From Endozoicomonas ascidiicola (GTDB taxonomy: Bacteria; Pseudomonadota; Gammaproteobacteria; Pseudomonadales; Endozoicomonadaceae), in contig NZ_LUTV01000003.1 in assembly GCF_001646945.1 (NCBI RefSeq), positions 409,466-452,616 of the forward strand: DNA of 43,151 nt, given 5' to 3'. The translations under genes and the position numbers were made by a program. Every line of letters begins with the position of its first letter. Position 1 is the stretch's first letter. Below are positions 1-43,151 of this stretch, one piece after another. Under the pieces are notes generated by a model, which was not told the DNA's origin, made no database searches, and saw nothing but the letters and a program-made list of their open reading frames with translations.

Positions 1-146
1 CTCAGAGTGCGGTATCGAAAGTGTTTGAGAGTGCCTGCAATCCATTGATAGCACTCGTCTTTTGACTTCCAACCAGGCTGTATCTGCGGTGTAGCCTGAA
101 GCAGCTCCTCCACCTGCTGGAGCGATTTGATGAGCCGTGTGTCCAT
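1..146 (-). CDS. Transposase, N-terminal part only (cut by window edge)
   Basis: The minus-strand frame starts at an ATG at 146 (another in-frame ATG lies at 158) and stays open for 48 codons to the window edge. It reads MDTRLIKSLQQVEELL..., then KSKDECYQWI and LKHFRYRTL. I recognise this as the N-terminus of integrase-core DDE transposases common in IS-rich gammaproteobacteria; the family (IS481-like) is a recollection, not proven by the catalytic core, which lies outside the window. Two direct repeats upstream at 190-245 fit the end of the same element. Confidence 0.5.
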   Translation of the reverse strand, partial: MDTRLIKSLQQVEELLQATPQIQPGWKSKDECYQWIAGTLKHFRYRTL

Positions 147-189
147 TATGATTTTCATCCAGTAATTTTGGACGAAAGATCAGAAATCA

Positions 190-245
190 CAGGCTCATTT
201 CATATTGGAAACAAGGGCTCCGTTCAGGCTCATTTCATATTGGAA
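190..245. repeat. Two 21-bp direct repeats at an IS end
   Basis: The 21-bp unit beginning CAGGCTCATTTCATATTGG occurs at 190-210 and again, identical, at 225-245, a 35-bp period. It lies just upstream of the partial transposase and at the stop codon of the next gene. Repeated motifs like this are typical transposase binding sites at one IS end. The true terminus is probably near 245, but no target duplication can be tested because the other IS end is outside the window. Confidence 0.6.
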
Positions 246-1500
246 GAGACTTTTTCTTATTTTTTTCAGATTTTCTTGCTACCGTTATCTCGTCATATGG
301 GAGTGTCCATTCTTCATGAGGGAACAACTCACGAACCTTTTTCTGGAAAAAAACATCACTTAGCATCTCATAGGTAATAGCTTTATAAGTACACTTCAAT
401 TCTATACTACCTATCATGTCGTGAATGCTTGGTATTTGCTTGTTTATTAATCTTCTTAAGTAATCTTTTACTGTGGATAACGATAATTTATTAGTGCCAT
501 TTTCCGCTTTTAGCGATAGCGGTGGTGATTTTCGAACTCTTTCAGCAAAAATACTGATAAGAGATTCTATAGATGTATCCTTTTCGTGTTGTAGAAAGGC
601 TTTTAACTCATTTTTACGAATTTCAATTTCCTTTCTTATAGCGCATAGTTCGTTTTCAAACATTTTTTTGTCTGATGTTTTGATCAATCGGCCTAGATTA
701 CCAATTGGTTTCAAGAAAACCTCTCTCACTTCGAAAACCTTATCCGAAACATTATTTGAAGCTAGCTTCCGGTTATTATCAAAAATCTTGAAATGGGCTG
801 AAAAACGACCTTCGTCATCTTTGTTCTCAATGAGTATGGGTTTTAGCTCTTTAGGGATATTGAAACGCATTTTTTTAATATCCATGCCATGAAGCTTAAG
901 TTCAACAAATTCCAACCGGCTGTTGAAAGCAATTATCTTTCGGCTCAAGTCAAAATGTTGGGGCGGGTCATCACGCAAGCTCAGAGTTATTTTGTTGAGT
1001 TTTTTCAAGGTAAGTAATGATGCGTTATGTCTGTTTCTATCAAATAAGGGGGTCACGCGATTATCCGTATTGCCCTCTAGCGATGTGCCTTTTACAAGAT
1101 TTTGAGCATCGTTAGCCAAAGACTCCACTTCGTCACCAAGCACCTTGATACAGTTGATCCCCCGCTTACACTCTCTTATTTCAATCAGTTCTGGCACTTG
1201 AGCGAATACCCAGGCCGCATCATCAACAACACAAAAAGCAAGGCGCACATCCCATAGCTCATAAATATTTACGCCATAATGATATAGCTCTAAAATAGCC
1301 TGATGATCTCCATAACCAAGTCGTCTGCTAGCCGGTGAAGTATCTGTTAAAATAATAATATCTTCTGCTTGAATAGAATCGGATGCTGACTTTATAGCCT
1401 CCGCAATATCCAGGGAGATCCCAGCGCCTAAAAATACTACTCTTTTCTTTGCCGCGCGTATATTTGCTGCCATTGAGCGACTGGTAAGTTTCTCAAGCAT
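235..1500 (-). CDS. Hypothetical protein with degenerate PLD-like N-terminus, 3' end fused to IS
   Basis: 421 codons. Residues about 1-110 read as an alternating strand/helix fold (RVVFLGAGIS, DIIILTDTSP, GVNIYELWD, LAFCVVDDAAWVF) resembling the phospholipase D-like fold of bacterial accessory proteins. The HKD catalytic motif is absent, so activity is doubtful. The rest (about 180-400) is basic, helical and unrecognised. The last codons (CTT CCA ATA TGA) lie inside the 225-245 IS repeat, so the natural C-terminus has probably been replaced by IS sequence. Codon use is AT-rich compared with the pentose operon, suggesting horizontal origin. Function is unknown; a defence-island or toxin-like role is only a guess. 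Confidence 0.5.
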   Translation of the reverse strand: MLEKLTSRSMAANIRAAKKRVVFLGAGISLDIAEAIKSASDSIQAEDIIILTDTSPASRRLGYGDHQAILELYHYGVNIYELWDVRLAFCVVDDAAWVFAQVPELIEIRECKRGINCIKVLGDEVESLANDAQNLVKGTSLEGNTDNRVTPLFDRNRHNASLLTLKKLNKITLSLRDDPPQHFDLSRKIIAFNSRLEFVELKLHGMDIKKMRFNIPKELKPILIENKDDEGRFSAHFKIFDNNRKLASNNVSDKVFEVREVFLKPIGNLGRLIKTSDKKMFENELCAIRKEIEIRKNELKAFLQHEKDTSIESLISIFAERVRKSPPLSLKAENGTNKLSLSTVKDYLRRLINKQIPSIHDMIGSIELKCTYKAITYEMLSDVFFQKKVRELFPHEEWTLPYDEITVARKSEKNKKKSLPI

Positions 1501-2158
1501 GTAACTGCCCCTTTTTCATTGTTGCATCTATTTGCCATATAAAAGAATTAATCGAGTTTTCTATACGTCAATATAGGCAGGATACACTTCAATAGCCACG
1601 ATTCGCCTTAAGCAGTAATTGGGCGCTGTCGTGCATGATTAGGTTTAGTTAATATCTATTTGATAGGCGTCGTATAGCTAATGTGTATCACGTTATTAGA
1701 AACATGACCATCAAGCTCCAGCTCCAGCTCAAGGGAGTGAGCCATTATATGTTCTTGTGTCAGAGACCAGTCTTGATTGTAACTGCTCATTTTTTACTGG
1801 CAAATCTTTATTTTCAGACTCTTCCACAACAGTTTTATTGGGCTGTAGAGCAGCTTGCGGCAAATCTGCCAGTAAATTTTGAGCAGTTACTCTTGATTCA
1901 GCAATGCTTTTGAAAGTGCCAGTATGAGTCCTGGCGAGAGCTTTCATCTTGTGCTGGTCTATAGCATCACGACAAAGTCGCGGGATCAAAATATGTGTTA
2001 CACCAGAGTTAACTCCAAGGCAGAGACCTGCTGGTTCAAAGTCAAAATATTTATTCCAGCATGAAGCTGAAGTGCACAGTGAGCTACTGAATACGACAAA
2101 AGAAACTTTCTACACTATTATAAAAGCGTGAATTTACACAGCTGAAGGTGGATAGATA
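1501..2158. other. Intergenic stretch without a convincing gene
   Basis: About 660 bp of AT-rich sequence between the PLD-like gene and a pseudogene. A minus-strand frame of 86 codons (1729-1989) exists, but its sequence is low in recognisable structure and contains both arms of the inverted repeat at 1779-1890, so I do not call it a gene. No tRNA or clear terminator was seen. Confidence 0.5.
1779..1890. repeat. Imperfect 27-bp inverted repeat
   Basis: The left arm 1779-1805 (GTAACTGCTCA...ACTGGCAAAT) and the right arm 1864-1890 are reverse complements at 23 of 27 positions, separated by 58 bp. It could be a decayed small mobile element or a long hairpin. There is no gene it obviously serves. 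Confidence 0.6.
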
Positions 2159-2598
2159 ACGGGTCTTGCTGATGAGATCAATCTCATACTAATCGACGAG
2201 TTTCAACATGAGGGTGCTCCCCCACCCGGAAAACAGCTTTGTATATTAATTTTGAAAGCTATGCATGAAATGTTGAGTTCACAGGGACCCTTTGCTGAAG
2301 CAGGAATCCCGCTCTTAAAAATTAAGAAAACTGCTGGAAGCCCAAAAAATCCAACCCGTTTCTGGTCCTACTGTTGATGGCGGTTACTGTCACTTTTACA
2401 AAAAGAGCAAAACCATTGATAAACTTCTGAAGGAACTGGGTGCTAGGTGACACAGGGTATTACCTTTCTGTTCACCGAGAGGGTAGAGATTATGAACGTA
2501 TTGGTACTTTTGACTTAGGTATTCTGTTTATCGATGAGATTACTGTCGACTTGGCTTCCAAGCCGACGGTTGATTTAGAAATTTTTTCCAATCTTTAA
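2159..2598 (+). pseudogene. Frameshifted remnant of an unrecognised gene
   Basis: Three consecutive plus-strand frames hold protein-like sequence. The first (from 2159) contains LADEINLILIDEFQHEGAPP and ends in WSYC*. The second contains KLLEAQKIQPVSGPTVDGGY and ends in KELGAR*. The third contains GYYLSVHREGRDYERIG and ends in DLEIFSNL* at 2598. Each picks up roughly where the previous one breaks, as expected for two small indels. No start codon or family could be assigned. Confidence 0.4.
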
Positions 2599-2714
2599 AA
2601 GAGTTGTGTAGAAATAGTAAAGTGGAATTTATAAAGTGCGCTATCCCCGCTGATCCAATCCTCAGTAGTTCAGTGGCAAGTATTGTTCATACAAGCTTAA
2701 AGTACGCCCTACTT

Positions 2715-2745
2715 CTCTTTCCAGTCAAATACTGACCGGAAAGAG
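2715..2745 (-). terminator. Hairpin downstream of the BCCT gene
   Basis: Arms CTCTTTCC (2715-2722) and GGAAAGAG (2738-2745) pair perfectly and continue inward with GTCA/TGAC after one mismatch, around the loop AATAC. It lies 25 bp past the stop of the minus-strand transporter gene. The U-tract is poor, so termination may be weak. Confidence 0.5.
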
Positions 2746-2769
2746 AGTGCAACAGTATCAATGGGTTAA

Positions 2770-4347
2770 CTAAACCGTTCTGGCAATAAATACCTCGTGA
2801 TTGATCCCAAGATGCTTATCCTGTTCTAACTGGTGAGCCATAATGCTTTGGTAATTATTATTCAGATACTGCAGCGTTCTAATAGCAGCTATCAGGAATA
2901 TTGGTGTGATCAGAACGATGATCAGTACCGGGAATGACTTGAGAATATTCAAGTCAGCATTAATCAGCAAAAAGACAATCGGTAGGGCCGTTAACAACAA
3001 GCACCAGAACAAGCGGAACATTGGGGATACATTTGCTTCTGCATCTAGCTTTTTCGTAGCAATACCTGCCAGAGAATATGAGGTGCCATCCAGTGTAGTA
3101 ACAGTGAATAGGATCATAGTTACCAGGTAAATGGCAGTTAATATCATCGACATCGGACTTTGATCAAAGATCTCCTTAACCAGTGCTGTTGGTTGGCCGG
3201 ATTCAATCATTGCAACACCATCAATTGCACCGGTATCGATCAGGCTCATGGAATAGGTTCCACAAACACCAAAGATAACCGCGCTACCCAGAGTACCACC
3301 GATCACAAGAATCAGGATGACATCCCTCAGCTTCTGCCCTTGGATAATCTTGGTGATAAAGACCCCGACACCCGGAGAATATGAGATCCAGTTAGCTAAG
3401 AAAAACACTGTCCAGTACTGAGGAAATAAAGTGGATCCAAAAGGGTCAGTGTTAGTGCTCATACGCAAATATTCGGTCAGCATAACGCCTATGCCGTTAG
3501 TCATGTTATTCATGATTAGCGCAGAAGGGCCAATGATAAAAATCAGACCGACAAAAAAGGCACAGATATAGATAGTAGCACTGGACAATCTTGCCATGCC
3601 TTTCTCAATCCCGATATAGGAGCTCAGGGAGAAGATAACCGACAGACCGAGAATAACCCCAATACCTAGCATCAAGTTATCTGGAATGCCCGTCAGGCTT
3701 GCGATGTTGGAAGAAATCATCGGGATGCCTAATCCCAAGGTAAGAGCAGTAGCAGCCAGAGTCGTAATAATAAATAGCAGATCAACCAGCTTTTGTGCCC
3801 ACACAGGCAGACGATCATTAAACAAGCTATTCAGAACACCACTTAGGCTCATTCGCTGGCTCTTTTTGATATAGAAAACCACCGCAAACGGAATCGCAAC
3901 AATTAGATATATGAACCAACCGGCCGCACCCCAATGGAACATGTTATAGGCAGTCGCATACTCCATGGCCATATGCCGGTCGACAATACCAAACTGTGGA
4001 TCCATAAAGTAATAGACGCTTTCAATAAATCCCCAGTACATAGTGCTGGCACCCATACCTGCTGACAGTGCCATGGCAAACAGCTGGAACTTGCTGAACT
4101 TTGGTTTGCTGTCTCCCATCCGGATATCACCGAAGCGAGAGAATGCCAGGTAAAGCAAGGTAACTGTGGCAAATAGTGTGTACCAGAGGAAACCGGCACC
4201 GAAGTTGATTACTGTAAAATCCAGCATCACACCCATTGTGTTCTTAACCGATTCAGGGTATAGCACGGCGAGAATGCCTAATAATAGTACGGCACCAAAA
4301 CTGGTAAACGTCAGCTTTAGGTCAATGTCAGAGGTATGGAATTTCAT
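2770..4347 (-). CDS. BCCT-family transporter (betaine/carnitine/choline type)
   Basis: 525 residues, the usual BCCT size, with about twelve hydrophobic segments. The family pattern is clear: GMGASTMYWGFIESVYYF around residues 95-112 matches the CaiT/BetP glycine-rich, tryptophan-containing unwound helix region, and NWISYSPGVGVFITKI with GQKLRDV follows in the second half. It probably moves a quaternary amine or similar zwitterion across the inner membrane, by ion coupling or exchange; the substrate cannot be read from sequence. It is the last gene of a minus-strand set (FAD oxidoreductase, enolase-superfamily enzyme, transporter), 15 bp after the enzyme gene, so the enzymes probably act on what it imports. 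Confidence 0.9.
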   Translation of the reverse strand: MKFHTSDIDLKLTFTSFGAVLLLGILAVLYPESVKNTMGVMLDFTVINFGAGFLWYTLFATVTLLYLAFSRFGDIRMGDSKPKFSKFQLFAMALSAGMGASTMYWGFIESVYYFMDPQFGIVDRHMAMEYATAYNMFHWGAAGWFIYLIVAIPFAVVFYIKKSQRMSLSGVLNSLFNDRLPVWAQKLVDLLFIITTLAATALTLGLGIPMISSNIASLTGIPDNLMLGIGVILGLSVIFSLSSYIGIEKGMARLSSATIYICAFFVGLIFIIGPSALIMNNMTNGIGVMLTEYLRMSTNTDPFGSTLFPQYWTVFFLANWISYSPGVGVFITKIIQGQKLRDVILILVIGGTLGSAVIFGVCGTYSMSLIDTGAIDGVAMIESGQPTALVKEIFDQSPMSMILTAIYLVTMILFTVTTLDGTSYSLAGIATKKLDAEANVSPMFRLFWCLLLTALPIVFLLINADLNILKSFPVLIIVLITPIFLIAAIRTLQYLNNNYQSIMAHQLEQDKHLGINHEVFIARTV

Positions 4348-4362
4348 GGCTATTGACTGCCT

Positions 4363-5487
4363 TTATTCAAATGAATAGGAGAGAATGGATGCTTCTTTCA
4401 CCGCATCCCAGTCCATTTCAACACCGAGCCCAGCTCCCTGAGGTGCATGCACAAAACCATCCTTATTGGTACGGATAACGTTTTTGGCGCCATACTCAAA
4501 GTTTTCGTACGGGTAGGCCTGCTCAAAGAAGGTACAGTTATGGTGAGCAAGTGCGACATGGAGGTTGGCAGCCTGAGTAATGGTGTAACCCCAGCTTTGA
4601 ATTTCCAGCGGCTTGCCATGAGCTTCAGCCAGGGCAAAGCATTTGTTCAGTGGTGTAATACCACCACAGACAGTGGCATCCTGACGAACATCAGACCACA
4701 TGTCGTTAGCCAGTGCGTGAGCCACTTCCGGCAGGGTCAGCAGGCAGTTACCATGGCTTGATATTTGTACTCCCGTTTCGCGAACAAGGCGCTGGTACGA
4801 CTTGTAGTCGTAATCTGACACGGGTGCCTCAAACCAGGCCCACTCATATTCCTCCAGCAGTTTGGCCATTTTCAGGGCTTCTTTCTGGGTGTAGTACATG
4901 GCGGTATCCAGCATGAAGTCGATGCCGGAATTTTTGTATCGCTCCTGCACCGCTTTCACCAGCTTCAAATCTTTTTCATACACGCAGTAACAGTGCAGCT
5001 TGATGGCTTTAAAGCCATGCTCAATACAACCATCAATAAATGGGAAGTACTCATCAACGGTGTCAAACATTGGTGTTGAAGAATACGACAGCATCTTGTT
5101 ACGTGCCCCACCCAACATCTGGAACAAAGGCATTCCTGCCTTTTTACCCTTAATGTCCCAAGCCGCAATATCAAAGGGAGACTTGGCAACCAGCCCACCC
5201 CAGCTACAGCGGTTCATCAGCCAACGGTTTAATTCTTCAGTCATTAGAGCGTTCTTGCCAATGATACCGGGAGCGATGGTTCGCATGGCTTCAACAATAC
5301 ATTTGTCAAAATCATTTTCGGTATAGCTGATGGTCGCTCCTACCCCTTCCAAACCATCTTCAGTAATCATCCGAACGATGTTATTGGTATATAGCAGCGG
5401 TTCCTGATCATCAGCCCATGGCAGTTCATCAGCATTACGGTCCGCTACTGCGTATAACTCAACGCGGGCAATTTTACTTTCCAGCAT
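4363..5487 (-). CDS. Enolase-superfamily enzyme (mandelate racemase-like) with altered active site
   Basis: 374 residues with the N-terminal capping domain and a C-terminal barrel. The numbering is almost the same as mandelate racemase, so positions can be compared. Kept: the first Lys of the KxK site (K163 in IKLHC), metal ligands D194 (FMLDT) and E220 (WFEAP), and D270 (VRQDAT). Changed: the second catalytic Lys is H165, the third metal-ligand position reads N247 (SSHGNC), and the general-base His is Q297 (EIQSWG). Typical members are acid-sugar dehydratases or racemases/epimerases, some acting on betaines. GAGAG precedes the ATG, giving a good start. The gene lies between the FAD oxidoreductase and the BCCT transporter. 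The reaction is unknown; the lost His/Asp dyad argues against standard racemase chemistry. Confidence 0.85.
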   Translation of the reverse strand: MLESKIARVELYAVADRNADELPWADDQEPLLYTNNIVRMITEDGLEGVGATISYTENDFDKCIVEAMRTIAPGIIGKNALMTEELNRWLMNRCSWGGLVAKSPFDIAAWDIKGKKAGMPLFQMLGGARNKMLSYSSTPMFDTVDEYFPFIDGCIEHGFKAIKLHCYCVYEKDLKLVKAVQERYKNSGIDFMLDTAMYYTQKEALKMAKLLEEYEWAWFEAPVSDYDYKSYQRLVRETGVQISSHGNCLLTLPEVAHALANDMWSDVRQDATVCGGITPLNKCFALAEAHGKPLEIQSWGYTITQAANLHVALAHHNCTFFEQAYPYENFEYGAKNVIRTNKDGFVHAPQGAGLGVEMDWDAVKEASILSYSFE

Positions 5488-5566
5488 GTTTTTACTCTCT
5501 AGAGGTCTTAAGTTGTTGTATCAGGCATTTTTTGCATTCTTGCCTGATTTTTGTTTAGCGAATCTT

Positions 5567-6922
5567 TTAGAAGCGGCTGCCGGCCTGAATCATTTGCTCT
5601 CTAACATCTTCACCTCGGATGTCACGAAAACCTCTCTCTTCCTGAATTGAGATGACAGTGGCATGAGCTGCCGCATGCCCATATTCAAAGGTCTGTGCCG
5701 TAACCCGTGCTGAAGCCAGTGCTTCGTGCTCTGCAGACAAACAACGACCAGCAACAATAATATTTTCCCCTTTCACAGGGATCAGAGCGCCATAAGGAAC
5801 TTCATACCAGTCGTCCAGCAACCAGTGCAGTTTCGGTTTGGTGCCTGAGTGCAGTTCAATCGGCCATGGGGTACGAACAATACCGTCGGGGCGTTTACGA
5901 CAACTGACCACATCTTCATTGGTCAGCTTAACAACCCCTTCAATGGAGCGGGTCTGACGGATACCAACCTCAACACCGGTATCCACCACGTAGCTGTTTT
6001 CACAGCCAGGTACATGGGCTTTCAGGAATCGGGCGTACTCACGCACCTGCTTCCGACCAAAGACTTCAGCTTCAGTAAAATCAACCGGATCAATAACATT
6101 AAGTACACGTCCATCCTGTCCAGCCAATCGGGTGGCATTGACCATCAACTCATTGGGACGAGTAGTTGGGAAAATCCAGATTTTGTGACGGGGCATCTGG
6201 TATTCACCGCTGGCATTCAATTCCAGAATCTTCTCAGTTACTTTCGCAGGACAGATGGTATCTTCACCAAAGAAGTCCAGATAGTTCTCCATCTCGACAT
6301 TGCCAAGGCGGAAGAACATGGTTGGGTTCTGGATAACACCGTTATCACCAAAGAAGTACTCTCCTCCGGCTCGTGAAACCACGGCAGCGTCACCACTGGC
6401 ATCGATAATGCGTTTGGCCAGAATCACCGATTGACCGGCATTTGATTGAACGACAACACCTTTGTATTTATCACCATCCATAATGACGCCAGTGACTGCT
6501 GTATGGAAAAAGACTTCAACGCCGGCTTCTTCCAGACACTCATCCGCCACTTCACGCCAGACCAGTGGGTCATGGGTAACCGTATAGGTTTTTCCGTAAA
6601 TCTGTGGCTCAGTTACGCCACCACGTTTTTCCAGTCGATCGCGGAATTCTTCGGTAAAACCAAAGACCACTTGCTCAGGCTGGCGGTCCGCATTATCAGA
6701 AGCCTTAAACATGCCACAAATGGTCCCAGATAGACCGGCCACTGCAGCACCACCACAGAACCCGTATTTTTCTACCAGCGCTGTAGTCAGGCCATTCCGA
6801 CCACAAACTGTTGCAGCAGCTACACCGGCAGAGCCGCCGCCAACCACCAAAACATCAACCTCTCTCAAGACAGGAAGATTAGGCGGACTGTCAAAACGGC
6901 TTTCAAGCTTCCACTGTTTCAT
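5567..6922 (-). CDS. FAD-dependent oxidoreductase (FAD_oxidored type)
   Basis: 451 residues. The N-terminal Rossmann fold is clear: VDVLVVGGGSAGVAAA at 23-38 is the dinucleotide-binding GxGxxG, followed by E51 as the ribose-binding acid (ALVEKYGFCGG). Near the end, ENIIVAGRCLSAEHEALAS is the second FAD-contact motif of this family. It is probably a cytoplasmic dehydrogenase or oxidase for an organic acid or amine; the substrate is unknown. It is the first gene of the minus-strand set with the enolase-superfamily enzyme (79 bp downstream) and the BCCT transporter. Its start faces the GntR regulator across a perfect palindrome at 6945-6958. Confidence 0.85.
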   Translation of the reverse strand: MKQWKLESRFDSPPNLPVLREVDVLVVGGGSAGVAAATVCGRNGLTTALVEKYGFCGGAAVAGLSGTICGMFKASDNADRQPEQVVFGFTEEFRDRLEKRGGVTEPQIYGKTYTVTHDPLVWREVADECLEEAGVEVFFHTAVTGVIMDGDKYKGVVVQSNAGQSVILAKRIIDASGDAAVVSRAGGEYFFGDNGVIQNPTMFFRLGNVEMENYLDFFGEDTICPAKVTEKILELNASGEYQMPRHKIWIFPTTRPNELMVNATRLAGQDGRVLNVIDPVDFTEAEVFGRKQVREYARFLKAHVPGCENSYVVDTGVEVGIRQTRSIEGVVKLTNEDVVSCRKRPDGIVRTPWPIELHSGTKPKLHWLLDDWYEVPYGALIPVKGENIIVAGRCLSAEHEALASARVTAQTFEYGHAAAHATVISIQEERGFRDIRGEDVREQMIQAGSRF

Positions 6923-6944
6923 GACACACTCACAATCGCTATAA

Positions 6945-6958
6945 TCTGATATATCAGA
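6945..6958. promoter_or_regulatory. 14-bp palindrome, candidate GntR operator
   Basis: TCTGATATATCAGA is a perfect 14-bp palindrome 22 bp upstream of the oxidoreductase start and about 120 bp before the divergent GntR-family gene. Its position between the two genes fits an operator for that regulator, controlling the cassette and possibly itself. Binding is inferred. Confidence 0.5.
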
Positions 6959-7080
6959 GATATGCGAATAGTATCTTTGTGAGTTTTCAGGTTGCTGACC
7001 TACGTCAATAAAGCGTAATAAGCCTACCGGTAAATTTGTTCTGCCTTATTTTTTTGTTCCTGTTGAATAGTGATGTTTTG

Positions 7081-7719
7081 ATGGATAATGATCTTTCTCT
7101 GAGTGACAAGGCTTATGAACAGCTTGAGTGCATGATTCTGTTTGAGGAACTTAAAGGTGGTGCCATGTACTCAGAGAAACAGTTGGCGGAGAGTCTGCAG
7201 ATGGGGCGTACTCCCATCCGGGAAGCTTTGCAAAAACTGGCTTGGGAGCAAATGGTCATTATTCACCCTCGCCGAGGTATTCAAATTCCGGAAGTGTCTG
7301 TTGAGAGTCAACTGAAGCTACTGGAAGTAAGAAGACCTCTTGAGGCTGAATGTGTTCGGTTGGCTACACAGCGAGCGACAACCGAACAAAAGAAAGCAAT
7401 GGAGAAACTGGCGGATGGAATTATTGAATGTTCAGAAAGTAACAATGATAGCGCTTTTCTGAACTACCTTCGGGAAATCCACCAGTTGTTAGTAAAAAGT
7501 GCCCGTAATGAGTATTTCATAAAAGCCATGTTGCCGCTGCAGGGACTTTCCCGCCGATTTTGGTTTCTGAATAAAGGGTCGGATACAGGTCATCCTGCCA
7601 GCCTGCATGCCGAGATTATGAGAAGAGTGGCTGCAGACGATGCTACTGGAGCCATAAAGGCTTCCAATAGCTTGATTGACTATCTCGTTCAGCAGGCAAA
7701 AAGCAAGTTGGATCGGTGA
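7081..7719 (+). CDS. GntR-family (FCD) transcriptional regulator
   Basis: 212 residues from the chosen ATG at 7081; an upstream in-frame ATG (7036) adds a hydrophobic leader that is unlikely for a DNA-binding protein. The N-terminal winged helix-turn-helix spans about 8-72, with SEKQLAESLQMGRTPIREAL, the hallmark GntR recognition helix. The C-terminal all-helical FCD ligand domain follows (LEVRRPLEAECVRLA, then REIHQLL and LHAEIMRRV with the metal/ligand His residues). It is divergent from the oxidoreductase, enolase-superfamily and BCCT set and is probably its repressor, released by the substrate or an intermediate. There is no strong ribosome site before the ATG. Confidence 0.9.
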   Translation: MDNDLSLSDKAYEQLECMILFEELKGGAMYSEKQLAESLQMGRTPIREALQKLAWEQMVIIHPRRGIQIPEVSVESQLKLLEVRRPLEAECVRLATQRATTEQKKAMEKLADGIIECSESNNDSAFLNYLREIHQLLVKSARNEYFIKAMLPLQGLSRRFWFLNKGSDTGHPASLHAEIMRRVAADDATGAIKASNSLIDYLVQQAKSKLDR

Positions 7720-7727
7720 GCACTTGC

Positions 7728-8684
7728 TTAGCCAAGCTTTTGCAGAATCAACGCTTCTAACGCTTGTTGGTCTTTGGCAAAATTGCGAATACCTTCTGCA
7801 AGCTTTTCTGTTGCCATGGGGTCTTCATTCATGGCCCAACGGAATGCAGACTCATCCAGAACATTGTTTTGGGTATCCAGCCCTTGCTGATTTTCAAAGA
7901 GCTTCTGCTCCACTGGTGAATCAGCCTGCTCCAACATACTCAACAGGTCAGGTCCGATGGTCAGTGCATCACAGCCGGCCAGTTCCATTATTTCTCCGGT
8001 GTTACGGAAGCTCGCACCCATAACAATGGTTTTATGGCCGTGTTGCCTGAAATAATTGTAAATCCGGGTTACGGACTGTACTCCCGGGTCTTCGGCAGCT
8101 GCAAATTCCTTTTCTTCTGCTTTTTTATACCAATCCAGTATCCTGCCTACAAAAGGAGAGATCAGGTAGACACCTGCTTCAGCACAAGCCTGAGCCTGGG
8201 CAAAATTAAACAATAATGTCAGATTACAACGAACACCTTCCTGCTCAAGTATTTCAGCCGCTTTGATGCCTTCCCAAGTGGAAGCGATTTTAATCAATAC
8301 ACGCTTGGGATCTGCTCCCTGTTGCTCATACAGTTTCAACAATTCCCTGGCTTTGTTTACCGTTGCTTCGGTATTGAATGACAACCGGGCATCCACCTCT
8401 GTAGAAACCAGCCCTGGCACTTGCTGCTGGATAATCTTACCAATACCCACGGTTAACCAGTCGGCAGCATGAGTAACTTGTTCTGAAACATCATCGCTTT
8501 GCAATTTCCCATAACTGGTAGCCTCTTCCAGAAGTAACTGATAAGAAGGCAGCAGTGATGCCTTCAGAATCAGAGATGGGTTGGTGGTGGCATCCTCAGG
8601 CTGATAACGTTGTATCGCCTCAATATCTCCGGTATCGGCCACTACTTTTGTCATTTTTTTCAATTGTGCAAGTTGGTTTTGCAT
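7728..8684 (-). CDS. tal: Transaldolase
   Basis: 318 residues, matching the usual TalB length. Sequence landmarks: KVVADTGD with D17, DATTNPSLI (substrate loop), [11 protein letters not shown] with the catalytic Glu, and [12 protein letters not shown] containing the Schiff-base lysine. It transfers dihydroxyacetone between sedoheptulose-7-phosphate and erythrose-4-phosphate in the non-oxidative pentose phosphate pathway, in the cytoplasm. It lies 27 bp after xylB as the last gene of the pentose operon, where it helps drain phosphorylated pentoses into glycolysis. Its stop is 8 bp from the convergent GntR gene. Confidence 0.97.
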
Positions 8685-8711
8685 AGAATTTCTTTAACCT
8701 TCGGTAGTCAT

Positions 8712-10169
8712 TTAGAATTCGTTTTTCAGAGCGTCATATAAACGTTTAAATTTGGTATAACGATCAGCATGCGCTGCCATCTGATCTGGCTCTGGAGTTG
8801 TGATTGCATTGATTTCAGGCGGCGGGCAAATACGTTGAAGCGCCTCATCACTCAGTTCAGGTTCCAGAGAAAGCATGGCCAGACGTGCTGCCCCTAGAGC
8901 AGGACCTACATCGCTGCTCTCGCTGTATTTCAGAGGCAACCCCAGAATATTGGCCAATAGTTGCCGCCACAGGTTGCTTCTGGCACCGCCACCTATAAGA
9001 GTCAGATGTTGAGTCTGAATACCCGTCTGCAGCAGTGCGTTCAAACCATCTTTCATGCCATAACCAATGCCTTCGAGAACAGCTCTGGTTAAGTGAGGAC
9101 GTTGTGTATTGGCATTCATGCCAAAAAAGACACCGGAAGCTTTCGGGTTATTATGGGGAGTTCGCTCGCCAGAAAGGTAAGGAAGAAAGTACAGGTTGCT
9201 CTGAGATTCAATGGTTTCTGCTTCAGAGATAAGGCTGGCAACGTCTTTTGCACCTGTCAAATGGCATAACCAGTCCAGGCATGAAGCGGCGCTAAGCATA
9301 ACGGACATTAGATGCCATTTGTCGGGTAATGCGTGGCAGAAACTGTGAACACCCTGCTCAGGATTACTTCTATATTCGTTATCCACAATAAAAATGACGC
9401 CGGATGTACCCAGAGATAAAATACCGTCACCAGCATTTATTGCGCCCACGCCAATGGCACCGGCGGCATTATCGCCTGCTCCAGCAGCCACCGGAACTTC
9501 AGACATTCCCCAGTGTTGAGCGTGTTCTGGAAGTAAACGACCTGCGACCTGTGTGCCTTCATAGACATCAGGCATGGCGGATGGTTGTAGGTTGCAGTTA
9601 TTGATGGCCGTATTGGACCAGCTACGTTTTTTGACATCGAACCATAACGTACCGCTGCTGTCGGAACAGTCTGAACAAAAAGTTCCCGTCAGTTTAAAGC
9701 GCAGATAGTCTTTCGGTAAAAGGACGTGGCGGACTTTCTTAAAGATCTCAGGTTCGTGTTTATAAACCCACAACAACTTAGGTGCAGTAAACCCGGGCAT
9801 GGCAATATTGCCGGTTATCTGGCGAAGTTCAGGTTGTGCTCGTTCAAGCTCATCGCACTCTGCAAAGCTACGACCGTCATTCCATAAAATAGCGGGTCTT
9901 AATATGTTGGTCTGCTCATCCAGCAACACAGCACCATGCATTTGACCCGAAAGACCAATGGCTTTTACCCCGTTAAGGTCATATTGTTTTTTCAGTTGTT
10001 CGATGGTGTCGCAAGCGGCTTGCCACCAAGACTCCGGATTCTGTTCACTCCAGAGTGGTTCAGGTCTGGAAACAGTCAGTGCTGAATGAGCTTTGGCTAG
10101 AATATCACCCTGCTCAGAAAGCAGAATGGTTTTGACGCCAGAAGTTCCGAGGTCAATACCTAGATACAT
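8712..10169 (-). CDS. xylB: Xylulokinase (FGGY family)
   Basis: 485 residues from the ATG at 10169, chosen because the protein then begins MYLGIDLGTSGVK like E. coli XylB and AGGTG lies just upstream; a longer frame to 10214 adds an unlikely leader. FGGY landmarks: the phosphate-1 loop DLGTSGVK, WSEQNPESWW, GLSGQMHGAVLLD with substrate-binding residues, GAGDNAAGAIGVG, and TLIGGGARSNLWRQ near the end. It phosphorylates D-xylulose (family knowledge). No xylose isomerase or xylose transporter lies nearby, so in this setting it may handle a pentulose formed from another sugar. It is separated from rbsB by a hairpin (10206-10224), so expression may be attenuated relative to the transporter. Confidence 0.93.
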   Translation of the reverse strand: MYLGIDLGTSGVKTILLSEQGDILAKAHSALTVSRPEPLWSEQNPESWWQAACDTIEQLKKQYDLNGVKAIGLSGQMHGAVLLDEQTNILRPAILWNDGRSFAECDELERAQPELRQITGNIAMPGFTAPKLLWVYKHEPEIFKKVRHVLLPKDYLRFKLTGTFCSDCSDSSGTLWFDVKKRSWSNTAINNCNLQPSAMPDVYEGTQVAGRLLPEHAQHWGMSEVPVAAGAGDNAAGAIGVGAINAGDGILSLGTSGVIFIVDNEYRSNPEQGVHSFCHALPDKWHLMSVMLSAASCLDWLCHLTGAKDVASLISEAETIESQSNLYFLPYLSGERTPHNNPKASGVFFGMNANTQRPHLTRAVLEGIGYGMKDGLNALLQTGIQTQHLTLIGGGARSNLWRQLLANILGLPLKYSESSDVGPALGAARLAMLSLEPELSDEALQRICPPPEINAITTPEPDQMAAHADRYTKFKRLYDALKNEF

Positions 10170-10205
10170 GGGGCACCTGGTTAGAATAAGGATTGAAAGT
10201 AAAAT

Positions 10206-10224
10206 CGGGCTCAAGTTGAGCCCG
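10206..10224 (-). terminator. Intrinsic terminator or attenuator between rbsB and xylB
   Basis: CGGGCTC (10206-10212) and GAGCCCG (10218-10224) form a 7-bp GC-rich stem around AAGTT, extendable inward by two pairs. On the minus strand it is followed by ATTTTACTTT, a moderate U-rich tail. It sits in the gap between rbsB and xylB, so some transcripts probably end here. Confidence 0.65.
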
Positions 10225-10247
10225 GTTATGATCAGTAGGAATTGAGT

Positions 10248-11243
10248 TTAGATCCGTGGACTTTGGTTTTCCGGGTACATGACCACTTCTACCGGAATGC
10301 TGCTCTGCTCTGGCTTCTGGCCATTTTTCAGGAAGTTATCCACAATACCAATGGCTTTAGCACCGATGAATTGAAAGTCCTGCACGACAGTGATTTTCAA
10401 GCTGTCTTCGTCCACAAGGCGTTTACCTTCAGCAGAACCATCAAAGCCAATAAGGTAAAAGTTGTTCAGGTCAAAACGATTATCATTTTTGATGGCGCCC
10501 AGAGAGCCAACAGCCATGACGTCATTCTCGTTGTAGATAACGTATTTGCCATTTTGATCAAGTGCGCTCAGTCTGGACTCAAGCACACTTTGAGCAACGT
10601 CCTGAGCAAAATCGCCAGTGAGTCTTACATAACGGCTTTCGTCATTCGCCAGTGCATTCCACTCAGCACCAGCCTGTTCAGAAATCAGGTGATCGTAGAA
10701 TCCCTTAGCTCTGGTAAGGTGTGCGGAGTGACCATCCAAACCCTGCATATGAATGATACCAGCCAGTTCAGTTGGGTTGATGCCGGATTTGGTCACCAGC
10801 CATTCAGCCGCAAATTTACCACCATCTTCGTTGTCGGTAGCTACTTCCGCCAGAAAATCTACGCCATCAACCGTAGTGTCAACGGAAACCACAGAGATAC
10901 CTCTGGCAACTGCATCATTCAATACACTGGTTGTAGCATCTTTGTTCAGGGGGTTGATAACAATGGCATCAACACCTTTGGTAATAGCATCTTCAACCTG
11001 ACTGGGTTGACGGGTTGCATCGTTACCACCGTCGTATACTTCAATTTTATAACCCATTGCTTCGGAGGTTTTAACAGCGGAATCTGCCAGTACACCAAAG
11101 AATTCGTTGGAACGGTTAGAGATTAACAGGGCAATCACTTTTTCATCTTTTACCGCTTCAGTACTGGCAGTTTCTGTATCAGAGCAACCAGTCAGTCCGA
11201 ACATGGCAGCAGCCAGAGTGGAGATAGCAAGCAGCTTTTTCAT
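10248..11243 (-). CDS. rbsB: Ribose-type ABC transporter substrate-binding lipoprotein
   Basis: 331 residues. The N-terminus MKKLLAISTLAAAMFGLTGC is a lipoprotein signal peptide with lipobox LTGC, so the mature protein starts at C20 and is lipid-anchored. The periplasmic-binding fold follows: VIALLISNRSNEFFGVL, DAIVINPLNKDAT, GISVVSVDTTVDG, and FYLIGFDGSAEG late in the protein, as in RbsB. It captures a pentose, most likely ribose, and delivers it to the RbsC channel. Common RbsB proteins of enterics are soluble, so the lipobox is a small deviation. The gene is 49 bp after rbsC. The start is supported by the signal peptide. Confidence 0.92.
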   Translation of the reverse strand: MKKLLAISTLAAAMFGLTGCSDTETASTEAVKDEKVIALLISNRSNEFFGVLADSAVKTSEAMGYKIEVYDGGNDATRQPSQVEDAITKGVDAIVINPLNKDATTSVLNDAVARGISVVSVDTTVDGVDFLAEVATDNEDGGKFAAEWLVTKSGINPTELAGIIHMQGLDGHSAHLTRAKGFYDHLISEQAGAEWNALANDESRYVRLTGDFAQDVAQSVLESRLSALDQNGKYVIYNENDVMAVGSLGAIKNDNRFDLNNFYLIGFDGSAEGKRLVDEDSLKITVVQDFQFIGAKAIGIVDNFLKNGQKPEQSSIPVEVVMYPENQSPRI

Positions 11244-11292
11244 GGTAACAATCTCATATTGATAAATGTATTAATGAAAATTGGTTAGTCAG

Positions 11293-12270
11293 TTATTTCT
11301 TTTTAATGTCGATGACGACAGCCACAAGAATGACCAGACCTTTAATGACTTCCTGGTAGAAAGACGACACACCCAGCAGGTTTAATCCGTTATTGAGCAT
11401 TCCGATAATCAGTACGCCCAGTAATGTACCGGTAATCCTGCCTTTACCACCGGTCATACTGGTGCCACCGATAACGACTGCTGCAATGGCATCCAGCTCA
11501 ATGCCAATACCGGCGTTGGGGTAAATAGAGTTGTAGCGGGAGATATACAGAACTGCGGCCATGGAGGAGAGAAGCCCACAGAGAACGTATCCCCATATTT
11601 TTACTTTTTCAGTAGGGACTGTGGAAAGCCTTGCAGCTTCTTCATTACCACCGGTAGCAAAGAGGTGTCGACCAAATACGGTTTTGTTCAGCAGTACCCA
11701 GATAGCAGCAAAGATGGCCAGTAAAATCAGCATGGAAACAGGAATAATACTCAAGCTTCCACGGTTGATGAACTCTGCAGTAGAAGAGAACTGGCTGATG
11801 TTTCGTACTGGTAAACCGTTGGAGAGAATCAGTGTAATCCCCCGGTAGACGGTCATGGTAATCAACGTAGCAATAAAAGGCTGGAGTTTTACCTTGGCAA
11901 CCAGAGCGCCGTTAATGAAACCAAGCAGTACGCCCAGAGCCAGACCAACAGGAATGGCGATAGCGGATGAAACTTGAAATTCAACAATGAGTGTGCCGGT
12001 AATCAGACCCACCAACGCCAGAATGGAGCCGACAGAAAGATCAATACAGCCCAGTAGAATAACAAAGGTCATGCCAAAGGCGATCAGACCGTTGATAGAC
12101 GACTGTTTAAAAATGTTCTGAATATTATACAGCGTTAAAAAGTTTGGGTTCAGGGCGGTAAAGGTGGCACCCAGAAGCAGTAAAATAACGAATAGGCCGT
12201 ATTTTTCGTACAGCTTGAAAAAGCTCATTTTGCCTGGCGTTGGCAGTGAAGCCTGAGAAGAGATACTCAT
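11293..12270 (-). CDS. rbsC: Ribose-type ABC transporter permease
   Basis: 325 residues with about eight to ten hydrophobic segments. Family marks: LNPNFLTLYNIQNIFKQSS near the N-terminus, the Gly-rich GMTFVILLGCIDLSVGSILA, and the cytoplasmic coupling stretch AIAAVVIGGTSMTGGKGRI, then GTLLGVLIIGMLNNGLNLLG. It forms the inner-membrane channel of the ribose importer, paired with RbsA and RbsB. Its ATG overlaps the rbsA stop by one base (TAATG), indicating translational coupling. Because rbsA is interrupted upstream, expression of this gene may depend on read-through from the inserted IS. Confidence 0.95.
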   Translation of the reverse strand: MSISSQASLPTPGKMSFFKLYEKYGLFVILLLLGATFTALNPNFLTLYNIQNIFKQSSINGLIAFGMTFVILLGCIDLSVGSILALVGLITGTLIVEFQVSSAIAIPVGLALGVLLGFINGALVAKVKLQPFIATLITMTVYRGITLILSNGLPVRNISQFSSTAEFINRGSLSIIPVSMLILLAIFAAIWVLLNKTVFGRHLFATGGNEEAARLSTVPTEKVKIWGYVLCGLLSSMAAVLYISRYNSIYPNAGIGIELDAIAAVVIGGTSMTGGKGRITGTLLGVLIIGMLNNGLNLLGVSSFYQEVIKGLVILVAVVIDIKKK

Positions 12271-13613
12271 TAATGAGCTCCTGTGAAAGCTAGCTTTAAG
12301 ACTTGGTCTTGAGTCATTTGTTTAGTCGGAGAAATATTAACGATAGAGCCTTGATGCATCACCGCTAGACGGTCTGAAATTCCCATGACTTCAGACAATT
12401 CACTGGATACAACGATGATGGCAACACCCTTGCTTTTCAGTTCGTTGATGATTTCATAAATTTCTTTTTTAGCGCCGACGTCAACGCCGCGGGTAGGTTC
12501 ATCAAGAATTAGAATTTGAGGCGCAGTTTCCAACCACTTGGCGAGAACCACCTTCTGTTGATTACCGCCGCTCAGATTTTTCAGTTTTTGTTTACTGCTG
12601 CTGGTTTTAATCCGAATGTCACGAATATATTGATCAGTCAGTGACGTCAGTTTTTTATCATCCACGAAACCATTCTTTGTATGGTTGTGGAGCGAAGGCA
12701 AAGAGGTATTTTCGATCAAATCAAAATCCAGAATCAGACCTTCTTCTTTACGATCTTCCGTTACGAATGCAAGGCCCAGTTGTTTGGCAATAATCGGGCT
12801 GGAGATGGACACTGGCTGTCCATTAATGCGAATTTCACCACTGTCAACGGGCTTACTGCCGAAAATGGCATGCATCACTTCTGAGCGACCAGAGCCCATT
12901 AGCCCTGCAAAACCCAGAACCTCACCTTCTTTTAAGTCAAAAGATACGTTTTTGAAGTATTTTTCCTGTGTCAGGCCGTTAACTTCAAGAATGGTCTTTC
13001 CTGGTTTGCAGGGAACATCTGGAAAGAGGTTGTCGATGCTTTTCCCCGTCATCATTTCAACCAGATCATCTTCAGTAACCTGAGCGGTTTCTCGAGTGCC
13101 TACATAGCAACCATCTCGAAGCACTGTGATTTGGTCAGACAGTTCAAAAATTTCATTCATTCGATGAGATACGTAAAGGAAACTCACGCCTTCACTTTTT
13201 AGTTTTCTAATAATTTTAAAGAGAGATTCAATTTCTTTATTGGTCAGAGCTGCAGTGGGCTCATCAAGAATGATTAAACGAGCATTAATTAACAGCGCCT
13301 TGGCAATTTCAATCATTTGCTGGCTGCCAACACTGATATCACCCATGAGCGTGTCTGGTGATAAATGTGAGAAATTCAATTCTTTTAGAACGCCCTCACA
13401 AACCTCATTCATTCTGGTTCTATCAATAAACCCATAGCGGTTTTTAATCTCTTTACCCAGAAACATATTGTCGGCAATGGATAATTCATTAACGACATTG
13501 AGCTCCTGATGAACATAGGCAATTCCAAGTTCCTGGCTGGAGGTAATATCATTTGAATCAACAGTTACACCATCAACGGTGGCTAAGTTACCGTTAATGG
13601 TTGGAAGCACCAA
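12270..13613 (-). pseudogene. rbsA: rbsA 3' part (ATP-binding protein, cut by IS1595 insertion)
   Basis: This open frame encodes most of an RbsA-type dual ATPase: the rest of domain 1 (signature VGSQQMIEIAKALL, Walker B ARLIILDEPTAAL) and all of domain 2 (KEGEVLGFAGLMGSGRSEVM as its altered Walker A, LSGGNQQKVVLAKWL, LILDEPTRGVDVGAK). Only residues from VTVDSNDITSS onward belong to rbsA; the first 15 codons come from the IS end and its duplicated target. Walker A of domain 1 is on the other fragment (14681-14872). Removing the IS and one target copy rejoins ...DITVDG to VTVDSN... in frame, giving about 495 residues, normal for RbsA. A product from the ATG at 13613 would lack domain-1 Walker A, so transport is probably lost. 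Confidence 0.93.
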
Positions 13614-14686
13614 TGTTCAGCAATTTTGCTAACCAATCGGCCAGCAGTTAACTTATTTGCCGCTGTAAGTTCCCGTCTCCAGGCCAGATAATGGGGTAGG
13701 TAACGAGTAGCAACCCCTTGGAATATGCCGCCAATCCAGCGTTTTAGATGTCTGTGATAAGAGTTTACAGTCTGGATGTGATAGATACCTTCAACAACAT
13801 GTTGACCTGCCGATGTCACCAGCTCCTTAAAGTCAAATCCAAGCTTGTCTGCAAGTTTTTCATGTGCAAGGTGGGCATCCGCACAAACCGTGGCCTGTAT
13901 CGATATACGGCCATTTAAATGCCTGCATAATTCATTAGCACTTTCGTTTTCCAGAACACCGTCGACGGTATTTCGATTGCGGTCCCGAGCCACCATCACC
14001 GGTACTTTTCGGGCTTTGTGGGGATCATTACCACGCTTTCTAGCTGGTCTTGGTAGGCCTTCTCTCTGCCCTTTGAAGGATTCACGGAAGAATGTTTCAT
14101 CGAGCTCCGTAATGCCACAAAGCTCTTCTGCCTGGTCATTATTGATCACCTCAAGAAAGCGATGACGCCAGCGGAACGCGGTCTTCAAGTCAATGCCATT
14201 CTCAGCAGCAGCGGGTCGCAAGACCATAGAGTAAGTCATGCCTGTAAGGTACTTGCTCCATTTTTCAGGGTGCCTGAGCCTTGCCAAAGGTGTTCCGCTA
14301 AAAGCATTAAATGTGGAGTCACAAGTCTTGCAGTGGTAGCGCTGTCGGCCATTCCGTATACCCCAGCGACCAACGCTATGGCTTTTGCATCTGGGACATT
14401 TGGGGTTTTCTGCAAACTTGGACAGTATGCTTTTTTCTACGTCAGGTGTTGTATTATTGTTGGATAAAGATTTACTGCAAAGTGTTTCTGAATCAGTGGT
14501 TTCTACTGCCTCAGTAATTTCTATTTGGGCACTAATGAGCGAGGTGTTAAGAATGTCTCGCTGCTCACTGTTTAATGATGAAATGGAATCAATAAAATTC
14601 TGGAAGAGTTCAGATTGCATATCACTCCCCTACCACGTTGATTTTATAGGAGTTTAGCTGATTCAACCATTAACGGTAACTTAGCC
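13581..14686 (-). mobile_element. Complete IS1595-family insertion sequence in rbsA
   Basis: 1106 bp. The ends are perfect 23-bp inverted repeats (13581-13603 and 14664-14686, outer end GGCTAAGTTACC...). ATCAACGGT lies directly outside both ends (13572-13580 and 14687-14695), a 9-bp direct duplication (8-9 bp depending on how the end base is assigned; the family usually makes 8). The single transposase gene fills the element and reads in the same direction as the rbs operon. Identical ends, an intact transposase and a clean target duplication suggest a recent insertion. Confidence 0.95.
13583..14620 (-). CDS. IS1595-family transposase
   Basis: 345 residues. About 1-70 is a family-variable leader. 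A zinc ribbon follows (CPRCKSHSVGRWGIRNGR and YHCKTC), then the ISXO2-type catalytic domain: ITELDETFFRESFKG (first Asp), TVCADAHLAHEK (second Asp), and VNSYHRHLKRWI as the third position with Asn in place of Glu, a feature known for this family, ending in GVATRYLPHYLAWRRE. It catalyses transposition of the element that carries it. The stop codon TAG lies inside the left inverted repeat. Nothing suggests decay, so it is probably active. Confidence 0.93.
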   Translation of the reverse strand: MQSELFQNFIDSISSLNSEQRDILNTSLISAQIEITEAVETTDSETLCSKSLSNNNTTPDVEKSILSKFAENPKCPRCKSHSVGRWGIRNGRQRYHCKTCDSTFNAFSGTPLARLRHPEKWSKYLTGMTYSMVLRPAAAENGIDLKTAFRWRHRFLEVINNDQAEELCGITELDETFFRESFKGQREGLPRPARKRGNDPHKARKVPVMVARDRNRNTVDGVLENESANELCRHLNGRISIQATVCADAHLAHEKLADKLGFDFKELVTSAGQHVVEGIYHIQTVNSYHRHLKRWIGGIFQGVATRYLPHYLAWRRELTAANKLTAGRLVSKIAEHWCFQPLTVT

Positions 14687-14872
14687 ATCAACGGTGATGT
14701 CACCGGCATCTTTACTGTAAACCCCGGACAGGATTTTTATCAGTGTTGATTTGCCCGCTCCATTCTCTCCCATCAGGGCATGAACTTCTGAATCAGCAAT
14801 AGTAAGCTGTACATCTTTAAGGACATTGACTGATCCAAAGGATTTCAATATTCCATGCATTCTGACATTCAA
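14681..14872 (-). pseudogene. rbsA: rbsA 5' part (N-terminal fragment with Walker A)
   Basis: 63 codons reading [16 protein letters not shown]..., then [18 protein letters not shown], the intact Walker A of RbsA domain 1, and ending [11 protein letters not shown]. The stop codon is supplied by the right inverted repeat of the IS. It joins in frame with the fragment at 12270-13613 once the IS and one copy of the 9-bp duplication are removed. The start could be the ATG at 14872 or the internal MHG four codons later. It follows rbsR after a 263-bp gap. Confidence 0.92.
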
Positions 14873-15135
14873 GGAATCGCCCTCACGAGTTTATCTGTAA
14901 CGTGGTTATTCAACAGTAGGTGTAGGTTGAATGGGTATCTGTAAAATGACGTTAACTGTCGTCAGTATTATGGAAAATACCAGACTCTGAAAACCATTCT
15001 GAATATGGCCACTGGTTGGCATTTAATCACACCTTTACGCCTCGAAAGAATGACAGAGGTCAACAAATAAGCAGCAATTTGTGACATGTTTTTTCATTTT
15101 TTGACCACCTCTTCTGCTTTAAAAAAGAATCCTTA

Positions 15136-16149
15136 TCAGTGGACTTTTTTTACCGATTTTCTAACTACTAGAGTGGACTTAAATGTCTTTATTTCAGATA
15201 TAGTTTTTTCATTTTCCAGACGATGGATCAGTGTCTTCGCTGCCAGTGCTCCCATTTCCCACTTAGGCTGATCTATCGTCGTCAGTGGTGGCGACGTGTA
15301 AGCTGCAAGCTCAATATTGTCGTAGCCAACGATGGAGATATCTTCAGGTACTCTCAGGCCCTTGTTTTGTAATGCACTTATAGCCCCAATAGCCATCAGG
15401 TCATTACCTGCAAAAAGCGCCGTAGGAAGAGAGTCTTGTTGTATTAATTGTTCGATGACCTGGTATCCACTTTTAGCCGTCAACGATCCTTCAATAGTCC
15501 AGTGCGGGTTTGCTGGAATGCTTGCTTCATGTAATGCACGATGAAAACCCGCTAAACGATCGCAACTGGGAGATAGTGTTTGAGGGCCACTGATGCAGCC
15601 AATTTTTCTATGGCCCTGCTCTATGAGATATCGTGTTGCTTCATAACCACCCAGCTCTGGATAATCCATAATAATGTCTGCATTTTTTACAGGCGCATGG
15701 CAATCAAGAATGACCAAGGGAACAGTGAGTTCCTCAAGTGTCCTGAAGAACTGGTCGGAGCTATGGGCGGACATTATAAGAAGGCCATCCACCCGTTTTT
15801 CTGCCAGTGTAGTCAGATAGGATGCTTGCTTCTTAATATCGGGCTGATCATCCTGACCGAAATTACATAGCACCAGATGGTAACCAAGTTCGTAACAGGT
15901 GGCTTCAACTCCATGAATAACTTCAGCAAAAAATGGATTAGCATTAGATGACGTTAGCATACCAAGGGTTTTTGTTTTGCTGGTTTTCAAACTGCGAGCC
16001 AGTGCGCTGGGTTTGTATTCCAGTTCATCTATAGCTCTTTTAACTTTCATCGCCACTTCCTCACTGACAAAACGAGTGCTGTTCAGTACGTGAGAAACGG
16101 TTGAAATGGATACGCCCGCCAGCTTTGCTACGTCCTTGATAGTTGTCAT
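15136..16149 (-). CDS. rbsR: LacI-family repressor of the ribose operon
   Basis: 337 residues. The N-terminal helix-turn-helix TTIKDVAKLAGVSISTVSHV with hinge YKPSALARSLK matches RbsR; the C-terminal sugar-binding core contains TLGMLTSSNANPFFAEVIHG, YHLVLCNFGQD, GHRKIGCISGP and PEDISIVGYDNIELA. It should bind the palindrome at 17581-17602 upstream of rbsD and release it with ribose or a derivative. The gene lies inside the operon, 2 bp after rbsK, so the repressor is likely made from the promoter it controls. The 263 bp between it and the rbsA fragment show no strong terminator. Confidence 0.93.
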   Translation of the reverse strand: MTTIKDVAKLAGVSISTVSHVLNSTRFVSEEVAMKVKRAIDELEYKPSALARSLKTSKTKTLGMLTSSNANPFFAEVIHGVEATCYELGYHLVLCNFGQDDQPDIKKQASYLTTLAEKRVDGLLIMSAHSSDQFFRTLEELTVPLVILDCHAPVKNADIIMDYPELGGYEATRYLIEQGHRKIGCISGPQTLSPSCDRLAGFHRALHEASIPANPHWTIEGSLTAKSGYQVIEQLIQQDSLPTALFAGNDLMAIGAISALQNKGLRVPEDISIVGYDNIELAAYTSPPLTTIDQPKWEMGALAAKTLIHRLENEKTISEIKTFKSTLVVRKSVKKVH

Positions 16150-16151
16150 AC

Positions 16152-17108
16152 TCAGATATGCCTTTGATGACTTTCTGTCTGCACGGACATAAACGTTTCT
16201 ACCTCTACACGCGATGGAATTGAAGTCTGAGCGCCGTGACGCATAACAGACAAAGCTCCGCAGGCATTGGCGAAACGTACTGCACTGGTCATATTACTGC
16301 CTTCGCATAAAGAGACCAGTAAGCCACCATTGAACGTATCACCAGCAGCTGTTGTATCAACAGGTTCAACCCGGTAGGGAGCAATCATCTCTTGAGATAG
16401 TTGACCCTCGACTATCATGGAGGTGAAGGCACCTTGGCTTCCCATGGTAATGATGACGATACTGATTCCTTTATCATGCAGTACCTGTGCTGCCTGACTG
16501 GCGGAACTCTGACCCTGAACGACCACACCGGTGAGCATTTCTGCTTCTGTTTGATTTGGAGTGATCATATCGATGTTGGATAACAGGTCATCAGAGAGAG
16601 GTTTGGCCGGTGCCGGGTTGAGTACGACAAAGGTTTGGTTTTCTCTGGCAATCTTTGCTGCGGTAATAATACCGTCTTCCGGGGTTTCCAGTTGCGTCAA
16701 AAGATAGTCTGCATCTTTGATAGCTTTCTGGTGATCAATCACGAATTCCCGGTTCAAACGGTTGTTGGCTTCTGCGGCAATACCGATGAAGTTTTCTGCG
16801 CGCTGATCCACAAAAATCAAAGCAACGCCGGTATTAACACCTGCGATAGGCTCAACGGTTTCGGTATTGATGCCATCTTCAACAAACTGTCGGATCACCT
16901 GATGACCAAACCCATCGTCGCCTACACAGGCCATAAATTGAGTTGATCCTCCCAGTCTTGCGCAGGCAACTGCCTGATTGGCACCTTTGCCACCGGAGAT
17001 AATGTTGTAACTATGTCCGGTAATGGTTTCACCGGGTCGGGGGAATTGGCTTACCCTGAGAACGTGGTCAGCATTAACACTGCCCAGAACAAGAATCTGT
17101 TTTTTCAT
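16152..17108 (-). CDS. rbsK: Ribokinase
   Basis: 318 residues from the ATG at 17108, where the protein begins MKKQILVLGSVNADHV like known ribokinases; the frame continues to another ATG at 17135 directly after the rbsD stop (TAAATG), which may also be used. PfkB marks: GGKGANQAVACARLGG near the N-terminus and VDTTAAGDTFNGGL with the anion hole and catalytic Asp in the C-terminal part. It phosphorylates D-ribose to ribose-5-phosphate in the cytoplasm. It is tightly packed between rbsD and rbsR in the same operon. Confidence 0.95.
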   Translation of the reverse strand: MKKQILVLGSVNADHVLRVSQFPRPGETITGHSYNIISGGKGANQAVACARLGGSTQFMACVGDDGFGHQVIRQFVEDGINTETVEPIAGVNTGVALIFVDQRAENFIGIAAEANNRLNREFVIDHQKAIKDADYLLTQLETPEDGIITAAKIARENQTFVVLNPAPAKPLSDDLLSNIDMITPNQTEAEMLTGVVVQGQSSASQAAQVLHDKGISIVIITMGSQGAFTSMIVEGQLSQEMIAPYRVEPVDTTAAGDTFNGGLLVSLCEGSNMTSAVRFANACGALSVMRHGAQTSIPSRVEVETFMSVQTESHQRHI

Positions 17109-17135
17109 AGTGTGAAATGACCTGACAAGGGGCAT

Positions 17136-17555
17136 TTAAAAAACGACGCCAGAGCGTAGGATGATATTGGCGTAAGGTGTACATTCACCGGTTCTAACCA
17201 CGGCCAGGGACTGGTCTGACAGAGTCTTGAATGACTCATGAGAAACCATAACTAAATTGACTTCGCGACCTTGTTTGTCTTCCAATTGGGCTATTCTTGT
17301 CGTTAACTTTTCAAACAAAGCTGGGCTGATTACGGCCAGCTCTTCGGCAACGACAACTTCTTCCACCTGTTGCTCTGACAGTACAACATCAAGGGTTTCC
17401 ATAAAGCCGGGAACACCATGAGTCAGTGCCAGATCAATCCGCTGAACTTCGCTGCCAATAGGAAGGCCGCAGTCACAGATGGTTAGAGCCTGTCCATGAC
17501 CTAAGCTTGCAACAGCCAGTGAGAGTTGAGTATTGATGAGCTTGCTTTTTTTCAT
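17136..17555 (-). CDS. rbsD: D-ribose pyranase
   Basis: 139 residues, the expected size. RbsD marks: SLGHGQALTICDCGLPI near the N-terminus (catalytic His in GHGQ) and TPYANIILRSGVVF at the C-terminus. It interconverts pyran and furan forms of ribose, supplying the form used by ribokinase. It is the first gene of the operon, 25 bp downstream of the LacI-type palindrome, which would put it under direct RbsR control. Confidence 0.95.
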   Translation of the reverse strand: MKKSKLINTQLSLAVASLGHGQALTICDCGLPIGSEVQRIDLALTHGVPGFMETLDVVLSEQQVEEVVVAEELAVISPALFEKLTTRIAQLEDKQGREVNLVMVSHESFKTLSDQSLAVVRTGECTPYANIILRSGVVF

Positions 17556-17580
17556 GATGCAACCACTGTTGAAATCCGTT

Positions 17581-17602
17581 AAAACGTTTGCGCAAACGTT
17601 TT
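17581..17602. promoter_or_regulatory. 22-bp perfect palindrome, RbsR operator
   Basis: The core AAACGTTTGCGCAAACGTTT with one further base on each side is perfectly self-complementary over 22 bp, and the centre has the CG-rich form typical of LacI-family operators. It ends 25 bp before the rbsD start, a place where binding would block transcription or initiation. RbsR, encoded two genes downstream, is the obvious ligand. I could not define the -35/-10 pair with confidence. Confidence 0.85.
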
Positions 17603-18071
17603 TATGGGTGCGACTGTATATCTGATGCGGACTGCATGAATTGATTCAGATCAAGAACAAAGCCGATCATCTGTTAACAGTAATCGCACAATGCCTTGTT
17701 ATGGTTTGCAATAGCTTGTCATTGACAGATAAGTTTTCTCATATCCATAGTTAATTCCTGAAGCTGTTCTAGGCGGTATCAATTTCGCATATATGTATAG
17801 GATGTGAAGTCTTGGACTAGAGTGGTTGAATTCATCTATCCCTATGATTATGATGCTCGCAAGTCTTTATCACAGGCAACACTGTCTGATAGCTGCATTA
17901 ATGCCCAAGACTTCAAACGAAGCTCAGGCAAGGCTGGCCGCCTTTGCAGTTAGTTACAAGGGATACCCTGTAAGGTGATAATAAATTTTGGAATGGTTCC
18001 CAGAAGGGACTATTCTGCTCGAAAACGGTGGGCCATAACCTCTTTCGGGCATTGAATTTATTAGTGTCCTT
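17603..18071. other. Intergenic region before the island
   Basis: About 470 bp holding the unassigned promoter of the rbs operon on the minus strand and the upstream region of the PD-(D/E)XK gene on the plus strand. Short frames are present, but none looks like a gene, and no tRNA or strong hairpin is seen. This is the junction between the conserved sugar operon and the accessory island. Confidence 0.5.
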
Positions 18072-18467
18072 ATGCCTGTTAAAAATATTGTCCGCACTGC
18101 CCCTGCCCAACGTCACTATAAAGAAATCTCCTACGAATCACAGGCTGCCAGCTGGCTTGTGTCTGATGGCTGGGAAGTTTTTCTACCAATGATTGATCAC
18201 GATATGAAAACCGATTTACTGGTTGCGGATAAGCACAATTTTTACCGCATTCAGGTTAAGTCCCTGGATACCAACCAGGAAGATACAGTGGTTGAGAATA
18301 AGTGGGGAGATGCCGACTTGGATTACATCATATATTTCTCTCGACGCTCTCACTGGGGTTATCTGGCTCGGCCATTCCGCCAAAAAAGAAAACGGCTGAA
18401 CTCTAAAGATCATATCCGGTTCCATCAGGATCGTAAGCCGTTCCTGAAAGCATTTGAGAAGATTTGA
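18072..18467 (+). CDS. Small PD-(D/E)XK nuclease-like protein
   Basis: 131 residues. A compact PD-(D/E)XK core is visible: YESQAASWLVSDGWEVFLP (helix and strand), then MKTDLLVAD with the catalytic Asp, followed by YRIQVKSL with the QxK pair. YIIYFSRRSHWGYLARP continues the beta core, and the tail is basic. The pattern matches the small single-domain group (PDDEXK_5-like) that resembles intron-endonuclease or Holliday-junction folds. It could cut or bind DNA in a defence or mobile context; no partner is evident beyond its neighbours on the same strand. No good ribosome site precedes the ATG. Confidence 0.7.
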   Translation: MPVKNIVRTAPAQRHYKEISYESQAASWLVSDGWEVFLPMIDHDMKTDLLVADKHNFYRIQVKSLDTNQEDTVVENKWGDADLDYIIYFSRRSHWGYLARPFRQKRKRLNSKDHIRFHQDRKPFLKAFEKI

Positions 18468-18637
18468 CTTGGTGCTCTCATACCGGGGCGAAGAGCCTCG
18501 GTTAAGAAAATTTATTTTTTTTCATCACCTGCGCCGCAGCCATACAACCATTGATCTCTTAACCTCCACATTGTCTCTTGCGAGACGAGAAACGCCTCCC
18601 ATGGTGGGAAGCGTAATAACAGGTGAGGTTCTCTCTC

Positions 18638-18796
18638 ATGGCTAAGTCCAAATCAAGCACACCGATAACTCCAGAAGCCGCATCACGCATTCAGAGCAGT
18701 GAAGCTAAGGCTAATGGAGGGCAGGTATCCAGTGATGGTTTTGCTTCTCGTGCCCAGTCTGCAGCAGCGAAAAACTCCGGTTCAAAAAATAAATAA
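18638..18796 (+). CDS. Small SMP-like (seed maturation protein family) protein
   Basis: 52 residues, Ala/Ser-rich and disordered. STPITPEAASRIQSSEAKAN followed by GGQVSSDGFASRAQSAAAKN is the short conserved pattern of bacterial SMP-domain proteins, often found on plasmids and in accessory regions. AGGTGAGG lies 10-15 bp before the ATG. The function is unknown; related short proteins are discussed as stress- or DNA-associated, but nothing here shows it. It lies 170 bp after the nuclease gene and 52 bp before the HicA-like gene. Confidence 0.75.
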   Translation: MAKSKSSTPITPEAASRIQSSEAKANGGQVSSDGFASRAQSAAAKNSGSKNK

Positions 18797-18848
18797 ATAG
18801 AATAAGCAGGTGTTGTTGTGCAACACCTGCTTCACGGGATGGTTGAAG

Positions 18849-19064
18849 ATGCGTAAATTCAGCAGTTGTAAAGAGATCGGCGCACTGGTCTCAAGAAAAG
18901 TTAATCAAGGGTGGTCATTTCAAAAAGGGAAATGTCATGGGAAACTAACGTCACCTTATGGTTCAATGATCACTGTGCCATGCTCTCCTAGCGACAGACG
19001 GGCTTTTCAGAATTTTAAACGCGACATGAAAGCCATCGAGAAGGAGTATAAAAGTGTCTGTTAA
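18849..19064 (+). CDS. HicA-like small protein without a HicB partner
   Basis: 71 residues from the ATG at 18849; a longer frame to 18810 adds a Cys-rich leader I consider unlikely. The sequence KEIGALVSRKVNQGWSFQ then KCHGKLTSPYG and ITVPCSPSDRRAFQNFKRDM fits the one-domain HicA/YcfA-like fold with a conserved His on the central strand. HicA proteins are mRNA-cleaving toxins usually paired with HicB; no HicB is adjacent. Its last 11 bases overlap the start of the ankyrin gene, so the two are probably co-translated. Whether it is a toxin or a different protein of that fold is open. Confidence 0.6.
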   Translation: MRKFSSCKEIGALVSRKVNQGWSFQKGKCHGKLTSPYGSMITVPCSPSDRRAFQNFKRDMKAIEKEYKSVC

Positions 19065-21339
19065 AATACCTGAACGCCCTTACCTGATGATTGGTGAAAT
19101 ATATCGTGGCCTTGCTGTAGCTTTAGGAACGAAAAATAAAAATTCTGATGTTGATAGAATGGCCCGTGATGGCGATTATGATCACCGCCTGAGAGAGAGG
19201 TTACTCAAAGATCTCTTTTATCAACCTCTTGCTTCACAGACAGATGAGCATTTTGCATCCTTAATATGCGAATTTATTGATTTTCTCATCGATGAATATA
19301 TTTCTCTGGTGAATAAAATTGCCCTTGATGCTATGACAAGAAAAGAGTCTCTCCCCTTATTGGTAGAGCACTTCTTTTGTCGACACACAGAATCTCTTTT
19401 ATCCTCAATTCACCGGTACTATGGCGGCCCAAACCCTGTCGATTATTGCAAAGCAAGTGATAATAATTTGATGGGTGTCGCTTGCTTATGGCTGGAAGGT
19501 AATGTCGGTTCTTTTTCATCATTTCTGACTCATGTCAGTACCAAGCAGGGCAAAGCGAAGAAAGATCAGTATCTTCGATGGAAGAAAGGAATAGAGATAC
19601 CAAAGGCAGAGTCGATTACGGACATTTTAAATGACTTCCCAGATTCGCCGGATAAAACAAGTATAAGAATCCACCTGACTGTTGCCAGAACTCTTCAGTT
19701 TTTTTTGCAAAAGTACCGTCAGTATAATTTACAAGCCCATGTCGCTGTAGGCCAGAATAAGACAGAACCTTTTGATCTCGGAATGTTTCTCTCTAAAGCC
19801 AATATTCAGGCGGCTAAGAAATATTCAGACCTTCTGTCTTTATTTGTTCCGGTATCTCAAGCCCTTCGGCGTACAGTACCCAAAATGAACAACTCCAAAG
19901 CAGAAAGCTGGGCGTTATTAGAAGCTTTTGAAAGAAAAACATCGGAAGTTGACCCATCCGGTATTACAAGGCATTTCCTAGAGTGGCAAAAAGCACGCTG
20001 GTATGTTTATGCAGGTCAGTATAAAGAAGCATTGAAGCAGTACAAGATAGCGGCAGACTATACCTTTTACAGAGCCCACAACCTATCTCAGGCCCATGGA
20101 GTAGACCTAAACCTCCATGAAATTATAAGAGAGACTATGGCATTAGCAGCAAAAGAGAAATCACGTCCGCTAATGACAAGCCTGAAAAGCCAAGCCATAA
20201 CTTTCGGATTATATGAGCAACCTAAAGGAGTTGATCCTCTTTCAAGGGCAAACAAGAAATCTAATAATCACATAATTGAAGACTGGGAAATTGAACAGTG
20301 GGATACAGGTTTCGCTCACATTTTTAAACCAGCGAATTGCTTTCCGGGATGTATTGATGAAGAAAAACATAAAATTCAGCTTCCGTTTCTACACCATGTA
20401 GAAGAAAAATATTTCAAGCGAGCCCCAGACCTGACCAATCCAGATCGTAGAATCGATGTGGGTATTTCAATTGGAGGCGAGAAACGCCGCTACCCACAGT
20501 TGATATGGCATACAGACTGTAATCATCCACATCACGTTAGGTCCCTCCTGAAAGCTGGAGCAAGGGTAGATCAGCTTTCAGATACATCAGATTCAGCACT
20601 TCTCATGGCAACCATTGAAGTTGTAAACACAGGCGATCGGCGTTGCTTTGATCTGATAAAACAATACCCTCATAAACATGAAACTATGAATATGAGGACG
20701 GATAAGAAGAAGTTGACAGTTCTTCTGGCTGCTATTGAGACGGGTCAACCTGAAATCGTAGAAACCATTCTGGACCTGGGTGCTGAAGTAGACAGGCGTG
20801 GTCATACAGACCATTCGACAGCGTTAAACCAGTGCATTAAGTATATTGGGAATGTCAAAAGTCCCCAGCAGGCACTGGCCAATATGTTGCAGTTAAACCC
20901 TGATGACCCCGTACTAATTGATGCAATTCGAAGAAACTCACATGGGATGATGGGCTTGACGGACGCGGAAGTCAGGAAAAGCCTTATTCGCTCTGTAAAT
21001 GATAAAACGTCGAGAGCTTTCCAGGAGACTATTGCTGAGTACTTTCATGAGGAACAACAAAGCAGGTTTGAATATCAAAAGCTATTTCAAATAACCAAGC
21101 TTCTACTGGAGAGAGGAGCCGATCCTGATGCTACACATAAGAGCCCTATTCCAGGTTACACACCCTTGATGCTGGCATGTGAGCTGGATGAGTCAGAACT
21201 GGTGCAGCTTATGATAGAAAAAGGTGGCGACCCATATAAAACCTATCAGCATGAACTCTATCCAATCGACTGTTGGGATATAGCCCACTATTTTGGATCA
21301 AAGTCAGTATTAGCGGTTTTCGGACACAAGAAGCAGTGA
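19054..21339 (+). CDS. Ankyrin-repeat protein with long unrecognised N-terminal region
   Basis: 761 residues, GTG start preceded by AAGGAG 7 bp upstream. Residues 1-about 470 are largely helical and unrecognised, with a TPR-like stretch (KARWYVYAGQYKEALKQYKI) around 310. From about 480 ankyrin-type repeats appear: HHVRSLLKAGARVDQLSD, LTVLLAAIETGQPEIVETIL followed by DLGAEVDRRG, and LLLERGADPDA then GYTPLMLACELDESELVQLM. Ankyrins mediate protein binding; in symbionts they are often effectors, but here the gene is coupled to the HicA-like gene and adjoins a Wadjet operon, so a defence role is also possible. No signal peptide or membrane segment is seen. Confidence 0.8.
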   Translation: MSVKIPERPYLMIGEIYRGLAVALGTKNKNSDVDRMARDGDYDHRLRERLLKDLFYQPLASQTDEHFASLICEFIDFLIDEYISLVNKIALDAMTRKESLPLLVEHFFCRHTESLLSSIHRYYGGPNPVDYCKASDNNLMGVACLWLEGNVGSFSSFLTHVSTKQGKAKKDQYLRWKKGIEIPKAESITDILNDFPDSPDKTSIRIHLTVARTLQFFLQKYRQYNLQAHVAVGQNKTEPFDLGMFLSKANIQAAKKYSDLLSLFVPVSQALRRTVPKMNNSKAESWALLEAFERKTSEVDPSGITRHFLEWQKARWYVYAGQYKEALKQYKIAADYTFYRAHNLSQAHGVDLNLHEIIRETMALAAKEKSRPLMTSLKSQAITFGLYEQPKGVDPLSRANKKSNNHIIEDWEIEQWDTGFAHIFKPANCFPGCIDEEKHKIQLPFLHHVEEKYFKRAPDLTNPDRRIDVGISIGGEKRRYPQLIWHTDCNHPHHVRSLLKAGARVDQLSDTSDSALLMATIEVVNTGDRRCFDLIKQYPHKHETMNMRTDKKKLTVLLAAIETGQPEIVETILDLGAEVDRRGHTDHSTALNQCIKYIGNVKSPQQALANMLQLNPDDPVLIDAIRRNSHGMMGLTDAEVRKSLIRSVNDKTSRAFQETIAEYFHEEQQSRFEYQKLFQITKLLLERGADPDATHKSPIPGYTPLMLACELDESELVQLMIEKGGDPYKTYQHELYPIDCWDIAHYFGSKSVLAVFGHKKQ

Positions 21340-21347
21340 CTATTCAC

Positions 21348-21388
21348 GGAGAGTAAGCCTGCGGAACTACCCCGCAAGCTTACTCTCC
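21348..21388 (+). terminator. Strong hairpin after the ankyrin gene
   Basis: GGAGAGTAAGC (21348-21358) pairs perfectly with GCTTACTCTCC (21378-21388), with an inner GCGG/CCGC stem in the loop. It follows the ankyrin stop by 9 bp and precedes the end of the convergent WYL gene, so it may stop transcription from both sides. There is no long U-tract. Confidence 0.7.
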
Positions 21389-21478
21389 TTCACCGTGCTC
21401 CTGCTAGCCACCTCACTGAGTCGAACTGGTAACCATAAACAGGTCGTAATATTCCAAGTCGGCAACAAAATGCTGGTT

Positions 21479-22369
21479 CTAAGATTCAGGCAAAAGACAG
21501 CTATGCCCTTCTTTATTTGCACGCAGGCCGAATCCAGGAGCAATTGCTAAAGAAGGAACGTCTGATAACTCGTGCCGGTTAGCCAGATAAAGTTGGTGCT
21601 CATTGGGTGGAAGGTCGGCGTCATGTGAGGTATCAACGTGCAGCGCATTTAATAAGTACCCTACAAGTGCTTTACGAGTGGTAATGTTGCAAACTGGCTT
21701 ATCAGTAAGTCCCAGGTCCAGCTTTAGTGCTTCCGGGTTGGGGTGCTTCGGATGCGGCATTAGGGTCACAACAACCTGTTCTTCCCACTCAGTATCGATA
21801 GGAACTTTACTTGGGGTAGTCGCGAGTTGTTTAGCTGACAGTACCCTGCTGAAACGGAAAGTGCGAAAACCAACTGCATCAAAATCATATACCCTGAAAT
21901 ACCACGCTCCTGCAGATTCGAATACCGCTAATGGCTGGATGAGGCGCTCATTCCGATTTGAGCTGGCTGAATAATAGTCGAGACTTATTGCTCTGGAGAG
22001 GGTCAATGCGGTGGTAATCTTGCGAACATTTTCTACAGATAAAGTGGTTGATAGTGTTGGCAGTCGATTCAGATCTGCTTCGTGTACTTTACTGACGATT
22101 CGCTCTACCTGCCGATAAGCCAGATACCTAAGAGCGTCTTCGGGCCCATGCGAAAATACAGGTATGAAATCCTCTGTCGCAAGGTAAGCCTTCTGGTTGG
22201 CATTGTAGTTAAAGTGACTAGGGAACCGGCCTCGATACTCCGACAACGCACGGGAAGCAGTAGCAACACTGATCTCTCCATGAGCCATCAGATCTGTACG
22301 CTTAAGGCGACCATAAAAAGACAGGTGAAAATCTATAATTTGAAGGAGCTTGTCTGTTCCGCTACTCAC
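21479..22369 (-). CDS. WYL-domain transcriptional regulator (BrxR/CapW-like)
   Basis: 296 residues, GTG start with GAGG five bases upstream. About 1-75 is a winged helix (LLQIIDFHLSFYGRLKRTDL then SVATASRALSEYRGRFP). The WYL domain spans about 110-190 (LTLSRAISLDYYSASS, RLIQPLAVFESAGAWYFRV, FRTFRFSRVLSA), and a WCX-type C-terminal domain follows (VVVTLMPHPKHPNPEALKL). This three-part layout is that of BrxR/CapW repressors that control phage-defence operons. The gene is divergent from the condensin-type operon, with a 16-bp palindrome between them. It probably represses the operon and itself until a nucleic-acid or nucleotide signal binds. Confidence 0.88.
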   Translation of the reverse strand: MSSGTDKLLQIIDFHLSFYGRLKRTDLMAHGEISVATASRALSEYRGRFPSHFNYNANQKAYLATEDFIPVFSHGPEDALRYLAYRQVERIVSKVHEADLNRLPTLSTTLSVENVRKITTALTLSRAISLDYYSASSNRNERLIQPLAVFESAGAWYFRVYDFDAVGFRTFRFSRVLSAKQLATTPSKVPIDTEWEEQVVVTLMPHPKHPNPEALKLDLGLTDKPVCNITTRKALVGYLLNALHVDTSHDADLPPNEHQLYLANRHELSDVPSLAIAPGFGLRANKEGHSCLLPES

Positions 22370-22445
22370 CTTAGCCTCTTTTGAAATGTCGTTCTGAATT
22401 TATCGTATTTAACACCATGGGCTGACCTAAATCCATATCTAATGA

Positions 22446-22490
22446 TTTATATAAATATATATTCTCTGCATCAAATGATACATGTATCAT
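22446..22490. promoter_or_regulatory. WYL operator palindrome with an abutting promoter
   Basis: ATGATACATGTATCAT (22475-22490) is a perfect 16-bp palindrome in the divergent gap. On the minus strand TTGATG (22469-22474), a 17-bp spacer and TATAAA (22446-22451) form a plausible promoter for the WYL gene, so its -35 touches the palindrome. On the plus strand the palindrome lies 80 bp before jetC, and a TATTAT (22509-22514) could serve as its -10. A repressor here could control both directions. Confidence 0.6.
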
Positions 22491-22570
22491 GATATCAACA
22501 GAATCAATTATTATTCCTTGCCGAATACTGGCAAAGGACAGCTTGGTAGCAAGTAGGTGCAACGCAAGGT

Positions 22571-25500
22571 ATGTCTGAACTAATAGAAATGCTGTCGGTT
22601 GATGGCTATGCTGCCGGAAAAATTGTCTCGGTCAGGTTGGACGGTAACACGAACGTCAATGGAATTAACGCTTCAGGTAAGACAACTCTTATCAAGATGA
22701 CCCCTGCTTTCTATGCAGTGGCACCGTCAACGCTTCAGAGGCAGGATGCTAACCGACGGAGCTTTGCAGAATACTACCTGCCAAATGCAACTAGCTATCT
22801 CGCCTTTGTCTACGAGCGAGACGGTAAATTCATCACGGTTGTGATCACGCGTAAGTCTGGATCGAGCTCTCTTGTCTACCGTTTTGTTCAGGGACGGTGT
22901 CTGGAAAGCTGCTTCCTGCAAACGACTTTCGGAAAGCCGAACTTCGTCCTTAGTAGTAACTGGCGCACCCACATGTCCCTTGCAGGCTATGAAGTCTCTC
23001 GTAGTGTTGGTTATGATGACTACCGTCTCATCATTCAGTCCAGTTTGCGCTACACGAGCTCTGATCGGAAAAAGGCCGAGCTGATAAACAATTACCGTCG
23101 TTTGTACTCCTATCCAACCAATGGTCGGGACATGAGCAACATCCACCTATTGGCTAGCGCTGTGCTTCAGCGTAAACCAAGTATGGCTGCAATTAAGTCG
23201 ATTCTTGAGAGTGTACTGATCAATCAGGGCTTCATCGACAACGGCGAGTTTGGTTTGAACCTCCCAACCAAAAAGGTGGACGATTGGATCGAGAACCGAA
23301 ATGCATACTTGTTAGTGGATGAACAGCGGAGCAATATCATTGATCTTGTGGATAAACATGATTCCTATGAGGGTATTTGCGCTCGATTATCTGAGATCAA
23401 AAATCTTGCTCACCGGCGAAAAGAAAAGCTGCAAGAGGAACAAGAGTCGCTAACGGGAAAATTGCAAAAATGCAGTTCAGATATCACCAATTATAGCGAG
23501 CAAGAGCAAGCAGTCCGCACAGATGCCGGAGCGGAGATCCAACGGATTACCAAAAAAAGGACTGAGCAACAGGAGATAGCACAAGTTCTCGAACAGAAAA
23601 AAATGATGTTTGAGAGCCAGAATATACCAGAAAAGCAGGCCTTGGCTAAGCGGGTAGGGGAACTGCGAGATTTGCACCAACAAGCCGAGCAGCATTTTTA
23701 TAAGCTCGAAAGAGGGGTGTCCGATCTCACCCAGTTCTACGAAAAAGCCCTTGCCAACGCTGAGTCAGAAGCTCGTAGTAAACAATCTCAACTGACTGAG
23801 CAGCGTAAGGGCTATGAGTTAGCGCATGAGCAGAGCTTGCGAGAAGAAGAGCAGAAGTTATCACAAATCCGTGCTGATATTGGACGTCAGCTGAATAAAA
23901 GCCAAAGTGAGGTGCATCAACAGATTCAAAAACTCTCCAGCAATATAGGCAAGATTACAGGCCAGTTGGAGAATGTCGCACCATCGTCAGAGATCACCGA
24001 GCAGCTTGAGTCCTTACGCAAAGAGCGAAAGCTAGCTGAATTCAATGTGGAGAACACACGGCAAGACCTTGATGCTGCCCGAGAGGAACTCAAACGGGCG
24101 GAAATTGTGTGTGAAAAATGCATTGCTGAGCAGCGTCGCCTTCAGGATGCGATGAATCAGACTGAAGAAGCACTTAACCAGGCTCGGGAACACTTTGCAC
24201 CGAAAGATGGTTCACTGCTCTCTTTCTTGCGAGGCAACGTGCCAGGCTGGTCGGAAAATATTGCCAAAGTAATTGATCCTGATCTTCTGCTACGTAGTGA
24301 TCTTCATCCGCGACTGATTGACGGTGCACATGCACTTTACGGAGTAGGTCTGGATGTGTCTGGCATTGAGGTTCCTGAGTTTGCTTGTGATCAAGCGCTA
24401 CAGGTTGAGATCCAGCGACTTGATGAGAAACTAGCCCAACTCCATACGGACTGTGAGACACACAAAAAAATCGCTGGCTTGCGTCAGAAAGAGCATAGTC
24501 AGGCCACGAAGAACGTTGAGCGTGAAAAGTACAATCTGAAATCTTGCCAGAGTCAGCTCGCCGAAGCTAATAAAGACATCGATGAACTCAACATCCAAGC
24601 TGAACAATATATTGTCAAGCGCCGTGAAGCTTTTGAGAAGGAGAAGGCGCATCTGGATGAGCAGATGCGTGCGCAGCAGGCTCGCAACAACCATCTCCAC
24701 AAGGAGGCTGAAAAAGCACTGGCTGACCTGGGTAAACGTCACAACGAATGTGTTGCCACTGCCAAAGAACAGCTCACCGAGCAGCTCAAACTGACTGATG
24801 CCGAGATCAATGCCGCTGTAGAAGCGCTTGAAATCCGTAAGTCTGAACTCCGTGAAGAAGAGGCTGCCCAAATGCGCGAACGAGGTATCGATGAAGTCGC
24901 GCTGGGCCGTGCACGTCAGAAAGCTCAGGATGCCAGCAGCGAATACATGGACGCTAAGTCGGCTATCACCTTCATCAATCGTTATGATGAGTTTATGAAG
25001 GAACAGTGGCCTGAGTATGAAAGGCTATCTATACAGCTCACTGAGCTGAACGCAGAAATCCAGGAGCTTAAGAACAAGCGTGATCAGACGTTAGGCGAGA
25101 TACAGGTTGTGATTCACACGCTGACCTCAGAAAAGGAAGAGGTTGATGATCAGCTTTCAAAGGTCAATGACGATCTCATTATGCTAGACAACAACCTAGC
25201 CAGGATGGGGAGTATCGAGCTGCCAGACTCGGCACCACAGCTAACGACTATGCACTCCGTTATGTACTTGATGCAGCGCTGGCAGGATCAGTACCGCGAG
25301 GTCAAAGAGTTAAGGGCTACAGGTCGTGAACTGTTCGAGAAAGTCCGTAGAGCCTTTACCCGCAATGAGCGCTCGAGACCTTTTGAATTCTATCAACGAC
25401 TGAGTAGCGAGATGCGCGATACGAATAAGCGATGGGAAACTGAAGATCTCTGGGCTGTAGCAGCGCCTCACTTGCTTGAATATCTTAATAATGCGCACAA

Positions 25501-26281
25501 GAATAATGCTGACCTGCTGCGTGACAGCGCCAAGATGCTCGGTCAAAACCTAAGCGATTTCTCTGCCCAGTTGGAGCGTGTACACAAGCAAGTGAAGACT
25601 TTGGGCAACCAAGTGACCGGCCAGACGGAAACTATCTGTAGCGACTTCGAGGCTTTGGACAAGCTCAGCGTGAAGGTGTTCAGTAACATGGATAAGCTCG
25701 ACTACTACACCTCGCTCAGGTCATTCGCACAGATCCACAACGACTGGATCGCCACAAATCTCGACTCGTTGCCGAACGATGAGTATTTGCACCGGCTGGA
25801 TGGCATCAAGAACATGATTGAGAAGTCTGGTCTGACGGTAAAAGTTCAGGATAGCTTCGGTATCGAGGTGCGTATCATTGACCAAGGGATAGAAAAGATC
25901 GCTCGTCGTGACAAGGATATGGACGGGATATCGTCTAACGGTGTTAGCTATCTGATCATCATCTTAATTTACAATGCACTGGTGAACCTGTTGCGAGGTG
26001 GTGCTGAAGACATACTGGTGTGGCCAATCGATGAGCTCAAGGACTTTGATCTCAATAATACCAGAGCCCTGATCGGGCAGCTGAACGGTGACAACATCCG
26101 TATTTTCTCGGCATTCCCCGATCCTGACCCTGCAGTACTGCGCTACTTTCAGCACCTGTATCAGGCCAAGGGGCGGAAAGGTTCCAATAAGCGGAAGTTG
26201 GTGCGTTTTGCAGAGGTCGACGTGCCTAGCGCCACCGATGATCTTAAGTCAATAATGACCACGCCCAAACCCAACAACTAA
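22571..26281 (+). CDS. jetC: JetC: SMC/MukB-like ATPase of a Wadjet system
   Basis: 1236 residues. The N-terminal head has Walker A GINASGKTTLIKM near 31-43. A very long coiled coil runs from about 270 to 1000, rich in Glu/Gln/Arg heptads, broken near 550-610 by a hinge-like globular part (RGNVPGWSENIAKVIDP, LHPRLIDGAHALYGVGLDVS). The C-terminal head has the signature-like GISSNGVSYLIIILIY (about 1120) and Walker B ILVWPIDELKDFDLNN (about 1147), the WPxDE form of JetC/MksB proteins. Together with JetB, JetA and JetD it should form a loop-extruding complex that recognises small circular plasmids for cleavage. It is the first gene of the operon here, instead of the third. The start is uncertain; an ATG at 22589 is an alternative. 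Confidence 0.92.
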   Translation: MSELIEMLSVDGYAAGKIVSVRLDGNTNVNGINASGKTTLIKMTPAFYAVAPSTLQRQDANRRSFAEYYLPNATSYLAFVYERDGKFITVVITRKSGSSSLVYRFVQGRCLESCFLQTTFGKPNFVLSSNWRTHMSLAGYEVSRSVGYDDYRLIIQSSLRYTSSDRKKAELINNYRRLYSYPTNGRDMSNIHLLASAVLQRKPSMAAIKSILESVLINQGFIDNGEFGLNLPTKKVDDWIENRNAYLLVDEQRSNIIDLVDKHDSYEGICARLSEIKNLAHRRKEKLQEEQESLTGKLQKCSSDITNYSEQEQAVRTDAGAEIQRITKKRTEQQEIAQVLEQKKMMFESQNIPEKQALAKRVGELRDLHQQAEQHFYKLERGVSDLTQFYEKALANAESEARSKQSQLTEQRKGYELAHEQSLREEEQKLSQIRADIGRQLNKSQSEVHQQIQKLSSNIGKITGQLENVAPSSEITEQLESLRKERKLAEFNVENTRQDLDAAREELKRAEIVCEKCIAEQRRLQDAMNQTEEALNQAREHFAPKDGSLLSFLRGNVPGWSENIAKVIDPDLLLRSDLHPRLIDGAHALYGVGLDVSGIEVPEFACDQALQVEIQRLDEKLAQLHTDCETHKKIAGLRQKEHSQATKNVEREKYNLKSCQSQLAEANKDIDELNIQAEQYIVKRREAFEKEKAHLDEQMRAQQARNNHLHKEAEKALADLGKRHNECVATAKEQLTEQLKLTDAEINAAVEALEIRKSELREEEAAQMRERGIDEVALGRARQKAQDASSEYMDAKSAITFINRYDEFMKEQWPEYERLSIQLTELNAEIQELKNKRDQTLGEIQVVIHTLTSEKEEVDDQLSKVNDDLIMLDNNLARMGSIELPDSAPQLTTMHSVMYLMQRWQDQYREVKELRATGRELFEKVRRAFTRNERSRPFEFYQRLSSEMRDTNKRWETEDLWAVAAPHLLEYLNNAHKNNADLLRDSAKMLGQNLSDFSAQLERVHKQVKTLGNQVTGQTETICSDFEALDKLSVKVFSNMDKLDYYTSLRSFAQIHNDWIATNLDSLPNDEYLHRLDGIKNMIEKSGLTVKVQDSFGIEVRIIDQGIEKIARRDKDMDGISSNGVSYLIIILIYNALVNLLRGGAEDILVWPIDELKDFDLNNTRALIGQLNGDNIRIFSAFPDPDPAVLRYFQHLYQAKGRKGSNKRKLVRFAEVDVPSATDDLKSIMTTPKPNN

Positions 26282-26308
26282 AAGCCTCTGGCAACGTAAG
26301 GAGGCTCT

Positions 26309-26935
26309 ATGCTTCGAAGAATTTTAGAACTGTTCCGCAGCGGCGAGATGATCTGCCCGGTCAGCTATCCCTCTGAGTTTCAGGAGCTGGAGGATGGTCT
26401 AGCTTCGCAGGTCGAGTCTGCATTGGCACCATATGGCCGCAAGCTTGTGCAAAAAGACGACCTGTACTACTGCAGCTATGCCAATGGTGACCAAAGGACA
26501 GACCGTGCTGCAATGCGTGAACAGTTTCGGGTGATCCGTGACTCAGTTGCACCTATTATCGATTTCATTACTCTCGTAATCCGGGCCGAAGGACGTGGAG
26601 AGACCCTTCGTCCAACTGATACCATCAAGCTGCCTGACCTGTTGAAGAAAATCAGTGACGAGGCTGCTTACCAGAAAGAGCTTGATCGTCTCAGTGCTCA
26701 CAAGGGCTTCAACTCCCACAAGGCATCGCCAAACATGATGGATAGGCTTAACAAGATTTTTGAGGGCCTTCAGGGTATGGGCTACCTATCACTCAGCAAT
26801 GGCGAAGCCCAGATTTATACTGTGACTGGGCGTATTGAGCACTTTTACGAGGTGCTGGCTTTCATAGCTGAGCATGAAGAGATCCCTCTGGATGGTGAAG
26901 AAGATCAGCCTCGTCAAGGAGGGCTGGAAGTGTGA
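26309..26935 (+). CDS. jetB: JetB: MukE-like subunit of the Wadjet complex
   Basis: 208 residues, a typical JetB size, with an ideal ribosome site (AAGGAGG) five bases before the ATG. The protein is soluble and predicted mixed helical with winged-helix character: FRSGEMICPVSYPSEFQELE at the N-terminus, LVQKDDLYYCSYANGD, FITLVIRAEGRGETLRP, then LNKIFEGLQGMGYLSLSNG and IYTVTGRIEHFYEVLAFIAE at the end. In Wadjet, JetB bridges the kleisin JetA and the SMC heads, as MukE does. The assignment rests on position between the SMC and kleisin genes plus size and fold; identity by sequence alone is weaker. Confidence 0.82.
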   Translation: MLRRILELFRSGEMICPVSYPSEFQELEDGLASQVESALAPYGRKLVQKDDLYYCSYANGDQRTDRAAMREQFRVIRDSVAPIIDFITLVIRAEGRGETLRPTDTIKLPDLLKKISDEAAYQKELDRLSAHKGFNSHKASPNMMDRLNKIFEGLQGMGYLSLSNGEAQIYTVTGRIEHFYEVLAFIAEHEEIPLDGEEDQPRQGGLEV

Positions 26936-28155
26936 GTACTACTGCAGAGCAGTGGCGTCAGCTTGGTAAAGCATTTATCGACAACGCTGATGAGCTGGTT
27001 TCTCTTGAGTCTAACGATGGTGAAGGCGTTACCTTCGAGGATCTGAAAAAAACATTTCGCTTCCTCGAACATTATGGATTTGTCGAAGGTCATAATACTA
27101 TTGGGCTGTCACCGACCCCGCTGTTATTAGATATTGCATCAGCTCTATCGAGAGAAGAGACACGTCGGCGTGTAGTTCCTGATGTTGATGACTGGTTGGC
27201 ACAGCTCCGTCTTGACACTGGCCACTATCATGCGGCACTGAGCCTTGGTGACGACAAAGACATGCGCCGCTATCTGCAGAATATTCGCAACTCAGTGCTT
27301 CGCATGCGATTCGCCCTGAGGCAGGAGATTCATTCAATCCAGCACTTTTTGCAGACCCAGTTTGGGCATGTGGCGACGATAAACCAGAAAATCGCTGAAA
27401 ATCGCTACCTGATCGAGCGAACGAGTCAGCTGACCGCTCGTCTCTTATTCATCAACGACAAAGGGCTTGGTAGTCTGGCCAATGACAACAGTGTGCTTCT
27501 GCGCGTATTAGTGCTTCGCTTTCTACCTGACATCCAGCAGTTTCGTGAAGAAATTCTGGCAATAATTCCCCAGCTGGAAAAAATGCTTTGGTCCTTTCGT
27601 AAACAGGATGAAAAAACGCGCTGTTTGTGGGCGGTCAGTCGGCATCTCAGTCAAGGAGAGAGTCTGCTCGACAGGGATCTGGACTCTTTGGAGCTACTCA
27701 ACTCACCATTTAATATACTGCAGTCCGAACCAGACGTAGCTGGGATTAATGTCGATGACCCTGAGTTGCAGGAAGTGCTGATCGATTTGGTAAAACGCCT
27801 ACCGGAACGCGCTGGACTATCCGAGGAAGGAGCAAAGAGGGAGGAAGTTGGGCTTTATGATCCCGAAGATGACGATGATGATGAGGAGGAACACATAGAG
27901 CCGTGTTTCCTGCTTCCGCATCGACGCGCGTTCATAGCATCTGCGATACAGCACCAGTGGAGTGCCAAGCGATACTGGGATAAGGAAGGGGAAGCAGGAG
28001 TTCCTTATCCTGTGTGGCTGCAATGGATCTACAGTGAGCTTGATGGGGAGCCGGGCTTCAATATGGAACTGACCACTATTGAGGGTGGCGAGTTTGTTGG
28101 CAACGTTCTGATTAGCGACCTGACGATCGCACCCGAGAAGGAGGCTACCCTGTGA
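26932..28155 (+). CDS. jetA: JetA: kleisin (MukF-like) subunit of the Wadjet complex
   Basis: 407 residues. The start GTG overlaps the jetB stop (GTGA), so translation is coupled. The N-terminus has a winged-helix segment (FEDLKKTFRFLEHYGFVEG), followed by helical stretches (YLQNIRNSVLRMRFALRQEI, LEKMLWSFRKQDEKTR). A very acidic linker lies near 305-320 (DPEDDDDDEEEH), and the C-terminal winged-helix-like part contains AIQHQWSAKRYWDKEGE and VWLQWIYSELDG. Kleisins close the SMC ring by contacting both heads. The call rests on operon position and this architecture; it is shorter than some JetA proteins. Confidence 0.8.
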   Translation: MSTTAEQWRQLGKAFIDNADELVSLESNDGEGVTFEDLKKTFRFLEHYGFVEGHNTIGLSPTPLLLDIASALSREETRRRVVPDVDDWLAQLRLDTGHYHAALSLGDDKDMRRYLQNIRNSVLRMRFALRQEIHSIQHFLQTQFGHVATINQKIAENRYLIERTSQLTARLLFINDKGLGSLANDNSVLLRVLVLRFLPDIQQFREEILAIIPQLEKMLWSFRKQDEKTRCLWAVSRHLSQGESLLDRDLDSLELLNSPFNILQSEPDVAGINVDDPELQEVLIDLVKRLPERAGLSEEGAKREEVGLYDPEDDDDDEEEHIEPCFLLPHRRAFIASAIQHQWSAKRYWDKEGEAGVPYPVWLQWIYSELDGEPGFNMELTTIEGGEFVGNVLISDLTIAPEKEATL

Positions 28156-29012
28156 TCACGCGAGCACTTTACAAATCCATCGAGGATGTTCTTTTAGTTG
28201 CCAAGGCACAGGTTAAGCTATCCGCCAACTGGCGCACCTTGCATGATGAATACGGTATTGGACTCATCTCACCCTGTAAAGGGGTTTTGAAACTGTCTTC
28301 TACTGACAGAATGGCACTGGTCAACTGGGTGATAAGGCAAACGGGTGTCGATCCAAGACAGGTCAGCTATGAGCAGATGATTAGCCGTTCCCGCACTCAG
28401 GCTGCAGGTGTCACTAATGAAGAGAAAGCATTGTCAGCGGATCCCCGAGCGGATCATGTTGAGGTGCGCAGTCTTAACGGAATTGTTGGCAAGTGTTGCC
28501 ATCCTGCCGATGGCTATCTCGGCCTGCGGGTAGCAGAAACGCTCACTATTCCTTTCACCTATCTGATAACAGTAGAGAACTTCGATACTTTCATAAGCCT
28601 TCATGCAGAGTACCTGCCCATGTTCCCAAAGGACAATACACTACTGGTGTTTCGTGGTGATAACAAAGCGCACCCAGGTGCGGTCAAGAAGCTGTTGGAG
28701 CAAACGTCAGCTCATCGCGTGCATTATGGCGACTATGATAGTGCTGGTCTGAGAATTGGGCTCAACATGGGGAGCGGAACCACTCTGGTGCTACCTGATC
28801 TAGAACATATTACTGGAAAAGAATTGGCCAAGCTGAGCAAGCTTAGTGCCTTTGCCAAACAAGAGGAAATTCTGCGACAGCTTGAGTGTCACCCAGAAAG
28901 CTTACCTGCTAAGATCGCGATACATTTGCAGATCATTCGTGATCACAATATTGCGGTAACACAGGAATCACTTATGGCAAATCGAGTACCTCTAACGCTA
29001 TTGCCTACTTGA
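28152..29012 (+). CDS. jetD: JetD: Toprim nuclease of the Wadjet complex (short)
   Basis: 286 residues; GTG start overlaps the jetA stop (GTGA). The C-terminal half is a Toprim domain: YLITVENFDTFISLH (acidic Glu of motif 1), NTLLVFRGDNKAHPG, then VHYGDYDSAGLRIGLN with the metal-binding DxD. The N-terminal region (RALYKSIEDVLLVAKAQVKL, NWRTLHDEYGIG) corresponds to the JetD arm. JetD makes the double-strand cut on plasmid DNA in Wadjet. Usual JetD proteins are longer (about 350-420 residues, from memory), so this looks trimmed in the N-terminal part, although the catalytic residues are present. Last gene of the operon. Confidence 0.87.
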   Translation: MITRALYKSIEDVLLVAKAQVKLSANWRTLHDEYGIGLISPCKGVLKLSSTDRMALVNWVIRQTGVDPRQVSYEQMISRSRTQAAGVTNEEKALSADPRADHVEVRSLNGIVGKCCHPADGYLGLRVAETLTIPFTYLITVENFDTFISLHAEYLPMFPKDNTLLVFRGDNKAHPGAVKKLLEQTSAHRVHYGDYDSAGLRIGLNMGSGTTLVLPDLEHITGKELAKLSKLSAFAKQEEILRQLECHPESLPAKIAIHLQIIRDHNIAVTQESLMANRVPLTLLPT

Positions 29013-29141
29013 TGATGGTACAACAAGATATTTGGTGTGACATGTGGGAAGTACTTTCCAGAATCAAAAGAGGTGCAGACTCCAATGTTGTTCACACAAG
29101 CCCATTTTCTGACAAAGTCGTTCACCATTTGTTTTTCAGGC

Positions 29142-29174
29142 TACTGCCAGCCCAAATGTAGGCTGGAAGCAGTA
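29142..29174 (+). terminator. Hairpin after jetD
   Basis: TACTGC then CAGCC (29142-29152) pairs with GGCTG and GCAGTA (29161-29174), with a small bulge, about 130 bp past the jetD stop. It is followed by AAATATATG, a weak tail, so it is a modest terminator candidate. Confidence 0.45.
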
Positions 29175-29368
29175 AAATATATGTTTTCATATAGTCAACA
29201 GCTTATACGTCGTTGATACAGGCTGTAGAAAATGATGACGGTGAGATAGTTCTGTAGTGACATCAGGAAAAAAAACAGCCTGCTTCTTCCCATCCTCAGA
29301 TTATCGAAGTTGTGAACCTGCTTAATTATTCTTTTTACAAGAACGGCTCTGGTAGATCTGGCTTAGTG

Positions 29369-29617
29369 CTATCCATATAGGTCAGATAATCGAACTATCA
29401 CAGCGATTTTATCCAGAAAACCGTTCCATACTGCCTGTGACTGACTCTTAATGCTTATAATGCTTACCTCTGTTTCAGCGATGCGATCATTATAGCCCGG
29501 TCTACGCTCCAACTCATTCTGCTGGGCATGCCAGAAATCACGATCTTGTTTTAATGCTCCATCCAGTAAAAGAACTGAATTCTGTTCCGTACTTGACTGA
29601 GTGTGTAAATTTACGAC
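29369..29617 (-). pseudogene. Decayed coding remnant on the minus strand
   Basis: An 82-codon open frame between stops with no ATG, GTG or TTG start. It reads like real protein (LLLDGALKQDRDFWHAQQNE, then RRPGYNDRIAET), ending in VRLSDLYG*. It is probably the interior of a broken gene. No family recognised. Confidence 0.3.
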
Positions 29618-29815
29618 TCAAAATATTAGTACATTAGTATTGCCTTGTAGGTTTTGAAGAAAATGCCAATCATTACTTAAAAAATGTGACAATCATTTTT
29701 TAAATATTTTTCAGCCGAATTTTCATAACTTATTGATTTATGAGGTTATTGTTTGTGACATTCTATGCCAAACTTTTATTAAACCACCAAACGTTGTCGT
29801 TTAATTTATCAGCTG

Positions 29816-29911
29816 ATAAGTATCCGATCATATGAAATATGGTTTCATATGGTTGGGTACTTATAGCCATATATTTTTTCATCAGGTCTTGCCAGAGAGC
29901 AAAACCTGATG
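29816..29911 (+). ncRNA. Two tandem RNA-like hairpins, function unknown
   Basis: The first stem pairs 29816-29837 with 29843-29864: 22 continuous pairs around the loop TATGG, including three G-U wobbles that exist only if the plus strand is transcribed (on the other strand they would be A-C mismatches). The second hairpin is 29880-29911: CATCAGGT/ACCTGATG, then TTGC/GCAA, loop CAGAGA. A 14-bp palindrome (29806-29819) overlaps the foot of the first stem. No gene overlaps. It may be a small RNA or the leader of the TPR gene at 30156. Confidence 0.4.
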
Positions 29912-29978
29912 GAGGAGTCACTCTACAGTCTTAGCTTAACGCCTTGAAGATACGTAAAGTACGACCGATAACGCATCT

Positions 29979-30127
29979 AGGAGGCTGACCGAGAATAGGT
30001 TGCCCTATGCGGCAACTGCTCCTGCGTTGCTCTAGCTCCTGCATCCATGCAGTTGTGCGGTGGTAGTGAATTGGTCTAAAAATTTTCTACCATCCTCGCT
30101 ACGGGCGCTATTCTCGGTCAGCCTCCT
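29979..30127. repeat. 149-bp MITE-like element with 19-bp perfect inverted ends
   Basis: AGGAGGCTGACCGAGAATA (29979-29997) and its exact reverse complement (30109-30127) bound a 149-bp non-coding segment with an inner CTCCTGCATCCATGCAG motif. Size, perfect ends and lack of a gene fit a miniature inverted-repeat or intergenic repeat element. It sits 28 bp before the TPR gene, so it could affect its expression. A target duplication is not obvious. Confidence 0.65.
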
Positions 30128-30155
30128 GAAATAATAACTCATTCAGGGATGATTA

Positions 30156-31025
30156 ATGCCGCGTAAATCGACTGACTATGTCATTGGTATTTTTTTCTGG
30201 CTGGCTTTCAGTGTATTACCTGTTAATGCAGCTACACAGCCAACAACAGCTATTGATGAACCCCTCTACAAACCGTTTATAGAGCGCTATATTCTTGATG
30301 AGCTGAAACTGCTTCGACAGGATCAGCAGTTTATGCGCACCGAGATGACCACAAAGGTGGCGGAAGCCCGCTTGGATGCGTCCGATCGGGCAGTGCGCTA
30401 TACCACGGACACCGTCAATAATATCTTCTTTATTATTACGGCAGCGGCGTCCATCTTGGTGTTACTGGGCTGGCGCTCTTTGCGGGAAGTTCGTGAAACC
30501 ATCAAGGCTCAGGTAGAAAGTCAGGTTTCACAATTGACGTTGGAATATGAGCGTCGATTGAACGAGTTGGAAAATAAGCTGGTGCTTCGTTCTGAGCAGA
30601 TTATTTCGGCTCAGGAAAAGATTTCCCAGACGAATCAGGTGCACTCGCTCTGGATGCGCTCCGGCCTGGAAACGAATCTCCATGAACAAATTAATATTTA
30701 TGACCAGATTCTGGAGATTTATCCCAATGATGTGGAAGCCCTCACTTACAAGGCGGACTCACTGCTGGATCTGGGTGAAGCGCGCTGGGCATTGTCACTG
30801 AGTAATCAAGCCATTGAGCATGATCAGGAGTATGCGCTGGCCTATTGGCAAAGAGCCTGTGCAGAGGCATCGTTGGGGCAGCTTGATGAAGCGGTGAGTA
30901 ACTTGGAAACAGCTATTCTGAAGTCGCCAGCTTTGAAGGATGAAGTGGCCACTGAAAAGGCATTTGAAGTGCTTAAGGATAATCTTTCTTTTCAGAAACT
31001 GGTTGACGCAGAGGGTGAGGAGTAA
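30156..31025 (+). CDS. Membrane-anchored TPR protein
   Basis: 289 residues. A signal peptide ends near residue 26 (FFWLAFSVLPVNAAT). A membrane segment NIFFIITAAASILVLLGW follows at about 89-106, then a coiled coil (about 110-160). TPR units occupy the C-terminal part: NLHEQINIYDQILEIYPNDV, EALTYKADSLLDLGEARWAL and YALAYWQRACAEASLGQLDE. Probably anchored in the inner membrane with the TPR part available for protein contacts. The pathway is unknown. The gene stands alone, downstream of the MITE-like element. Confidence 0.75.
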   Translation: MPRKSTDYVIGIFFWLAFSVLPVNAATQPTTAIDEPLYKPFIERYILDELKLLRQDQQFMRTEMTTKVAEARLDASDRAVRYTTDTVNNIFFIITAAASILVLLGWRSLREVRETIKAQVESQVSQLTLEYERRLNELENKLVLRSEQIISAQEKISQTNQVHSLWMRSGLETNLHEQINIYDQILEIYPNDVEALTYKADSLLDLGEARWALSLSNQAIEHDQEYALAYWQRACAEASLGQLDEAVSNLETAILKSPALKDEVATEKAFEVLKDNLSFQKLVDAEGEE

Positions 31026-31044
31026 GAGAAAAGGAGGAGTTTAT

Positions 31045-31206
31045 TGGCTCCCACGCGGAGCGAGGTTGTCGCAAAAGCCCTGGTTCCCATGCTTTGCGTG
31101 GGAACCCATACTTTTAACCCATTGAAAATTCAGCCTATGCATTCCCACGCGGAGCATGGGAACGAGGTTTCTGGAGTTTTGCGACACCCTCGGAGCATGG
31201 GAGCCA
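31045..31206. repeat. 162-bp palindromic repeat element rich in CCCACGCGGAGC
   Basis: TGGCTCCCA (31045-31053) pairs with TGGGAGCCA (31198-31206) and TGTCGCAAAA (31067-31076) with TTTTGCGACA (31177-31186), enclosing GTTCCCATGC...GCGTGGGAAC and CCCACGCGGAGCATGGGAAC, which also fold on themselves. Such GC-rich palindromic units recur in many gammaproteobacterial genomes (recalled). It lies between the TPR gene and the ferredoxin gene. Confidence 0.65.
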
Positions 31207-31225
31207 GAGGGTACACCCACTAGTA

Positions 31226-31483
<258 letters not shown>

Positions 31484-31519
31484 TTATTGGCTATTTAAAA
31501 TTAAAAGAGCCGCAGTATC

Positions 31520-32026
<507 letters not shown>

Positions 32027-32197
32027 TCAGCGACAGGCTGTGCAATAACAGCTGTGAGATAGTGTGAGATAACAACAGTCTGTCCAAACCAGAAACACTG
32101 TCTTCTATTCTGGCAGGCTTGATGACAAAGCGCATGTTATCGGAATAGTCAAATGGGTTCAAATTGGGGAGACAGAAGAGGTATGCTTTTTGTGGGG

Positions 32198-32217
32198 CGG
32201 GTAGCAAATACTACCCG
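32198..32217. other. Small perfect hairpin beside the effector-like gene
   Basis: CGGGTAG and CTACCCG pair perfectly around CAAATA, 18 bp past the stop of the minus-strand effector-like gene. There is no U-tract on either strand, so I call it only a hairpin; it could aid transcript ending. Confidence 0.35.
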
Positions 32218-32234
32218 AAAGCTCTGTCCTGTTA

Positions 32235-33704
32235 TTACATGTTTGCAAGTTGTTTGAGGCGGTTCTGAATTTGGCGTTGATGGTCAGCTGGCATTGCTTT
32301 TGACACTCCTCCTCCAATTGCAAATGGCTTGGCAGTATTGATCTTAGTATCCTGATTTTGCCAGCCTAGTATGTGCCAGCCATTACGGGTCAACGTCTCC
32401 ATGTTTTTTATGCTGGTTTTGAATTCTTCATCACTGGCAGGTGAACCATCGCGCTTCATTGTTGTGATCGGAGCTATGCGCATTTTTCCCAGGAGATGCT
32501 TAAACTGGGCTGTGCCCAGTAATTTCTCCATTTCACACATCACAGCCGCTTGGTTGGATCCATTCGTGCCGGTAAACCCATTTCCTTTATTGTAGGTGTC
32601 AATAATTTTCAGGGTTTGCTCATGGTTAGCGGAGTACGTGACAGCAACACCTGGCAGGTCAGGGTTATTCTTCAATAACGTTTGAGCTTGAAGAAGGATC
32701 TTTTGAGCTTGAGTTTTGTTGTTGTCTTTTTTGAAATCCAGAACAATGGGTGTCACAGGGGGCAACGTATTAGCGTTGAGCCCTTTTTGAGAAGGCGCAA
32801 TCTGCTGAGGCTGACTGACGGCTTGATTGGGTAAAACAATGCCTGTCCATATTTTACATTCTGGATGATTATTCTGCTTTCTTATTGGATTCATAGTTTC
32901 TTCAATAGAACAGGCGAGTTGCCGGTGACCCGTGGCCATTAAAAAGTTCAGAAAGCGGGAAACTTGTTTTTCGCTCTCTGAATTAGGTTGGCATCCATTC
33001 CATTTATTGTGTTTCTCTTGATGGGTAGGGTTCAGCGTTGCGCACTGAGGATTTTGCCGTTGCAAGCCCATAAAATTCAAGACTCTGTTGATCGTCCTAT
33101 CAATATTTTTTCGGATCTGGCTATCTGCCTCAGCCCCTATAACCGCTTTGGCTATTGAGTCATTCATGAGCGGAGCCGTTGGGCTGTACTTTGATGGCGT
33201 GTCTATAGGCATTAAAAGCTGGAGTGCACCGTTTGTTGTTGCTAGCTGCTGATCATCTAACTGCAATATTTTGTTTAGACTCCATTGGGTGTCCGGGTAA
33301 TTCTGACGTGGTGATTGATAGAAGTTTAACCACTGTTGTGTTTGTGTTTTGGGATCGGCTTGTTTAGGAGTAATTTGGGCAGCAGCGGTACGAGTACTGT
33401 TATGACCGTGAACAATAGGCGGGTTGCGATTTGGGCGCTGGTGTTGGGCTTGAGCAGGTTTTTGAACATCAGGCTTATTGCTCAAAGCTGCTTTCAGGTA
33501 GCAAAAAGGCGCCTTAACTATAGATACAGCAAAGGTAGCGATGGATTTAAGCGCGGTCCAGGTATGTTTAGCTAAGTAGCAAATGGGGTCAGTGACCAAA
33601 GATACTCCCCAGCGAAGCCAGCCTACGTTCTGCTTATCGTTCTTTGCAGGATTTTGAGCTATAGGGTCGATGCCGCTGTTGGCTTGAGCTGGTTGAGTTT
33701 GCAT
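32235..33704 (-). CDS. Effector-like protein sharing modules with the PP2C protein
   Basis: 489 residues, with AGAGG seven bases before the ATG. The N-terminal 120 residues are basic and Gln/Pro-rich. Three stretches match the large protein at 36262-40179: WLNFYQSPRQ then TQWSLNKIL (about 125), VSRFLNFLMATGHRQLACSI (about 245), and a C-terminal module from about 355 (VTYSANHEQTLKIIDTYNKG, NGWHILGWQNQD, PFAIGGGVSKAMP). None is a domain I can name. The two genes are thus paralogous without the phosphatase part. Large modular proteins like this in host-associated bacteria are often secreted effectors, but no secretion signal is visible. Confidence 0.7.
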   Translation of the reverse strand: MQTQPAQANSGIDPIAQNPAKNDKQNVGWLRWGVSLVTDPICYLAKHTWTALKSIATFAVSIVKAPFCYLKAALSNKPDVQKPAQAQHQRPNRNPPIVHGHNSTRTAAAQITPKQADPKTQTQQWLNFYQSPRQNYPDTQWSLNKILQLDDQQLATTNGALQLLMPIDTPSKYSPTAPLMNDSIAKAVIGAEADSQIRKNIDRTINRVLNFMGLQRQNPQCATLNPTHQEKHNKWNGCQPNSESEKQVSRFLNFLMATGHRQLACSIEETMNPIRKQNNHPECKIWTGIVLPNQAVSQPQQIAPSQKGLNANTLPPVTPIVLDFKKDNNKTQAQKILLQAQTLLKNNPDLPGVAVTYSANHEQTLKIIDTYNKGNGFTGTNGSNQAAVMCEMEKLLGTAQFKHLLGKMRIAPITTMKRDGSPASDEEFKTSIKNMETLTRNGWHILGWQNQDTKINTAKPFAIGGGVSKAMPADHQRQIQNRLKQLANM

Positions 33705-33914
33705 AGTGAGCCTCTGATTTCTGGTTATTGATTGTTAAAGGATATGAGAACCCCCCAAAAGTACTGGCCGCAGATTGTTTCCTTTCTCGATTAAATAGTC
33801 ATCAGGCATATTTACTCGAAAAATGTTAACCCTTGATTTGATCAATAATTTGTGAATGTCAGAATGATAGACACTTTTGTTCTACATTAGTTTCCGATTA
33901 ATCATGCCTATAAA

Positions 33915-33945
33915 AAAGGCTCCAAGTTCGGGTCTTGGAGCCTTT
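33915..33945 (-). terminator. Intrinsic terminator of the aldehyde dehydrogenase gene
   Basis: AAAGGCTCCAAG (33915-33926) pairs perfectly with CTTGGAGCCTTT (33934-33945) around a 7-base loop. On the minus strand the stem is followed by a T-run (TTTTTTA), a textbook intrinsic terminator, 35 bp past the stop. Confidence 0.9.
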
Positions 33946-33979
33946 CAGTACTGTATTTCAAAATTTTTCAGATTATTGG

Positions 33980-35437
33980 CTATTTACCACCGGACAGGAA
34001 TGCCAGCAGCTTAGATTGTAACCACCCACCATAGGGCGGGAAGATCATCTTCGCACCGTTAATTCTGCCTTTAGACAAAACGGCCTTGGCTTTCGAGAAC
34101 GTCAGGAACCCTTCGTAGCCATGATAGTGCCCCATTCCGGAAGGCCCGATACCGCCAAATGGCAGATCTTCAACGGCAACGTGGAGCATGCACTCGTTAA
34201 TACAGGCACCACCGGAGTGGGTTCGATCCAATACTTTTTGCTGGTTTTTGGAATCAGAGCCAAAGTAGTAAAGCGCCAATGGTCGTGGTCTCTGTTGTAC
34301 AAAGCTAATGGCTTCGTCCAGGTTATCCACACCAATGACTGGCAATAATGGGCCGAAAATTTCTTCCTGCATCACAGCCATGTTATCAGACGTGTTTTCC
34401 AGAAGATGGATCGGAATTCGACGGCTACCGTCGTTAATCTCTTCATCAGTGGCAGAGTGCACTTTGGCGCCCTGGGCTTTTGCGTCTTCAAGCAGGTTTA
34501 ACAAACGCTGGTGATGGCGAGGATTAATAATAGACGTGTAATCACCGTTGCCATTCACCGTTGGGAACATACTTCGGAAGGCTTTTAAATACTGCTCAAT
34601 GAACTCAGCCTTTTGCTCGTTTTTTATCAGGATATAGTCTGGTGCGACGCAGGTTTGCCCGGCATTCAATGATTTCGAGTAACAGATTCTTTCTGCCGCT
34701 TCTGCGAGGGGGAAATCGTTATCCACAATCACCGGTGATTTACCACCCAGCTCCAGAGTGACTGGTGTCAGATGCTGAGACGCCGCCTTCATCACATGGT
34801 GACCCACGTTGGTCGAGCCGGTGAAGATCAGGTGATCGAAGGGAAGTGAGCTGAATTCTGTGGCGACGTCAGCATCGCCGCAAATGACGGTCACTAAATC
34901 CGATGGGAATGTCTGCTCAATCAATTTGGCGAACAGTTCTGATGTCTTGGGGGTAAATTCCGACATCTTGATCATTGCCCGGTTGCCAGCGGCCAGCACC
35001 GTCAGCAGCGGACCAAGAGCCAGAAACAGTGGGTAGTTAAACGGCACAACAATACCCACGACACCTAAAGGCTGGTAGATAACTTTGGCAGACGCAGGCT
35101 GAAGTTGCAGGCTCAGGGAGCGGCGGCTGGGTTTCATCCACTTTTTCAATCGCTTGCGAGTGTAGTGAATGCCACCAAGGCTTGGCATAAACTCCGTCAG
35201 TAAGGACTCATTAGCGGAACGGCCTGCAAAGTCTTCATTCAGTGCGGCCAGCAGAGCATCTTTATTGTCCAGAAGTGCGCTTTCCAATGCTTTTAATCGA
35301 GCAATGCGTTCTTGGTGATCAGGATTCGGATCTTTTAAAAAAGCAGTCTTCTGGGCGTTTAAAACATCTTGTAGGGATGTGGTGATTTGCTGAGTCACGA
35401 TTCGGTGCTCTGTGGTTAGGGGTTCAACGGCGCTCAT
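33980..35437 (-). CDS. Aldehyde dehydrogenase, coniferyl aldehyde dehydrogenase type
   Basis: 485 residues from the ATG at 35437, which has AAGGAG just upstream; a frame 11 codons longer exists. NAD(P)-dependent fold: PLGVVGIVVPFNYPLFLALG, LIFTGSTNVGHHV, catalytic Glu in VTLELGGKSPVIV, and catalytic Cys in LNAGQTCVAPDYIL. The tail KMIFPPYGGWLQ fits the CALDH-type group, which oxidises aromatic or aliphatic aldehydes to acids. It faces a TetR gene across a perfect palindrome and is probably repressed by that protein. Confidence 0.9.
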   Translation of the reverse strand: MSAVEPLTTEHRIVTQQITTSLQDVLNAQKTAFLKDPNPDHQERIARLKALESALLDNKDALLAALNEDFAGRSANESLLTEFMPSLGGIHYTRKRLKKWMKPSRRSLSLQLQPASAKVIYQPLGVVGIVVPFNYPLFLALGPLLTVLAAGNRAMIKMSEFTPKTSELFAKLIEQTFPSDLVTVICGDADVATEFSSLPFDHLIFTGSTNVGHHVMKAASQHLTPVTLELGGKSPVIVDNDFPLAEAAERICYSKSLNAGQTCVAPDYILIKNEQKAEFIEQYLKAFRSMFPTVNGNGDYTSIINPRHHQRLLNLLEDAKAQGAKVHSATDEEINDGSRRIPIHLLENTSDNMAVMQEEIFGPLLPVIGVDNLDEAISFVQQRPRPLALYYFGSDSKNQQKVLDRTHSGGACINECMLHVAVEDLPFGGIGPSGMGHYHGYEGFLTFSKAKAVLSKGRINGAKMIFPPYGGWLQSKLLAFLSGGK

Positions 35438-35499
35438 ACGCTCTCCTTGTTTTTCATTATCATTTATCAACGTTTATTCTAAAAGGTGTCTGTGCTATT

Positions 35500-35519
35500 T
35501 TTAGAGTAATTACTCTAAA
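35500..35519. promoter_or_regulatory. 20-bp perfect palindrome, TetR-type operator
   Basis: TTTAGAGTAATTACTCTAAA is perfectly self-complementary and lies midway between the divergent aldehyde dehydrogenase and TetR-family genes (starts at 35437 and 35552). The length and symmetry are typical of a TetR-family operator that controls both genes. Confidence 0.8.
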
Positions 35520-35551
35520 TCGTCAATAACTTTATTTCGGCACTTCTGAAA

Positions 35552-36232
35552 ATGGCTGGTAAAACGCGAGATAATATTCTGAAAACGGCGCTTCGCCTCT
35601 TTAATGAGGAAGGCGAAAGGCATGTGACCACGAACCACATCGCCAGCAGTGCCGGCATTTCTCCCGGAAATCTCTATTATCACTTCCGCAATAAGGACGC
35701 GATTATTCTGATCCTGTTTGAGCAGTTTCAGCAGGAATTGATGACAAATATTGTATTTCCACAAAACCGAGCCATCACGTTTGATGATAAGCGCGAGTAT
35801 CTGGAGCTGTTATTGGCATCGATGTGGCAGTACCGTTTTATCTTCCGGGATTTACACGGTGCATTAGCTCGAAGTGAAACGTTACAAACCCTCTATCGGG
35901 ATTTTGCACGACTGTGTATTGGTATGGTGCAGCAGGTGTTCCGTGGGCTGATTGCCGCCGGGTTAATGGAAGCAACCGATGCCGAACAGGAAGCACTGGC
36001 ACTCAACACATTTATGGTGCTTACCAGTTGGCACGAGCTGGTGTATAGCGTGTTGAAAGGCGACGAGAATGAACCGCCCAGAGCATTGCTGGATCGGGTG
36101 ATTTATCAGGTGTTGATTTTAGACCGGGGCTTTATCACCTCGCAGGCACTGGATTCTTTCAAAGCGATGGAGGTCGGTTATTTCTTTCCATTGTCGTCTA
36201 ATAAATATGAAGGTAAAACTAAGGCTGAATAG
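35552..36232 (+). CDS. TetR-family transcriptional regulator
   Basis: 226 residues. The N-terminal helix-turn-helix is clear (TRDNILKTALRLFNEEGERH, then TTNHIASSAGISPGNLYYHF followed by RNKD). The C-terminal part is all helical and would bind a ligand, possibly an aldehyde or acyl compound. It is divergent from the aldehyde dehydrogenase gene across a 20-bp palindrome and is its probable repressor. No good ribosome site is seen before the ATG. It converges on the PP2C-protein gene with a 29-bp gap. Confidence 0.92.
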   Translation: MAGKTRDNILKTALRLFNEEGERHVTTNHIASSAGISPGNLYYHFRNKDAIILILFEQFQQELMTNIVFPQNRAITFDDKREYLELLLASMWQYRFIFRDLHGALARSETLQTLYRDFARLCIGMVQQVFRGLIAAGLMEATDAEQEALALNTFMVLTSWHELVYSVLKGDENEPPRALLDRVIYQVLILDRGFITSQALDSFKAMEVGYFFPLSSNKYEGKTKAE

Positions 36233-36261
36233 TTCAGCCAAGATTCTCTAAACCGTTAGCT

Positions 36262-39200
36262 CTAATCATGTCGCATAAGGAGGTTCTGAATTGTATCTTT
36301 ATGGCTCTGCGGCATAACTGTCGATACTCCCCCGCCAATAGCAAATGGGTGCCTTTGGGAGCGAACCGAGTCTTGATTCTGCCATCCTAAAATCTGCCAG
36401 CCATCCTTAAGCAGATCTTCAACGTTGTCTATACACATTGTGAATTGTTGATCCGTTACTTCCTCGGCTCCTCCAGCTTGTTGGCAGGTTGAGATCGGCA
36501 CAATTCGGAGTCTTCCTCTCAGTGGCTGGTAATTAGCTTCTGAGGCCTGAAGACTTTCCATGGTCGCCATCACATCAGCCTGGTGTGCACCACTTGTGCG
36601 GGTTTGCCAGTCACCCTTTTTATACGTTCTTAAAATGGTTTCTGTCTGCTCATGATTAGCAGAGTATGTAATACCAATACCGGTTATGTTCTTATCCTCC
36701 AGCCGACGGAGGGCTTCATCCAGTATGCACCGTGCTTGCCGTTCGGCATCTGTAGCGCTTCTTCCTTTGTAATCCAGACGAAACGGAATAACGCAACCTT
36801 TCCAGTTGGTTTGATCATCCGGTATTAAAGGAGGCGTTATATTTTCAGGCGCATCTATGGCGGCGGTTTGAAGGCTGGGAGCAGTGACTGGTTCAGGCAA
36901 GCGTTTTGGGTCTGGAGTTGGCTTCTCTGTTTGTGGTGCATTATTTTTAGCAGCTCTTTCAAACATATGCTTAAGCCCGCTGTCGATATGTTGAGCCTTG
37001 CCGGGCACTACTCCTAATTCATGAGTCAGTTGTCGGATAGTTTTCCCTGATGGGTCTTTGTTTAACAAGAGATTGAAGATGTTTTCACACTGTTTGCTTC
37101 GCTGTTCTATTTGCTCGGTTTGCTCCAAAATAGATTCCTTCAACTCAGCCCGGCGATTTTGAACAACCTCCCTCCGCTGCATGTGATTAAAATAAGCTTC
37201 AGTTTTAGGTGTAAATGCCTTTTTTAGGTTTTCTGACAGCTCAGTTGTTGCTCTTCGCAAGTGATCATCATTAATGGCTTTGTTAGAAAGCAGGGTTCCC
37301 AATCCAGATATCAATATAAGACGCTCTTTAATGACGTCCCTTTCCACTTCATCGTCTAGATTAATATCGTCTACAGCTAACTCTTTGTTCAGCACTTTTT
37401 GAATTTTGTTGTGAGCGGCTCTCTTCTCTTCAAGGGTACCGAGCGGTTTAGCGTCTTTGCCTTTTACAGGAGGGACATAATGTGGTGGTACAAAAGATGC
37501 GACAGGTATTGGAGAAGGGCGGGTATTATTAATATCTTCTCCCCATTGTTGAATGGGTGGGTAACCAAAGCTTGCCCGCCCCTCTTGCATGGTATTAACG
37601 ATATCCTGAGCCAGTTTTTGACGACCTATTTTGACCAGCGATTGAAGGAATCTGGATATTTGATCGGTTGCTGCGTTTTTATCGCCACAAATCCATCGGC
37701 CAGCACAGGCTTTTGGGCGTTCAACCAACACGACTTTTCCGCTGCTCAGCAACTCGTGTTCTTTTCGCCACTCTGAGATCTCTGTTTTTTCTTCCTCAGT
37801 CAGCGCTACTGTAACAGTATCATTACTATTTAACTGAATCCCCCAAAGCGATAGCATTCGTTGGATAGAGTGATTAATGTTGTTTTGTATCCGGGGTGAA
37901 TCGTTGATGGCATTGAACATCTCGCCGGAGATTATTGGCGCTTCGTGGCTTGCAGTACTGGGAAACATAAACGGTAAGATTATGCGTTCACGTCCTTCCA
38001 GCTCCTCGTTACTCATTGCCCATATTTCGTTCAGAGTCCACTGTAGTCCTGATATTTTAGTGTTGGTGGTTTCGTAAAACTTAAGCCATTCGCGGGTTTC
38101 TGGGTCACTGACCTGCTGAAAGTCTTCGTGCATATTACCCAGAGGGAGCTGTGGATCCAGCATTGTAACTATGGCTGAAAGATTGTCTCTAGAGCCGGCT
38201 TCGAAGGCTCTTGCTACCAGTTTTGCTGCTGCGACCGTTGATGTGTTTCCGGCTTTTAAATCTTGTATAACTGCATTGCCAATTTCATGGGAGCTGGCGA
38301 CATCAGGAATACCATCACAAGTTTGGATTAGAACTTTCCCTTTTAACTCATTGGCTGGAATTTTTGTGACTTTAGGACGTGCACTGATGGACCCAGAGCC
38401 TGCTTCTGGGTCATCAGCCAGTATCGGTTGTCCGGTGTATGGATTGAGCGGAGCCATATTCGTAGTGTTATCACCGAGTGAACGAGCGACAGCCAGAATG
38501 CCGTTTACTCTGGGGATACCACGCCAGCTCGGTGGAACCACGCCGCCTCTTTTTTTGATGGTTGCATGGTATCGCTCATCGTTGGGCTTTGCATCTTCAC
38601 TGATCTGTTCAGTATTGCCGTTGGCGTCCACCAATATTGATCGCGAGTCACCAAGGTTTGCGACCCATAGGTCTCCCCCAATGTTGAGTGCTACGTTGGC
38701 GGTAGTTCCTGAACCTTCTGGGTAGTCATCAAGCATTTCCCGATCCAAGTCCACAAAGGCAATTTTCAGAGCATTCCATATGCCGGTGTCGTTAAGGCCG
38801 TACTCATTAAACTGGTGTAGGCGGCGTTGTAAATGGTTAACAATATGCTTTTGAGCATACTGAGCCCACTCATCTCCGCCATGGCCATCAAAAACTGCGG
38901 TAATATTGATGGGGATTTCCTGACCTTGAATGGTGATGGAAAACTGCCTGGCCATGTGAGCGTCTTCCATAGTCCCTCGCAGGCCCTGAGCCGAAGCGAT
39001 GCCAGATCCTGATGAGTTTGCTGCTGTCTCGTAGTGAATCTGGGTAGTCTTTTTCCAGAATTCGACGACACCGTTGTCCACATTGATAACACCTTTGCTC
39101 GCTTCTACATCTTCAAAATGAGCCTGAAATTCATTTTGAGTCAAGAAGTCTTTATCTTCTTGAGAGCCTTGCTGTCCTTGTAACTTGGCGATGGCTCTCT

Positions 39201-40179
39201 CTTGTTTCAGCTTGGTTTGGATGCTGTCTGGTTTCAGAATTACTCGGTACTCGAGCTCTTCAATTTCTTCATTAGTGACCGATTTTAAGCCAATTTCTAT
39301 CGCTTCTTCTGGGTTTTCACCTGTGAAATTAAAGACTTTTCTGTTTTGGGGTCTGTGTTCTGGAGGCAATACCAACCGGAGATTATCTTTACCCTGTTGG
39401 TAAGGAATTTGTGTGAAAATGGGGGGCGGTGGTTCTGGCCATTCATTCTCGGGATCATGCGTTTGTGAAGCTGGAATGGTTTGCTTGAACAGGAACTTCC
39501 CTGCTTCTGGTTTGCTCTTAGGCGATTTGGGGGCATTGGATGCGGCTGGTTGGTAGTTGCTGAATGATTGAACTTTTGGAATTTCCAGAGGTACGTTCTC
39601 AATGATAAAAGCAGTGGGGGACTTATAGGGAGTAAATGACTTTCCTATATTTTGAAGGCGAGCCTCGGTGTTCATGAGCTCTGTATCCAAAAGCTGCATT
39701 TGCTGATCTATTTCTTCTGTCTTTTTATCAAAATTGGTGGCGACAAAAGGGGCAATGGCTTTCTGAAGTTTGCTACGAACATCGTCAGAGGTTTTCTTCA
39801 TGTACTGCTGCATTAACTCAGTGGGTGGGAATATCTGGTGCTCAACACCCAGGTTATCGGTATAGGTGAGAACAAAGTCGCCCTCTTCACAAGGTTTACC
39901 CTGAGAGAGGTCATTGAGAGTATTGAGTGATTGTGCCAGCAGGTTTTGCTGTTCAAGTGTGTTTTTTGTGGTTGTCAGGTAATCGTGATAGACCGTGGGT
40001 GATGGTGAAACGGTGCGCGAACTTAAAGATGTCTGCTGAGGGCGAGATGCCATTGGCGCAGCTGGAATTCGCTTCTGAACTTCGGCGCTGTTCTTATCTC
40101 CTGAATTGCCAGCTTTCGGGGTCGTGAAAGCTTCTGGACTCGGAGCTGGTGGACGTTGTGGGCCTTGGGGGGTAGGCAT
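36262..40179 (-). CDS. Large modular protein with a PP2C phosphatase domain
   Basis: 1305 residues from the ATG at 40179, chosen because AGAGG lies upstream and the N-terminus then reads MPTPQGPQRPPAPSPE; the open frame extends 53 codons further. Residues 1-about 390 are Pro/Gln-rich with coiled segments. A PP2C domain spans about 395-675 with all metal motifs: GLRGTMEDAH, VFDGHGGDEW, GSGTTANVAL, VANLGDSRSILVD, QTCDGIPDV and SRDNLSAIV. Then come modules shared with the protein at 32235-33704: WLKFYETTNT/LQWTLNEIW (about 700), ISRFLQSLVKIGRQKLAQDI, and the C-terminal part from about 1170 (ITYSANHEQTETILRTYKKG, LGWQNQD, PFAIGGGVSTVMP). PP2C removes phosphate from Ser/Thr residues. An effector or signalling role toward a host is plausible but unproven; no secretion signal is seen. 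Confidence 0.85.
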   Translation of the reverse strand: MPTPQGPQRPPAPSPEAFTTPKAGNSGDKNSAEVQKRIPAAPMASRPQQTSLSSRTVSPSPTVYHDYLTTTKNTLEQQNLLAQSLNTLNDLSQGKPCEEGDFVLTYTDNLGVEHQIFPPTELMQQYMKKTSDDVRSKLQKAIAPFVATNFDKKTEEIDQQMQLLDTELMNTEARLQNIGKSFTPYKSPTAFIIENVPLEIPKVQSFSNYQPAASNAPKSPKSKPEAGKFLFKQTIPASQTHDPENEWPEPPPPIFTQIPYQQGKDNLRLVLPPEHRPQNRKVFNFTGENPEEAIEIGLKSVTNEEIEELEYRVILKPDSIQTKLKQERAIAKLQGQQGSQEDKDFLTQNEFQAHFEDVEASKGVINVDNGVVEFWKKTTQIHYETAANSSGSGIASAQGLRGTMEDAHMARQFSITIQGQEIPINITAVFDGHGGDEWAQYAQKHIVNHLQRRLHQFNEYGLNDTGIWNALKIAFVDLDREMLDDYPEGSGTTANVALNIGGDLWVANLGDSRSILVDANGNTEQISEDAKPNDERYHATIKKRGGVVPPSWRGIPRVNGILAVARSLGDNTTNMAPLNPYTGQPILADDPEAGSGSISARPKVTKIPANELKGKVLIQTCDGIPDVASSHEIGNAVIQDLKAGNTSTVAAAKLVARAFEAGSRDNLSAIVTMLDPQLPLGNMHEDFQQVSDPETREWLKFYETTNTKISGLQWTLNEIWAMSNEELEGRERIILPFMFPSTASHEAPIISGEMFNAINDSPRIQNNINHSIQRMLSLWGIQLNSNDTVTVALTEEEKTEISEWRKEHELLSSGKVVLVERPKACAGRWICGDKNAATDQISRFLQSLVKIGRQKLAQDIVNTMQEGRASFGYPPIQQWGEDINNTRPSPIPVASFVPPHYVPPVKGKDAKPLGTLEEKRAAHNKIQKVLNKELAVDDINLDDEVERDVIKERLILISGLGTLLSNKAINDDHLRRATTELSENLKKAFTPKTEAYFNHMQRREVVQNRRAELKESILEQTEQIEQRSKQCENIFNLLLNKDPSGKTIRQLTHELGVVPGKAQHIDSGLKHMFERAAKNNAPQTEKPTPDPKRLPEPVTAPSLQTAAIDAPENITPPLIPDDQTNWKGCVIPFRLDYKGRSATDAERQARCILDEALRRLEDKNITGIGITYSANHEQTETILRTYKKGDWQTRTSGAHQADVMATMESLQASEANYQPLRGRLRIVPISTCQQAGGAEEVTDQQFTMCIDNVEDLLKDGWQILGWQNQDSVRSQRHPFAIGGGVSTVMPQSHKDTIQNLLMRHD

Positions 40180-40357
40180 GCCTGGGTAACCTCTAATGAT
40201 TAAAGTGTTGCTTATTACTGTAAATCGCCAGAGGAATCGGAAGCTGCAGGGAATTGTTGTTTTATTGGCAGAAGCCTGTCTGAAAGCTCTTTTTTGAAAG
40301 GAAACTAAACCGGTTCTGATGAATGTGCTGATTAGCAAGAGCGGAGCTTTAGGGGAA

Positions 40358-40380
40358 GCTGGTTACCTTGGGTAACCAGC
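40358..40380 (+). terminator. Strong perfect hairpin upstream of the PP2C gene
   Basis: GCTGGTTACC and GGTAACCAGC pair over 10 bp around TTG, followed on the plus strand by CTTTT. No plus-strand gene ends here, so on the minus strand it may instead stop transcription arriving from the interrupted gene upstream. Confidence 0.45.
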
Positions 40381-40510
40381 CTTTTAGGCAGGGTGTATCA
40401 GCAGATACGATCAGCCTTATAGTAAGCTTCACCGGTATCGATGCCAGCGTCAAACTCAGTCTGACCTGAGTTCAATGTATCTGGATTGGTCAGTTAAGTA
40501 TTTTCAGAAT

Positions 40511-40720
40511 TTATAAATCCAGCTCCAGTGCCACTATGTCTTTTAACAAGGACGCCCCATCAGTATGCTGCTTTAGGGAAAGTTGTATATCGGGCTCGGG
40601 CTGTACGGGGAAGGAGAATACATTTTCTGTAAAAGAGTCGAGAAGGGCATGTTTAGAGATCACAGGGTTCTCAGCAAGATTGTCTGATCCTTTTTCTGGA
40701 GCTTGGTTATAAGCTTGCCT
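40511..40720 (-). pseudogene. 3' part of the gene interrupted by the IS4-family element
   Basis: 66 codons continue the protein split at 42145-42690. Removing the IS and one copy of the 10-bp duplication joins ...SVIRQA to YNQAPEKGSDNLAENP in frame. The end reads ASLLKDIVALELDL*. The open frame runs on to 40744, but that part is IS sequence. The function of the gene is unknown. Confidence 0.8.
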
Positions 40721-42149
40721 CTTAGGGTAGACATTAAGCACCACCCAATGAACACAGTCCTAGCCTTGTACGCCCTGTACAACCATCCCGTGCAGGGTGT
40801 TCACGTTTTGCATTCTGCTCCCAGAAGGAGAGCAGTTTTTTAATACACGACACCAGTGATTTTCCATGATTCATCAGAGCTGAGACCACGTTACCAAAGA
40901 GGTGTGTGCCACTTTTCATTACCTTGTGCGTCGAGATTTCTTCAATGCCTCCCGTTTCATAAAGGTTCGCTTGGGCAGCATGAGCGAGGTATCTTTTCAA
41001 GGTTACAACCACAAAGGACATCAGAATGAGGCTAAACACCAGCGTTGCAGATTTGGTGTTAAAACGGTGCCAGCCTGAGTAAGACTTTATCTCTTTAAAG
41101 ATAAGCTCTATTTGCCACCGGAGGCGGTAGGCCTGAAGCACTTCACTCAGTGTGAATTCCACTCGATCCAGGTTAGTTATGATGAAAACCCACTTTTGTT
41201 TCTGGTCATTCCAGCGGACAACCAAACGGAATGTCCAGCCTTTGAAATCCGGCCATTCCACGTCAAGATCAATACACTGATCTTTGGGGAAACCAGACCG
41301 AACATCTTTCAACTTCTTCCCCTTGTAACGATTCAGATTCTTTCCATCCTCTCTCACGGCGCTGAGTATTACTGGATTTATTCCTTGCGGTGCTTTGCAG
41401 ATAAATGAACCCTCACGATCATCAATCGCGGCAAAGAGCTCCATCTCAAAGTAACCGGCATCCATGAGCATCAGCATGTAGGCCATTGATGTCGGCAACG
41501 GTGGCAGGCAGGCTCTTTCTGAGCGGGTATCTTCCGTGAGCTGCACTCGTACCAGATTATCGTTGAGAAGATCCATGGTCGTATGAAGCTCGACTGCTGC
41601 AGGACTCACCTTTGAGAACCGTCCGGGAAATGCATCCTTCAGTGCATCATAAACCGCCTGAGAGGAACCATCCTGAATAAGGATGTGCTCGAATTCTGCA
41701 AATGGGCTGCTGTCGTCAAATGCCATGACTTTGCGGGAAAATATTTCCAGACACTGCACCCATAGCCACAGAATCAGGGCAGGTAAGGCATCCTTTTTAG
41801 CCTGATTCGCCCAGGAACGATAGGATACTTTCAGGCCTGTTAATTCGTTGAATTTACGGTGCAAGTCAGCCTGGGTATCTGAGTTACCATCACCACCAAG
41901 GACGGCAATGAGAGACAAGATAAAGTCCAGCGGGTGAATGTTCCGCTGTCGTATAGTGAAGCCAAGTTGCTCAGCCATGTCGACAGCTTCAGACTGATTG
42001 AAACAGGTCAGCAGTTTTTTTCAACTAATCTACTATTTGCAGTACTCATCTTGTTCAGCCTTGATGATGGTTTCGATACTTTATTGTGGCTGTTCAAGAT
42101 GAGTTCTGCCCTGAGAATGTGCTGCCTCAAGCTTAATGTCTACCCTAAG
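40721..42149 (-). mobile_element. Complete IS4-family insertion sequence
   Basis: 1429 bp with perfect 19-bp inverted ends CTTAGGGTAGACATTAAGC (40721-40739; reverse complement at 42131-42149). The target AAGCTTGCCT is duplicated on both sides (40711-40720 and 42150-42159), a 10-bp duplication within the range of this family. The intact ends and rebuildable target gene indicate recent insertion. Confidence 0.95.
40734..41978 (-). CDS. IS4-family transposase
   Basis: 414 residues. DDE positions: D103 in ILIQDGSSQ, D173 in LMDAGYFEM, and E291 within the YREK signature Y284-R287-E291-K298 (YRLRWQIELIFKEIKSY), the hallmark of IS4. The length fits. It occupies most of the IS at 40721-42149 and is read on the same strand as the interrupted gene. 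It is intact and probably active. Confidence 0.95.
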   Translation of the reverse strand: MAEQLGFTIRQRNIHPLDFILSLIAVLGGDGNSDTQADLHRKFNELTGLKVSYRSWANQAKKDALPALILWLWVQCLEIFSRKVMAFDDSSPFAEFEHILIQDGSSQAVYDALKDAFPGRFSKVSPAAVELHTTMDLLNDNLVRVQLTEDTRSERACLPPLPTSMAYMLMLMDAGYFEMELFAAIDDREGSFICKAPQGINPVILSAVREDGKNLNRYKGKKLKDVRSGFPKDQCIDLDVEWPDFKGWTFRLVVRWNDQKQKWVFIITNLDRVEFTLSEVLQAYRLRWQIELIFKEIKSYSGWHRFNTKSATLVFSLILMSFVVVTLKRYLAHAAQANLYETGGIEEISTHKVMKSGTHLFGNVVSALMNHGKSLVSCIKKLLSFWEQNAKREHPARDGCTGRTRLGLCSLGGA

Positions 42150-42690
42150 AAGCTTGCCTTATTACTGAAAGTCCAATCTTCAAGTTATCTGCACGGTCTT
42201 CTGTTAGTTGATTGATAGCTTCCAGCAACTCTTCTTCGAGGGTGTTTTCGTGTTTTGAAGTTAACGACTCGCTAAAGGCAGCAAATGGAAGTGGAGGCTC
42301 TTGTTTCAAGATCTCTTTAAAAAGGTGCGCACAGGAAAGTGGGTCAGCAAGCAATTTAACTGGCAAGGGCTTTTTACTGAAGTTTTTCACTGCAAGTTTG
42401 ATCTGATCCATTAATCCATTGATTCGAAATAAACCTGATACCTCGTCAGAAATTGCCTGCTGAAGCCGTTCAGACAATACTCGACGATTCAGGGCGGCTT
42501 GGGCAAATGAAGGGAATTTTTTCTCCTGTGATAAAGCCTCTATTACGTCAGGCTCTGCTTCATCGAGAAGCTTTATTGCAACTGTCAGGCTTTTGCTATG
42601 TTTGACATCGTTAATAAGTTTATTCACTTCAGTTTTCAGGACGGCCTTCGAGCGTGGGATTGGCACGTTTACATCATGGGTTTCACTCAA
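42145..42690 (-). pseudogene. 5' part of a gene interrupted by IS4 and probably missing its start
   Basis: 181 codons reading SETHDVNVPIPRSKAVLKTE, then helical stretches such as LSQEKKFPSFAQAALNRRVL and DPLSCAHLFKEIL. The stop TAG is formed at the IS junction; the natural continuation is at 40511-40720, giving at least 246 residues. The start at 42690 is a TTG with no strong ribosome site, while the frame remains open for about 65 more codons to near 42885 without any normal start. The IS630-type element begins about there and may have removed the true start. The helical, charged protein is of unknown function, possibly effector-like. Confidence 0.6.
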
Positions 42691-42932
42691 CTTGTCTCTT
42701 CTTTGTGCAACGCGCCTTTTTTTTACATCTGTGGTTCGAGGAGAGTCTTCTAAACTATCTGGTGTCGGCAGTATATTGGCAGTTTCAATGTGTTGTATAA
42801 CGTGCTTATTGTTTTTGCCTGACCTTTCTTTTGGTACTGGCTTATTGCTAGTGTAGTGAGCTGCATTTAATACAACATAAATAATCTCGCTGTGCCATTA
42901 TAGGTAAGAGCATCTAAGGACGGATACTATCT

Positions 42933-43151
42933 ATGAGAGTCGCAGCCAAGATAAGCCTGAGTGAACAGGAACAAAAACTACTAAAACGTCTATCGTCGTC
43001 AAATAAAAGCTCTGTACGCATTGCCCGTCGTTCTAAAATTATTCTTTTGGCTGCAGATGGAAAAACCAATCTTGAAATTGCGGAAGCATTAAATATCGAA
43101 CGGGGACAAGTAAGCCGTTGGCGAGTTCGTTATGTAGCTGAAGGTTTTCGG
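42933..43151 (+). CDS. IS630-family transposase, N-terminal part (cut by window edge)
   Basis: 73 codons from the ATG at 42933 to the window edge, with AAGGA upstream. VRIARRSKIILLAADGKTNL then EIAEALNIERGQVSRWRVRY is the helix-turn-helix of IS630-family transposases, which insert at TA dinucleotides. The catalytic part is outside the window. The left end of the element is probably near 42880-42900. Confidence 0.85.
   Translation, partial: MRVAAKISLSEQEQKLLKRLSSSNKSSVRIARRSKIILLAADGKTNLEIAEALNIERGQVSRWRVRYVAEGFR

Follow-up and report, generated by a model that had tools for sequence, protein, structure and literature searches.

A C-B-A-D operon of Endozoicomonas ascidiicola, probably encoding an SMC DNA-restriction complex, belongs to a distinct SMC clade related to Wadjet

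The Endozoicomonas ascidiicola DNA analysed here, a stretch of 43,151 nucleotides hereafter called the window, carries a four-gene operon that probably encodes an inducible, SMC-based DNA-restriction complex belonging to the Wadjet/MksBEFG group, within a clade characterized by C-B-A-D gene order, a DUF3584 SMC protein and a short DUF7281 nuclease. The C-B-A-D order is the signature of a distinct SMC clade. Gene content, gene order, SMC clade membership, intact ATPase and nuclease motifs and a BrxR/CapW-like neighbour are observed or computed directly, and the predicted folds match strongly for the nuclease and weakly for the kleisin.

Gene content and predicted folds of the operon

The operon (22571-29012) comprises four intact, co-directional ORFs in the order SMC, KITE, kleisin and Toprim nuclease, with a WYL gene upstream:

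22571-26281, + strand: SMC ATPase, jetC-like gene (C), 1236 aa, Pfam DUF3584
26309-26935, + strand: KITE subunit, jetB-like gene (B), 208 aa, MksE family
26932-28155, + strand: kleisin, jetA-like gene (A), 407 aa, weakly MukF-like by predicted fold
28152-29012, + strand: Toprim nuclease, jetD/MksG-like gene (D), 286 aa, Pfam DUF7281, short form
21479-22369, - strand: WYL transcription factor of the BrxR/CapW family, putative operon repressor, divergent from C
22370-22570, no strand: WYL/C intergenic region, 201 bases, likely operator/promoter

The original prediction had described SMC, MukE-like, kleisin-like and Toprim genes in C-B-A-D order, tightly coupled through two GTGA junctions downstream; the ORFs lie where it placed them, all on the forward strand, and the overlaps are seen at the B/A and A/D junctions. 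C and B lie 27 bases apart, and B is preceded by a strong ribosome-binding site, TAAGGAGG. Judged by this layout, the four ORFs form one unit.

C matches Pfam DUF3584 (PF12128) over residues 11-1198 (1.7e-166; 556 bits, cut-off 31) and carries Walker A (GINASGKT), signature-like (ISSNG) and Walker B/D-loop (WPIDEL) motifs. B matches MksE (PF21980; 1.8e-7, 32.1 bits, cut-off 27) and D matches DUF7281 (5.1e-24), while the Pfam search returned no family match for A. Co-directional genes for an SMC protein, a KITE subunit, a kleisin and a Toprim nuclease, one of the criteria of Wadjet, are all found in the window, the kleisin weakly.

The AlphaFold model of A consists of an N-terminal domain and helical bundle extending to residue ~240, a low-confidence linker (~245-325) and a C-terminal helical/beta domain. 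Its best Foldseek matches are MukBEF/MukF chains at E 0.02 and up, with none at 0.001, and unrelated helical bundles tie with these chains on Z in the structure comparison. Profile comparison of A with type I JetA gave a probability of 17.8%, and the profiles of JetC, JetB and JetA, searched against PDB sequences, returned only coiled-coil or chance matches and no SMC relatives. The model weakly suggests that A is a kleisin of MukF-like fold. The family placement originally proposed for JetB and JetA stands for B, which exceeds the MksE cut-off, and is reduced for A to a weak AlphaFold/Foldseek resemblance to MukF.

The AlphaFold model of D strongly matches MksG, JetD and Topo VI-A, including 8b7f and 7til. 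The aligned part begins near residue 100 in D as against residue 217 in 8b7f, the N-terminus of the model is a short helix-strand, and the Pfam search found no DUF3322 match in D. Residues E142, D194 and D196, which correspond to the catalytic residues of Toprim enzymes, in agreement with the fold match, are invariant in all 29 aligned clade members. A PDB sequence search with the JetD profile led to 7til at E 0.05.

Gene order, SMC phylogeny and carriers

Relatives were drawn from plasmid records, a bacterial genome scan (12 loci), gammaproteobacterial and phylum samples and one phage record. The iteratively built C search profile also captures short-SMC, D-C-A-B and Persicobacter (L173) sequences, which were excluded from the tally because the SMC tree sets them outside the clade. 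The 38 tallied loci, window included, were picked as members of the SMC group; the SMC tree includes 30 of them, and L004, L005, L037, L038, L042, L044, L078 and L174 are placed by similarity only. Short or duplicate stretches (L001, L006-L020) were dropped before the counts, as were fragments or short stretches of loci used elsewhere (L055-L063, L119-L126); L022 lies on the same contig as L034 and the two count once, and the 38 exclude L032, a decayed D piece, as well as L008 and L029, each with D or A-D at the edge of a contig. The D of L117 is omitted from the JetD trees, L132 contributes only C and D to the trees, and L106, L108 and L073 are without gene-by-gene assignment.

In this tally, 32 loci are C-B-A-D on one strand, three are C-B-A (L075 and L076 without a downstream D, and L038, which runs out near a contig edge) and three are C only (L042, which is cut, and the fragments L078 and L174). 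The maximum-likelihood tree of SMC heads (53 tips) groups the 30 tallied loci that it includes in one clade, supported at 97.6/97 (SH-aLRT/UFboot) and, in a smaller tree of 46 tips, at 98.1/99; short-SMC A-B-C-D (5), D-C-A-B (3) and type I (12) sequences form separate clades. The 30 tree-placed loci comprise 28 C-B-A-D and two C-B-A operons. The recurrence of the order, both in the tally and among the loci also placed in the tree, bears out the earlier claim that it is no accident, and the suggestion of a distinct subtype holds as far as the separate SMC branch is concerned, with the correction that the order is not peculiar to the window operon but a clade-wide rule. FastTree gives the SMC-head clade a local support of just 0.70. 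The JetD tree backs the clade at 0.92 (FastTree) and then at 90.9/88; the clade was lost once six more sequences joined. Furthermore, the Walker B/D-loop reads WxxDEL in 22 of 30 clade SMCs and in 0 of the 23 other SMCs; DEA occurs in 3 of 30 within the clade, as against all 12 of the type I SMCs read.

The clade ranges over gamma- and betaproteobacteria, plasmids and one phage record. The SMC profile matches 38 of 72,556 plasmid records (11 fetched and read), and among 369 gammaproteobacterial genomes PF12128 exceeds its cut-off in 10 and DUF7281 is found in 11; the family is rare yet broadly spread. The phage record, Dolichospermum phage Dfl-JY45 (L170; 209 kb), contains a complete C-B-A-D operon at 5968-12323. 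In an IncC-type plasmid (L005, 278-10767), the SMC gene of the operon is split by an IS256-like element, and the proximity of this operon to a WYL gene and to a Tn7-like gene of the TnsD family means that it may be transposon cargo. Carriage by some plasmids suggests a use in competition between mobile elements.

Of the 20 plasmid records that hold 80% or more of the SMC, 19 are at least 107 kb and one is 40 kb; L173, which is A-B-C without an adjacent D and outside the clade, is among the 20. Because these sizes have no background control, the idea of plasmid size and self-avoidance is not counted as evidence. The 40-kb Acinetobacter plasmid pACI-b25a (L169) carries the operon and would be a good self-avoidance case, falling within the range of DNA under 50-100 kb that Wadjet is said to restrict (PMC10586767).

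Comparison with Wadjet types and other SMC operons

Against the Wadjet models of PADLOC-DB 2023 (types I-III), the window matched JetC2 at 0.0022 and JetD3 at 4e-5, and its A and B matched no Jet model at E 1. Similarly, L002 matched JetB1 at 3e-4 (A, C and D no Jet model at 0.1) and L127 matched JetC1 at 0.0065 and JetD3 at 4.1e-6 (A and B none at 0.01), and C and D of the phage locus had no PADLOC Jet match at 0.001. The search with JetA-D models proposed originally, carried out here with PADLOC, returned weak or absent matches in three operons, which is why we regard the clade as a relative of types I-III and not a member.

Gene order could be compared for two of these types. A-B-C-D is the order read in nine loci of the type I clade (L109-L116, L118) and in the type II operon L074, with A and B of type I/II loci assigned by position and length and PADLOC typing limited to L104, L109, L112, L113 and L074. 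For type III, the JetD3 model PDLC00594 had no match at 1e-8 in 185 gammaproteobacterial genomes, and no control matched either. The original statement that the order is not the A-B-C-D of described types is upheld against the nine type I loci and the type II operon and is unproven for type III, whose order could not be compared. Gene order is not known to be a defining criterion of Wadjet, and the three types are described as already differing in operon organization (PMC12647877, 2025).

Wadjet type I, or MksBEFG, of Corynebacterium glutamicum likewise has a single operon for an SMC protein, a KITE subunit, a kleisin and a Toprim nuclease resembling Topo VI-A, and the JetD fold (8b7f, 7til) and catalytic residues of type I are common to D of the window. 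The C. glutamicum operon is given as mksFEBG, that is A-B-C-D (PMC10123090), as opposed to C-B-A-D in the window. Type I JetD proteins in the loci read are also longer, at ~375-430 aa versus 286 aa. Short-SMC, MksFEBG-like operons (L026, L027, L028, L030, L133) share MksE (two of two by Pfam, L027 and L030) and a DUF7281 match in D, below the cut-off in L030, but are A-B-C-D, encode SMC proteins of 917-936 aa and form a separate clade (97.1/99). They presumably resemble MksBEF of Pseudomonas aeruginosa PAO1, a condensin for DNA maintenance. D-C-A-B operons (L135, L136, L147) likewise encode SMC, kleisin-like, MksE (the final gene by Pfam in all three) and short Toprim nuclease proteins, yet differ in order, SMC length (956-1012 aa) and clade (their own, 100/100); L147 has a divergent WYL gene like that of the window. 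The Persicobacter locus L173 has the order A-B-C with MksE second.

MukBEF has the kleisin-KITE-SMC composition in common with the window, whose JetA model is weakly MukF-like, but is described as nuclease-free, with the operon mukFEB (PMC7617805). No MukB match was found in eight genomes, each carrying a C-B-A-D clade member. The Pfam JetA model PF18982 led to loci of A-B-C(-D) order by eye, untyped; L162 and L163 are A-B-C operons with PF18982 JetA and no neighbouring D-like ORF by eye.

In the literature searched, DUF3584 is not tied to Wadjet, its mentions including a phage and archaeal plasmids, and no mention of DUF7281 was found. The 2025 MukBEF paper outlines a profile survey of the Wadjet group that required consecutive matches and, in that outline, no order (PMC7617805), so it may already list the clade.

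Regulator, genomic site and proposed function

The WYL protein matches 7qfz, a WYL domain-containing protein that we take to be BrxR, at 2.1e-24 over residues 8-281, as well as CapW (7tb6, 1.7e-20) and BrxR (7t8k, 8.4e-12), and these matches identify it as a predicted BrxR/CapW homologue over its full length. The only operator palindrome found in the WYL/C intergenic region is a short AT palindrome at 22454-22463. WYL genes lie beside four of 27 scanned C-B-A-D-type loci (the window, L005, L035 and L129), several having little upstream DNA, and also beside D-C-A-B L147, short-SMC L030 and type I L113; BrxR-family genes near Wadjet systems have already been reported (PMC9122601). Just upstream of the WYL gene, the window encodes an ankyrin-repeat protein (19054-21339) and a PD-(D/E)XK-like protein (18072-18467).

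The window operon is 2.2-2.5 kb away from a conserved ferredoxin/coaD pair, a site inspected in five of 11 congeners. In the nearest congener found (G658), CoaD is 99% identical, the TPR gene is kept on the matching side of coaD at 97.7% DNA identity, and the site (L147; G658:C26:27600-47500, 808-10158) is occupied by a WYL gene and a D-C-A-B operon, with a CBASS cyclase and phospholipase beyond them. The 20-kb coaD-site stretches of the four other congeners inspected contain no match to A-D. The coaD-adjacent site looks like a defence site exchanging SMC nucleases; as SMC operons occur there in only two species, replacement is something we infer.

Elsewhere in the same genome, a complete type I Wadjet was considered and rejected, as only B, C and D were seen. 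This locus (L104, C24:221000-236000) is a type I jetB-jetC-jetD array with a C-D gap of ~970 bases, probably a decayed remnant, and tblastn with ten type I queries found no jetA in the fetched stretch, which has 1572 masked bases. Another locus (L105, C24:143000-158000) is A-B-C-D, with A and B assigned by position, a 1617-aa SMC-like protein without a PADLOC match at 1e-5 and a JetD1-like nuclease (2.2e-22).

By analogy with characterized Wadjet-I (PMC10586767, PMC12647877), C, B and A would form a dimeric, ATP-driven motor that draws in circular DNA by loop extrusion, and D would cut at the end of extrusion and thereby eliminate plasmids or other circular DNA that invade the cell. The WYL protein, like BrxR and CapW, may hold the operon low and free it on a signal of DNA stress or infection.

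Other readings of the same parts are less probable. An anti-phage rather than anti-plasmid role, which we consider unlikely, finds some encouragement in the WYL neighbour, whose family controls BREX and CBASS, in the setting at a defence site and in the CBASS genes that adjoin the D-C-A-B operon of the nearest congener; characterized Wadjet systems, on the other hand, are described as targeting plasmids (PMC10586767, PMC12287153), and plasmid and phage targets are not separable from sequence. It is improbable that the clade diverged within one of the published Wadjet types, with III the likeliest, and was missed by the 2023 PADLOC models. JetD3 is indeed the best PADLOC match of D in the window and in L127, and type III went unfound with one JetD3 model and a silent control, leaving its order without comparison, but the match of the window D spans just the Toprim region (residues 137-206), the window SMC has no JetC3 match at E 1, and the SMC-head tree parts the clade from type I and from the sole type II sequence.

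Also improbable, in our view, is a condensin that maintains the chromosome or carrier replicon, like MukBEF/MksBEF, in which D would serve as an accessory or topoisomerase-like enzyme and not as a restriction nuclease. Large plasmids, which are among the carriers, might have a use for a condensin of their own, and the C-B-A clade operons L075 and L076 have no adjacent nuclease and lie in genomes with no DUF7281 match anywhere, DUF7281 being the one JetD family searched there. Against this, D is retained in 32 of the 34 loci having C-B-A plus readable downstream DNA, a canonical SMC is already encoded in all six genomes tested, and the window copy sits by a BrxR/CapW-type gene at a variable site where the congener has another SMC operon and CBASS. 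The L075 and L076 genomes encode a canonical SMC and no MukB, and the idea that nuclease-free members are the sole condensin of their host was rejected on the presence of that canonical SMC. Since these two loci are without D, part of the clade may act otherwise than by DNA cutting.

With an inducible SMC DNA-restriction complex as the preferred reading, a broader picture can be offered tentatively. Wadjet/Mks systems may have at least three stable clade-specific orders (A-B-C-D, C-B-A-D and D-C-A-B), with C-B-A-D marking an inducible SMC nuclease type that is separate and unannotated and that plasmids, phages and chromosomes alike would deploy against rival circular DNA, and WYL-controlled SMC nucleases of differing order may swap at one coaD-adjacent site in the genus of the window. 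In the operons tested, the 2023 PADLOC models overlook this SMC-nuclease branch, parts of which (DUF3584 and DUF7281) carry the label of 'unknown function'. If active, the complex would be a Wadjet whose nuclease is shorter, whose genes are ordered differently and whose switch is of the BrxR/CapW type, and it would offer a route to asking why an anti-plasmid machine is found on some plasmids and how these escape it. Its nuclease-free members would provide a test of whether a defence complex changed into a condensin, or the reverse.
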